Shown here: in pieces, positions 1-64,000 of the stretch
Layout of the letters: every line of letters begins with the position of its first letter
Position numbering within the stretch: position 1 is the stretch's first letter
Assembly (NCBI RefSeq): GCF_019649055.1
Contig: NW_026570266.1
Location: forward strand, 310,001-374,000
DNA from: Paramacrobiotus metropolitanus
Taxonomy: Eukaryota; Tardigrada; Eutardigrada; Parachela; Macrobiotidae
Direction: 5' to 3'
DNA length: 64,000 nt
Position numbers and translations under genes: made by a program
Notes under the pieces: generated by a model
What the model was told of the DNA's origin: nothing
Databases searched by the model: none
What the model saw: the letters and a program-made list of their open reading frames with translations, nothing else

Positions 1-1045
1 GGCCATTGGAATATAATCCTGCAGAAGCAGAACTTGTTATAAAAGCGCCGGATGAGTGTCGTTTCGTGTCGAAAAACGACTATTCCTCCAATTACGCTGG
101 TCCAGTGGCGACCACCATCGACAACATCCTCATCATCGTGAAGAGTATTTGGGAGGCCTTTGCGGATACGGCGGTAACTTTGACGTTGCAAAATTTGAAG
201 CTCTACACAAATTACTGGCACGTGATTCGCGATGGATTTTCCATGGTACACTATGACAATGTCCAGATTAACTGCCATTTCGAACCCATCGGCCGGGGTC
301 GGTTGGCACGTCCAAAACCGTTTGTTCTCCGTATTCAGCTCGACAGGAAGACCTTTACCCAAGCCGATATTCAGCCGGGTTGCAGTGCTTATGAGCGGTT
401 CGGTGGCTTTATACCGGCTCCGCTATCTGAAGAGGATGAAAGCTGCATGGACAAGGTGCTGCGATCGCCGACAAAATTTGGATGGAGCTATCTGGACTAC
501 TGGGAATGGTAACCGCTTGATACAGGATAGGCAAAATAATTTTTAGTGGTACATTTCGGTATCATAGGTCCTGCGATACTTGCAGCAGGGTTGCCCATCT
601 TGGTGGCGGGCAACCTCTCATGCATTCTAAAGTTTGGAGGCGAGGAAGTTACATAATTTGCAATATTTGGCCGTGCTTTCTAGCTAATTGTAATTGTAAG
701 GCGCTGCTTTACAGCAGTAATGTGTAAGTTTGTTAATCGGTGCCGACTGATGACTGCTTTGTTAGGTACTTGGGCAGGGAAGTTGATGCTGACGAGAGTC
801 TGTTCGAAATGGAACTGACAATGGATGAGATACGCACATACCCTTTGTGGAAACAGTACTTCGCGCGCGACCTCTTGCAGCAATATCCAGTCGACATCCA
901 TGGAGTCTGCGCCGATAGTCACAGTGGTCTTAGTGCGGTGCAGAGAGCTCTGGGGCCATTCGAATGGATGGGTTCATCCAGCCTTCTCGCGAATGCTACC
1001 GCTTACCATTGGTTTCACACTAGTGTGTCGAAGCCTCTCTGGTGA
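1..1045 (+). CDS. F-box-family protein (family 1), 3' part cut by window edge
   Basis: Two exons are visible: 1-508 (reading frame from base 6) and 766-1045. The donor after base 508 splits a Trp codon (TG|G), and the acceptor ending at 765 restores the frame. The product is the C-terminal two thirds of a protein homologous by eye to the complete genes at 6809-8258 and 54833-57387. Shared blocks are LQNLKLYTNYW, NVQINCHF, the RDLLQQYP motif in the last exon and the C-terminal PLW. The F-box exon must lie upstream of base 1. In the family an F-box normally recruits Skp1 of an SCF ubiquitin ligase; the downstream region would choose the substrate, which is unknown. Family assignment is firm, function is inferred. 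Confidence 0.72.
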
Positions 1046-3267
1046 CACTTTATTTTGCTGATTTATTTAGGGGCACCTTTCGGCCCAAATCCGGCTTCGT
1101 TATGCCATGGCTGTATAGATAGATACCTGAAATGCAACGGTCTGTTTAAAAGGATTATCATATGGTTTTAGGAATAACAGTGTTATGGTTTTTGGTCGAA
1201 GACACCGTTCATTGCTTTTGCTGTTTCTTATCGAAAATTCTCTGTTAAACTCCCCATTAAGTTGAAAGTTTGTGGTGCCGGAACTGGCTTTGTAATTTTG
1301 GTGACCGTTACTTGAGATAACGCAAAACCAGTACATTAGCAAGAAACTACTGTATTTCGATCTTGGATAAAGTTATCTCTTGTGAGGAGCTACAGAAATG
1401 TACCATCGGACATTGGTTTATATGAAACCTTGAATTCTTTAAGCCAAGAACTTTCCTCACGACTGATTGCAAAGTTAGGCAGTTATAGTTAGACGCTCTG
1501 TTTAAATCTTTATTGCACAAGCAAATAGGAAAAGCATGCATACAATTTATAGTTTATAAGCAAGCAACTGATTTGAGTTACTGGTAGAAGCCGGACAGCA
1601 AAGTATTAGTCGCTTATTCGTGAACTCGGAATTAAATACGTTTTAATCGCTGAAGTATTCAGTGTCAAGTTTCGGAATATACAATGCTTCACATATGCAC
1701 AAACTGTATGTGAAGAATGCATTAACAAGTTTTGCACTAAATTAAAGCAAGTATTAAAATTATTTGTGCCTTTTCAATTTTTAATTTTGCTGTCTTCATA
1801 AAGAAGAATTTTCTGACATAAGCCACTGCCGAAATATGTATGTTGTACGTATTTTCACAATAATGCTGTAAAAACCTGCATACTTTGAACTTGACGTCTT
1901 GACCAGTTCGAAAAAGGCGGGCCCCGTAGAAATTAAGCCGCTCGTCGCATATACACAAAAATGCCGCTTCTCAGTAAATGGTGCATAACTGCTGCCTTGA
2001 CAAGATAATTTATCGTGTCATCGTAATGGTACAAAATTTAAACCAGCAATTTGTCCTAAGTTCTTTATTGTTGCTCGTTCGTTGCGCTCGGCGTACTCCC
2101 AACGCATCCCATTTATCGTCAAGGCAGTTGTCTCTCTAACGAATTAGCAAGGCATCATCGACCTTGATGCACTGCACACAATTATACGTAAACAAGTTTT
2201 TTGCGCTGGTTCATTCAGTTAGACTTTGTAAACTGGAAGTTCAGTAACTTTGTCGTACATGAGAAATTGCTGCTGTACTTTCTTGTCGACAATGCAAGTC
2301 CATGAATCGTGTAAGATTATGCCTACGTAAACCGTTAAAATTAATACCTCTACGTAAATAAAATCCATACAGTGACCAGCTCTTGCACGGTTTCTTTTTT
2401 CTGTGTTACGTTATAGCAAATAGAGGCTTTTCGCAAAGACACCATAACCATACCTTAACCATACCTTATCGTGTAGCTAGACACCGCCATCGGAGTGACA
2501 GTGTACAAGATACCTTAAAACCAGCGCAGTTGCTTTCTAGAGGTCTTCGTATTTATTTTTTTTTCTCGTGCTACACGGTATGGCATCCTTTGAAACATCA
2601 AAATTCAAGTTCTCCAATGTTTTCTGTGCTAGAAAAGCTTAGCTCTAACGAAGTTAAAGTGTATGGGAACTAAGAGGAGCCTTTGGAAGTCAGCTACCAT
2701 ACAACGAATTTGTATGGTATCCGCACTTACCATACGCTCGCACTTAACCATAGCGTATGGTTAAGTGTAGTGCTATGGTTAAGCGGAGCAGTTGCGAAAA
2801 ATGTCTAATGTGTTACGTTTATGTGTTACGTTTATGCGTATCCGAATCAGCGGTGTAGTGCCATGGATTTGGATACCGTATTGGGAAGCATTCTCTTTTT
2901 AACGCAAGTACATGTATGTACAAACTTGGTCCTTGCTAACATAATCTTAGTAAACGGTTTGCCCAATATTTATTTTAGCATAATACGTATCTGTATATGT
3001 GCAAACACCCTTGTGTTATTGTTAATAAAACAATAAATCAACACAGGTAGGGAATCACAGTAGGGTCATTTACGTTGATAAATGTCTGCATACATACAAT
3101 ATAGTTCCATACAAACAAACTCAATAAAACGTTGCGTGAGTATATACAATGTACGTGAAAGTGTCCTTTCGAAATGCGTTGCATAAGACAGTCGAAAATC
3201 ATTTGCAGAATCAGACGATCAGCTTGTGCTAATTCAGATTTGTATCGCAACGATATTTCTAAAGGTA
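1046..3267. other. gene-free stretch
   Basis: AT-rich DNA with only short ORFs of low coding quality. Around 2440-2790 there are short repeats built on CCATACCTTA and TATGGTTAAG. No gene, RNA or transposon terminus was recognised. Confidence 0.4.
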
Positions 3268-4015
3268 ATGGGGAAGGTGGGCGGATATCATGACATGAAG
3301 GACGTCTATTACGTCCTCCCAAGTATCCAGCTGGGCAACGCCGGCTCCTCTTACCGCTACACTGCGCATTCGCCTCAGATACTGCTGAAAGTTCCACAGT
3401 ACGTCCCACCCATGCCGCTTTACGACGATAGCCCAGGCGCTGGACTGGGCCCACTGAAGTGGAAGGGACAGCACGAGAGGGTCTCCGCCACGACCAGCAG
3501 TCCCATCTGTCCCAGCCCCACCTTCACGCCGCTGGTGTGCTGTGCCATTACCTCCGTCATCACCAAGATCATCGACACATGCTCGGAAATTTCCAGCACC
3601 TGCTCGTCGTCCGCGGATACCGGCGTTGAATGGAATTGCCCGTGCCTCACGGCAACCGTGACTTTCACCCTGGACTACGTTGAGTTTTGAGTTTTCGTGC
3701 TCTTCGGAAATGGTGACAGTATATACAGCTGTGCCCCCGTCACAAACCTATACAGAATCTACCTGGACTGCTCGTAGCTGCGTGCCTTTTGCCCAACCGA
3801 AACCAAAAACTGGAATACTGGATTCCGGCAGTTCCCCATGCTATACCGTGACAGCGGTATCCACTTATCTTGGTTCGCAGCAGTGTGATCAAACGGCGCA
3901 AGTAACGATGTACGGATATGATGTAACCAGCGATGGAAATCAGCAGCCCTCGTATGCCGAGGGCGCTACAATGGACCCCGTTTTCGTGCTCGGCCCTGTT
4001 CAGTGTCCTGGCTGA
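3268..4015 (+). pseudogene. unrecognised Ser/Thr/Cys-rich protein, frame broken by a 7-bp tandem duplication
   Basis: Two consecutive ORFs, to base 3690 and from about 3680 to 4015, lie in a locally GC-richer segment. The first ATG is at 3268. The product would be rich in Ser, Thr and Cys (for example CSEISSTC and NCPCLT, then CSSEMVTVYT and YLGSQQC), which looks more like a secreted or surface protein than a shadow ORF. The unit TTGAGTT occurs twice in tandem at 3680-3693. Counting one copy only would join the two frames, so this is either a recent frameshift or a sequencing/assembly artefact. No family is recognised and no clear signal peptide is seen. The true 5' end may lie in an upstream exon: the polypyrimidine and AG near 3235 could be an acceptor. 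Confidence 0.4.
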
Positions 4016-4359
4016 GGCTTTTCTGCAGTAGCAAGAACCTGTGGTACGACAGCTGTTCGGCTATTTTTGGATGGTTGCGATGCCATCGTTTTGATACCGC
4101 TTGTTTACTACATTTAAGTACTTTTTAGCCCGGAGCGTCTGCTGTTTACTTACTACTTAGTGGCTGCATATTAGGATTTGCCTTTGGAACTCGGTCAAGC
4201 GAATATCAGCGGGGAAGTTGACCTCTGTCACATCGTCACCGCCTGCATGCATTGGGGATTGGGTTCTACAAGGTAGTACAATCAACGTACGGTAAACCAT
4301 GGCGCTTTGGCGTCGCACGTACAATTGCATGTAGATGAAAATCCAAAGTGCGTTATGCT
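4016..4359. other. gene-free stretch
   Basis: Nothing recognisable apart from the left target-site copy (4352-4359) of the adjoining MITE. Confidence 0.4.
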
Positions 4360-5232
4360 TAGGGTTGTTAACGGTGCGGTGCGGTGTACACCGGTGTGCC
4401 TTCGGTGCGGTTTTTTACAAGAAACCGCACCTAGCCTACCGGTGTAAAGGGAAAAATCGCACCGGACGGTGCGGTGAAAAACAGAAATCGCACCGCAATT
4501 TTTCACACCGCACCGCACCGGTGTACACCGGTGTAGCGCAAGTAAATAGCCGAAAGAGCAACTAATTACCGATTTTATTTTTATCAGTTTCAACAACTTC
4601 TTGGCACTGCTTTGCAGTAGCCAGTGGGATACCCAGGCTTAAGACACATCAACGCCTGCACCGTGCCAGACATTACTAACCTTAACTGTTTAAATATGAA
4701 GATGTAGACATTATCTGCTCCAAAACGTAAAATATCGAGAACTGATTATTTTATGAGTTTTATTGACTGAAACAACACTACAGAGCGTGGAAAATCAAGA
4801 CAAACTCTTGCGCACGGTGCTGCACAATCTCTTTCTTGTGGCAGCTCGGTTGTTGCAGCAGCCATAGTATCAAGCGAGCTTCGAGTAATTAGACATGTGA
4901 ATTGCGAGTGAAATGGTCTACACGTTACAGAATACAAATTTACGATCGCGTCAGCCTGTGCACCCTGTGGGCGGGAACCCACTTCAACCCAGTTTGCAGC
5001 GTCATTTCACAAAAATTATTTATTTTAATTACAAAATTATTATAATTATATCCTTCGGTTAACCGGTGGTTAACCGGTGTACGGCAACGCGGTTACCCAG
5101 ACGCACCGGTGTGCGCCGGTGTGATTTTTCCCAAAACCGCACCGCCTGTACCAATTTATTTTCAAAACCGCACCGCAATTTTTTCAAATTGCACCGGTGC
5201 ACTGGTAAAAAACCGCACCGTTAACAACCCTA
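4360..5232. mobile_element. hAT-like non-autonomous element (MITE)
   Basis: The ends are inverted repeats. The left end starts TAGGGTTGTTAACGGTGCGG and the right end is its reverse complement, finishing in CAACCCTA. An 8-bp flanking duplication is nearly exact: GTTATGCT at 4352-4359 against CTTATGCT at 5233-5240. TIRs beginning TAGGG or CAGGG with 8-bp duplications are typical of hAT transposons. The first about 170 bp and last about 180 bp are packed with ACCGCACCG, CGGTGCGG and CCGGTGTACACCGG units, arranged so each end can fold on itself. The interior holds no transposase ORF, so movement would need a transposase in trans. Confidence 0.75.
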
Positions 5233-5573
5233 CTTATGCTCTTATTCAAAAATCTCTGCGGAATAATTACAACCCAAAACTAACAATAAAACTGAATTAT
5301 ATCAACAAGGACTCGTAACAAACGCTGTCCAAGTTCCTGGAGAAATAAAAATAGCTTCTCTATGGCTATACCGAATTAGTTTTGCCCCCTGGAGCGTTTT
5401 TAAGCAGAAAAAATTCAAATGCCTGGCACTATCACTCAGTAACTGTTATATTTTACTGCTTTTTTAAAAAGTTTCTTGTCACAAGCGGACAGTCATGATC
5501 TACTGTGTAACACCTCGGTGTTGACCCAGCTGAAGATGATGCTGAAACCTGGATCGCACTTCGCGGTACCAAT

Positions 5574-5982
5574 TGTCAGAGACTGCACACTCGAGGCGGT
5601 AGACAACTCTTGTGGCTTACACTTGGGCTTGCTCTGTCGCCCGCACGCAGGTGGCCACGACACTCGTGCCGCGCAACTACGCTGACAGGCTGACAGCTTA
5701 GCGTATACTTGACCACGCTGACCAATCAGCGCACTCGCTATGGCACTCGTGGGGGTGGAGCCCAGCCTTCGCGCAATTCCATGTTATGCAGCTTCAGCTG
5801 ATACACAGCTGCAGCACGCTGCTCATTACGTTGGATTTTCATGAGCTCGCTGGCAGCAACTTTTCTCCATAAGCTTTTTCCGCATATAGGTTGCGGTTTT
5901 CTGTTGGCTTTGTTGCTTTACTGCTGACACAATAAAGGTGCTAGATTTGCTCCCTTTTTGCGTTGCTCTTTGTCTTCTGACA
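5574..5982 (+). repeat. solo LTR related to the large LTR element
   Basis: 409 bp starting TGTCAGAGACTGC and ending TCTGACA. It is colinear with, but diverged from, the LTRs at 39878-40265 and 52767-53153, which lie in the opposite orientation. Shared blocks include CTCGAGGCGGTAGACA, GCTGACCAATCAGCGCA, GGGGGTGGAGCCC, GGTTTTCTGTTGG and a poly(A) signal inside CACAATAAAGG. The flanks AAT|TGTC and GACA|TAAT match at only 3 of 4 duplication bases, which fits age. No internal sequence accompanies it, so it is probably the product of LTR-LTR recombination. Confidence 0.8.
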
Positions 5983-6808
5983 TAATGAGTAATGACTATC
6001 CAGGGGTCGCAAATATCGTAGTAGTGCTAATGCATTACGCGGATAGTCAGCGTCGGACTGGAGCGGACCGCTGCTACCGATCGTGCCTGGTCGTTGCGAA
6101 GCTGCAGTCGTACATGTATATGAACAATTATGTTTGTACGTGTACTTACATGAATAATTGTAACATTGTAACTGTTCTTAGACCTCCCGAGGCTGTTTTC
6201 TGCTGATTGAGTGTACTGCGTTGTGATGTTAAGTGTTAACTGTTGTGTATAAGCTAAATGTACAAGGAAAGGTTCAGAATAATACATTATTTTATGTAAA
6301 GAAACACTGCACTTCAGTATACGAGTGTATTCATATACATACTGCAAATATACATCACACTTTGGTGCCGCTTTGCGAAGCCGGTCTAAAAAAATTTAAT
6401 CGTCTCTTAATTTCAGTGTAGAGTACATACAGTACAAGTGTTATCGTCACGCCTGCATTGAAGGTGTGTACTTAAGACGATAACCTGCAAGTGCAAAAGT
6501 CATTACACGCACAAAACTTCTATAAGTCGTTTTGCAACTTCTGCGTTAGCGTGTACTGTACTCTGCTGTATGTACTGCGCTTTCAATCCATATACTATAC
6601 TGTAAACGGCAGATCACGCATTGATCACGACACGATAAGCGTGACTCTATTACGCCATTAGGTCGAATGATTTTTACAGGTGTCTTTGCAACAAAAGCAG
6701 ATGGGCTTCGTTTAAAGTCGATTTCATCAGTTCTTTTTTTCTTCTTGCTCAGCCCCGATAAATACCATTAAGTTTTCCGCATAACGCGCAGCAATCACGA
6801 CTTCCAAA
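5983..6808. other. gene-free stretch, upstream region of the next F-box gene
   Basis: AT-rich with no convincing ORF. It should contain the promoter of the gene that starts at 6809, but no specific element could be assigned. Confidence 0.35.
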
Positions 6809-8258
6809 ATGGACAACAATGACCAGCTGAGCCCGTTCCACACACTGCCAGTGGAAATTGTATCCCGCATCACCGCTTACCTGGATGTGATTGACCTGAT
6901 CAAATTTTCAACGTAAGCTAACTTAGCTAATAAGTAATAGCTGCCGTACACAACGATGTTTTATACCTTCTCTACCTTGTTCCATATGACACAATAAGTT
7001 CGAAGCGGTTGGTTCGAAGTCTCGAGTTGGTCAATGTGCAATGTAAACAGGCTTGTGTGCTTTAGTGTCTGCAAGCGTTGGGAGCGGATCGTTGCGCGGG
7101 AGCAGCATCGAGCGACGGTGATAGTCGATTTGCGTAACTGGATTAAATTTGGCTGTAATGGTCCGAACCATAAAAAGGCCCAGTTGGTGCTGAAGCGCTT
7201 TGTAACGCGATCCACTCGGCAGTTGATCGTGCGCTGGCCATTCGACAGCAGTCCACCAGAAGCGGATTTTGCCACAGTAATTCCTGACGAGTCAGACCTC
7301 TACTTAAACTACGACACGGATGGTATGGCACAGTACACGTACAGCTACCACTACAGAGGCCCTTGTCCAGACAGCATTGATGGAATTACGACGACTCTGT
7401 ATCAAATCCACCGCGGAGCCGACAACAGCAACAAGTCAGCGGAATTATCTCACCTAACGCTGATACTACAGAACCTCAAGTTGTACGCTAACGGGTTGTG
7501 GTGTTCATATTTCATGCAGGCTTTTCGTTTTCAAAATGTACAGTTAAACTGCCATTTGTCGCCATTCTCATACGCCTGCATGGAAAAGCCAATTGTGCTA
7601 CGAATCCATGTTGTCGATGACGCCATTAGGCCCCATGATATTTGGTCCCATGAACGAGACGAGGTGCCACTCAAACCGGGAGTCGTTTGGCCACAGGACC
7701 GGATCCGACAATTCGGGTGCAGCGCGCATTTGGAGCTGTTTGGTAGTTTGATACGCGACCCTCTTTCGTCGCAGGAATGCAGGATTATGGACAGCCTGCT
7801 GCGGTCAGATATCCCGTTCCAAAGCGATCACTGCTGGCATAAGTAAGTATGCGTAATAGATATAGACAAACAGTACGGTGTGACCGTCTCGCTGTGAGGT
7901 CAATGCTGCCGCGATTCTCCGAAGAACGATTTCAAGAATGCACCAGCATTATAACCATTTTGCTGTTTCTCATTGCTCAAGGCACTGGAATGTGGATTCG
8001 CGGACACCCAGTCTTGCTGCAACAGGGATAACTATGGATCAAGTAAACAAATATCCTCGCTGGCAGCAGTATCTTCTCCGAGACCTTTTGCAGAACTATC
8101 CGTACAAATCCAGTGAGAACGGTCCTGCCATCACGCGAACGGAAAGCGCTGTGACGCGAGTTTACGAGCCATTCGTATTCGAGTATGAGCAACCACGTGG
8201 ATCGGTCCCGGCCGTTACTAGGGGCAGGGGCAGTACTGTAGAGCCGCCGTTATGGTGA
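6809..8258 (+). CDS. F-box protein, family 1 (complete, 385 aa)
   Basis: Three exons: 6809-6912, 7066-7842 and 7982-8258. The donors GTAAGC and GTAAGT and the phase-2 joins are all consistent and give 385 codons plus a stop. Exon 1 encodes LPVEIVSRITAYLDVIDL and exon 2 continues VCKRWERIV, together a canonical F-box at residues about 15-50. The rest has no recognised domain but matches the genes at 1-1045 and 54833-57387: RQLIVRWPFD, LILQNLKLYAN, NVQLNCH, RDLLQNYP and C-terminal PLW. An F-box binds Skp1 in SCF E3 ligases, so the likely role is a substrate adaptor; the substrate is unknown. Compared with the copy at 54833-57387, the intron that splits the middle is absent, because exons 2 and 3 are fused here. 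The start is the ATG just before the F-box exon; no other in-frame ATG lies in that exon. Confidence 0.85.
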
Positions 8259-9028
8259 TCTACCAGTTTACAGTGTGTGTTAGCGCAATGCTTCTTTTGC
8301 GTGCTCGTAAGCACAACAATTCTTTTTGTGTTTATTTCAATACTGAATCATTGGCTGCGACCGCCAATACGCCAGCGATCGTGCTGGTGGAAAATATGTA
8401 GCTACTGAAATGTTTCTTCTTTTCGTCGTACGAGACCGTGTCGAAAACGAGTGACCCATATAACCGCTAAAATCGATAAACAGTGGCTTGAGCCATTCAA
8501 GGTGCTTCAGCACGTCACACTACTGCTCGTTACCGCCACCGCGGTGTGAGTTATGTAACCGCAGACAAGTGGGAGATCTGTAGTGTGCGCTATCCGTAAC
8601 TGCGAATGCCTACATATATCGTGTAGCTTCGCAAACATCATAGAAGATCATAACGGTGGTATATTTTAGGTGTATTTTATTTTCCAATCCCAATGAGTTT
8701 ATTGAAATTTTAGGTAGTTGGAAACCATTAACCGGCAACAGAGACGATAAAACAATGATGTCTTAACTCTGCACAATAGTATGTGTCTATTATTACGTGC
8801 AGCTCTACGATATGAATTTCTTGACTCACTATATTTCTGTTCTCGTTTCGCTTACTTTAAATGCTTTCGCTTACTTTAATGCTTTTGCTTACTTTAAAGC
8901 AATAAAATAACAACCGGTCTCTAGTTTTAACTTTATTTGTAACTGATTCTCAGTTCATACACGTACACAGTGTGCACAATCTCACAATAAACTCAATCGA
9001 CAGAGGCGGCCAATTACAGAGAAAATTT
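8259..9028. other. gene-free stretch
   Basis: No gene recognised. A short repeat of GCTTACTTTAAATGCTTT-like units occurs at about 8850-8900. Confidence 0.35.
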
Positions 9029-9420
9029 GATCTAAATGCGCTCCCATCGGCGCAGTCCCCAAGAGCGATGCCGCATTTCTTCGTTGGATTTCGATACTGA
9101 TCCGCTGGCGAAGATATTCCGTGGCTCGTTTTTCGCCGGTTTTCTGTCGTATTTTCTGTCCGCATTCGTTATTTTGCGGGCAGCATCCGATCCGGGCGGT
9201 CCAAGCGTCTCAAAGCCCAGAGCATGGAATAGGTAGTCCTGCCCGATACTACGATATTTCTCGATCTTAACCTGCTCGGCCTGTGCTGCTGCAGCCCCTG
9301 CGCGTGCGGATGTCTCTACGATGTGCGATATGGCCATTGTGTTGACACAAGTGGCGTCCCATGCCACCATCCGTCCTCTCTCCCATGGTGTCTAGGTAAC
9401 GCCATCTGGGCGCTTGCTGT
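9029..9420 (-). mobile_element. LINE-type reverse-transcriptase remnant, C-terminal part
   Basis: On the minus strand the translation reads TDSKRPDGV, a stop, then TPWERGRMVAWDATCVNTMA, followed by SARAGAAAAQAEQVKIEKY and FHALGFETLGPPG. The string RPDG, PW.RGR, WDATCV, GAAA.AAE..K..KY, (V)ETLGP is the familiar tail of animal retroelement reverse-transcriptase ORFs, recalled from family knowledge and not searched. No catalytic YxDD box is left, and the frame has a stop near 9395 and a frame change after about 9200. It is a dead fragment. A second fragment of the same region lies at 25802-26215. Confidence 0.7.
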
Positions 9421-12389
9421 CTGTTGGTACCAACAATGAAATACAAATAGAAGGGTACTTCTAAAACCTACCTTACAAAGATAACTTTGGGCTTGCAGTA
9501 AATGGACAGAAAAATCGTGTTACTCAGTGTATGAATGTTTTTAATACTCGGTGATAATTACTGTGTTGTTTCAAATAACGCATTCCTGCAACAACGCTTA
9601 AGCAGATGAGTGTATAATATTTCCTTAGGTCTAACGATAAAGTTCATGCGATGAGCGCACACCGAAACAGATAGGTGCTGTCTGCTGATACCTTCAGGAA
9701 GGACACCATAGTGGCTATCATTGCCATAGCAGCATTCTTACTAGCACACAGCAGTATCTGAATCTCGAATTATTTGTTTAAGGCCATGCAAAAAATTTTC
9801 GATTACCCGCATATTGCTAGACCCCCTTTGTTTATCCATTAATCATTAATGTATTCTAAATTTCTAACAAGAATCAATAAAGCACGCTCTAACCACGAAA
9901 ATGCGGTGAAGCTATCAACTTGCTCAGCTCAGCACTATTTGGACCCCCAAAGTTTTTACCACGAGCCAACAACGTTCCAGAAATCTTTTCCACTGGATTT
10001 TGCATACGGAAAACGCAAAAACGTTATCTGCGTCCGTTGATTAAACGTGGATGAGGCGATAATTTTAACAGAGTACGCATCGATCGACTAAAACGCAAAA
10101 AATCGATCTAACCGCCGGAAACTACTAGTAAAGTTTGACGGTTTCCAAAAACCGGTGAAGGCTTTGTTGTCAGTGGCTAGAACCAGACGCCGAGGACCTC
10201 TACACACTTTGGAGGTTCGCCATTCGCACTGCGCAGTGGTACTTAATTTTTATGCACTATCATTGCTAGCGCCAACCGGCGCTGTCGCGATCGGTGAGAT
10301 GGTCATTCGCAAATGGTCCACGGCTACACCCAGTCTTTGTATCACTGACCGAAGCGTCTCATATGGCGGCTACGAGTATTTATTTCGGTCATTATTTTGT
10401 GCGCGATAATATTGAACTACTGTAGATGCCAATGCTCATCACCTACGCTGTGCAATTGGATATATCAAAGATATCTAAAATCTAAATACGAGAAAATCCG
10501 AGCAACCACTTCCACGGGCTAAGTGTGAAGCGCACGTCGGCTTTCTGGATCACCCTGGCGCTGTGTATCCGCCTCGCCAAGTGCTTCTCGCCAAGTGTTT
10601 ATCTGGACATCATGTGACCCCTGTACAATTCTTACTGGGGTAAACTGCAGCAATTCTGCATCTTTGAAAACGGCTAATTAATGATAGCATCCTATAACAT
10701 CGAACTTGCTTGGTAGACTCCAACGAGAGATACCGGCATATTAAATTGAGCCTCTATGGTGTGCAGCTTAATTAAGATACAGCAGTGCTGCAGTACTGTA
10801 CTAGTGTAGTGTAGCTGAAAGGCACTTGTGGCAAACATGCAAAATTCACGGCATGTATGCCGTGATGATTGCGTGATCAATCCATAACAAGTTTACAACG
10901 ACAGCATGAGCTCTTAAACATTCTCGTAAAAAAGAATGAGAAAATTAAAATGTTTACCTTAGAAAAACTTGGAAAAAGGATTCTAGTTTAATTACGGATA
11001 ATGGGTCTGGTGGTAGTAGTTAAAGCTCTGCTGGTGGCGGTACAGTGGTACTGGTAATATTAGTGGCACTGAAAATCGTCGTTATAATAGGGCTGGCAGT
11101 GACCACGGTGCCGCTGTTACACATTCTTTCCATCCACATGTTGTGTACTATAGGTTCTGCAGCTTTCTTTGGTTCTTCGGTTACGTAAACTTGATTAGTA
11201 TTGCTTAATTTTCTAGTTTTCGAAGTTTGTGTACGTTTCTTAGAGTCATTTAATTTGAGATGTGACCATGAGTTGCGCCCTTCACGGACAAATGCCCTGT
11301 CGGCGCTGTTATGCAGCTGCTTCGAACCCCGTTAATCCGGATTCAGAGGCGTTGCCAAGATGCCAGTCGGACTGCACCGACTGGTTACGAACTGCCTAAA
11401 ATGTCACCGGAGTCGAGCCGGCACCTTTGGGACTTGTCGAATAATTACATGGTTGGTCGCGCGCGTAAACATGCGACTAAGCAGTTTAATGATTCTCGGA
11501 TTGGAAACCTTGGGCCACCCCCGGTCATATATTTCGTACGTGTGTCGATGGTAACGCTTCAGTGGCCAATACCGAACGTCCGATACCGTGCCCGCAGACG
11601 CAAACTCTGTTCCAAAATCCACGGGACTGCAGATTTATAAATGCAACGCAGCGATAGTGAAAATATAAAAAAGCTCTTCGAGAGCGAAGGTTGTTGTGCT
11701 GAAATACTCACACATTGCAGCGTTACAAGAAGCACTTACGCTGTGCACTGGAGATGTCAAATGTATTCAGATAGACAAAATCCTGGAGAAATTTCAAACG
11801 ACATGGCGTGAAATGGACATGGTTAATTAACGGTGTCACAGTGCCGCTTGCCCATTGCCAAGCATCTGCCCTGAAAATATTAAACTATACGTACGATAGC
11901 TTAGGTCTCTTTTCATGGTGGGAAGTATCGCGGATTTACATTCGCGCGGGAGATTCAATCCGTTTTCACTGCTAAAATGGCTGTCATAAGCGCGCTATAG
12001 CAACAAGATTGTTGAATCGTTGAAGGTCAACTTGAAAGGTTGTTTCGCAATACTCACGAAACAACCACGACGAGATCCATCAACTGCGCAGGCAGTACGT
12101 GGTTATTACTGTATTTGTTATTGACAGCATAGAATCATCATTAAGCAAATCCCCTATAGCTGCGATCAGTAAACACGTCTGTGCGCAGTACTCTGCAGTC
12201 GGGACTTTATTAGGGGTTTCCGTTCTCGTGACCATGGATGGAACCGAATAATTAAAGGAAATACATCTGTTGTGATTGAAGCTGTTCTCAGTGATCCTGC
12301 AAGCTTTATAACCTTGCAGACAGTATTTTTCGTACCATTCCATGCTGTGCTTGCAGGAAGAATAAGGGTTGCAAAAGAGGTTACTTAAG
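9421..12389. other. gene-free stretch
   Basis: About 3 kb with no ORF I trust. Near 10990-11110 the minus strand reads Thr/Ser/Val-rich for about 40 codons, and 11281-11640 is more GC-rich with overlapping short ORFs on both strands; neither shows a domain or plausible splicing. The acceptor and last exon of the next gene begin at 12507 on the minus strand. Confidence 0.35.
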
Positions 12390-15382
12390 TTAGGCCAAAT
12401 AATCTCTGGCGATGATAGCTTGAGCCATTTTCCCAAAAGGCAGAGCATCGTAGTTATGGACATCCAAATTATCCCAGAACTCTTGCGGCTTGTCAATTGT
12501 GTCGTAACTACGTAACAAAAAAATTTGCATTACTGTATTTTCACAAATCACTACTATATTTGTGCGTAACAGAAACTGCGTAAGGCACGATCAGCTATCG
12601 TTTGTGGGGTGCAGTTCAAACTCATACACGGCTTTCGGTGTTTGGGCCTTCACACCTACTGATTTGCCGTAATGCCGCTTTTTTTGTCTAGTTTATTATT
12701 CAAAATTAAGAAGTCATCAAATTTTTTAAAACGATCCTTGAGATAAAATTTTTTAAAAAAGCTTGTAGTACCAAACGGCCGGTAACTCCGGACGATTTCA
12801 GGAATGCGTAACAAATTTTTTTATCCTTCGGATCGTTACGATATGGTGAAGCAGAAAAAAGAAAAACTTGCGGTGAGTTATCACCGTATTTGTGATCTTG
12901 AAAACCCTTCTACTAGACTGCTACACCTAATTCGTGACAAACATAATGGTCCAGAACTGTGCTATATTCACACCACTCTTTCGTTGTTGTCTACGGATTC
13001 AGTAAATGGATGCCTTACCATTTCAGAAACTTTTTGAATTCCGACCATCCATTTTCTGGAAACGTCTCCGCGTGCAGCCATCCCGTGTGCAGCAATTTAA
13101 GCTTTTCTGCAGTTTCTTCGTCCACAGCCGGACAGTACCGTTCCAAAGCGACCATGAACGTTCGCAAAATTTCTCCGGTTTCCGGTTTTGAGACATCCAA
13201 ATTTGAGTTGGGGACGGTTATAATCAAACGTTTACCGACTCCCGGTCGACGATATCCAGGCAGCCTCGGGCTGGCATGATGATGTATCATATGGCTGAAG
13301 TCAATAAGAACGATCCGCTTGCTGTATTTGGCCGTTAATGTTAAAGGGAAATTCAATCCAACGCCACTGCGTGCACCCGAATCCTGAATACGTCGGTGAT
13401 ACTTCCGCAAACCGACTGCCAGCAGATGCACTTTTTTCAAGCTAAGTATTGCTGAAATTATATTGTCAACTTCACCAAGGATGTCGGTAACATTAGTCAG
13501 TACGAGCATTTTGGTTGCGTCGGTAATGTATAGCCCCAGTATAAGCGCAAGGCGATATCCTCTTGTATCGAGGCGAAGATATTTCCCGTTCGTAATGGTG
13601 CGAAAGTTTACTGTCGTTAGACCGCGGTCTGCAGCGGGGTGGGTAACAACTATGTTCCAGGCTCCACACACCCTAAAAATGTAAAAAAACAATGAAAAAA
13701 TGTAAAATGTAGAAATAAGTAAATGTGCTGAAATAAATGCGCATCCGTCATGTTTTCGCAGTCTACATCGGTCGCTCGTTTTATGCCACCGTTCTGTCAA
13801 CCTTCCACGGCATGGCTCACCTTCGTTCACAGATTTTAGCAGGGCCAGGAAATAGTTTTTTCGGTTTTGACTCGAATATTCGTAATACTATGTATAATAA
13901 ATTTTGTGCATAATTCTTTTTTTTTAATTTTAGAAAACAGGGGCGAATGTTTTGGTCACTAACTCCACCTCGTTAAGGCTCAAAAAAACAAACGCCGACT
14001 GTCTGGCACACGATCTCACATTACTACAATTTTATTTATTTATACAATTTATTTATTTATTATTTATTTATACTCGTATGTGTATTTATGCATTTTACGT
14101 TTAAAAAGGCGCTATATTTTTACTTGGTAGCTGTCGCAGCATAATGGGTCTTACTTATCGACGAAAAAAGGTGGAGTAAATAGGAAAATGCACTACTGCG
14201 TGCACTGGTAGATCAGAACGCAGCGCAGAGAACTGGAGGCAGTTTTTTTTAACTCAGAACGTTTTTTTTTAACTACAGAGAATGATCGTGTGCTAGTGGG
14301 GACAAAGTGGTACTGCGGGTTAAGGTGGCGAAGGGAGATATCTAAGATAGAAAATATTTCTTAACAAACACCATACCGGCGTGCTTTAGCCAAGGAACTG
14401 GCGTCCAAATAGGAAACAATATGTGACAAGATTTCAAAATGCAGCGCGGTGATGAGAAGTTTGTTGGGTTGTGGTTGCTCTGAAAACCAAAAATCATTCA
14501 ACCTAATAAAGGCAGAATGTTCCCTTAAAAAATTGCGACGACGTGGTTCGTTTTTCAAGCTGTTTTGGCTTTCTTACCTGGCGCTGCATGGATTAACTCA
14601 ACTGGTCCACTGATTGTTGCGCCACTTGAATCCTCAAATAGGTATTTGATAGCTCTATCAACCTTTTCACCAACTGAATCAGCCCAGAAAGGTATTCCTG
14701 GTCTCCTTGTTGCATTGCGATGTCCCCATATCTCAAGGAATACAAATGTGACCCCTCCGGCATTAACGTCCACAAACAAGCGGCTATTGGCTCCAACACT
14801 GTGCATTTCTCGGCTTTCAACGGCATCTCCGTAAAACGCCGCATCGCAGAATCGCACAATCCGGTTTGTGTCGGTTATCCGTACGACAGAAGATTCCTCC
14901 AGCGGCACTACATGCTTCACGATGGGAATCGTGTCTATGCGCCCCAACAGGCAGCCGTCGTTAGAGGCTGGCAGCTGTTGAACGATCTGGCAGCGATGCA
15001 CCACGCGAAAGGTTGTTGCCGATGAGTCCGGTAATGAAACGCAGCACATGAAAAAGTTTGTCAAATTACACGACAATAATAATTTGCCGGGTCGGAAAAC
15101 ATACGTGCCCTTCCAGGGTCCGCTGTCTGTGCGCATGGCCACTTGCACTTCGTTCTTTTGCTGACGATTGATCAGTTTGTGCTGCCAGACACGCTCTGTA
15201 GGAATCCACTGAGCCGGTATGTCCGGCGCATCAAAGTCAATAAAAACGGCTTCGTATCCAATATCCTGAAGGTATCCCAGACAAAACACATTGTCTTCCA
15301 TCTTAACGAGGACTGTGTTGGCCATATTGAACTTCCCGCCATTGCACCGTCCTCCGCGAAAATACTGCGAGGTGATCGCCAT
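12390..15382 (-). CDS. F-box protein with Tudor-like N-terminal module (family 2, copy A, 559 aa)
   Basis: Four exons on the minus strand: 15382-14578, 14479-14377, 13672-13019 and 12507-12390, with phases 1, 2 and 2 agreeing throughout. Residues 1-268 form a compact module (NTVLVKMEDNVFCLGYLQDI, VFIDFDAP, WIPTERVWQHKL, YVFRPGKLLL, VVHRCQIVQQLP) that resembles Tudor/agenet-type beta barrels; this is only a fold guess. Exon 2 plus the start of exon 3 give an F-box (LHFEILSHIVSYLDASSLAKA, then VCGAWNIVV). The long third exon has no known domain and the last exon ends the protein with KPQEFWDNL and YDALPFGKMA. Copies B (16135-21058) and C (21929-24588) have the same architecture, and the 103-nt and 118-nt exons are the same length in A and C. 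The likely role is a substrate adaptor of an SCF ligase, target unknown. Confidence 0.8.
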
Positions 15383-16134
15383 TAAAGGTTAGCAGAGTTG
15401 CCGGTTTCACACTTAATAATTGTAGAGTATCTAGAACATAAATAAAGATTTTTCGAAGCATGAGCGCTAAGTGATACAGGCGCAAACATGGGTAACAGAA
15501 ACTAAAAAAACTGAAATTGGTACACATCAAGCCAGTTTTCCCAATCGCATTTCCAGGAAGCTGCCCAAGGAGAGGAGCAAAATAGGAACACTCCTAGATA
15601 AGTGTTCTGTTAAGCAGCCAGCGGCTGTACTAGAAGCATAGCTGAGATGGTAGTGCTAATGACCGCGCCTCAAACACTACAGTAGTGTAAGCCAGACAAG
15701 AACAGCCCCATGATATGTACTGCGCTATTGGCTGTAATCTAGGACAGTCGGTTAATACAATACTCGCTTACTCAAACACCTTACTCGGCGAGTAAGGTGT
15801 TTGAACTGTACAACAAGATCGCTTCCCATTTGCTAGTCATGCTGCACAGAAATACAAATCTCAAGTTTGTATGAAAAAGATTTTTAAACATGTAGGTTAC
15901 GGGTCACAGGCTGATTGTAGGCAATCTCCCGGATATAGGCAAACTCAAACACCACTAAGTCAATTACGAAAAGAGTCAAACTATTTCATCGCGCCAACAG
16001 TATGATTACTCCAGCAATATGTTCTTTTCCTGATAATTATGAATAAGTGTAGCTGATTTGTACTATTTAGTATTTTCACGTAAGTTCACCAAACCTGGCT
16101 CATGAGTAACTTAATGAATCCGCGCTAATGCATT
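15383..16134. other. divergent intergenic region between family 2 copies A and B
   Basis: The two genes are transcribed away from each other, so this 752-bp interval should hold both promoters. It contains a 33-bp near-perfect palindrome at 15772-15804. No TATA box could be assigned with confidence. Confidence 0.4.
15772..15804. repeat. 33-bp palindrome
   Basis: The left arm TCAAACACCTTACTCG and the right arm CGAGTAAGGTGTTTGA are perfect 16-base reverse complements around a single G. It lies almost midway between the two divergent F-box genes. It could be a protein-binding palindrome, a short cruciform, or a relic of a foldback insertion. Confidence 0.85.
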
Positions 16135-19100
16135 ATGGATCACTTTTCTTGTGGAAAGGGTAACAGTCGTCAAGCCAATTTGGGCAACACCGTGCTCATC
16201 AACCGCGGCGATGGAGTGTGGATGTTGGCGTACGTTCAGGATATCGACGGCGATCATGTGTACGTTGATTATGATTGTTCGGCGTTAGCGAACGGTTGGA
16301 TACATTCGCGGTACGTCTGGCAGCATGAGCATTATGCCGCACAACATGGAATAGCCGCCTCCATTCAGGTTGCTCTACGTAACGGAGATGAGGAACCATA
16401 TGCTTTCCGCCCTGGGAAATGGCTGAGCATCAAAAACATATCTTCGACAAGCGAATTATGCTACGTTACAACCATATCTGCTGATGGACAGCACGAAACA
16501 GATTATGTCGTGCATTTATGGCAAATTGTTGAACGACTGCCGATCGATCAGCCGCCCTTGTGTGAGCGATTGCAAACGCTGATTAAATTGACTATTCAGT
16601 CGGATTATATTCATCTTATCCAAAAAATTAAAGAACACGAAATTCTGCGGTTTATAGAGTTAGTTTTCAGCGCCGCTGGATTTTCCCAGTATTCATATGG
16701 TACTGGTAGATGTGAACGAGATCGATTCTTCGTGAAACTCGAAGATAACCGAGTGGTATTGCTGTTCCTCGGGATTCATAAATGGCGGCTGCATGGCGCC
16801 AACGCTCCTCGTCAACTTGGTTTCACAGCCGAAGTGGAACGAAAAATATCAGTTGCCGCTGAGAATCTCGTTAAATATTACGCTTGCGGTGAAAATGAGA
16901 TAGCATCGCGCTGGAATGCCTACATGTTGGGTATGACGATCAGTGAATTAGTCGCAATAGATATTCCATTGTGACGGATCTTCTTTATGCCGCAGTAGGC
17001 AAAATTAACGATACATAGTAGCTTAATTAACGTACCCTTCATTGTGATCTGGTTATATGGTAAAACTGATATATCGCGATTAAAGCAAAATGTGCGTACA
17101 CAATTTTGTAACATTCCTCGATGATGCGCTATATACATTATGTAAGTCTGCCTTACTGGTTAGTCTAATGTAAGTGCATGTAGCGTACTTTTGGCAATTC
17201 TTATAAAACGTGAGAGGTTGGATTGAAGGTTATTAAAACTTCATATATGCTAACATTACAAATATTTTGCAGTAGCATCTACAAATTTTGCCACAAGGCA
17301 TGGTCATAAGAAATCTTCTTACCGACAGAAAATATACCTTCAATGAGAATTTTTTGAATGTAATTTTTTCTTTACTCTACAGAAACTTACTGGAAGAGCA
17401 AAACAGCTTTTAAACCGCTAGTGGTATTCTAATACTAATCGCGTGATCCATGTGCTAATTATGCTGATCAGGAAGTGGTCCGCTGAAAAGGAAATTAGGA
17501 ACTGCTGAACAGTAGATTGGATGTGCCTCCCTTTCGGTTATTACCATTTAATCTGAAAAAAGCGAAGGCTATGAATTTTATCTAAGGGAATCAGGCTGGA
17601 ACAGTTCAACCTTTATCACACCAGAAGGACATAAGTACTAAAAGTACTTCTTATGATCGCATGCTGTTACCATGCTTTGCTGGAACCTTGCCTTTACTAT
17701 TACTTACTCCGTTAATAATTTTCATGGTAAAGTTATTTCTCACAGTGAATTCGTTTTGTGCAATATGCATACATGGGACCGTTTTCCACCATAAAGAAGC
17801 GTTATTTTCATTTTGACCTTTGCAGTATTAGCGTTGACCGGTTACGGATTGCCGAATGCACGCACTGTACAACGCATTACCGACGAGTGGTTTGGACCAT
17901 GTTCTTGCACAAGTGAATCCACGGAGCCAGAGAGAGCCATCTGTTCGTACAGGCCCACTTGTGAACACATCTCTCTTTTCCCAGAAGTTGACCATAGTTT
18001 TATCCCTGCAGGTAATCATACGCTGGTTCCAGATTTTGTACTCTTCTTTTAATCGACCGAAGCGTAGCGAAGGTCCTCTATGTTCAGAATTAATGGTAAG
18101 CGTGATGTCCGTTCGTCGGTCACCGCCACCAAATGCACATATGCACAGTAGCCTTGGGAAGAGGTGCACCAATGCGCGGTGGCCGTATATACTCACACCC
18201 CATGTAACTGGCGATGTCCGTTCGTCGGTCACCGCCACCAAATGCACATATGCACAGTAGCCTTGGGAAGGGGTGCACCAATGCGCGGTGGCCGTATATA
18301 CTCACACCCCATGTAACTGGCGATGTCCGTTCGTCGGTCACCGCCACCAAATGCACATATGCACGGTAGCTCTGGGAAGAGTGCTCCAGTGCGCGGTGGC
18401 AGTATATACTCAAACTCCATGTAAATGGCGATGTCCGTTCGTCGGTCACCGCCACCAAGTGCACGTTTGATTGGGAAGAGATGCCCAACGCGAGTTGGCC
18501 GTATACACATACTCACGCCCCGAGTAACGTGGGTGGCCCGTTCGTCGATCACCACCATCTGATCTAGAAAAGGAGGGTGCACCGTAGCCCCGTACACTCA
18601 GGACCTTTGAAAATTGTGGTGAACGTGGTGTTGGAAACATTGTGAATCTGCTCTCCCAACAGCCGACAACGCGCTTGTAAAGCATGTAGTATATATACTT
18701 CAACTGGAGGGGCGGAGCTCCAGTCAAACTGATGAAATGACCGGTTCAATTCGTCAGTTCGGGCCTCCAGTAAAGGCGTTCCCATCAGTTTCAGTGGGAG
18801 TATACCGCTTGCTTAACCGATAGAACGTCCGTCGGTTCAGAAAAAATCCGTCGTACGTAAATTCTGCTCTTCCAGGATTTTGTTTAATGTCATGTCAACG
18901 TTGCCCCTCAAGGCTACTGAAAGAGGTTGACCTATTTAGTCGAGCAAGAAGTCCTATACGGGCAGAGCCACTAAACCTGACCTACCTCTCCCCCCCCCGG
19001 CTTTGCCGGCATAAATTATGATTTTGTGATAGTGTTTGATCTGTCCTGCATCATTTTTAAGGGAACCGGACTGGCAAAAACGCCCAGCAGACATTTTTGC

Positions 19101-21058
19101 TGTCTCCTCCTTTATACGATCAATTAAAATTACTGTGATGCCAGCCCCACACTGGGCCCACAGTAAGGTATAATGGGTGACCTTTTTGACCCTTCCTTCT
19201 ACTACCTAATAAAAGTGATAAGATCACAGAATTAATCAAGACGGGGTTGTTCTTTCGGTGTAACCGTAAGAAAGCTCTGATCCCGAGTAGAAAAGTTTGT
19301 CTAGCAGAAAAGACAATGTTTCTAAGGTAAAACCACATGATATCTGCTTGGTGTAGCAGAAATGAGAAATCACATTTGAACAAAACCGTTCGCTTGCGAA
19401 AACACAGTTAGCAGAGCAGTGGACGGATTTTCTGTTAGATGGCTCATGGCTTTCCCGATTTCATTGGTGATTTTGTAATGCTGCTCTGTTGAAAGTTGCT
19501 TAAATTGCCTTACCATTAGAGGCATACCACAAACTATTGTATTCTTGCTACGCTTCGGTCATGCAGTGCCCGCAAAAAGCGAGTGCACTTTTCTAGTATT
19601 ATTACAATGTCCGCTGGTAGATATTGACTTGACGGACTTCTCGTTGTTTTTAGACACCACAACGTTCATGCCAGCAAATTTTGCGATAAACATCCTGACA
19701 GAGGTTTTGTTGCAGTTGGATTCCCATTTGGCGCGTCGGAGTAAAGCGGTAAAAAAATTCTAGAAGGAGCGCCGCAGTGCGAAGATGAGATGTTAAAAAA
19801 TGAATCAATAGTCTGTAAAATAGAAGTTTTATGATATAATTTACAAAATTAATTACGAATTTTTACGCGCTTCATAGTACAGTGTTGGTTCAACCAAAAT
19901 ATCCCGTCGTTCTGTTCTTCTCTTTGTTTGCTTCTAATGTGCTGTTCACAGAATTTATGTTATGTCATTAGCCAATGCGTATACATTTTACCCTCATGGG
20001 CGGTTTTCAGAGTGTGCCACCTGTGGAATCAAATTGTGCACAGCCCAGTCGTGTCGGCGCTTGTTATAATTGACTTTCAAATTCAGCAATATCCATCAGG
20101 CCTTGAGGAAACGGAGGCGTATTACCTGAGCTCTTTGATCGATCGCAGCGTGGACCAGTCCACAAAGGCTCTTGCGTTGCTCCATGTGGATCGCCGCGGC
20201 GGCATTGTTGGCTTCAAGCTGAGGGCGATTGCAAATCTTCTGGGCCTGAAAAATATTAAACTGCCAGTAATTGTCATTAAAAACTGTATCGTACGAGCCG
20301 AGCTGTTTCTCGCCGGTTACCCTGCACGGCATGGTTTGCTGAATCTGACTGCTCTGCGATTAGTTTGTCGGCAACTACTTGTCTCCAATTACCGCGTCCT
20401 CAAAATCTTTTGCCGCTGCCCAACAGGACGAAATGATTCTTACTATATGCCGCTCAATCAGCTCTGTGTTGCAATTCCGGCAATGCGCTACGACTGCGAC
20501 GGCATTGTCGATGATGATGCTATGCTCCAGTGCTTTAAGACCTTTGTAGAAAATACTCTGCCCGCGGTAAACGGCATCAAAGAGCGAGTTCGGGCAAAGT
20601 ACAATGCAAGTCTCGAAAACAAGGAGCAACTAGGCGGATGGATGTAATCCCTGCGAACGTTTTTTAAAAGGTAATGTTTGTTCTAGCTTTTTTCCGGCTG
20701 ACTTTGCTGCTTCCAACCAAGTTTTTGTCCGTTTAAAATTATATTTTCTAAGCCGATGCCTTTTCAAAGCCCCTATTGGCTCCAATAGAACCCGAATGCG
20801 AGTTCGCTAAGCGATTTTCAATTAGATTTGATGGTCAAAACTTGCTCATTTTAGCACGTGCGCCTTAGCTTTGTATTATGTGAAGAATATGGAAGTTATC
20901 ATGGAACTTCTCACTGCAGGCACACTTTTGGCAATGACGCCTGCCAGAAGGAGTATTGGGACCGCGCAGATCTGCAGGAATTCGATACGTTGCGTCTTAG
21001 CCGGTTCCTGTTGTATTTTCTTGATGCCTGCACTGACCTACCATTTGGAATGTACTAA
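16135..21058 (+). CDS. F-box protein with Tudor-like N-terminal module (family 2, copy B, about 550 aa)
   Basis: Proposed exons are 16135-16930, 19654-19740, 20013-20643 and 20920-21058, giving 550 codons plus a stop. Exon 1 matches copies A and C: NTVLINRGDGVWMLAYVQDI, YVDYDCSALANGWI, YVWQHEH, YAFRPGKWLS, VVHLWQIVERLP. Exon 2 is a weak F-box half (MPANFAINILTEVLLQLDSH) and exon 3 begins CHLWNQIV. Exon 4 carries KEYWDRADLQEFDTLRLSRF, the counterpart of KEFWENLNVHNYDALPFGKL in copy C. The exon 2/3 junction is the least certain: the acceptor may be at 20011 or 20013, and only the latter matches the phase. This copy is more diverged than A and C, and its first intron is 2.7 kb and contains a minisatellite. 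The role is probably SCF substrate recruitment, or it may be a degenerating duplicate. Confidence 0.65.
18104..18570. repeat. 109-bp tandem minisatellite, about 4.5 copies
   Basis: The unit starts GATGTCCGTTCGTCGGTCAC. Copies begin at 18104, 18213, 18322 and 18430, with a degraded fifth near 18530. The first three are almost identical and the fourth and fifth diverge. It lies in intron 1 of the family 2 copy B gene. Long ORFs cross it on both strands because the unit happens to lack stops; these are not taken as genes. Confidence 0.9.
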
Positions 21059-21928
21059 AATGATTCCTGGAGAGTCGTTCGCACCAATACGAAAAAACAA
21101 AGTTATTGGCAAATATCTCGATGGTTTACGTTTATCGTTGAATGTATGAGGTGGTCCAAGGTGCCATGTACTTTGTTGCCGAAAGTGTTGTATTTCGAAG
21201 TGCACCAGTTGCTGGGTTACTTAGTTATTATCGTACAGTTTTCGTCGCACATATAATGGTTATTACTTACTATTACTGCATCAAAATTGGTAAAAGTTGA
21301 TTTAGAAAACAACGTGAACGAAGCTTTCCATAGTGATATACAGTATGAGCAGTTAATGTTGAACATATAGTATTGCAGTTTTTCGTTCAGTATTAGTGCG
21401 AAACTTCAGTGCGAAACTTATCACAATTCAGTGCAGGAGCTGAAAGCTCAAGGGTTAAGGAAAATGAAAATCATAATAAACGAGCAGTACTTCTTTTACC
21501 TCCAGCTTGTATCTGTGAGTTACCCGGTTATTTCTGTCGCATTTGTTGTATTTGCCAATTCACCAGTGAATCTGTACTTATTATTAGCGTACCCGCCGTA
21601 CCGTAATACTAATGCACAGCCTGCTTGTAATGGTCATTGCGAGATAATACTGTACTGATTACTGATGCTCTTTACAGCAGCTTCCTAGCCGGTTGATTAG
21701 AGCTCAGATGCAGTAGTTCTATCGGTCGACCATAGCGCCATGCATGCAATTCTCCTTGGATGAAAAAATGTCGTTCAGCTGATTCGTCCTGTGTGCAAAA
21801 ATTCTAAAACATTATTACGGCTATGTACCTACATTAGTGACTTGCATTATATTCGCCAAATTATAGTATTCCGTACTGAAGATGCCTGAATATACAAAAA
21901 ATAAACGTCACAAAAGAGGATCTGTTGA
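21059..21928. other. convergent intergenic region between copies B and C
   Basis: The 3' ends of two family 2 genes face each other here. No ORF or repeat of note was seen; AT-rich 3' flanks only. Confidence 0.4.
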
Positions 21929-24588
21929 TCATGACAAATAATCTTTGACGACAATTGCTTGAGCCAACTTCCCGAAAGGCAGAGCATCGTAGTTGTGAAC
22001 ATTCAGATTTTCCCAAAACTCTTTCGGCTGGTCGAATGTGTAGTAACTGCCAAAAAAGGAGAAATAAACGTTATACCTAACAGTATTCTGTTTAGCCATA
22101 ACAGCTACGTACGTAAAACAAACGCGTCGATGAACATATGTCCCGTTTTAAAACAAATAAATAACAACGAAAAATGAAGTGAGACACACCTTATTGATTG
22201 TGAAGATTTTTTTTTGCTTCCATGAATACTTGGAATACGTCACCAAATACTGGTCTCCGATCTATATACATTCATTTTGTTCTACCTTTCGTTTCTTTTT
22301 TATAATACCTTACCATTTCAAAAACTTCTTGAACTCCGCCCACCCATATTCCGGAAACGGCTCCGCGTGGAGCCATTCCGTGTGGAGTAATTTGAGCCGC
22401 TCGGCAGTTGCTTCATCCACAGCTGGGCAGTGTTCTTCCAAAGCGACCTTTAGAAGCCGCATAATTTCGCCCATGTCCGATTGCGAGGCATCCAGACACA
22501 GTCTCGGGAGGGTAATAATCGAGCTGTCACTGTATGCCGGTCGACGATAGCCAGGCATCTTGCCACCCCCAGGATAACGTACCATAAAGCTGGAGTCAGT
22601 CAAAATCAACCGTTTGCTGTATTTCATCGTTAGTGCTAGAGGAAATGCCATTTTGACATTGCCTTCTCCATCGGAGGCCAACATATGTGTCAGATGGCGA
22701 TACTTCTGCAGAACCAGTGCCAGCAGATGCGCTTTTTTTAAACTGAAAACGGCTGAAATTGTTCGGTCCATTTGAGCATGGTCGTCGGTGACATTACGCA
22801 GCACGAGAACCTTGGTGGTGTCAGTGATAAAGTTCGCTAACAAGATCGCAATGCGGTATCCTTTTGTATCGCGCCGAACAAATTTCCCATTGGTTATGTT
22901 ATCAAAATCTATAGTTGTTAAAACGCGGTTTGCAGCAGGATTTGTCAGTAGCATATTCCAAGTTCCGCATACCCTAAAATTATTTAAAACAAAAATGTAA
23001 AAAAGGAGCATCTATAGCAGAAATTATCATTTGTCAAATTTTTTTGTTAGCTACATCATTTTTGTTAGCTATTTTTTGATAGCTGGTATCACGTAAACGG
23101 AATACCAGCCTTTTACGGCATGACTTTTTTCTGTTCTCAGTTTTAGTAATACCGCAAACGTATCGTGTATTTTTGTGGTTTGATCCTATTATCGTTGAAT
23201 TTATTGTATGTACAGCATTTTCTCGAAGAATAGAAACCCGAAAGTATTGTCTGTGATTACAAAGGCTGCTTTGATTCGAAAACAATACTGATCTGTCTGT
23301 CTGGGAAATTAAACAAACTATGTGGGAACATTTTTACGAATATTTACGAGTGTTTTTTTAGCTACAACATAATGATGCTGGAAATGGACTGCAAAAAGTA
23401 AAGTACCGAATGACCGGTCGGCTGTCCGGTGGTGAACTAAGTGGCAATAAGCGTTAAAGTGGTGGGAGACTGAGAGGGCATACGTATTCAAAAATATCTA
23501 TATATAAAAAGTGTACACTGTACCGACGCGCATCAGCCAGCGAATGGACGTCCAGACAGGAGAAAACGTGCGATAGAATTTCCAATGGTAACACGGTGAT
23601 GAGGTTTTCGTTGCGGTGGCAGTGCTCTGAAACCATCCGAAATGATCGAACTCACTAGTGACCGAGCGGGTTTTAAATAGTGAAACATTACAATTGTGAG
23701 AACACCATAGGGTTTCGAAGTTGTTGCGGTTATCTTACCTGAAACTATCGTATTCTTATGCATGTAGTTGGTAACTTTAGTGGCGTTACCAGGTTTCCCA
23801 TTCTCTGTTCCATCGCCTGGATTCCCCCATAAGTAGTCCATAGCCATGGTAACCTTTTCGCTCACGGAATCGGCCCAGAACGGTCTACGTAGTCTCCTTA
23901 CTGCAAACTGATACCGTATTATCTCTATGAATATAAATGTAATCGTTCCGGCGCTGATGTTGACGAACAATCGGTCATCGGCTCCAACACTGTGGAACCC
24001 TTCTTCGCCTTTAAAGCGATCCCCATAAAACGCCGAGCTACAGAAGCGCACAATCTGATCTCTATCAGTAATCGGGACGTCAGCAGACTCGTCCAACGGT
24101 ACCACATGCTTGACGATGGGAATTGTGTCAATCCTACCCAAAAGGCACCCTTCGTTTGATGCTGGCAGGTCTTGCACGATCTGGCAGCGGTGCACGACAT
24201 GAAACGCAGCTGGTGACGGGTGCGACCCTATGTCCGGCATCGTGACACAGCACATGTAAAACGTTGTCATATCGCACGGCAATAATAATGTCCCGGGTCG
24301 GAAAACATACGAGCCCTTCCAGGGTCCGTTTTCCATGCGCAAGGCCACCTGCACATCGTTTTTATGCGGGGGGTCGATGAGTTTGTGCTGCCAGACACGT
24401 TCGGCATGAATCCACTGTGCCGGTATATCCGGCGCATTGAAGTCAATGAAAACTTTATCGCGTTCGATATCCTGAAGGTATCCCAGACAGAACACGTTAT
24501 CTTCCATCTTAATGAGGACTGTGTTGGCCATGTTGAACTGCCAGCCATTGCACCGTCCTCCGCGAAAATACTGTGAGGTGATTGCCAT
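21929..24588 (-). CDS. F-box protein with Tudor-like N-terminal module (family 2, copy C, 576 aa)
   Basis: Exons on the minus strand are 24588-23739, 23626-23524, 22973-22314 and 22046-21929, with phases 1, 2 and 2, giving 576 codons plus a stop. The start is the ATG opening MAITSQYFRGGRCNG, because copy A starts with the same residues; the open frame upstream of it is probably untranslated. The N-terminal module (residues 1-283) is very close to copy A. Exon 2 gives LITVLPLEILSHVFSCLDVH followed by ADARR, joined to VCGTWNMLL, a good F-box. Exon 3 ends EFKKFLK and exon 4 reads QPKEFWENLNVHNYDALPFG. Copies A and C are the closest pair, both on the minus strand, about 9 kb apart with B between them. 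Confidence 0.82.
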
Positions 24589-25801
24589 CAAGGCTTGCAG
24601 AATGGTCGGTTTTATACCTAAAAATAGCATATTAATAAGATTAATTTGCGATTTTTGTTTAGCATAAGCGGTTAATGATGCAAGTCCTACCATGGGCAAT
24701 AACACAAAGAAATCAAGATGCAGTAGAATCGCTCGCAAAAGGTGTCCACATGCATCGGCGTAATGCACGTTTGAAGCAAACGACATGAAGTAGAGCAAAA
24801 TGTTATGATTTAAAAATTAAAACTGAAGTGAAACGTGCCGATGAACGTTTCGTTTGGCGGTTTTGAATGGTGATAGTCGACTACATATACTTCATGCCAT
24901 GAAACAAATGGCACGGCAGCCGCCCGGTGTATCGGCAATCCACCCGCCCACGGTAGCAGGTAGGCAGCGATTGCGGTTGGCCAGAAAGTTTCATCCATGA
25001 ATGAAGAGGAAGGATTTCTCCTCCCTCTTTGTTCACTGATACTTTGGATGAATTCACGTAATCGTCATCCAGATTCTCGTTTCCCACATACTTTGAATTC
25101 ATTCAGTGCATGATGATTTCTACACATACTTTGTAGTTGCTACTGAATGATAAATTTGAATGAAAAAACGTGCATTCATTCAATGCATGAGGACACCTTA
25201 AGCCAGTTTTCCAAATCACTTCGGCAAGCCGCAGGATAAGCAAATAAAAACCCGTGTATCTGTACCTTTACGCTCACCCAAATTTCCGAACAAGGTAATT
25301 TTCTCACAGGAAGAGTGCAATAACGAATAATACGTAATAACAACAGGGTAACAAGTAACAGCGCATCTTAAAATATTAATGTCTTTTTGCAGATACTGTA
25401 TTATCTGTCCATGAGACGGTTACGACCTTATTAATGTCTGAAAAATGTATTAGCTTCACAAGAACGATTCGAAGACTTCCTTACAAGCAAACGTTTACTT
25501 CCTGCATGAAGAAAACGGGCGATCCTATTAACGGCCCTCTTTCCACTTTCCACTTCAGCCACGGCCTTTGTCAGAGCTGTGGACACTGGACTCTTAGAAG
25601 AAGAGAAAAGACTAGACTAGAAGCAGAGCAGACTCAGGAGAGAACAATCGTTATCCCGCTTGACTACTACTTGGTGTAGTGCATATAAATAGCCGCCTCT
25701 GTAGTCTTCTTCGTATGCACTACGGCAAAGCCAGTAGACGGAAGCCATCTTACTTTTAATAAGCATCACATACAAGTACATACTGAGTACTGAAACAAAA
25801 T
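24589..25801. other. gene-free stretch
   Basis: Includes the 5' flank of copy C and a stretch at 25040-25190 with repeated CATACTTTG and GAATTCATTCA words. No gene recognised. Confidence 0.35.
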
Positions 25802-26215
25802 TCATAACAAAAACACTTCTTCTATGCTATCCTGCTCGGGGATCGTACCTATAATACATAACGCATTTCCCCGTTGCACTTGGATAGATAGCCGCTGTCT
25901 AAAATACTCTTTCGCCCGCTTCTGGGCTGTGGCGGAAGCTATGCCGTTGCCGACCTTCTCCACGAGCTTTTTCGTTCCGCCTCCCAAGGGTCCGTAAATT
26001 TCAAAGGCGGCAGCTACTAGATTGTATCTTGGATGTAGCCAGCCGTGTTTCGACAGCTTTCTTCTCTCCGCCTGCTGCACCGACGCATACGGAAGTGTGG
26101 TTGATATACGACGTGGCGAGTGAGTCCACGCCGGTTACATCAATAGCCAGTGGTTTTCCCCGCTCCCACGGGACGAGGGTAATCACTAATCACATCTGGG
26201 ACGCCAGTAGACTAA
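25802..26215 (-). mobile_element. second LINE-type reverse-transcriptase C-terminal remnant
   Basis: The minus-strand reading begins ITLVPWERGKPLAIDVTGVD, then SLATSYINHTSV. After a frame change near 26075 it continues KHGWLHPRYNLVAAAFEIYG, then PLGGGTKKLVEKVG and RLSIQVQRGNALCIIGTIP. These are the same landmarks as in the fragment at 9029-9420 (PWERG, the D-T/V block, the F-E-GPLG block) plus the QRGNA end of such ORFs. The frameshift and lack of upstream polymerase motifs show a dead copy. Confidence 0.65.
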
Positions 26216-27660
26216 TACAAGCCAAGAAGCAGGCATATAACGCGGTCACGTAGCCACGCCATCTCCGCTGATTAGAAGATAGCTCAGACCAGCGTCCATT
26301 GATACTTTTTGAAATTTATTCGACACGTCATTCCTCGTGCAAGACAGATGGACGCGCTTGTTGTACGAGCTGTACAAAATAATGTCGCAAAACAGATGAA
26401 ACCTTTTAAAAAAATCATTCTCGAACAAGGAACTGAATATAGGAGATTCGGGAAACGTTCTATTCATTCCATTCACTCCGGGACATTGTCTTTCTGAATT
26501 GAGGTCATGCGCGTACAGATCGTAATGAATGGAATTTTGGCACAGAAATTTCTAAAAATTTGAGTGTACAAAATGATGAGTCGGTCAAGGAACCGGATAG
26601 TCGACCACATTATGCTCCCGTGGAAATCGTTTGACTATCTTCGACGCATAAATTCTTATGAATTTTCTAACGACTTTTTCAGTCATTCCTCCGTAGACTC
26701 GTATGCTAAGTCAGCGGAGTTGGTTTAGCTGATCTTATCTGCTTCCTGGCTTGTATTAGTCTACTGGCTTTGACTACGGCCGTCAGATATGTAACAGCTG
26801 ATTGGACTGAAATATTATACTGCCAGTCACAGCACTATTCATGTGGTCAGAAGGCTGAACTATAAAGACTTTATACTTATTAGTAGGTTACTAACGTCTT
26901 ATGAATTTTCAAGTCAGCGTGTGGGAAATGGACGAACAGCACAATTTAAATTATTTATGCATGTGGGATTTATTGTAAGCTAAACGCAATGGCGATCACC
27001 GATCGCCCTTGCGTTGCGTTTGGGATAGTCTACAAAAACTTATTGACGGTTTTACAACTGCTAGTTACATGACATGCACTGATAGCAGTAGTAATGCTCA
27101 GCATGGTTGGCAATTTTTATAAGTTATTTTTTCTTGACTTTCACCCAGTATGCTTGTCATGTTTTTAAGACACCGTAAAATGCGTTAGGATCACACAAAT
27201 TGTACCGTTCAGTATTTTGCATCGTGCGATGTCACCTTGATATCGCTCAGTGGCTGTCATCGTGTCATGTCATGGTTTGTATACCCCCGTGAAAATGTAT
27301 AAGTTTTTTTGTAACAATTTTTGAACAACAGCTATACCTTTTTGTGCCGCAAAAGTTAGTGTAGAACTTACAATTACCAACTTAATTTGGAACTCGTTTT
27401 TAGAAGTCTTATTGTAAGTTTCGCAGTAACACTTGTAGGTAACAGTGCAACACATTTCGGAGACTAAAGATACAGGAAACGTACCCAAAAAGTGCATAAA
27501 AATAAAACATCGCGTGCACTTTTGGTATTCACGTTAGGTATCAAAAATATGCTAGTGGGTATCATAAATGCAAAACGCTAAATCGACATATTCCGCCGGT
27601 GGTAAAATAGCCAATAAAACATCATCGCGCCAAAGTTAACACTGATTTCGTAGGAAACGC
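26216..27660. other. left flank of the palindrome-rich element
   Basis: No gene. It contains the hairpin at 26983-27015. I looked for an inverted-repeat terminus matching DNA right of 39117 and found none by eye, so the left boundary of the element is unresolved. Confidence 0.35.
26983..27015. repeat. hairpin with 15-bp arms
   Basis: AACGCAATGGCGATC at 26983-26997 pairs with GATCGCCCTTGCGTT at 27001-27015, with one mismatch and a 3-base loop. It sits about 650 bp outside the first GGAGTCGACTCC site. It may be a relic of a transposon end. Confidence 0.75.
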
Positions 27661-30293
27661 TTAACCTTTGCGTGGAGTCGACTCCTTCCCATGGTTACGC
27701 AGGTAGTACAGCTTACGGCTGAAAGCCCGGATCAGCTGTGCTTCCTGGATCTTCAACTGTTTCCCGGCCGTAGCTGGATGGTATCCATTGATGTAAGCTA
27801 CGATCAAAAATTTTCTATGGTGATAATGTCATAACCGGTTTTTGAAATTTTAATTAATACCCATCAATTCGCCCATCAGATCTGTCCCCAGCGCAGATTT
27901 CAAGCCATAATGGTCTCCCCGAAAGATCCGTGTTGCCGTTTCTGTATTGCGGAAAAACATCACCGCAAGGTTGACACCGTCCATGAGGGCATTCTTTGGC
28001 TTTAAGTGGGCCTCGAAATTGATGAACTGCCCCTTCGGCAAGTACACTCCGGATCCCGGATAGAGCTCCACCTTCTCTTTGGTTTTCAATCTCAGCTGCT
28101 GCCGACAGATCTCAGCCAATTCTCTTTGCTCTTCCATGATTGCATCTAAGTGAGACATAGAAAAAAATTCACGGGAAAAGGTCGACCTCATCCAATAAGT
28201 TATTTAGTAAAAATTATCGAAAAAAGACCATGCTTATCTGTGCAGCATCTGTATGAAAAAAGCTGAAATAGGATATACCGCACCTTTATGTTTCGCATTC
28301 CCAGCACTTTTTGTGCCTATATAAATATGATTTTGCCGGTTACAACTGTTAGGTAATTGTTTAATAAGTTCCTGTACCGCTAGCTTGCTTCTCCACTTTT
28401 GATGAGCCGCCACGTCGCTCAGCGTCAAAATCTATGAATAAAAGAGATGCATTGAAACATCGCGGCAAAAGCGAATGCTGAAAGTAATCAGAGCACAATA
28501 TTTACATGCAAACACTTCTGTTACCTTTCATCGGTGGAGTCGACTCCTTGCCGTAACCTGGGTAATCTGCTTCGTCACATCTGTCGGCTCCTAAATGATA
28601 CGTTAACACCGTAATAGTCAAATGCGATTATTTGGCTCTTTAACGGGTAACCTACGCATAATCTTTTCAGGAAACAATTCTCGGGCCGCTATTGCTGGCA
28701 GCTTTGGCTTGCCCGTAGGTGGAGACAGCCTGTACCATGTATAGTTGTCATCATCACTTCCTGCCAAGAATGTACAGTACATGTTAATGGCTCGCAGATG
28801 TATTGCTGACTTGTGGCAGTGTTCAAGCGTTCTTACGCCATCTTGAGCTCACCATAGAAAAGGCCGACCTGCTGTACTACGAAGCAATCGGAACCACTTA
28901 CCATCAGATTCCTCAAATTCCTGTCGTTATTAGCCGGCAGCTCTAAATTGACTAATATTTTCAAAATAACTTAAAACGAACGGAAACAGCAACCGAGTTT
29001 CTCTGTACCTGGTTGTTTTCCTTTCATGCTTCCGCTACCAGCGGCGACGGGACTACATTGTCCAACGGGCTTTCCGGTATAGGGATCAAATCTCCAGTTG
29101 CAATTGAGATCCTGGGTGTTGTTACCATCAGTTCGGGATTCAGACTCTGAACTGATTTCGTTGAGCAGGTCTTCTTGGCTTTTCTTTTTGGATGGAGTCG
29201 ACTCCAGCGTCCGCGCGCCCTTTCCTTTCTGCAAAACATTCCTTTGCTGACAAACTGCACAACGACTCTAAGAGTGACGAAATATTATAATAAAAATAAA
29301 TTGGCATTAATGAACGTTTTGCAACACTGTCTTGCCTTTCGCGATTCCAAATTCTTTGCAACGAAAACAGCATCTTTTTCACTTGAAGAGACTTTAACAA
29401 CCCGAGCCGTGAAAAAGCGTTGCAGAGCGTCTTGGTTCTTTGGTGCCTTCACGCTAATAATATCCCCCTCTTTCAGCAGTGATTCATATGTGGACATTTC
29501 TTCCAAACGCCATGCCGCGCTGCTGGACTGTCGCTCCATAGAAATAATGTGAACAAGACCGTCGTCAACAAATTGAACAACGCAATAATCTGAAAATTTC
29601 CTTATTGTTAGTAGTAGTAGAACAAGTATCCATCAACAAGTACTTGCGTTACCTTTGTCTATACAACTCGGTTAAAAAATTAAAAAAACAGACTGGAGTC
29701 GACTCCATTCAGGCACCTTTAAGCAGCTCAAAATCTGAAGTTTTTTAAGTGTGAAATCGATGACAAACAATACGGCTGTTAATGTCAGTAATAACCAATT
29801 AACATCCGACTACCGATAAAATAAGGTTAGAATTTTAATACATTCTGATTTGGTGTTTTCACCATTCCTAATTCCAGATATGCGAAATCATATAAGGCTT
29901 GTTAAAAAACGGCTGAACTGATCAGGAGTCGACTCCCAGAAATCTTTACAGTTTTAAGTTGGATGCTACCTTTTCGAGCGGCATGTCGGGCATGAATTTC
30001 TTTTTGTTGACGCTGTTGATCATCCATTTCTATGTCGTCCTCGTTCAAGGATCCGGAAACTTTCTTCACACGCTGCGGTCTACCCTTTTGAGTAGGCGGT
30101 CTATCTTTTTGAGCAGATATAGTACGCTGTTGCTGCAAAGAACCAAGAAACGAAAAAAACTAAGTAAACAAAACGAAGAATTTGAAGAACGGAGATCGTA
30201 AACCTGTTCACCGCGCACAACTAGAAGACTACATGCATATGTGGGACTAAAAGAAAAAATGCGGACGGCACGAATCGGGCGTACCCATATCAT
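27661..30293 (-). CDS. BEN-domain protein of the palindrome element (9 exons, about 457 aa)
   Basis: Proposed exons on the minus strand: 30293-30204, 30132-29970, 29589-29336, 29228-29009, 28760-28656, 28590-28525, 28431-28378, 28145-27861, 27797-27661. All phases agree and sum to 457 codons plus a stop; intron 3 would use a GC donor. Exon 3 reads YCVVQFVDDGLVHIISMERQ, the kind of N-terminal segment seen in animal BEN proteins. Exons 8 and 9 give VELYPGSGVYLPKGQ, LMDGVNLAVMFF, GYHPATAGKQL and RKLYYLRNH, a good match to the BEN fold (residues about 335-445). BEN domains bind DNA, several of them at palindromes, and recruit chromatin repressors. Three coding exons contain the palindrome GGAGTCGACTCC, always read as ESTP (LESTPSKKK, KESTPPMK, KESTPRKG). 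Exons 1 and 4-7 are inferred from splice logic only. It is divergent from the transposase gene, about 300 bp apart. Confidence 0.65.
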
Positions 30294-30304
30294 CTACGTT
30301 TACC

Positions 30305-30316
30305 GGGGTCGACCCC
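30305..30316. promoter_or_regulatory. palindrome 12 bp upstream of the BEN ATG
   Basis: GGGGTCGACCCC sits inside the 296-bp divergent region between the BEN gene (ATG at 30293, minus) and the transposase gene (ATG at 30590, plus). Its place in the 5' region makes it a candidate operator through which the encoded protein could regulate its own transcription. The binding protein is unknown. Confidence 0.5.
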
Positions 30317-30589
30317 TTCTGTTTCAATACGTACATACAGATTTGGTTACCATCGGCCCGCGGCGCCTATTTGCTACAACTGGTGCCGCACACAAGGAAA
30401 CACAGTTCAGTTCAACCGGAAAAAACAGCGGAAGCTAGCGCTGCCGGCTATTATGCGCGCGGCTTGATAAAGCGAAACAACAATAGTGGCGGCACCTTTA
30501 TCTTCTTGCTGCTAGAGTTCACGCGAAGATATTTTGACTAATTTATTCATTCTTTTAGTTACAAATTTCATCTTTAAATTATTTAAACA

Positions 30590-33211
30590 ATGGCGGAAAA
30601 ACAGCGTAAACGCCGAAAACGGTATCGATCGTACTTGTATGAAGATGGACTATTGCCGAAAACATCTCACTGGAGAAATCGCGGAATAGTGGCCAACCCT
30701 CGAATTCTTGAGTCAAGTGATAGCGAATCGCAGCCGTAAGGAGTCGACTCCCTGGTATTTTTATTCTGACTCATTAATTTTTTTAATTTATTATGCTACG
30801 AGTGCTATTGTTTAAAAACCTTACATGTTATCAGTGATGTTAATTGTTCCGTCTAAAAGTAAAAGGAAAAGTTATGTTTTGTTCGCTTCATCCGAAATAT
30901 TTATCAAATAAACTAATTCAGTACGTAAAATGTTTATTTCAAGAGTATGTCTCCTGACGGCACTTGGGATGACGGAGCGTTTGTTTCGCCAGTGGTTTCA
31001 ACACCTCAAGAAGATGCCAGCTCGGATTCGGATATACTTGAAGAGGGTGAAGGTGATTCCGGTGTCGACACCCTGGGGAATGTCATGCAGTTCGTGCGGA
31101 TCTGCAGGAAACACAAAATGTCTCGCGTTCAACAAGGGGCAATGTTGAGCTTTTTCAAGAAACTACCCAAGGATACGTCGGAGTTTCCTGAAAATCTGTA
31201 TTATCTCGATTCGTTTCTTACGCCTTATCTGCTGAATCCGAATATCCATCATTTCTGCTACGAACATCAAAACTATATCGGAGAAGAAAACAGTCTTCGG
31301 GATCCAATATGCTGTTCGAGTGCAGAGTGCGGGTCGACCCATAAAACCATCAAAGACAACCGAAAGCGAGGAAGTATTTTCTACACGTTTCCGATTGGTA
31401 GCACTGTCGAACGCTATATAAAATCGGACAAAGGAGGCGATGTATTTAAATTCAGAAACAGCTTTACAAATCTGGACATTTTTTGTGGAAAGGGATATCA
31501 AAGACTGAATATACACGGAAGAGATGTATCGCTGACATTTCATGTGGACGATGGACAAACGTTTGGGTTCAATGGTAGTTTGAACGGATCAATTACAGTT
31601 GTTAGTTACATAATCAACGAGCTTCCTACGCGTAAGCGGTACCGGGACCGGTTTCTATTTGCCCTTGCGGTGGGAAAGGTGAAACCGAACATGGACATTA
31701 TCCTTGAACTCCTTGCAGCGGAACTTACAGATGCGGCGAATGGGTCGACCCAAGCGGACGGAATCAGTTCGATAAAGCCGGCATTATGGGTGGCTGATAC
31801 CATTGCGAGAAATGACATCTTGTGTCATGGATCTTTTGCTGGAGAATACGGATGCACTGCGTGCCTACACACAGGAAAAGTAGTCGATGGTGTTCGGGTT
31901 TACCCGTTCGATGGTGTTTCCGCAAAAAAAGATCGAAAGGAGTATATCGGCAGTGCACGGGCTGCTTTGCAGCACAGTAAACAGTGCCACGGAATAATTC
32001 GTGCAAGCCGGTTGTTTCGAATTGCCTCTTTTAGTCCCGATGTACATTGTCCTCCTGACATTCTGCACGCCGTTGGTTTAGGAGTTACCAAAAAACTCTG
32101 CAAGTACTGGATGCAGGATCCTATGTGTTGTCTCCCTATTTACACCAATATCAGTAACCGGAGGAGGAAAATTCTGCCTGCAAATCTTCAGACTGAGGTC
32201 GACCTACGAATTTCCCGTATCAGCTTTCCATCACAATTCAGCCGTACAATTCCCCCCATATCGGAATGTTCGTCGTATCACGCCTCTGAGTATCTTAATT
32301 TTCTCATGTATGGAGCGTTTTATGCATTGGATGGACAGTTGCCTCATGTGCTTTACAGAAATCTGTTGGATTTAGTGATGGCTATGCACTATCTCATGTT
32401 GGATTATGGAGGGTCACTAAATAACCACGCTGCTACCGCTCATAGCCTTATTTCTCGTTATTGCCAACGATTTCAACAATTGTACGGAGAGCGACGGATG
32501 TTGTTTAACGTTCACCAACTTATTCACCTCTCGACAGCCCTTGAAAACTGGGGGCCCGCATATCAATGGTCGACCTTTTACTTTGAGGACTTTTTGGGTG
32601 GGTTAATGAAATCGGTTCATGGCAGTACGGACGTGGCTTCCCAAATTGTACAAAATTATCAACATTTAGAGGCTTCGCGCTGTCACCAGTCAGCGGCTGG
32701 CACTAGCGATGACATAAAGACTCCCCATTTTTCGTATAAATTAACGGGTCGACCCATATATGATGCAGATTTGGCACTGCAAATTCTAGAAAAGATAGGA
32801 CGTTTGCAAGAAGCGCTAGAAGGTTGTCCACGGAGCTTCCGAAACCAAGTAATCCGGAGCGATGGCGTTGAACTGGAGTGTTACGGAACTAGTAGAAAAG
32901 AGCGGCGGTGCAACTACTGGTTCCAAACGGCGAATGGCGAAATAAGAAAGCTGTTAAAATTCGTTATTTTTGAATCCGTTGTGCGAAGTATTTATGTTGC
33001 TGTTGAACATATCAGAACTGAGCCGTTTAGTGCCATTACACTACCAGATGGCACAAATCCGCGTTTTATAAGAAAATGCTTGCGATGTAATTGTCAGCAG
33101 TACGATGTAGTGCCTATCGATAGTCTGTTCAGACCTGTTGTGTGTATATATGGAAAGCATAATTATCCTGAATTCTATGTCTGTATACCGAATGAGCGAT
33201 TTATCATGTAA
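30590..33211 (+). CDS. CACTA-type (Transposase_21-like) DDE transposase, 803 aa
   Basis: Two exons, 30590-30735 and 30946-33211, give 803 codons plus a stop. The donor GTAAGG and an acceptor at AG|T (30944-30945) keep the frame, joining SSDSESQP to MSPDGTWDDG. The N-terminus is basic (MAEKQRKRRKRYRS), then acidic. The core carries the landmarks of animal EnSpm/CACTA transposases: VADTIARND (about 330), the C-x2-C of YGCTACLHTGKVVDG (about 350), PPDILHAVGLG (about 417), FNVHQLIHL (about 568), and GPAYQWSTFYFEDFLGGL (about 585) with its candidate catalytic Glu. Asp residues in the first two motifs could complete a DDE triad. The frame is intact, so activity is possible. Six lattice palindromes fall in exon 2 and are read in different frames (GST, EVDL, WST, GRP), so the DNA motif rather than the peptide is conserved. 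It would cut and rejoin element ends. Confidence 0.82.
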
Positions 33212-33298
33212 TTAAAATCAGATCTCTTCGAATAAAAAAACAGGTCGACCCTAGCACCGCTTTCAACAGGATGGAATTTATAAAGTAATTTTAATCAG

Positions 33299-33824
33299 TT
33301 ACTTTTGTTTTTCTCTTTTCGGTAAGACCATTTCGTCTTCAAAAGCTAGACTTTCATAGTCAAAATCATCGAATTCGTCATTACTCTTTTTCGGCCCGGT
33401 CGGCTCTTGATTGATAGGAGCTTCACGTTTGTGTACCTGAAATTTTTTGCATTGCATTAGTTAACAAAATAAATAGAAATTACTTAACTTTGATGATATA
33501 TGGGCAACACTTGTGCGCAGTTGCAGAAAATTTGTATAAACAGAACATGCATAACACCACTGCATCGTACGGGGCTTAGCTTACGCGAACAGGAAGCGCT
33601 TCCCATGTATCTTCTGGTGTATCACATGTTGCGGTGGTAGGCGTCTTTTCTTCAGACGGTAGGTCGACCTTTTTCATCTCTTCTTTCGGTTCTTTCACAA
33701 CCCTTGTGGTAGCTGTTTTCAGGGCTTTGAGGATTGCTTCTCGAGACTTGTAAGGTCGGGGATCAATTATAAAGCATCCTTCAAATAACGATTCATCATC
33801 GCTCGACATGCTAAAAACAACCAC
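33299..33824 (-). CDS. small acidic protein of the palindrome element (125 aa)
   Basis: Two exons on the minus strand, 33824-33585 and 33436-33299, join in phase 0 (LPVR to VHKRE). The product starts MVVFSMSSDDESLFEGCFII, has a Lys-rich middle (KEPKEEMKKVDLPSEE) and ends in an acidic stretch (NDEFDDFDYESLAFEDE) followed by KREKQK. No family is recognised. Acidic tails of this kind are common in activators and histone- or DNA-mimic adaptors, but no function is claimed. It is tail to tail with the transposase, about 90 bp apart. One palindrome lies in its exon 1 (33661, read VDL), one 56 bp upstream of the ATG (33880) and one 3' of it (33243). With the ATG flanked by a site, it looks like part of the same regulatory set. 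Confidence 0.6.
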
Positions 33825-33879
33825 TCTTTACTGTGGAACAAAAATTCGCGGCAAAACGCAGGCATTTCTTACTTGGCAC

Positions 33880-33889
33880 GGGTCGACCC
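33880..33889. promoter_or_regulatory. palindrome upstream of the acidic-protein gene
   Basis: GGGTCGACCC lies 56 bp upstream of the ATG at 33824 (minus strand) and is the last site before the 3.4-kb gap in the lattice. Candidate operator; inferred from position only. Confidence 0.45.
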
Positions 33890-36800
33890 AGCAATAGCAC
33901 CACCAAGATGAAAAGATACCAGCAAAAAAACCAAAAAAAAGTTGTAGAGACAAAATTGCAAATACTGCAGATACAATTACCGATTTTTGCAAACAAGACA
34001 AAGACCGGCAGTTTTAAGCAACACAAGACATTTGCAAACTAAGGCTAGGTGTGGGCGTGACCAAGCTTTGCTTATTCGTACTAGACGACCGCCGTGATTC
34101 AACAATTCTGAATTGAATATTCCTATGGTATTCCTATGATCTCTTAATTTATTAAATTATTAGATTTCTTAATTAATGAGGTCAAATAGATTATTCACAT
34201 TTTTTACTACATAGAATAATACGAGTACTTAGATTTCTTAGATTTATAAAATTACTTAAACTTTTTAGATTCTTTAATTTCTTAGGGTATTTTAATCACT
34301 TAGAGCTTTCGGAGGTCTTAAATTTTTAAGATTTTTTAGATCTCTTAGATACCGCAGATTCTTAATATTTTGTCAGGAAAAATGTATTAGTTATAAGACT
34401 GAAAGTTTCAAGTTTTAATATTTATGTAGAGATTTTACAAAATTTTGTCTTTATAAACAAAATTTTCCTTGTAATGGGTCAAACTATTTTCTGACAGCAT
34501 ATTATAGCGTATGTGACTAATAATGTACAAGTGTTGTATGAGTAAACTGTGTGAGTGTAAAGTGTAAACTTTGTGAGTGTAATCTTAAATCAAAAAACCT
34601 ATTCCATTTCATTTAGCCTAACCTAAACACTCATTGTTTCTTCGCCTATAAAATGGCAGTCTGTTACTGTTTACGAGAGATGAATTCTTACGACTTCTTA
34701 CGAACGAACGACCGATCGATCGACATTAAACTTCTGCCAAAACCTGTTGTTCTTGCGTTCCTGTATTCCCGTTATTCCTACACCATCATAACTTGATTAC
34801 AGTTAGATCAAGTTAGGCGACTGGGCCGCCGGAAAGGCAATCCAGTACGTAGCGTTATAGTCTACGTTATAATATTCAGAATTAGCGATACCGGTTTATC
34901 CAGAAAAAGATTTGCTCATGGCGTCACTGCAACCGCCCAAAGTTATCAAGGTGCGTAAGGGACCCCGGCAGTCTAAATTTTTCTTCCCAGAAGAATATTG
35001 AAAAATGGTTTCTGTATCGGAAAGATGTGCTGAGAATTATCCCGAAATCAGATTTGCTCTAAAAAATGTGCCTAGGTCGATATGGGTCGCATGTAGTCAC
35101 TGTCAATATTTATCGAAAATGTCATGCAAGAGTATGAGTTAACACAAATGTAAGAGTAGGAAACGATGCTAGGAAAGGACAAACCAAACATATAAACGAA
35201 ACACGATTAAAAGTTAAACTAAACTGAAAAAAACTAAACTAAGCTCAACTGAACTAATTAGTTCATTAGGAACATAGTTAGTAATGTGTGAGTAAGATGT
35301 ACTAATTATAAGTACTTATGCGTTTAATACTGAGTAATGAAGGCAAGTCAACGATAGGTAGGTGGCGCGTCAGACGGTTTTGGTATGCCACAGTCGTGCC
35401 GCATGCGCAGACGCTGGGTTCCGACAACAGGTTTTTCCAGTGAACTGTGAGAACGTTGCGCACAGAAAACTGGAAGAACCAAAAATTGCGCGAAATATTC
35501 GGGTTTTTTACTTTTACTTTTCGACGAGTAAATGCTACTAATAACTCTTAATTTGGATAACATCCTGATAAACGGTTGAACTCGAAATTCTCCTGAATTG
35601 AGTGATGTGTAGCGTTGGCTGATCTAAAGAATCACTACTGTTGATCATTCCCCTTGTGACGAATATTCCCATTTGTTATTTGTATGGACTAGGAACTGCG
35701 GTGTCTATTTGTTTCGTGTTCTCCTTAATTTGCTGAGTGCGGTAGTGTGGTGGATTGCGGTGAAGAGTCGGATGATCTGATTGTAGAGTGACGCTTGCCT
35801 TCGCGATTGCCTTTTTACAGCCGAAACAAGAGGGATTCCAGCGCCCAGCGGCCCAAGTGGACGTTTCTCGGTTGCGTAGCGCGTCACTGTTTGCCTACCG
35901 TAGTGTAAGTGCTTTGCTCGCTGGCGGTTAAGTTTAATAAATAGTTGTTACGTGTGTCCTTATCGGCAGAATTTAAGATTGAAGAACCATTCAGTTTTGC
36001 GATAAGCTAGGATTTTTAGTAAGTACTACTCCAAGTCCGGAGAGCCAGAGAAAGAAAAACGGCTGCAAGATATCGTAAAATTGCAAATACCCGTTAAGTG
36101 ACAGTGGCGGTGTGTAGTCACTGTAGCCAAAGTAGAGCGCAGGCTTTGCCAAATAGAGAATTTGCTGTAGATCAGCGTCTCTATGATCACAATGATCCGG
36201 GTTCCTGTGTGCCTGTACGCTTGGTTTCTGGCCGTATTGACAGCTAGCAGTTAGCTGGAGCTTTCCGCAATTTGTCGATCAGGTTATTATTTACCGTTAT
36301 TCGAGGAAGGTTTCGGTGAAAAAGTTTAAGTCTCCTGTGTTTAACACTTACGTTTTTTTCGTCATAATGATGGGCCGAAAGTACTATTAACACTCCGCTT
36401 ACGATGAAGGCTAGCTTCACTGAAACACTTATTTTAAGTGCCACTACTTTTACTTATGTACAGATAATTAAGCCTTCAATACAATTTCCTCAGCTTATGG
36501 TAAATTATTACCGGTGGTTATTAAAATTACGCGTTTTTAAAAAAAAATAATTTATTGAAAATACGCGCTTTTCCATTTTTGTATAGTCTGCGTTTTTTCC
36601 TGCGACAGTTTACGCCCGGTTAGCTGTTGATGGGTAGTTGTTTATTGTTAGCTATTTAGCATTAATGCATTCATTTTTTCCGTTTTTTCATAACTTCACA
36701 ATGAATCACTAGTAAATAGTTACGTTTACAATCCGTTTCTCTCCGATTTCCTTCTAAAATGTGACATGTGTCAGGAGTACGCATTTAGTAGAGAATTTCA

Positions 36801-37322
36801 ATACTGAAAATAATAGCCTTTGTAGGCGTCCGATTTGGGATTATTCAGTTTGAGCATTGTGTTAAATGAAACATGATCGTAAGCATTAAGGAATTCTGAA
36901 AGGTTATTTCAGTTTGTTTCCTGATTGCAGATTCTTTGGATATTATTGTTCCCCGATCAGCAGTCCGTGCCGCACAAGCCGCAGCTGCCACAGGACGGTA
37001 ATACAACCGCGCCGGGATCGAAGCCGGGAGATCTCTCTCATCATATGAATGTATCACAGTGTGTTCTAGATTGAAGCGGCATCTTGGTACTTTCCGTAGT
37101 CATAACTGTTTTCTGGATTGGCGTTTGGCATATTCATTCGATCGGCATTATCTATAGTAAGTACTGTATAGCGTTGGTAGCAGACTCGCAGGGCGCTCCG
37201 TGCATTGTGGTCTAAGAGATTACAATTCGAGAAGGTTATAGATCGTTTTTTTCATGACGGCTTTAGTGTGCAATCGTCTCAAGAGTTTGACGGAGGTTCT
37301 CGTTACAGGGTAGCGCTACGTG
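33890..37322. other. palindrome-free AT-rich gap, possible nested insertion
   Basis: About 3.4 kb without a lattice site where about nine would be expected at the local spacing. 34140-34400 is low-complexity TTAGATTTCTTA DNA. At 34640-34860 there is CTATAAAATGG followed 150 bp later by a GC-richer patch. From 34918 a short Met-initiated frame (MASLQPPKVIKVRKGPRQSK) ends after about 27 codons and, in the next frame, reads NIEKWFLYRKDVL, loosely like a retroelement Gag start. No LTR pair or target duplication could be matched. No gene called. Confidence 0.4.
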
Positions 37323-37332
37323 GAGTCGACTC
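37323..37332. promoter_or_regulatory. palindrome 5 bp upstream of the RING-gene ATG
   Basis: GAGTCGACTC at 37323-37332 precedes the ATG at 37338. Together with the sites before the BEN and acidic-protein ATGs, three of the four element genes have a palindrome within 60 bp of the start codon. Confidence 0.5.
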
Positions 37333-37337
37333 ATAAA

Positions 37338-39117
37338 ATGGAAGATCACCGAAGAAAATTATTAGACGCAGTATACGTACGTTTAGCTATTTTTGAATAA
37401 CGGATTAAATGTAAAATTTAAATCATAAGATTTTTCAAAATTAATTCTCGACTTATTTCATGGATATTTACAAGTTGTTTTTATGGTTTTCTGTTTTGTT
37501 TGCAGGATGTGAAGAATTCCGTTCAGTGTATGATTGGCGTAGATTGTCCGTTCCATAGCCTTGTGATTTCGCCGTGCTGTAGTGGAATAGTGTGTCATAA
37601 ATGCGCAGACGAATGGATTGCGAAACAACCGGGAGCAAATGCCGACGAGAATCATGACATCGTCTGTCGTTGTCCGAATTGCAACGTGTAATACTTATAT
37701 ATTTTAACAGTATATGTTGGGTCGACCCATTTTCAAACTGTAATTCTTTCTTGTTTGCAGCGAGGGGTGGAGGCTTTCTGCAGCGCTGAGATTCACTGCC
37801 ATGTCGGATTTGGTGCAGAATTTAGACACCGTCGTATCGTTGGTGTCCATGGCACCAGAGATTCCTCTTCCGGGAATGAGTTCGATTGTATTCCCGCTGA
37901 ATACTTTCCGCTTTTCCAGACAGTTTTGATGGATACGAAAACAAGGGGAAGTTTTACCTGAGCGGGAATGACCTCATGCGGCTCAATATATTCGCCACGA
38001 TCACGAAAGAAGTCCCAATTTTCGGGTACTGCAGAATTCCCCAGAGCATAAATAACTTATATCTAACATGAATATCTAAATATTTCCTCAGTTTTTTGCA
38101 AAATCATTATTAATCAAACATTGGCCGGTTTTATAGAAACTCCGACATTGACTGTGAGCGGATGGGCACTGAGCTCCATAAATACATTCGCTTCTCAATG
38201 GATATGGAAAAGGCGGTCCAGGAGTGGGCGCAGTTCTTGGCAAAACACAAAGGTCGACCTATACTTGCATCCTCTGCCTTCCTCCCCCGCAGTCTACAGA
38301 AGCCGCCATCCGTCAAAGACCAGGCGTCGGTGTCGTGTTATGTTTACGACTGGATTAAACCGTTCCTTTCAAACTCGCCGGAGGTAGAGAAATTGTTCGG
38401 TTAAGTCATAATTTGTACGACTTTCAGTCATTTTATTTGTGCATTTAACAGACGGCGAAAAGTATGCTGGACTCTGTGGGACTCTTTCGCCTCGCCACCC
38501 GTCGGCTCGATCTGTCCCTGCCGCACAAGCATTGGACAGAAACTGCAACCTGCCATTGCGTGATGTGTCTGATTAGATCGGAAGTCCGTTCTTATTTAAG
38601 CCACGCTCAGAAATGGTAGTTAGTTATTATTGTGTAGATTTGTTTCCATCAGTATACAGTTTGTAATGACTGCTTTAATGCAGGTCAAAGGGGGAGTTCT
38701 ATTACGTCTTGTGTACCCTCTGCGGTGAGAAGATCAACTGGCTGCATATTACCACGCATATGAGGAGGATTCACGCGGTAAGAATTAAGGAGTCGACTCC
38801 AGTTCTGGCTAATATTTCTGTTGCTGATGAAAGTATTTTCTCTACAGAAAAAGTTTTACCTGAAATGCCGAGGCTGCTTCGCTCCTTTGTCTGGACCTTT
38901 TTATAAAGGTGATGTTGCACATGCAATTGAGTGCAACGCTCGGGAGTGTCCTCTGGCTTCCGGACCGCTGGCCACCAGGGGGCGAGTAATTCCACCTCAT
39001 ACAGTTTTTGAAGTTCCGCCACTGAACATCCCGGCGACGGACGACCTGATCGAGCTGGTGACATACGAGACTGTGAAGGATGGAAGTACTCAGCTCGTCA
39101 TCTTGTGCAACACGTAG
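37338..39117 (+). pseudogene. RING-like/zinc-finger gene of the palindrome element, one frameshift
   Basis: Seven exons: 37338-37370, 37506-37687, 37761-38025, 38137-38383, 38452-38615, 38684-38777, 38848-39117. Exon 2 encodes a Cys/His cluster (CMIGVDCPFHSL, then CCSGIVCHKCADEW and CRCPNC) like a RING-type zinc fold, suggesting E3 ligase or structural binding. Exon 5/6 give CVMCLIRSEVRSYLSH and CTLCGEKINWLHITTH, like C2H2 fingers. Exon 7 adds CRGCFAPL, later AIECNARECP. All junction phases agree except that exon 3 stops unless one T is removed from the T4 run at 37924-37927. With that single change the total is an exact 417 codons, which argues that the gene was intact recently or that the assembly has a 1-base error. 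Palindromes lie before the ATG, in introns 2 and 6, and in exon 4. Confidence 0.6.
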
Positions 39118-39877
39118 AAAAGTAAGCAAAAACATATTTTTCCAATTTTTGTTGTCCAACTTCACTTGATAATTTTTAATTCGCTTGAGAATATTACGTT
39201 CTTGTTTCCAGGTGTATGCTCCTTTGGCTTTGACACGCGACTGTGGTGTTTCTGGTTCGAATTAGCCGATCGCATTTCCTCTGCCTGGATTAGTTCAAAC
39301 CTAATTCGACGATGCTCATTCCCTACAATCATCATCTTTGTACTATTATTTTTTGTTTCGGATCAGTAACTTTGTTGTTGTTCTCCTGGCTTTCTTAAAT
39401 AAGTCAGGAATTTCGGACAGACTTTATCAAATAATTGCGACGTTCTCAATGTTTTTTTTATTTTTTTACGAACGGTATTTTGCGGCGTCTGTTCTCGATT
39501 TGTGATAATGAAAATGTTGAACTGTCGTGGAAGTTTTGTGTAGCATTCAGTGTAAGTAAACAAAGATGAGAAGTTACATTAAACTTCGACATAGAATCGG
39601 CTGCTCACAAAATATTTTACAACGTTTAGTAGTAACTTCTATGGTGCACGAATTCTTAACTAGATCTTTTTTGTAACTTTCATTTTCACGAGGGATAATA
39701 CCGATATCGAAGCGGTATGAGTAAAGTATTACGAGTACAAGCTTAACGCTGTCGTTACAAAAAAATTTTAGGATGTGGTGCCATTATTATCGCATTTGTT
39801 TGCAATCCAACGAAAGATTGCGCAGAAACCTTGGAAGAGCAAATGAACTGTCGTATTTGCGCATTATTGCAGCTGTA
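39118..39877. other. right flank of the palindrome element
   Basis: AT-rich, no gene, no lattice site and no terminal repeat matching the left flank by eye. It ends at the TGTA target site (39874-39877) of the LTR element. Confidence 0.35.
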
Positions 39878-40265
39878 TGTCAGATATGACACAGAAGCAG
39901 ATGGAAAAATGGGGCAAATAGCCTTTATTGTGATAACAATAAAGCAACAACACAAAAACCAACAGAAAACCCGATAGGGAAAAGCTGTGGAAAAAAGTGG
40001 CTGCAAGCGCGCTCGTCAGAATCGTGATAATGATTCCGCGTGCTGCGGGTATGCAACAGCTGATGCTGCAAAGCATGGAATCGCCCGTAGGCGCAGGGCT
40101 CCACCCCCAAGAGTGCAGAGAAATGCGCTGATTGGTCAGCGTAGACAAAGTGTGCGCTGAGTAAGCAGCGTAATAGCGCGGCACGAATGGAGTAGCCATG
40201 TGCGGGCGGGCGACAAACAAAAACCACAAGAGGTGTCTACCGCCTCGAGTGAGCGGTCTCTGACA
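39878..40265 (-). repeat. 3' LTR (in element orientation)
   Basis: 388 bp bounded by the short inverted repeat TGTCAGA/TCTGACA. Reading the minus strand it contains GGTGGAGCCC, CTGACCAATCAGCGCA (a CCAAT box) and the poly(A) signal in CACAATAAAGGC about 50 bp before the end. It differs from the other LTR by one indel in an A run and a few substitutions near 40212-40225. Confidence 0.9.
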
Positions 40266-42615
40266 TGCCTCTGGGCGGGAGTGGGAGCTCCTGCGAGCAC
40301 CTTCCGACTCTGCCCTAGCCGACCCGGTAGGGTGCCAGGATCCGATACCCGGTAGGGCCGGATGCCACTTTGTCTCTAAACCCGGTAGGGTCGCTTCCTC
40401 CAGACCCGCGGTGCAGTGCACCGAACGGCCGAAATCTGGAGTGCACTCTGGTTGCTGGGGGTTCCAGTGGGGTTTGAAGGCTTGGTTGGTCGAACAAGTA
40501 AAAAATAAAGTTTATAAGGCTCATATGTTAAACATCGAAATAAAAAGATCACAATTCCGGTGAGAATTAAAGAAAGATCATAGTTAGAGATCCCAAAGCC
40601 AATTCCTTTGGTTAAATGGCTAAATAAAAACATCATCTTTGGTTAATAAAGGTTTGGTTTGGTTAAAAAACTAGACGAAACAAAAGGCTTATTCCGACTA
40701 GGTGTACCACAGGGCCGCATTTGTCCACAGGGGTCCTAGTCAATGGTCCGCTTTATCCGGTAGGATATGTCTGGTCCTGTGAATCCGGGGCGACGGTTCC
40801 CAGAGATGTCCACAAGGGTCCAGTGAAGTAATTCCAGCGGAGTTGTATGAGGAAGGCACGGTTGCATGCGCAAGGACAAGTTGTCCCCTTCCTGATTGTG
40901 GTGGACCAAGCCCGGTTGGGCGGTCCATGGTGGGCCAGAATGATGTCTCTGGCCAGGAGAGGTGCTCCTGTAGTGAAATGGACCGAACCCGGTGGGGTGG
41001 TCATAAAGGCTCTCAAATAACGCCTCTGAGCGGGAGGGGTGCTCCTGCTATCCAAAACGGTATGCTTGGACCAATTCCGTTTGGATGGCCCATATGGGTC
41101 TCTAACTTGGACCGGTTTTGGCCTTGCATGCCGGTTTGGTCATGCACCTAGGTCCAAAAAATCTTCTAAGTCCAGGAGGGCCATAATGGAAAAATTTCTA
41201 AGTCCGAGGACCAAGTGGTGTAATGGACCAAACCCGTTGGGGCGGTCCAAACTTGGTCTCTGACATGCTCTGGACCGGGATACAGGGTTCCGGAATGGTA
41301 TGGCCTTGCTTCCAGCCTTTGGAGGGGTGTGGGTCCTGTATAACCGGTTTTGGCTCTCCGATTTGGACTTAGTCGTTTTTTGATGAGCCACGTCATTGGA
41401 CGGGCCAAAAGACTTAGTCGATTTTCCAGTGGCCACGTCGTTGGACGGGCCAAAAGACTTAGAAAATTTTCGGTGGGCCACGTCGTTGGACGGGCCAAAA
41501 GACTTAGTCGATTTTTCGACTGTCCGCGGTTGATGGCGGGCCAAATGGACTTAGTCGTTTTTTCGACTGTCCAAGGTGTATGGCGGGCCAAAAGGACTTA
41601 GTCGTTTTTTCGACGGTCCAAAGTTGTATGGCGGGCCAAAAGGACTTAGCCGTTTTTTCGACGGTCCAAGGTGTATGGCGGGCCAAAAGGACTTAGTCGT
41701 TTTTTCGACGGTCCAAAGTTGATGGCGGGCCAAAATTGGTCCGTCTCACTGGCCGTGGGCCATGAGTTGGCTACCATGTCCGATGAGTCAGGTAGGTTTC
41801 CCTGAGACCGTGGCCATAACAAAATTAAGTGGCGTCTGACGAAAACATCAGGTTGGCCGGGCCAAACTTCAAAAAATTAAGTTGTGGGCGCCGGTAGGCG
41901 TTTTCCACAAAGGAGTCGGTCTGCTGACTAGAAGCATCCTCGTTTGGCCTCGGGGCGGTGCATCTTTTGGATGGGCCTCTGGGCGGTCCGTGGTGAGGAT
42001 GTTGGACATGACATGCAAAGTGGGTGTACCACAACTTCTATGTGGCTCCCAAACTCACTTGTCCCAGTTACTTGGTATGGCAACTAGACTCGTGAGCCAC
42101 ATATGGTCGGTTAGACGCATAGTGGGCCTGGTCCAACTTTTATGGGCCAGGACTTGGCCTTGGCTTGTCGCAACTTGTATGCGGGCCAGGCTGATCCACG
42201 GCTTGTCGCAACTTCTATGCGGGCCGTCGCCGCCTTCTGGGCGCTGGATCCTTTCCATGCCGGTGAACTTAGGCGTTGTGCCAAGTTCGGTCCGGTGGAC
42301 TCCGTCGGATGGTCTGGGATGGCCGAGCCAAATTCATGGTCCCAGCCGCTAAGCCAGAGCCTATCCGGGGAATCCGGTTACGATCCAGGGATTTAGGTCC
42401 GGTGAGGTGGACGGTACATGGCCGTAAGCCAGGTTTGTTGGGCAAGGGTAACAACCGTTAGATTGCACCCATTATGGTGGTCAAGTTCCGATTCAGCATT
42501 ATGGTCCCACTTCTAAGTAACCGGGGTTTTCACTGGAACATTCTGTCCAGTGCGCTTGTCTCAGCCACTTCTAGGTGAGACATGTCTTCGGGGCTAAGCT
42601 GGATGAGCCGTTGGC
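40266..42615 (-). other. 3' non-coding region of the LTR element with hairpins and tandem repeats
   Basis: No coding signal. It carries the CCCGGTAGGG-type hairpins at 40315-40396, 40902-40927, 40980-41002 and 41224-41249, and the 45-48 bp array at 41360-41740. Base composition is skewed, with G and T in excess on the plus strand. No convincing polypurine tract lies beside the LTR at 40266. Confidence 0.5.
41360..41740. repeat. tandem array, 45-48 bp unit, 8 copies
   Basis: The word ACTTAG recurs at 41367, 41412, 41457, 41502, 41549, 41596, 41644 and 41690. The unit contains GGACTTAGTCGTTTTTTCGA and GGCGGGCCAAAA, so each copy itself has a small inverted repeat around TCGTTTTTTCGA. The first four copies differ from the last four by carrying CCACGTCGTTGGACGGGCC. 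Confidence 0.85.
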
Positions 42616-43386
42616 TCAATCCAGGCGGCGCAGCGTCGTAGCTGCTTCTGACATCAGGGCCAAGAATCGTCCGAGGCATTCTAGCAATTCACGCCCAGTT
42701 GTTTTCAACTCGTCCGCTAAAGTACGCGGTTCGCGATGGTCGTGTCGCTGGGCTTGTGTCCAGTTCTGGACACCGACATCGGTTCTATCGTGGATAGACC
42801 GTGGGTGTTGAGCGTTTACTGAGCGCTGCTCGTGACGATTCCAGCGTTGGCCATTATTTGGGCGGTGAGTGGCGCGGTTTGCTTTCCCAGGTCGCAGGGA
42901 GTGTATTGGTAAAGCTGACGGCTGAGCCGCCACGGTAGTGGTTGCTCTCAGTGTGCCGTGATGTTGGGACAGCACCGTGGGTGCGGGTTCCCGAAGTCCG
43001 TGCTGGGCCAGGTAAGGCTGTGACTGACCGTTTTGCTGAGCTGTCCCGGTAGAGACAGCCGCTGATGGGATGTATGGCTGTGTTGCCGACGCAAACAGAA
43101 TTCCTCCCAGGAAAGCCTCCCGTAGAAAGGCAAGACGGTCCGTCGTTTTGCCCAGATCGTTGTCTTCGTTTTGGCAGATGGTTTCGACCACCTGTTTGTA
43201 CACGGCCGGATTGCCTCGTTTGATTTCGTTGACCAAAGCTATGCCGATGGCGTACTCGTCACCGTCGTGTGGCACTGCTTCAGCAAAGAAACATGAATAG
43301 CACGGAAGCCGCCTTTCTTGATACGGGCTGTTGCTGACGCATGATTCGCATTCCCGGTTAAACGCTTGCTCCGGTGTCTTTGCCAT
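42616..43386 (-). CDS. LTR-element ORF, 256 aa, with paired CxxC motifs
   Basis: Starts MAKTPEQAFNRECESC and has CESC plus CYSC at residues about 14-33, separated by 13 residues, a possible zinc-binding knuckle. The next about 80 residues (EYAIGIALVNEIKRGNPAVY, TDRLAFLREAFLGGILFA) look like a folded helical region. The C-terminal half is a Gln/His/Arg-rich linker ending in a short helix (ELLECLGRFLALMSEAATTL). It is the last ORF before the 3' LTR in transcript order. No known family recognised; it is not integrase or RT. It may be an extra structural or nucleic-acid-binding protein. Confidence 0.55.
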   Translation of the reverse strand: MAKTPEQAFNRECESCVSNSPYQERRLPCYSCFFAEAVPHDGDEYAIGIALVNEIKRGNPAVYKQVVETICQNEDNDLGKTTDRLAFLREAFLGGILFASATQPYIPSAAVSTGTAQQNGQSQPYLAQHGLREPAPTVLSQHHGTLRATTTVAAQPSALPIHSLRPGKANRATHRPNNGQRWNRHEQRSVNAQHPRSIHDRTDVGVQNWTQAQRHDHREPRTLADELKTTGRELLECLGRFLALMSEAATTLRRLD

Positions 43387-43564
43387 GTTCTGTGGTTAAA
43401 TCCCGAAGTCAAGGTTAAATTTGCTTCGCAAACTGGTCCCTATGTTTTAAAAATCCTATCAGTTTACGTCCTATGGTTCTAAATGTTATTTGTTAACTAG
43501 GCTTTTCTTGCCCGGTGAATTATTTCGGGATCACCCCTAGACCTCTGCGAATTCTACGCTTTGG

Positions 43565-45310
43565 TCAGTGCCGCTTTGCTGGCTTCTCTAGTTGGTAAGG
43601 ATTCTTCTTTGGCCCGGATTCTTCGGGTTGGGATCCAGACGTAGTCTGGTCTGAACTTGACTCTTTGTCGGAATCAGTGTATTGCTCCGTTGGGAGAATC
43701 ACCGCATCTGGGCCATCTTGAAGGTTGTGTCGGGCCTCCGTTAGAGCCACCGACGATGCAATTTGAGGTGATGTTGGAATCAAGGGTCCAGGTCCGAGTG
43801 GTATTTCTGGCAGAGAAGCCGTTCGTACTGGTCTTTTCGTTTTCTTGTGTTCCGTTCTTCTTAGTTGTTCTTGTCGAGGGGCGGCGGAGGCTATTATCAT
43901 TCTGGGTGGAAGAGGGCGGCTGATGGTCCTCTTTGTTTTCCAATTCCTCCGATCGACGTAATCGGGAATTTCGGCACGCGGTAAACCCGGGCTGTCACCA
44001 AGTTGAACATCCAAAGTGACTGTAGATGCTCCTGGAGCCACGATAGTGGTTTTCGGTGTCGGTTCAACGTAGTTGAGCGTTGCGGTCAAAGGCAGGGCTT
44101 TGGGTGCGCGTTTTGCGGTTTTTAAGACCGATCCAGGTAGCTCAGGGGGTCCAGCCAGCGCCGTGGGTGCGGCTGGTCCGGACGATGTAGATGCTTGAAT
44201 AGGTACCGGCCTACGTTGCTGGCCGGGTGGACTTAGCTTTTCAGTCGCCAAGGCTGCGCTGATTTGTCCGCCGAGTGCTGCTCTGTTGGGTCCGGCCTTG
44301 CTTGTTGTTTTCACTGGACTCGTCTCGCTAGGGAGGTCAAGTGATGATTCGAGCAAATCGTTTACAATGCCCGAGATGTCAGGATGGGTTAAGGAACAAG
44401 TTGGGCCGTCGATCCCGTCCTTTATTTGCATTAGTTCGTCCATCCACTCCTCCAATGGATCAGCCGTAGGCTGAGGATTCGTAAGTGGGATGCCTGATGG
44501 TGCATGTCCTTGGACACCAGTTAGTGGTTCCGTAACTGGACTTGAGTTGGGAGGGACTGGTAAGGGGACGGTAACCGATGGTTTCATCGAAGAAGTTGTT
44601 GGGGCTTTGTCCTGCGGAAGGGCCAAATGGGTTTTTGATGTTGTAGCGACCGTCGGTGCTGCCGGGAGATCTGGTGTGGCTGCTGTCCGCGGTTCTGTCG
44701 GCGTCCAGCGTGTGGGGGAAGCGTGTGCCGATGCCGTTGTAACAGCCGGTTGGGCCGCTAATGGCAGTAGTGCCGATGACACTGGATTCGTTGGTCGCGC
44801 CGTAAGGCCAGCCAGGTGGGTGGGCCTTGGTGCTGGTGACGAGTTTGGTGCTGGGTAGGGATTCACTGGTCCTTGTTGGTACGGTGTCTGGTAACCGTAT
44901 GGTGGCGGATAGCCATATGGTGGGTACCAAAGCCACGGTGGTGGTTGGTATTGCCAGTACGGGTTCTGGTACGGGCTCATCCATGAACTGTGCTGGGACG
45001 TTGGTCCAGGCATCATTGGTGGTCCATATGGCGTCACTGGAACGTTCTGTCCAGGTGCTGCACTTTGTGTCTGGGTTCCTGATGGCGTCCGCACCGTAGG
45101 TGGGGCTGATGGCCATCCCTGTCCAGAGCTGTGCGATCCAGACGTTGCTGTTAGATTGATGGCCAGATTTGGTGGCTGGTTGAATGCTTGCAAGGTGGAT
45201 GATGACGCTGTCCGTAGTATGGGATTTGATCCGGATCTTAAGTCCGGTCTGCTGTGCAGATGTGTCCGGTTGCTTCGGTTAGATCCGCTGGATGGTTGTT
45301 CTCTTTCCAT
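43565..45310 (-). CDS. LTR-element ORF, 581 aa, Pro-rich
   Basis: An uninterrupted 1.7-kb frame. The N-terminal half is low-complexity Pro/Ser/Thr/Gln/Tyr (WYPPYGYPPPYGYQTPY) and the C-terminal half has charged, ordered-looking stretches (DPLEEWMDELMQIKDGID, then AEIPDYVDRRNWKTKRTISR). No domain recognised. It starts MEREQPSSGSNRSN; the stop at 43565 leaves about 180 bp before the 256-aa ORF. The lack of stops over such a length argues for translation or recent activity. It could be the distal part of a multi-frame Gag polyprotein or an accessory protein. Confidence 0.5.
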   Translation of the reverse strand: MEREQPSSGSNRSNRTHLHSRPDLRSGSNPILRTASSSTLQAFNQPPNLAINLTATSGSHSSGQGWPSAPPTVRTPSGTQTQSAAPGQNVPVTPYGPPMMPGPTSQHSSWMSPYQNPYWQYQPPPWLWYPPYGYPPPYGYQTPYQQGPVNPYPAPNSSPAPRPTHLAGLTARPTNPVSSALLPLAAQPAVTTASAHASPTRWTPTEPRTAATPDLPAAPTVATTSKTHLALPQDKAPTTSSMKPSVTVPLPVPPNSSPVTEPLTGVQGHAPSGIPLTNPQPTADPLEEWMDELMQIKDGIDGPTCSLTHPDISGIVNDLLESSLDLPSETSPVKTTSKAGPNRAALGGQISAALATEKLSPPGQQRRPVPIQASTSSGPAAPTALAGPPELPGSVLKTAKRAPKALPLTATLNYVEPTPKTTIVAPGASTVTLDVQLGDSPGLPRAEIPDYVDRRNWKTKRTISRPLPPRMIIASAAPRQEQLRRTEHKKTKRPVRTASLPEIPLGPGPLIPTSPQIASSVALTEARHNLQDGPDAVILPTEQYTDSDKESSSDQTTSGSQPEESGPKKNPYQLEKPAKRH

Positions 45311-47367
45311 CGTTCTGTGGTCGGAGAAGACAGTTAGGCGGTGTTAGAATTCTACTAACTACCGTACGCCAAATCCGTAGATAACTTTAAATGTTCACTA
45401 CGGCTATTGCTAAGCTGATGGCGATTTGCGATTCTGGTCATGGCTTGGCGTTAATGGCTCGGGCTTGCTATTAGGTCCGGCCAAGTTCTGGCCGTTCAAT
45501 GTCCATCCACAACCGTAAGTTCTGGTCCCGAGAGCTTTTGACGACAAGCTGGGTGCTGGACAAGGGTTGCTGAAGGCCACGGACGTCCATGTTATGGACT
45601 TCCTGGTTTGGACTTCCTGGTTTGGACTTCCGGGTTTGGACTTCCGGGTTAGGACTTCCTGGTTTGGACTTCCTAGTTTGGACTTCCGGGTCCGGACTTC
45701 CTGGTTTGGACTTCCGGATTCGGTCTTCCGGGTTAGGACTTCCTGGTTTGGACTTCCTGGTTTGGACTTCCGGGTTAAGACTTCCTGGTTTGGACTTCCT
45801 TGTTTGGACTTCCGGGTTCGGACTTGGTTTTTGAATTGTGGAGAACCGGCCCCGTTAGGGTGGTCCATATCCTTCCAAGTGACCAAGCATCTTGAAGCCG
45901 TCTTAGCTTTATGGCTCTTGGTCGTTCAAGTAGGAGTGGTGCTCCTGGGTGGATCCGCCGCTGGACGGTCCAGGTTCCATTTGTCCAAGTGCGCCACTGC
46001 AGAGTATGTGCTTGGCGGAGCCGTTGTAGTTAGCGGGTCAATGTTATTGGCGAGCCAACGTTGATGACTGGTCAGTGTTGTTTGGTGAGCCAAAGTTGTT
46101 GGCGGCCCAAAGTTGGTGGCGAGCCAATGTTATTGGCGGGCCAATGTTGCAAACCCGTAGGGCCTACTTTAAGACGAGCCTATGTTATAAGCTCGTAAGC
46201 GCGACAATAATGCGCGTCCATATTAATTCATGGTGGACCGGTCCCGTTAGGGCGGTCTCTGGGTGAGCTCTGGGCTGGTGCGGTGCTCCTGCTTGCGCGG
46301 ACTGGTCCGGTTGGGACTGTCCAATTCCAGGATATTAGGACGCACCAGTGCTATGCTGAATATGTTTGGGCGCACCAACGTAACTTCTATACATGGCGGG
46401 CCACTGGTGAAGGTAATAAGGCGCGCCAAGGTATATGGCGGGCCAACGTTAACGATATTAAGGCGAGCCAAAGTATATGGCGGGCCAATATTCGAAGACT
46501 CGTAGAATCCATTTTGGTCCATCTCGAAGGCCGTAAGCCTCGAGTAGGCGCGTTGGTTGCGCAATTTCCCTGAGACTTCAGCCATGAAGTAAACGGTGGT
46601 CGGAGCCCTGTAGTGGCCCGAACCCAACTGGTGGCTGGTTCTCACGGGACCATCGGATTGGCCAGGACTTCGTGGTTTGGACCTACCCGTATGGCGGTCC
46701 AAAGACGTCCAGGATCGATGTTCCAGGTCAAGGTGCCCTTCAATGACTTTTAGATCGTGAAGGCAAGTGCTGGTGATTGGACGTCTAAGATGTGGGCGTC
46801 TGGGTTGGAACTTCCGGGTTGGACTTCCGGGTACGGACTATCTCATTTGCACCGACCCGTGGAGTGGTCCAAAGTCCGTCCGGATAGGTCCGAAATTTTA
46901 CGACTCGTTGAGTCGATTTAATGATCATCTTACCGGCGGTTTGCCGAAAGAGAGCTTCAAAGACAGTCCTATGTTTAAGGATCCGTCTGGCAGGCCTAGG
47001 TTATAGGTGCCAAGTTCAGTTAGCGGGCCCGGTGAACCTGCTTGAAACTTTCTCTCTGCGCCGGTTGGCCGCGAGAGAACATGAACGGTCGAGGTCCAAC
47101 TGGTTACCAGGTCTGGTCCAGTTGGAGGATGATTCATCTGGTTCAGGTGTGGACGTTTCTGGTCCACAGAGTTTATTTGAGCCCGTGGGGCTCATTGTTT
47201 TCAGATTCGGGTGCCGTTCTGGTCCGAACACATTGTTGCTGGTCCTTCGGTTTCAGGCTGGTCCTTCTGACCATGTTTGGCGACTGGTCCTTCTGACCCG
47301 GTTTGGTTTGAAGCCGCCAGTAAGGTTTGGATTTCCAGTAAATTCCGCGTTCTTGATTCTCAGGTTC
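45311..47367 (-). other. repeat-rich inter-ORF region of the LTR element
   Basis: No convincing gene. It holds the 15-bp array at 45598-45826, repeated GGCGGGCCAA(T/A)GTT words at 46080-46160 and 46390-46490, and several CCCGTTAGGG hairpins. Confidence 0.5.
45598..45826. repeat. 15-bp tandem array
   Basis: About fifteen copies of GGACTTCCTGGTTTG and variants (GGACTTCCGGGTTTG, GGACTTCCGGGTTAG). Because the unit is a multiple of three, both strands stay open; the minus strand reads a KSKPGSPNQEVLTR pattern. I treat the resulting ORFs as repeat by-products. Confidence 0.85.
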
Positions 47368-48072
47368 TTAGACCGCGGGTAAGTTCCAGTTGCCTCTCGA
47401 ACGGATCAGCCCATGTCTCCAACGATCCCAAAAGTCCTTACCAGCTATAGGACAAGTCGACCCTGTGCCTGGTAACGATTCCTTTCGGATGAGCTGCTCA
47501 TTGCAAGGCGCCCGGCTCCGTTGGGCCGGTGCCTCTGGTATCGGGATAGCGTTTGCTATCCCGTGCGACAGCGCTTCTGCGGTGTGGCAGCACTGGTTTT
47601 CTGCATCTCGGACTCCCGTTGCCGTGTCGAAGGGCGGGCTATCCTCGTAGGTTGTGGGCTTGGATGTCGGGTGATCAGTCCGGTTTATCCGAGCTTTATG
47701 GCCTGCACTGCCCGATGCCTCTGGTATCGGGATAGACTGCACCACCGGTATGGATGGTCTTGGAGTCTGGTGAGTGGAACCTTCTGCCACTATGTTGGTC
47801 GAGAGGATGCATTTCTGCGACGGCTCTACACGACTGTTGGTCTGTAGAGGGTCGTAATCCATGCTCCGTGCCACCCGACGGGTCGCGAGTCCGCCGAGAT
47901 GTACATGGACACTGGTTTCTGATCTTTTGGCGTTAGTTGCTGCCAAGGTGGGGACTCCATCCTTGAGCTCGTAGGTGGAGATTACCCCGTCCGCATCCTT
48001 GGCGGATGATCCACCTTTAGTTTTGGGGTGGATCCTTCCGTTCTCTTGACGGGACGTCCATCCGCTGCGCAT
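47368..48072 (-). CDS. LTR-element ORF, 234 aa, fourth overlapping frame
   Basis: Overlaps the previous frame (47982-48542) by 91 bp. The sequence has no recognised domain. A near-repeat occurs twice: SIPIPEASGSAGHK and AIPIPEAPAQRSRA, reflecting a duplicated DNA block (near 47500-47570 and 47690-47735 on the plus strand). It may be translated by a frameshift or splice, or be a decayed part of an originally single frame. Confidence 0.35.
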   Translation of the reverse strand: MRSGWTSRQENGRIHPKTKGGSSAKDADGVISTYELKDGVPTLAATNAKRSETSVHVHLGGLATRRVARSMDYDPLQTNSRVEPSQKCILSTNIVAEGSTHQTPRPSIPVVQSIPIPEASGSAGHKARINRTDHPTSKPTTYEDSPPFDTATGVRDAENQCCHTAEALSHGIANAIPIPEAPAQRSRAPCNEQLIRKESLPGTGSTCPIAGKDFWDRWRHGLIRSRGNWNLPAV

Positions 48073-48542
48073 GCGGTGGGCGTTTCAGGACACGTTCTTG
48101 CATCCTGAGAGTTCGTGGTGCGACGTCTCGCTTGACCACGATGGCCGGTTACCGTGGCGCCGTTAGTGACGTCAGCAGGTCCGGGCGGCTTGGCGACGTT
48201 ATTGCCACCAGCCGGTCTGGCGACGTTATTGCCGGCAGACGATCCGATCGCTGTTCTAGCTCCGGATTGCACGGTGTCGCTCTTGACACCGCGTGGTCCG
48301 ATGTTATTATCGGACAGAGATCCTCGGACCGGCCGTTGGACCGTCGAGGTGGTTCCCACTGCAGCTTTTCTTGCGACACTTTTTATCGCGACACTTCTTG
48401 TCACAGCTGCGCCGCGTAGCGACGCAACATTGCTACTTCCGTTATCCGGTGGTTCTGGTGAAAAGGTTTGGTCAGCCGAGCCACCGGTGCTCACTGACCA
48501 TATGCGTTTCCCGTATGATAATCTGGGTACGCTCCGAGGCAT
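47982..48542 (-). CDS. LTR-element ORF, 186 aa, third overlapping frame
   Basis: Overlaps the CCHC frame by 52 bp and the next frame by 91 bp. Rich in Ser, Gly, Ala and Arg with a repeat (GNNVARPAGGNNVAKP). Disordered, basic and probably nucleic-acid binding if translated. No family recognised. Confidence 0.35.
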   Translation of the reverse strand: MPRSVPRLSYGKRIWSVSTGGSADQTFSPEPPDNGSSNVASLRGAAVTRSVAIKSVARKAAVGTTSTVQRPVRGSLSDNNIGPRGVKSDTVQSGARTAIGSSAGNNVARPAGGNNVAKPPGPADVTNGATVTGHRGQARRRTTNSQDARTCPETPTACAADGRPVKRTEGSTPKLKVDHPPRMRTG

Positions 48543-49090
48543 TCAGTGGGCAGAGGTGGGAGATGCCGTCCCTCATGGACGAAATCTTGATGTCCCCATA
48601 ATCCGCCCGAACGTGACCGATTGGCGCCGTGTGCGCGTGGTTTGCCAGCCACGATGAGTTCATTGCGGTATGGGTTTGCTGCTCCAACAGGGCCTCGAGA
48701 GCTATATCTCAAGCGCCAGTCCATATACCAGCGCCGGTTTGGGTTGCTGGCGGGGTCAGTGGTTGCGTACAGGCAGTTGCGGTTACTGTGGTTTCCCCAC
48801 CAGCAATTGCTGCAAGTAATCGCATTCTGGAACGTCCACTGTTCGAACAGGCCTTCTTGTCTGTCGATATAGGCGTCCAGGTTCCGTTGGGCTTGGGTAG
48901 GGCCAGATGACGACCTCTGACCGTTCTGGCCAGGGCCTCCAGCCTGGTTATAGGTTAGACCGCCGCTACGCCTTCCTGTAGCCACCGTTCTGGTTATGCG
49001 GTTTGGCCATTGGGCTGGCGCCGTAGACGCCAGGTGTTTCCCTATTCTTGGCTTCATAGGTCGCTTTGCCTGCGGTAAATTCCCGTACAA
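48491..49090 (-). CDS. Gag nucleocapsid-like frame with a CCHC zinc knuckle
   Basis: A 199-aa frame overlapping the end of Gag by 125 bp in another frame. It contains CSNCWWGNHSNRNC, an exact C-x2-C-x4-H-x4-C retroviral-type zinc knuckle (about 48772-48813), preceded by Gly/Gln/Arg-rich linker. In retroelements this motif sits at the C-terminus of Gag and packages RNA. Its position in a different frame from the capsid ORF means either a programmed ribosomal frameshift, a short spliced intron, or a frameshift mutation in the 125-bp overlap. Confidence 0.6.
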   Translation of the reverse strand: MYGNLPQAKRPMKPRIGKHLASTAPAQWPNRITRTVATGRRSGGLTYNQAGGPGQNGQRSSSGPTQAQRNLDAYIDRQEGLFEQWTFQNAITCSNCWWGNHSNRNCLYATTDPASNPNRRWYMDWRLRYSSRGPVGAANPYRNELIVAGKPRAHGANRSRSGGLWGHQDFVHEGRHLPPLPTECLGAYPDYHTGNAYGQ

Positions 49091-51230
49091 ATTTCAGCCA
49101 CTCAGCCGTGTTTTTCGGCATTGTGATGCTTAGGGCCGAACGCAGTTCTGGTTCCACCATGTGGGTGTTCAGGAAATGCAGGGCTATGCCGTCCGACATT
49201 TGCGCCTTTAGAGCGAGAAGCATGACGGCATCGTAAAATTCTTCGGGTGTTTCCTGTCCATGCTTGAACCTTCGGTTAATAATTTCGGTCATGGCCTTTA
49301 CCGCTTTGTTATTCTCGGTAAATCGTATGGCGAATTTGTTGAGCCATTCGTTGACGGTCCAGCCTTCTTCTGGTTCAAGTGCCGTTTGACCTTGATACCA
49401 ATCGAGAGCCTGGCCTGTAAGGCTTGCTCTTATTGTACTCATGACATTTGCGTTTTCCTGGTTCAGGTCGGCGCTCTGCCTGAGGATACGTCTGGTAGTG
49501 TTAATCCAGAAATCAAAATGGGTCCGGTCGCCGTCAAAGAATGGCAGCTCAATTTGGTGGATGGTCAGGCCATTCACAAGTGACTTTACCACTTCTTGGG
49601 CAACAGTCACAATCTGTGGCGGTCCCTGCGCTAATACGGGTTGGCCCGGTTGGGCTCCCTGGTCTGGCTGCGGTGGCTGTTGAGCCAATACGGGCTGGCC
49701 TGGTTGGGCTCCCTGGTTTGGCTGCGGTGGCTGTTGAGCCAATACGGGCTGGCCTGGTTGGGCTCCCTGGTTTGGCTGCGGTGGCTGTTGAGCCAATATG
49801 GGCTGGCCTGGTTGGGCTCTCTGGTTTGGCTGTAGAGCCAACTGAGCCTGGTGTGGCTGAGGTCCCACTTGAGGATTCATCAGTGGGTCAGGTGGGGGCT
49901 GGATCGCGCCGTTGGTCACTCTCCATTCACCTGGTGATGGGATCAGATGGAACCCGTTTGGGCCCAAATTAAGCTGAATCCCTGGTCCGGGCGGCACCGC
50001 TGGGTTATGCGGGCTCCCGGTAGGCTGTGGCGAGTTCTGGCCTTGGTTCGGTGATGAGTGACCAAGTGGCGCCACTGAGTTGAGTGGGCCAGTTGGACCA
50101 TGCGGCGACGCCGTAGGCGCCCCAACATGTCCTGCCACTGCCTGGCCTTGTGGCGGTGCTCCGATCAGGAACACCGGTCCCACTAGGTTGGGCTGGTTTG
50201 AGTCAGTTTTGGCTCTTGTAGGAGCCGGATGTCCGCCCTGGTCCATGGCGGGTGGTACCAATCCCAGTCCATATGTCTGGCTTCCGCGCAATACATCTGG
50301 GGCTTGGAAGGAATTCGAGTGACCAACGAGCGGTTGGCCCGGGCCTCGGAAGATTTCTAAGAGATGGACGGGCCGTTGGACCACGTCCTGAAAGATGTCC
50401 AAGTTATGGACTGGCCGTTGGCCATGGTCTCGGATAGTGTCCGAGCACGGGACGGGCCGTTGGACCGCGTCTCGTAAGGTGTCCATGCTATGGACTGGCC
50501 GTTGGCCATGGTCTCGGAAAGTCTCCGAGTACGGGACGGGCCGTTGGACCACGTCTCGCAAAGTGTCCATGCTATGGACTGGCTGTTGGCCCGGGTCCGG
50601 TGTGGACGGTCCAGACCACTGATGCTCCAATTGAGAGATCCGCTTCGTCAATCTGTCGACCACCAGCAGAAATTCTAGCTGCTGTTGCTCCAGTTGGGAG
50701 TTCCGTCGGTGTACGGCGTCGACGGCCAGCAGAGTTTCGTTGTGGTTCTTCTGCAGCAGGACAGCGAGACCAGCAATCTGCTGATCGATTGGCGCTGGTT
50801 GGTCGCGTCGCTCCGCCACCAGAAACCGTTGGTCCTGGTGGCTGCCGTCCTGGTCGCTTTGGTGCATGTTTCTCCAGAGCTGCTCAGTTTGAGCAGGACC
50901 ACTAGGTCTGGCTGGGCTATAACATCTGGGCCAGTCATGGTTGGACATGGCTCGGGTTTGAGCCAACTCGTCCAACTTTAGTCCGGTCTGGGCCAAGTGG
51001 TCCCACTTGGGTCCGGTCTGGACCAAGTGGTCCGGGTGCATTGGCTGTGCCACTGCACGTTGTGCCGGTTGCAGCGAAAGAGTGCCGCCTGGTCCGATGG
51101 GACACAGGTCTGGCATGGTTCCGGGTCTGGCTGGTGGATTCGGCGCCTGACCGATAGGACAGGTGTTCGGCGTCTGCCGATCAGCCACGACCGTTGGTGT
51201 GGTGTATTGGATCTGGCTTACCGCGTCCAA
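48966..51230 (-). CDS. Gag polyprotein of the LTR element, 754 aa
   Basis: First large ORF downstream of the primer-binding site. Residues 1 to about 540 are a long Pro/Gln/His-rich region with two sets of internal tandem repeats. Residues about 563-717 form a Retrotrans_gag-type capsid domain: ELPFFDGDRTHFDFWINTTR, then ALDWYQGQ, then WTVNEWLNKFAIRF and GQETPEEFYDAVMLLALKAQ. This order (F.G....F..W, A..W, W..F...F) is that of Gypsy-like Gag. The ORF ends about 35 residues later with QNGGYRKA. The unusual length of the N-terminal low-complexity part suggests repeat expansion. The product would assemble particles in the cytoplasm. Confidence 0.75.
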   Translation of the reverse strand: MDAVSQIQYTTPTVVADRQTPNTCPIGQAPNPPARPGTMPDLCPIGPGGTLSLQPAQRAVAQPMHPDHLVQTGPKWDHLAQTGLKLDELAQTRAMSNHDWPRCYSPARPSGPAQTEQLWRNMHQSDQDGSHQDQRFLVAERRDQPAPIDQQIAGLAVLLQKNHNETLLAVDAVHRRNSQLEQQQLEFLLVVDRLTKRISQLEHQWSGPSTPDPGQQPVHSMDTLRDVVQRPVPYSETFRDHGQRPVHSMDTLRDAVQRPVPCSDTIRDHGQRPVHNLDIFQDVVQRPVHLLEIFRGPGQPLVGHSNSFQAPDVLRGSQTYGLGLVPPAMDQGGHPAPTRAKTDSNQPNLVGPVFLIGAPPQGQAVAGHVGAPTASPHGPTGPLNSVAPLGHSSPNQGQNSPQPTGSPHNPAVPPGPGIQLNLGPNGFHLIPSPGEWRVTNGAIQPPPDPLMNPQVGPQPHQAQLALQPNQRAQPGQPILAQQPPQPNQGAQPGQPVLAQQPPQPNQGAQPGQPVLAQQPPQPDQGAQPGQPVLAQGPPQIVTVAQEVVKSLVNGLTIHQIELPFFDGDRTHFDFWINTTRRILRQSADLNQENANVMSTIRASLTGQALDWYQGQTALEPEEGWTVNEWLNKFAIRFTENNKAVKAMTEIINRRFKHGQETPEEFYDAVMLLALKAQMSDGIALHFLNTHMVEPELRSALSITMPKNTAEWLKFVREFTAGKATYEAKNRETPGVYGASPMAKPHNQNGGYRKA
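49625..49840. repeat. 54-bp tandem repeat in Gag, 4 copies
   Basis: Encodes four copies of an 18-residue unit read on the minus strand as QPNQGAQPGQPVLAQQPP. The two central copies differ by a single base, indicating recent amplification. Confidence 0.85.
50330..50600. repeat. about 84-bp repeat in Gag N-terminal region, about 3 copies
   Basis: The minus strand encodes alternating units of the form SMDTLRDVVQRPVPYSETFR and DHGQRPVH. The DNA alternates GACTGGCCGTTGGCCATGGT and ACGGGCCGTTGGACC blocks, each a short inverted repeat. Confidence 0.8.
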
Positions 51231-52419
51231 GTAAGGTGGGACGTGGACCAGATCTCGGCTCCGTTCACCATTTGGGTCCGCGTAGCGGCACCAAACAGTT
51301 CACCGTATCCGACTCGCGACAGGTATGTCACAGTCGGTCTCCGGATCAGGTCCGCACCGTTATGGCTTGGCCGTTGGATCCGGTCAGTGTTGGACGGTAC
51401 CACGTGGCTTTGGTCGTGGATGTCCGCGTGGCCATTGTCGTCCGCATCTGGGACAACCGGTGAGATTCGCCATAGGCGCGTCACCTGGGTTGGCCAAACT
51501 GGGCCAAGTGCCGTTGGCTCTGACCCACTGAGACCGGCAAGTTGGACCGTATGTCCGTCGCCTGCGGTTTGATGGGTCCAAATAGGACTGGCGTACAGCT
51601 TCTCTGTGCGCTGGTCCGGCTGGCTGCCCATCTCGTTGAGATGCCTTTGGCTAGTGGTTGATATCACCCGGGCCCCAGCCATTTGGACTTCGCCCATTGT
51701 ACGGGGCTACAGCGAACACCCACCACGTTGTGGGGTGTTTACGGTCAGGTCCAGGAACTTGTTTCTTGGACGCTGGATCGGGTCAGGATCTGGTCAGGAT
51801 CGATGGTGAGTGCTGGCGTACTGTGCTGGAACTCAGGTAGTATGTTATCCTACCTATGGTCCTATACTGCTGTACTAACCAGCGTGACGTCACATAAGAT
51901 TACTTTGCAATTAACTGCCTACGTCACGAATAGCGTGCCGTGAGCAAAAATGCAAAAACAAGTATGACTCATTACGGGCCTACAATATGGGGAATTTTCC
52001 CACTTATTCTGATTGGTCGATTTTTATACGGAAATGAGCCATTATGACGTCATGCGACTTTTTTCGCGAAAATTTCGGCTGGACAAAATGGCGGCTGTTT
52101 TTCGCCGGAAATTCACCAACAATTAGGAAAAATTTTTACGAGAGTTCTGTTACACTTTTCTAGTGCAGAATTTCTTGAGGATTCCGAAAAAGCAACTTCT
52201 ATGCAGATCGGATAAAAGGTTCGAAAGTTATTAATTTTTAAACTTAGGTTCTCCGTGAAAACCTCGAATTTTTCAAGGGTTCTACGAAAACCTACGACGC
52301 CACAGCAGGTCTTACCGGTCGTTTTTCGATCCAGACAGTGCTGCTCCGTCGTCCACTTCACCCTCTTCTACCGTGAGGGCCGCAGCGCACCCGATAGGGC
52401 GTTAAGGTGTAGCCGGACC

Positions 52420-52598
52420 GTACCGAACGCAGTTTTTGCGCCGGGAGCCAAAGCTGCGGGGGACCTACTTATAGGCGCCGACCCGTATCAACGCAACCCG
52501 GTAGGGTGCTTATTTGGACAACTGGATCGTACCCAACGCAGTTTTTGCGCGGGGAGCCAAAGCTGCGGGGGACCTACTTATAGGCGCCGACCCGTATG
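52420..52598. repeat. direct duplication in the 5' leader
   Basis: A 70-bp block starting CGTACCGAACGCAG (52420) recurs starting CGTACCCAACGCAG (52529), 109 bp apart, both ending GGCGCCGACCCGTAT, with two substitutions. CCCGATAGGG and CCCGGTAGGG cores precede each copy. Confidence 0.8.
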
Positions 52599-52747
52599 AT
52601 TAGTCCGTCGCGCAGCAGGCTTCCAGTGAAGCCTGTATAATGCAGGAAAGATGGTGGTCGCGGAATGGCTGGCCTACTTTTAGGCAATCAGCGTAGTTCG
52701 ACCGATGATGCCTTCACTGGGAATCAGAGGTTTCACAGGAAGGAAAA

Positions 52748-52766
52748 CCGAACGATACTGCTACCA
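52748..52766 (-). other. primer-binding site
   Basis: The minus strand reads TGGTAGCAGTATCGTTCGG immediately after the 5' LTR end TCTGACA, with no spacer. TGG complements the universal tRNA CCA end. The first nine bases equal those of the TRIM primer site at 60164, so the two may use the same tRNA. Confidence 0.7.
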
Positions 52767-53153
52767 TGTCAGATATGACACAGAAGCAGATGGAAAAATG
52801 GGGCAAATAGCCTTTATTGTGATAACAATAAAGCAACAACACAAAACCAACAGAAAACCCGATAGGGAAAAGCTGTGGAAAAAAGTGGCTGCAAGCGCGC
52901 TCGTCAGAATCGTGATAATGATTCCGCGTGCTGCGGGTATGCAACAGCTGATGCTGCAAAGCATGGAATCGCCCGTAGGCGCAGGGCTCCACCCCCAAGA
53001 GTGCAGAGAAATGCGCTGATTGGTCAGCGTAGACAAAGTGTGCGCTGAGTAAGCAGCGTAATAGCGCGGCACGAATGGAGTAGCCATGTGCGGGCGGGCG
53101 ACAGAGCAAAGCCACAAGAGGTGTCTACCGCCTCGAGTGAGCGGTCTCTGACA
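52767..53153 (-). repeat. 5' LTR (in element orientation)
   Basis: 387 bp, ends TGTCAGA and TCTGACA, flanked outside by TGTA (53154-53157). See the 3' LTR entry for content. Confidence 0.9.
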
Positions 53154-53157
53154 TGTA

Positions 53158-53716
53158 TTTGCGTAAGATAGTGAACTGACCGGCATTTTCATATAATGAT
53201 TGATTGAATTTTTTCTGGGCTTACTATTATTACACTCGTCACTCTAAGGTATAAAACAATATATTATCACGATCAGATAATGCAGATAACCTGCGGCATT
53301 TGTGTATCTGCGCAGGATAGCTTGCAAGTAATTCCCTTCGGGCACCAGCGTCATTTTTTTCCGTTAAACCTTACAAAATGCCGGCAATCCCATTCTGATC
53401 TACTGTGACTGGCGCGCATGATTCACGCTATTTTAACCGGTATTTACGATCTCGATGTCTGATTGCCGCTAACCGTTCAACAAACCCATGTCGTTCATTG
53501 TTGTCTGTCTGCAACTTTCGCGTACTTAGATTATTCACTACTGGAGGTTGGGCAGCCTACAGAGCATTCGATATCTGTATTTAATGCGTTGGTAAATGCA
53601 GTCCGACAATTAAAAAAACGAGTGCAAACGTTGGTTTAGTGTCTCAGAAAACGCCTACTTTGCATAAATAGAATTCCTGTTTGATTTCGACCGGCTATCA
53701 ACTCAAAGAAACGACA
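53158..53716. other. flank and 5' region of the hydrolase gene
   Basis: AT-rich, no ORF. The DNA at 53158 continues the pre-insertion sequence interrupted at 39877. Confidence 0.4.
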
Positions 53717-54261
53717 ATGCCTGCTCTGAACCAAGGTATGAACTATTTAAAAGTTCCTTAAATGATTTACATTATTTTTTAATAAGCTTAAACGTCAAAA
53801 ACGCTTATGGCTGCTTAAAGATTTTAAATGATCACGTGCATTTGAATTCATGTTTTTATACCCTTCCCTGTTTCCTTCTCTGCTTTGACCTTGCGTACCT
53901 TGCAGCTTTGGATACCAGCTCAAACGACTACCAGATCTTGCTGAAGACCATCTACTCGCAGGCCTACGGTGAGACGGAAGCTGTGCAGAGAGCCATCGCC
54001 TGGCTGATCAAGAACCGCGTGGACCAATGGGGCGGCACGATCGCCGGGGTATGTCGCGCTGCGGGCCAGTTTGATTGCTGGGAAGGTCAGGATGACATCG
54101 ACATGGAGGACGCGGAAGTGCGCGAGGGAATCGAGCGTTGGCTGCCGACCGTCTATGAAAGCCCGGATCCCACGCAGGGAGCGACATTCTACAATAATCT
54201 GGACAAGGAAGACTGGCCGTCCGTGGAAATCGATGGCAAATTATTTCATAGAAAGGAGTAA
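53717..54261 (+). CDS. SleB-like cell-wall hydrolase (Hydrolase_2 family), 124 aa
   Basis: Two exons, 53717-53735 and 53906-54261, join in phase 1 (MPALNQ to ALDTSSNDYQ). The product is essentially one domain: TIYSQAYGETEAVQRAIAWL, then NRV, then AGVCRAAGQFDCW, then DPTQGATFYNN, then W and GKLFHRK near the end. The Glu of YGE, NRV, QF and DPTxGATxY are the hallmarks of bacterial and phage SleB/CwlJ-type cell-wall hydrolases, which cleave peptidoglycan glycan strands. YGE is the likely catalytic acid. No signal peptide is seen in the six-residue first exon, so the start may lie further upstream or the protein is intracellular. A eukaryotic intron inside a bacterial-type domain suggests ancient horizontal transfer. 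Identity is good, activity inferred. Confidence 0.75.
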
Positions 54262-54832
54262 GCAGCGGTATTATCGGCTGCTGTTGTTGCAACCGCTTGC
54301 TTTAATGTGCTAACTTGTTAGTTTATTGCGCTGCTGAATAATTCTTCTTTCTTTGAGCGTCCACCGTTTGACGAATAATAAAACAGACCTGTGCACATGC
54401 ATCTCGAACAACGATCGTGTTCGATTGGACTTTTTTTCCAGCTCATGAATTCTGCCACTAGAAAATACACAGATGGTAACTCAGTAACATTACGGTAGCG
54501 TGCATCCTTAACTACCACCGTGGTTTTTTATGACGGGTCATTTTACAGCGCGGCAGTGGAGGCTGTATTCAATACTTACTACAGCATCGAAACGCAAAAC
54601 TGCACGTTTTCCGACAAAACAGCAAGCAAAAATATTAGGCAATGTTAGGTTTACAAGTAAGACATGGGCAAATCTGGTACGCCGGCGGAACGATAAATGG
54701 CCACGATTATCGCTTTGTTAGAATCAAAATTACAATATTGTTAGTCATAAATTAAGTATTATTATTTCAAAGTAATTATACAACTGCATAACAAAATTAG
54801 CAACGCAATGCTATGTAATCGCCTCGCTAGGT
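54262..54832. other. convergent intergenic region
   Basis: 3' ends of the hydrolase gene (+) and an F-box gene (-). No gene or repeat recognised. Confidence 0.4.
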
Positions 54833-57387
54833 TTACCACAGAGGGGGTGGCACGTTGATAGGTTTAGTATAGCCGCAGTCTTGGTAGATGCCATCGTGTG
54901 ACATCAGCTGGAGCGCCATGTGTTTGTGGATAAAGGGACCCAACATTCTCTGTACCGACGCGCCGCAAGGATCGTACGTTAATTCCCTGTCTTTCTCCCT
55001 CTCGTGCGGATAGTACTGCAAAAGATCACGCGCCAAGTATTGCAGCCAACGGGGAAATCGACGGATCTTGTCCAGTGTTAGTTCCGTTTCCGCCAGTGTC
55101 TTCTCGGCCCAGGCACCTGCGCTGCCTTGAAGACCAAAGTACCTAGCAAGACGAGCGCACAAATTATTCACTACTTTAGACAACTTCTAGCAACACGAGA
55201 CATTTTGAATTTTATATCAAGTTGTTCTTGCAAGAAAACATCACAGTGATGATTCGTTACAAACGCAGTCTTGACGTCATCGGTATTACTAGTGTTGCTG
55301 GCTTGAACTGTTCTATGACGCAGAAAGTTAACTTACGTGATCCAGTAATCTGCAAGGTGACCGATTTTGCTTGATGAGCGCAGCACGCACTGCATAATTA
55401 TCTCATCATCCTCTGACAGCGGCAACACGATCAAACGACCAAAAAGCTCTACATTACGCATTGGATGGTTATAGCGCATTTGATCTTGAGGATAACTTAT
55501 TCCCCGTTTCAGCGGTATTTCCCAGCGCGAGCCGCACGCCAAGCCAAAGAGCCACATCTCATCTCTAGTGATGGTTTCCTTAGCCACAATTGTACGCAGG
55601 ATGATGGGATTGGGCCGGGCGTTTCCGGTTGGATGAAAGTGGCAGTGCAAGTTGACATTGTCAAAAGTGACTGCGTGCAAAAATTGCGGTATGACATCCC
55701 ACAAGGTGTTAGTGTACAGGTTCAGGTGTTGAACAACCAGCTTAAGATTCTTCAGTTCCAAAGCTCTGCCGTCCGAGCCGCCATGGATCACTTCGAGGAT
55801 GCTCATAACTTTTTGAATACTGTGCGCGACAGATTTATCATGCCCACTGTAAAAAATTATTGGTAGTGCACTTGGGAAAAGGATATCTTCTGCATAATTT
55901 ACCCCCCCTTCTTTTCCCAATTTATGGTGTTGTTTTGCTGTGACTGATATCGATCATCCCAGCGCTCGGTTTCCCATTTTTTTTGCTTTCCATAACATTT
56001 TTCTTGGTGTAACCACGGTATAAAAGAGATAAATCCTTTATACCGTGGTGTAACTAAAGTTGTAGTTTAAGAAATTATTGACGGGCAATACTCTAGCTTT
56101 TCGTTAGCACTTCGCACCATGCATATCCATTAAGTACTATATGTTCGGTATAAGATCTCCTTAATATCGCGCTTAGAATCAATGCAGTACACAGAAACGA
56201 GCAGTTTGTCCTGCAGTAGGCTGTAACCATAATAATGTGGCCAACTTATTTATTATCAGCTATACTCTGACATTAATCTCTGAACAGTTGCTCACTTTCA
56301 CTAAACGTTTTAGGCACTTGGTCACCGGCACCTCATGTAGCGTGTTCCACGACGAGCGCAATTTCAGTAATGTATGTATCGGTTGCAAACGTGAATGATA
56401 GAGAAATAAGAACACAGCTGACGTGAGGGCTCTCAGCAAATGGGCCGGTGACCGGTTTTTCTAAAAACGTACGTCCACTCAAAGTGACCAATTGCTCAGC
56501 GATATCGGAGTAGGATACCCTTCATTTCCAGCAGATCCCACTTACGTGTTGTCTGCATATGACACGTACGAGTAGAATTCATCCTCCGAGACTGGATATT
56601 CCGAATGGTATTCTGTACATATCGCGAAATCCGCACTGGGTGGACTGGTGTCCAGTGGCCAGCGGATAAGCAGTTGGCGAGTGAATCGAGTAATGAACCG
56701 CTGCATCAGTGGCTTGGTTTTAATAAGGGCCTGCTTCTTGTATTCCGGTTCAGGATAGCCACCGGTGCAGTTACAGCCGTACTTGTCCCATTTGAGCAGA
56801 TCGATGATGATGGCGTCATGGACTCTTGGCGCCTGATTGATTGCCTTCCACCGCTTGCATACACTGCAATGCATCACAACACAAGCTGTCAACAGCAGCA
56901 ACAGTTAGGTAATTCTAATCAACTTCATGTGTGAGGTCGCCGGAGCTTGAGCTACTGTATGGCAATTGGCAGGTTGGTTGGGGTTACTGACAACTTACAT
57001 ATTTGCTAACCCATAGTTTTGCATTCTTTCTCCCAAGCGTTAGTATAACTCGGTCTGCTTGAGTAGTTAGATTAAATAATAAATGCGGCTCCCAGATCCG
57101 TTTCGAACAGAATGAGCACCACAGACGTTCGGTCGCTATGACCTTGAGCAACTTGTCATAACAATAGTAAGTTGCTAAAAATCTTTAGGAAATTGTTGTA
57201 GCTCCGATTACGCTCGTGAGACTTACGTGGAACATTTTAAAACTTCGAAAATGTCAAGGTAAGAAAATACGCGCGCCACGAGTTCGACGGGCAAAGTATG
57301 AAAAGGCGGTGGCGGCAAAGGAAGAACGCGGGGTCGCCCGTCCGAGTCGGCCCATCCGTAATCTATATGATCGCCGCGCAATGCCAT
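54833..57387 (-). CDS. F-box protein, family 1 (complete, four exons, 432 aa)
   Basis: Exons on the minus strand: 57387-57227, 56863-56546, 55846-55337 and 55142-54833, all phase 2, giving 432 codons plus a stop. Exon 1 opens MALRGDHIDYGWADSDG and carries FHTLPVELVARVFSYLDIFE; exon 2 continues VCKRWKAINQ, completing the F-box at residues about 33-65. Downstream blocks RQLLIRWPLDTSPPSADFA, NLYTNTLWDV, NVNLHCHF, RDLLQYYP and C-terminal PPLW match the copies at 1-1045 and 6809-8258. The second intron (56545-55847) contains a hairpin. Likely SCF substrate adaptor of unknown target. The start was chosen as the first in-frame ATG of the F-box exon. Confidence 0.83.
56012..56049. repeat. 13-bp-arm hairpin in an F-box gene intron
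   Basis: ACCACGGTATAAA (56012-56024) and TTTATACCGTGGT (56037-56049) are perfect reverse complements with a 12-base loop, inside the intron between exons 2 and 3. It may be a short foldback insertion. Confidence 0.85.
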
Positions 57388-58319
57388 CGTAATTCGTAAT
57401 ACAGTTTATTATGATCACAGCGTCCGTCAACATCACGTAGTCAAACGTGCAGAGCCAAGTGAATATTGTGCAACATACTATGGAATTTAGGAAATTCTAC
57501 CCTTCACCACGCGCAATTATTTCCCAGTCGACGAGGGCTTTGACGAAACTACTGTAGTGGCTTCGAAAATTGCTCAGTACTTAATAACACAACCAGTTAT
57601 GAGCTGTGCATTTCACAGTGTAGAATGGAGATTTGCTAGTCAGTTTAAGGTACAACAAGCCGCAACCGCTCATTCTGTATGACTGCAGCTGAATGGCTGA
57701 ATGTCACTTTGGCAATCACGCAACGTCCACGCAAAATGCGCCGTGATCCATCGGTGCAGCGGCAAGGACTGAGAGCATATAAAATCACAAGCCGCAGACA
57801 GACGGTTGAGCTGCGGTAATATTAGTACATACATAGGAATGTCGATTTTGCAACTGCAGAGTGCAGCAATTGTTGTACTCTGTAGAACTGTACTGCACTC
57901 AGTGTACTATATTGTACTGTACGAGCGCCGCGCCGCATACACCTCCCATTCAAACACGACTGAAAAATATAATAATAATTATACAGACTACAGAATACCA
58001 ACGATTCCAGTGGACCAGTAATATCACGTCAATGTTGAACGAGCATTCATAATAATAGCGTTATCAAAATAACTTGTTCGCTGCTCGGTAGTTAAAAGCT
58101 CCCGAATTAAAAAGCAGCCTCACTGTGTAGTTTTTTTACGGTGTGTGTATCGGTACGATAATATTAATTATTATTGCAATTTAATTGTGCTAAGACCACT
58201 GTTGTTGCTGTTATAGTCCTGTTGCTATTGACTTATTGCTGTCGCTGTTTATCTGGAAACCGCAACGTTAAACCGTGGTTCGTTCAAACCGTTTATTGTC
58301 GCGCTGGGTGGCATTCAAA
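57388..58319. other. divergent region between F-box gene and F-box fragment
   Basis: No gene. At 57850-57930 the DNA is rich in GTACTG/CAGTAC words (TGTACTGCACTCAGTGTACT), giving weak self-complementarity. Confidence 0.4.
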
Positions 58320-58622
58320 ATGACATCACAACCTCTCTGTACTAACTACGCCAGCACAGTTGCAACACCTCAGGCATGCCCGTTCCATGGTCTGCCTGTC
58401 GAACTTGTGGCTAGGATCTTTGCATACTTAGACATATTCGACATATCCAGTTGCGGGGCAGGGTGTAAAACCTGGCAGTGGCACCTGCCAGTGGCAGTGC
58501 CAGTGGCATGGCAGGCGATAAAACCTGGAGACTCTGGCAACTGGCAAACAATAAAACCTGGCAGATGCCGCATAAAATGTGGCACCATATATAAGCATGT
58601 ACGGAGTGTGTACCACGTGTAA
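58320..58622 (+). pseudogene. orphan F-box exon of family 1
   Basis: From the ATG at 58320 the frame reads a short leader and then CPFHGLPVELVARIFAYLDI, almost the F-box half-exon of the 57387 gene. In place of the GTAAGT donor and the VCKRW exon, the frame runs into a short degenerate repeat of TGCCAGTGGCA and AAACCTGGCA words (58470-58570) and stops at 58622. No downstream family 1 exons were found. Head-to-head with the complete gene, it looks like an inverted partial duplicate. Confidence 0.6.
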
Positions 58623-59903
58623 GCGGTTCAACTCAAACGCAGTGCTTGGTCAACTCAACTCAGTGCTTGGTCAACTCAAACTCAGCTATATATTCTTGAA
58701 ACCCTTTGCCAGCGCACAGTAACCTATTATTGTACAGTGTTAACAGTATTAGTTATGCACAAAGTTCGTAAGTAAGCTTCGGCATACTAAAATTCGAAAA
58801 GGTCACGTTCTATTTGCCGTTTTGCGCATAGTGCCATATTGCAAAACGATAACACGACGTATTAAAAAAACGATCGCGGCACTTTCAGATCTAGGAGGTG
58901 CTCGGCTGGAACATGCTTGCCAAGTGTCAAAATAAGCATCGTAGCTACTAGCTGAGTTCCTCCGCACACCCCTTTAGCGGCTTAGCTTATGAAGATCGTT
59001 ACCGTAAGGTATTACCAGTCATAAAGTAATTAAGGCTTCGGTCAAACCGAAGCAGAACGGGCATCATTTTATAAAACATTTGTTAATATAAATCCTCAGA
59101 GCAGGTTTACTGGTTTTAATTTAATTTTACCAGTTTTGGGGTTAGTCGTACTTCAGCACAGTAGTGCACTATAGTATCCAAAGGTTGTATGCACACATAC
59201 ACATAGCAATACCAAAGTTAAATTGTATTATTGCCACTCTCCTCTAGACTAATAATTCAGAAATGATCAAACGGTTGATGCTACTACGGGAGAGTGGCAA
59301 CGATTATGCCCAAAACTACACCGCTCACTAGTAAAGCGACCAGAGTATTTTTGTAATTTTTCCGGAGCGGACTGTCACCAGTTGGCAGTCGGTTAAACTA
59401 GAATAATTACAAAGACTAGTCTTTGTACACTATTTAGTTTACGGCTTGTTTTCGTCAGGTCTATGGAAAGTCTGTAACCAAAATGTTACACGATTCTGAT
59501 TCGCACATTTTAGGGGGGTGGTTTAGCACAGCACAAGCATCAAGTTACACAAAGGAAGATACTGTAAGGGACTATCTATAAACTACGTTCCCGAAAATTC
59601 GTTCTGTACGTAGTTTGTGTATGGTCCCTAACTATACCGTTAATTACAGATTTATAGTATGTACACGAATAATACGTAATTTGCACAGCGAGTCCGCGAC
59701 GGAATGTTTTCGCTGACTGCGAAGCAGACAAGAAAACGTCACTTCGTGTTTTACATACATGCCCGATTCGGCTAATTTGGATCAGAATATTTTCTCTGTG
59801 ATTAGGCTGCTCGTTTCCGCTTTTTGATAACAATTTATAGCGAGGTTGTACGTACTGCATGTCTGCCAGTTTAAACGCTAATGTTGAATGATAAAGTTGA
59901 CGC
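58623..59903. other. gene-free stretch
   Basis: AT-rich; GCTTGGTCAACTCAACTCAG is partly duplicated at 58645-58685. No gene recognised. It ends at the target site of the TRIM. Confidence 0.35.
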
Positions 59904-60163
59904 TGTGAAGGCCGATAGCTCCGCCTTCACGATTGGCCATTCGCCGTTGTGTTTCGCTGTTTCTGGGGATTTCCATCCCACACATTTCTGTGGTGTTTGA
60001 CGGACCTACAGCACAGCTGCGCTGGCTGTAGGATCCGATCTCATTAGTCGGTGTTTGCTGCGCCACGGTGCGCACCTTAGATTTCGGCATTAAAGCCTCA
60101 ATCCGGGTTCTCCGCTGTTTCGCCGTCGAAGGTACGTGGGCGCCCATAAGGCCCCACGTTACA
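59904..60163 (+). repeat. 5' LTR of the TRIM
   Basis: 260 bp, TGTGAAGG to CACGTTACA. It contains the inverted words GTGAAGGCCGATAGCTCCGC and GCCTTCAC at its start. Confidence 0.9.
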
Positions 60164-60181
60164 TGGTAGCAGAGCTGGCTG
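60164..60181 (+). other. primer-binding site of the TRIM
   Basis: TGGTAGCAGAGCTGGCTG follows the LTR with no spacer. The first nine bases match the primer site of the 13.3-kb element. Confidence 0.7.
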
Positions 60182-60917
60182 ACAGTCCCAGCTACGCGCG
60201 CTCCCGCGCACGCAGCACTTCTGGGTTGTGGACCGGATCGCTGCCAATGCAACCCCCGAGTGTGGAGCTCCATCCGTAGCCCCCCGGGAAACCCACCTGC
60301 CGTGCAGAACGCACCCCAATGCGGACCGCGTTGGATGCCTCCACCAGAAGGCGATGGAGATGCCGCAGAGCGAGAATCGCCTCCTGCGATGCCGACGGCG
60401 GACGCGGCCCGGATTCAGCGGGAAACCAGAACGGATACACCGCGACCAGCAGCACCAACTCCGATCCCTACGGCCGGATCGACCACCAGCATCACGCCGA
60501 AGAATTCCCCCCACCAGAGCCCTGCCCGTATTTCCTGGGATGGCGACCTTCACCCGGACGGAGCAGTGGAATATCCCCACCGGAGCAGCGTATTTGTTTG
60601 TTTGCAGGGTCACGAGCGTACCGATGCCCCAAACCCCTGCCCAAATTTCCCCAGGACGTGACCTTTCCCTGCTGAAGCAACTACGGAACTTGCCGTTTCC
60701 GGGTTGGACCCTGGATCTTTCGCGACAGTGCGTTGACCCAATAGGTCGACCTCTGACCGAACCGGAGCCAACCCGACCCGGAACCTGACCTGAGCCGAAC
60801 CGGACTCGAGCCGACAAGACTGAGCCGACCGGATCACCTTACCCGACCTGGACTGACCGAGCCGGACCGTAAGCCGCCCGAAGTGGAACCGTGTATCCGG
60901 TAGTAAAGTCAACTGGA

Positions 60918-60945
60918 CGTAGTACAGGGACGGGCCTGTACTACG
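60918..60945. repeat. 11-bp-arm hairpin in the TRIM interior
   Basis: CGTAGTACAGG and CCTGTACTACG are perfect reverse complements separated by six bases, about 140 bp before the 3' LTR. As RNA this would be a stable stem-loop, a candidate packaging or priming element. Confidence 0.8.
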
Positions 60946-61081
60946 CAGTGTTTTTTCTCATTTGATTTTATGTTACTTGTACTGCATGCATACTGACATG
61001 ACTTCATGCATTTTCTTATTTACGGCGCATACCGCCATTTTCATGCACTTCGCAGGGGCTCAGTGTTGGACAGTACAGGGA

Positions 61082-61341
61082 TGTGAAGGCCGATAGCTCC
61101 GCCTTCACGATTGGCCATTCGCCGTTGTGTTTCGCTGTTTCTGGGGATTTCCATCCCACACATTTCTGTGGTGTTTGACGGACCTACAGCACAGCTGCGC
61201 TGGCTGTAGGATCCGATCTCATTAGTCGGTGTTTGCTGCGCCACGGTGCGCACCTTAGATTTCGGCATTAAAGCCTCAATCCGGGTTCTCCGCTGTTTCG
61301 CCGTCGAAGGTACGTGGGCGCCCATAAGGCCCCACGTTACA
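61082..61341 (+). repeat. 3' LTR of the TRIM
   Basis: Identical by eye to 59904-60163. Preceded by TACAGGGA, a very short purine tract. Confidence 0.9.
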
Positions 61342-61345
61342 ACGC

Positions 61346-63322
61346 TTCTACGTTTACATTTATGCAACTGCTATGCAGGGTGTAGTGCTAATTAAACATA
61401 CCCAGTAACATTCCACGGCTTGCTTTCAGTACTGTATTATGAAAGACAAACATAATTTTGAACCGGAAATACATTCAAATCGAGTGCTATAATCCCTTGT
61501 AAACACCACGAAATCATGTCTGACTGCAGAGAAAAAACTACTATAGTGAGTGGTTCCGCGCTTTTTTTACGACTACAGACTGCAGGCACATGCTCTGCAA
61601 GGAGATACAAATGTTTTATTGTTGTGCGAATAGCAAGTCTGATGTGCGAATAGTGTTTGTACTACGGTATCGGCTTGGCTCAACTGCTCGGCATACGTGC
61701 ACGTAAACTTCGCTGTTATTGCAAAAAAACCGGCGCCCTGTATACACGCACTTTTACATTCACGGGGTAACTCCATGGGCCTACGCTAGTGCGCCAATTC
61801 CACGCACAGCTAGCCTTCCTTATCTTCTGGTTTTGTTTGCTGATTATTTTGCTTTGTCGTAATCACTTGTACATAACGGCGGAAAATAAGCTATGGACAC
61901 AAGAAGATGAACCCGAGCGATACGCGAGTATTACAGCATATCCTCCTTTGCGGTGTGCGTTCGGTGCAATCCGGTGCTTTGAAGATTTGCATCTGACTCT
62001 GAGTCTGGTGCTGTTTTTAGTGTTTAATAGTGCCGGCACCTGCCGGCTGCCGTTACTGTCACGTTCGAGAAATGTATGGACTCCATTTAAGGTGGACAGG
62101 AATAACAGGACCATAATGAAGCGTTACGAGAAACTAAATTCATATCAGTCTATATCTGCGGTCTCGTTATTCGACTAAGATGTCAGTCTGCATAAGCAGT
62201 ATGTAGTTTAATCGTTATTTCTAGTATTTTTGCCTTATTTATTATTGGCATTTGAGAGTTTGACAATTTTTTTACTTGACACTTGGCTTTTTAATAATTG
62301 ACAGTTTTTTACCGTAAAGTTTTCGATAAGTCTGCGCACACTACAATTTATTTTAATGTTCGTATCACCACCGTATATATCTATATGAAATTTTGTTGGT
62401 GCACAGGTTAATTTAACAGATCATAATGATAACTAATAAATTTTGTATAGAATTCAAAATTTGCAAATATCTGTGCTAGCAGCGCGATATTACTTGTACA
62501 TCATTGGTGTCAAAGTTATATTTTCAGCAGCATTGTTTATGTATAATACTATAATTTCATGTTTAGGTCACTTCTGTACGCCCGGAAAATTCCTGGCGTA
62601 TGCTTAGTTAGTTTGCTATGCGCACGGCAAATTTCTGGCGTGTAGTCTGTTTGCACGAAATTTAAGGTAAAAGTGTATCTTGGCCGTTAGCAATCGGTTT
62701 TACGCAAAAGGTGATTTTCCTAGTGAAAAACCAGAGCGTGCCTGAAATTCGGAACCATGACACCAGGTACAACATATCCATACTTCCATAGAAGTACCGA
62801 AAGTATATTCCTGATAAGTAAGTTCATCCAGCTGCTCCTTTTCCCTAAGAGGGTTGGCCAGTTGCAGTTGTTCGCGTGTATGTAAGTCTTTCATGGTCTC
62901 AGGTTATGGTCCCTGAATGCTTATATCTCAGAAGTTGGTAACTTGCACTGTACACCATCCCAGTTTTGAACTTCCGGTTGCACAGTGCCCGTTTAAAAAA
63001 CACCATAAGTAGCCGTTTAAAAAACAGGCAAGACGCTTTTTGATCGCACATCATAATAGCTATTATTAACAGATTTTGAAATTTGTTTCTGAATTAATTA
63101 ACGCAATCCTGGTGTAAATAGCTGCCCTTTGAATTATATATGAACAAATACTTGGACCACTTCTATTTGCACCAATTTTTAAGTTGGACAGGATGGGATA
63201 GATTTTAGTCGCAGCGCTGAATAACATTAACAGATATGCAGTGGCCAGCACCACCCGCTATTAAATACTAACTTACCGGCTACTATTATTGCGATTTTCT
63301 GTGTATTGTCACCTGTGGCACG
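61346..63322. other. gene-free stretch
   Basis: One plus-strand ORF (61789-62178, 129 aa) begins with a hydrophobic segment (LAFLIFWFCLLIILL) and could be a small membrane protein, but has no family or splice support. CGCCCGGAAAATTCCTGGCG-like words repeat at 62579-62640. Otherwise nothing. Confidence 0.3.
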
Positions 63323-63722
63323 GTTCGTACCAAAGAAAAAAAGTGAATCGTTTTTTCGCTCCTTGTAGTCACAGTAGACATCTGTATACATCCTGTAGAC
63401 ACCCTGTAGACCTATCGGTAGTCACCTGGTTTCTTAGGATGTATACAGCGTGTCTACAACGGTGTCTACAGGTTGTCTACAGATGTCTACCGGTGTATAC
63501 AGGCAGCCTTTTTAGGTTCAGCTCGATACTCTGCCTGTATACACCGGTAGTCACCTGTAGACAGCTCGTAGACACCACTGTAGACATACTGTAGTCACCT
63601 GGTTTCTTAGGTTTTTTTAGGATGTATACAGGTTGTCTACAGGGTGTCTACAGGTTGTCTACAGATGACTACAGTGACTACAAAAAGGAAAAAAACGCTC
63701 AAGTTTTTTTCTTTGGTACGAA
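63323..63722. mobile_element. 400-bp foldback element with GTCTAC iterons
   Basis: Terminal inverted repeats TTCGTACCAAAGAAAAAAA (63324-63342) and its reverse complement (63704-63722) match perfectly over 19 bases; ACG lies directly outside each end (63320-63322 and 63723-63725) and may be a 3-bp target duplication. The interior is built from TGTCTACAG, GTAGTCACC, TGTATACA and their complements, plus CACCTGGTTTCTTAGG twice, so most of the element can fold. There is no real coding region. The superfamily is not assigned. Confidence 0.75.
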
Positions 63723-63725
63723 ACG

Positions 63726-64000
63726 TTCCATATATAACCACTCAGTAACATATTAATAATAATAAATAATATAGTGTCAAAGCGTTCTGACATTAGTAGC
63801 GGAAATTATATGCTTTGATCATAAGTGTTCCCGCAGTCTCAAAGATGTTGAAAGTCCTAGTAATAGTCGCAATCTAAAAGATTGTCAACGTAGCTTTCCG
63901 TTTTTTATTACCGAACTTCGCGCGAACAGTGAAATTCAAAGTCGACCTTTCTGAATTTCATATGCTGTCGCATAATTACGTACTTGATGTATTGTACATA
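63726..64000. other. right edge of the window
   Basis: 275 bp of AT-rich DNA with no recognisable feature. Confidence 0.3.

Follow-up and report, generated by a model that had tools for sequence, protein, structure and literature searches.

A regular lattice of palindromic sites along a tardigrade DNA transposon suggests an unrecognised way for transposons to mark or protect themselves

In En/Spm (CACTA) transposons, the sites of TnpA lie in subterminal regions of a few hundred bases. In bacteria, highly iterated palindromes such as HIP1 occur genome-wide in coding and non-coding DNA and are under selection. We know of no BEN domain targets that are arrayed along a transposon. BEN domains bind palindromes, ACATGT in the case of NAC1 (PMC7764960) and CGCG in that of BANP (PMC11472053), and in flies BEN-solo proteins serve as insulators (PMC6911014). 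VANDAL elements of Arabidopsis encode their own protein, VANC, that reads many copies of a short motif, and motif and protein covary between families (PMC5735166). VANC motifs (YAGTATTAY) are non-palindromic and seldom occur in other transposons; they lie mostly in tandem repeats of non-coding DNA, with a single orientation, and counter DNA methylation (PMC5735166).

We analyzed a 64-kb stretch of the Paramacrobiotus metropolitanus genome (GCF_019649055.1, NW_026570266.1, 310,001-374,000, forward strand), hereafter the window, which contains a DNA transposon, E46, with partial likeness to each of these systems. E46 shares with En/Spm a 3-bp target duplication, an internal repeated motif and probably a CACTA-like transposase; however, its sites are palindromic and extend across 11 kb including coding exons, and its termini are CCC instead of CACTA. 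As in HIP1, a short palindrome is repeated through coding and non-coding DNA, although the E46-type sites are restricted to mobile elements, belong to a eukaryotic genome and have symmetric variable arms. The repeated motif is enriched in E46 over the genome. As has been shown in VANDAL, the motif may be read by the element's own protein and change together with it between families, and the array may set the element apart from other DNA of the genome. Unlike the VANDAL motifs, the E46 sites are evenly spaced dyads that are also exonic and are shared with piggyBac elements, and we found no C5-methylase. NAC1 and BANP provide a further parallel, since BEN domains bind short palindromes, some as oligomers (PMC7764960, PMC11472053), and E46 encodes a BEN-like protein; the similarity of this protein, however, borders on the detection limit. 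A search of the literature on tardigrade transposons with palindromes yielded no matching case.

E46 is a whole transposon of 12,411 bp (27284..39694) with boundaries common to four copies. Its terminal inverted repeats, CCCCCGTGAAAAT on the left (27284..27296, plus strand) and CCCTCGTGAAAAT on the right (39682..39694, read on the minus strand), match at 12 of 13 positions and are flanked by the target-site duplication ATA (27281..27283 and 39695..39697). All four copies have 3-bp target duplications: ATA for E46, CAA for C214, TAT for C105 and AAT for C82. This length is that of the CACTA/Mirage (CMC) group; the CACTA or CACTG termini of the En/Spm branch are not present at the ends of E46, and we therefore do not class it as En/Spm proper. 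Searching the E46 transposase against Pfam profiles gave no match, while a relative, C107, matches DUF1258 at an E value (8e-5) weaker than the cut-off. DUF1258 belongs to the Mirage group, near CACTA (PMC3985635). No relatives of the transposase were found in the viral contigs searched.

On the minus strand, a multi-exon gene (27661..30135), with exon joints placed by eye from conserved frames, carries the main exon of the BEN-like domain (27853..28161), which is 40-50% conserved in the related elements C19, C116, C11 and C76, and its last exon (IQEAQLIRAFSRKLYYLRNHGK, 27661..27800). The plus-strand transposase has a probable first exon (MAEKQRKRRK..., 30591..30737) and a CACTA/Mirage-like main exon (30943..33211) inside a 760-codon open frame. 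A small acidic minus-strand gene (MSSDDESLFEG..., 33295..33808), probably of two exons, follows, and a right-hand plus-strand gene (37340..39060, joints approximate) contains RING-like and zinc-finger-like exons. Between them lies a spacer without sites (33890..37322) that varies in length, pieces of it being absent from C82, C105 and C214.

The preliminary description had counted 21 GTCGAC-centered palindromes within the element, and this count holds: the window contains 34 copies of GTCGAC, whereas shuffles give 10.7 +/- 3.0 (at least 34 in 0 of 100), and 21 of the 34 lie at 27677-38797. Around these the perfect palindrome reaches at least 8 bp at 21/21 sites, at least 10 bp at 19/21 and at least 12 bp at 11/21. 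Outside the element, where two symmetric versions of 8-10 bases had been reported, we find five (2285, 21725, 24876, 50718 and 60745), near the chance expectation for 13 background GTCGAC sites, and generic dyad detectors revealed nothing comparable to the E46 lattice in the remainder of the window.

The leftmost site, GGAGTCGACTCC (27674..27685), is in the last exon of the minus-strand gene, followed by AGGTCGACCT (28179..28188), GGAGTCGACTCC (28536..28547), a site lost in the E46 copy (GCCGAC, 28863..28868) that is GTCGAC in the other three copies, TGGAGTCGACTCCA in an exon of the minus-strand gene (29193..29206) and again at 29694..29707, and GGAGTCGACTCC (29925..29936). Between the divergent genes is GGGGTCGACCCC (30305..30316), and the transposase intron has GGAGTCGACTCC (30740..30751) adjoining the putative donor GTAAG. 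Six sites are in the transposase exon: GGTGTCGACACC (31061..31072) and AGGTCGACCT (32196..32205) in frame 0, GGGTCGACCC (32746..32755) in frame 1, and GGGTCGACCC (31331..31340), TGGGTCGACCCA (31741..31752) and GGTCGACC (32568..32575) in frame 2. The alignment column of the site at 31331 is common to C19, C57, C122 and C116; those at 32196 and 32746 are also shared columns, the latter with C11 too, and that at 31741 is shared to within 2. The 3′ flank of the transposase has GGTCGACC (33243..33250), the small minus-strand gene AGGTCGACCT (33661..33670), and GGGTCGACCC (33880..33889) borders the spacer, beyond which are GAGTCGACTC (37323..37332), TGGGTCGACCCA (37718..37729), AGGTCGACCT (38251..38260) and GGAGTCGACTCC (38789..38800). 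The sites are palindromes in exons (three frames), an intron and intergenic DNA, outside tandem repeats. A conserved peptide as their cause is ruled out by the three reading frames and by the sites in introns and intergenic DNA.

From 27677 to 33882 the mean step is 388 bp, in agreement with the coordinates and step first described. Spacing is regular at about 388-454 bp, with a coefficient of variation of 0.25-0.31 versus 0.92 for random placement (P < 5e-5 in E46, C19 and C57); this step fits the suggested two nucleosome repeats as a numerical match only. Nor is the motif common in the genome: 170 Mb contain 74 copies of GGAGTCGACTCC, compared to 4 for the reversed control. Among the genome matches listed, the GGAGTCGACTCC places fetched were mostly in repeated element families, and fully symmetric sites were solely clustered, with no hint of host use; here symmetry was assessed from the totals for each pattern and from about the first 50 of the sites listed.

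The lattice exists and is under selection. Related copies C46 and C105 differ by 0.5% at the sites and by 12.6% elsewhere, so that the sites are conserved above their surroundings, while control 10-bp windows that are CG-centered or palindromic evolve like the rest of the element. Between C19 and C116, at 35% divergence, offsets 1-5 are unchanged in 65 of 70 site-pairs and offsets 6-8 change much faster. Even at 43% protein identity, sites occupy the same transposase codons in three frames, and in that lineage they are perfect 16-bp palindromes; amino-acid changes at transposase sites go along with symmetric DNA changes. The arm letters vary from site to site and match inside each site, double changes are symmetric, and symmetry ends sharply at 10, 12 or 16 bp, with the bases just outside at chance level or lower. 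Together, the matching arms, symmetric double changes and sharp edge indicate that selection acts on symmetry itself. A plain homodimer leaves unexplained why letters that are variable between sites match within a site.

Lattices of distant relatives are built on other dyads, namely GGATATCC, GGA-NN-TCC and GCG-NNNN-CGC. We also observe a GTCGAC lattice with E46-type words inside the transposase genes of three piggyBac elements, L018, L022 and C153 (DDE_Tnp_1_7, E 9e-65, 4e-46 and 8e-70, respectively), and they encode no BEN-like protein in the DNA searched. The within-site symmetry of variable letters, the lattices with other cores and the sharing by piggyBacs are the strongest features, and they make the pattern larger than first described. 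No convincing lattice, including gapped, odd-centered and non-palindromic types, was found in C11, C76, C149 and C235 or in the piggyBacs C127, C21 and C24:220k.

The proposal of a distributed DNA-recognition system across the whole transposon is supported by the conserved sites, their homologous positions at 43% identity, the regular spacing and the replacement of dyads. The reading that we favor, although we place it somewhat short of an even chance, is based on sequence and holds that the lattice is a distributed binding array read by a dimeric protein, the likeliest candidate being the BEN-like protein that E46 itself encodes, and that it is used for element-wide anti-silencing and exploited by piggyBacs. 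About 20 dyad sites every ~400 bp over most of E46, coding DNA included, constitute a real and selected cis-acting array. The sites are most likely recognized as DNA by a sequence-specific protein that acts as a dimer, most likely the minus-strand BEN-like product. Binding along the element would probably keep chromatin open or block small-RNA- or histone-based silencing, and E46 may thereby stay expressed and mobile. Since we found no C5-methylase and many Argonaute/Piwi exons, any silencing that is escaped is probably RNA- or histone-based. Unrelated piggyBacs would have acquired the same sites and gained a shared benefit. That the dyad differs by element lineage is expected if the reader is element-encoded and coevolves with its sites.

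The encoded BEN protein of the original suggestion is weakly supported: the two closest PDB entries are BEN domains of NAC1, at marginal E values of 0.36 and 0.5, and the Pfam BEN model has no match at the minus-strand gene. The AlphaFold model of one BEN-like exon (mean pLDDT 53) is too poor for use. The minus-strand gene is retained in E46, C19 and C116. In the GGATATCC lineage, the C-terminal domain found at this position has diverged strongly. A simple rule that the BEN-like gene and the lattice occur together fails, as C11 and C76 have the gene and no detectable lattice. If the reader is the element's own BEN-like protein, it would be expected to prefer GG(A/G)GTCGAC(T/C)CC in E46, TGNNNGTCGACNNNCA in C19 and NGGATATCCN in C107.

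These observations amount to strong selection on non-protein information inside the coding part of mobile elements, in the form of a regular cis grid and not of terminal signals. It seems to us evenly balanced whether they represent a hitherto unknown transposon strategy, with an even element-wide dyad array, reading of arm equality and lineage-specific codes that are shared with or stolen by unrelated transposons. If the array is anti-silencing, it would correspond to the VANC system but apparently work independently of cytosine methylation, and in the piggyBac arrays one transposon family would be exploiting another's protection. Arm coupling with free letters poses a biochemical puzzle as to what reads the equality of half-sites. 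If symmetry is read, the mixed half-site GGAGTCGACCCA should be clearly worse than GGAGTCGACTCC and TGGGTCGACCCA, whereas under a plain half-site model it should fall between the two. With several lineages that have different dyads, coevolution of reader and site is testable at once.

The BEN-like protein would not be needed if a host DNA-binding factor, such as an insulator or chromatin-opening protein, reads the sites and has been exploited independently by several transposon families, and we consider this unlikely. Such a reader is possible given that no BEN-like gene turned up in the piggyBac DNA searched; two unrelated superfamilies have GTCGAC lattices that use the same arm vocabulary, and BEN-solo proteins act as insulators in flies (PMC6911014). 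However, each transposase lineage has its own dyad, which better fits an element-encoded reader, and the cluster-only distribution of fully symmetric sites among the genome matches listed gives the host no visible use for them.

A role in transposition is rather improbable. Here TnpA-like sites, as in En/Spm, would extend across the whole element, for example to compact it or to draw its ends together. The array moves together with the transposase, and non-autonomous derivatives retain 2-5 sites and little besides, but the sites are spread evenly with no concentration near the ends. In addition, piggyBacs with a different transposase have the same array, and one that merely assembled a CACTA-type transposition complex would be no help to them.

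Selection on base pairing of the arms, in hairpins or cruciforms of RNA or single-stranded DNA, is very unlikely. Covariation within sites and symmetric changes are classic signs of pairing; however, the 8-12 bp palindromes of E46 and C107 would give stems of only 2-4 bp if four bases are left for the loop, the lattices of C87, C168 and C9 have unpaired centers and flanks, and sites occur in genes of both strands and in intergenic DNA. We give as slight a chance to mutational symmetry, in which polymerase template switching equalizes the arms of imperfect palindromes and selection acts on half-sites only. Homogenization of short inverted repeats is a known effect of template switching (PMC8604942), as is the maintenance of pairing in RNA hairpins (PMC8794818), yet such copying should spill beyond the functional edge and allow near-neutral symmetric drift, whereas symmetry stops at 10, 12 or 16 bp and arm letters are almost frozen. 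The sharp edge and frozen letters rule out quasi-palindrome correction as the sole cause. Chance, base composition or ancestry without selection has practically no probability given the enrichment, the homologous placement of sites, their even spacing and the dyads specific to each lineage, and was already refuted by the conservation of sites against diverged flanks.

The hexamer GTCGAC occurs 34 times in the window, compared with 10.7 ± 3.0 times in shuffled sequences. The preliminary description claimed 21 palindromes centred on it, and we found 21 sites at 27677-38797, every one a perfect palindrome of at least 8 bp (at least 10 bp in 19, at least 12 bp in 11). Its count of only two symmetric versions elsewhere in the window was too low: 5 of the 13 GTCGAC sites outside this interval are palindromes of 8-10 bp. 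The genome-wide count it proposed gave 74 occurrences of GGAGTCGACTCC in the 170-Mb genome vs 4 for the reversed control. The array belongs to E46, a 12.4-kb DNA transposon alignable across window 27284-39694 in four copies with unrelated flanks (C46, the window copy, and C214, C105 and C82). All share the inverted ends CCCCCGTGAAAAT and CCCTCGTGAAAAT, with one base different in each of C82 and C105, and each has its own 3-bp duplication (ATA, CAA, TAT and AAT, respectively). Besides a plus-strand transposase gene and a minus-strand BEN-like gene, E46 contains a small acidic gene and, on the right, a gene whose exons are zinc-binding-like; the transposase frame is intact in 3 of the 4 copies (757-769 codons). 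The E46 transposase has no significant match in Pfam; for its relative C107 there is a match, below the curated cut-off (E 8e-5), to DUF1258, which is the Mirage group, near CACTA (PMC3985635).

The sites are fixed while their surroundings diverge. Using 10-bp windows placed on sites, C46 and C105 differ by 0.5% at sites and 12.6% in the rest, and control windows differ by 11.7% (other CG-centred) and 12.8% (other palindromic). Permutation gave P < 0.002 in 10 of 12 ordered copy comparisons and P of 0.04 and 0.02 in the remaining two, both of C46 and C82. Sites are lost one by one; the window copy, for example, lacks 28863, and C82 lacks 32748. Spacing, tested on the main block of sites and excluding the site-free part of E46 at 33890-37322, whose length differs from copy to copy, has a mean step of 388 bp in E46, 454 in C19, 428 in C57, and 387 in C107. 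The coefficient of variation is 0.25-0.31 in E46, C19, and C57 vs 0.92 for random placement (P < 5e-5), 0.50 in C107 (P 0.001), 0.17-0.48 in lattice-bearing piggyBac elements (P 0.0004-0.009), and 0.71 at C1:3530k (P 0.08, not significant). Altogether, our analysis shows that the dyads are a selected, regular, element-wide array that works through the DNA itself or through its transcripts.

Four relatives (C19, C57, C122, and C116) have the same gene set and transposases 42-44% identical to that of E46. Their sites are almost all perfect 16-bp palindromes, mostly of the form TGNNNGTCGACNNNCA, in which NNN varies between sites (GAT, AAG, CAT, CGA, TGT, GAG, CGG, CTT, CGC, CGT, and others) and left and right NNN are almost always equal. 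Among the first 50 genome matches listed for TGNNNGTCGACNNNCA, NNN is fully symmetric in 23, all in clusters, where ~0.8 are expected. When right arms were shuffled among sites, within-site matching at offsets 1-3 was far above column composition in both families. The matching stops abruptly, in E46 at offset 4 and in C19, whose offsets 4-5 are almost fixed as C and A, at offset 6. E46 and the C19 lineage have four transposase sites (columns 165, 304-306, 464, and 650) in identical frame at the same or almost the same alignment column, and letter changes at homologous sites hit both arms together. At column 165, GGGTCGACCC in E46 is GAGTCGACTC in C19 (protein G against E, H against R); within the C19 lineage, TGCGG..CCGCA corresponds to TGCAG..CTGCA in C116. 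The lattice-free relative C11 retains one of the four (column 650). Between C19 and C116, at 35% overall divergence, offsets 1-5 are unaltered in 65 of 70 site-pairs, and a single symmetric double change is seen; offsets 6-8 are altered far more frequently. It is possible that arm equality is read by a putative conformationally coupled dimer. Template-switch copying, which would equalise arms, is disfavoured by the sharp symmetry edges and frozen arm letters, and hairpins are unlikely for palindromes of 8-12 bp. C19, C57, and C122 have a site-free middle with fast-changing tandem repeats (at ~9.4-10.9 kb in the joined loci). Four non-autonomous C19-family derivatives (C3:1970k, C4:24k, C5:2083k, and C1:3562k) carry TGTCG, TGGCT, TGCAT, and TGGAT in fixed order, with one end matching the left end of the family.

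Other lineages carry other dyads. GGATATCC is present in 19 copies in C107 and 21 at C1:3530.5-3540.5k; the next base outward, for which all four letters occur in C107, is symmetric at 19/19 and 20/21 sites. At 12 homologous sites (36% divergence) this base is unaltered in 11 and symmetrically changed in 1, with no one-sided changes vs 5.5 expected neutrally. GGA-NN-TCC occurs 21 times in C87 and 25 in C168, its centre mostly TT or AA and its flanks not symmetric. Coupled variable letters are found only in the GTCGAC and GGATATCC lineages. Since several lineages each have their own dyad, the lattice is common within this transposase group and the dyad is lineage-specific; C11, C76, C149, and C235 have no lattice with any detector applied. 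The densest lattice seen, a 7-kb locus (C9:2011501-2018500), favours GCGA-NN-TCGC (18 copies; GCG-NNNN-CGC, 35), with a free centre.

E46-type GTCGAC lattices also lie within the piggyBac transposase genes of L018 (C7:454.8k), L022 with its near copies L023 and L024, and L050 (C153). The piggyBacs C127, C21, and C24:220k are without one. Certain site positions are common among the lattice-bearing piggyBacs (GRP site), and at one homologous site (L018 position 843, L022 position 1391) the palindrome is offset by one base in a different frame, which suggests site turnover or re-evolution at a preferred place. The system may also be used by a retroelement at G000:C1:2945501-2954500, which has reverse-transcriptase and tyrosine-recombinase-like frames, because the same three GTCGAC palindromes lie in both its repeats, ~5.9 kb apart (972, 1350, and 1535; 6913, 7291, and 7476). 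Non-autonomous derivatives retain 2-5 sites.

The dyads would be recognised by a dimeric reader, probably element-encoded because the dyads follow element lineages. The minus-strand product first called a BEN protein has no Pfam BEN match, but its two best PDB profile matches are NAC1 BEN, weakly (E 0.36 and 0.5). BEN domains bind palindromes, sometimes requiring oligomerisation (PMC7764960, PMC11472053). The C-terminal domain of the minus-strand product is 40-50% conserved in E46, C19, C116, C11, and C76. The domain at the corresponding place in the GGATATCC lineage is strongly diverged (weak hhalign alignment, E 0.006, probability 6%; local re-run 0.001-0.02 vs 0.6-0.96 for shuffled controls), which would fit altered specificity, such a weak alignment not proving homology. 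The array would act element-wide on chromatin, because end-joining does not need an even grid and piggyBacs, whose transposase is different, use it as well. Exon-level searches of the genome gave no C5-methylase match, which does not prove absence, and many Piwi-family exons; escape from RNA- or histone-based silencing would for this reason be favoured over escape from methylation. In En/Spm the TnpA sites are subterminal, whereas the lattice is element-wide. The nearest known system in logic is VANDAL/VANC (PMC5735166), which differs in motif symmetry, in sharing between elements, and in placing its motifs in non-coding tandem repeats. We found no description in the open-access literature of an evenly spaced dyad array entering the coding DNA of a transposon.

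Beyond the element, window 40753-51700 is rich in G+C and tandem repeats, with long overlapping minus-strand open frames (592 and 777 aa), and has no relation to the lattice. Directly left of E46, a 30-bp inverted repeat (26203-26232 and 26739-26768, 506 bp apart) is possibly a separate small element.
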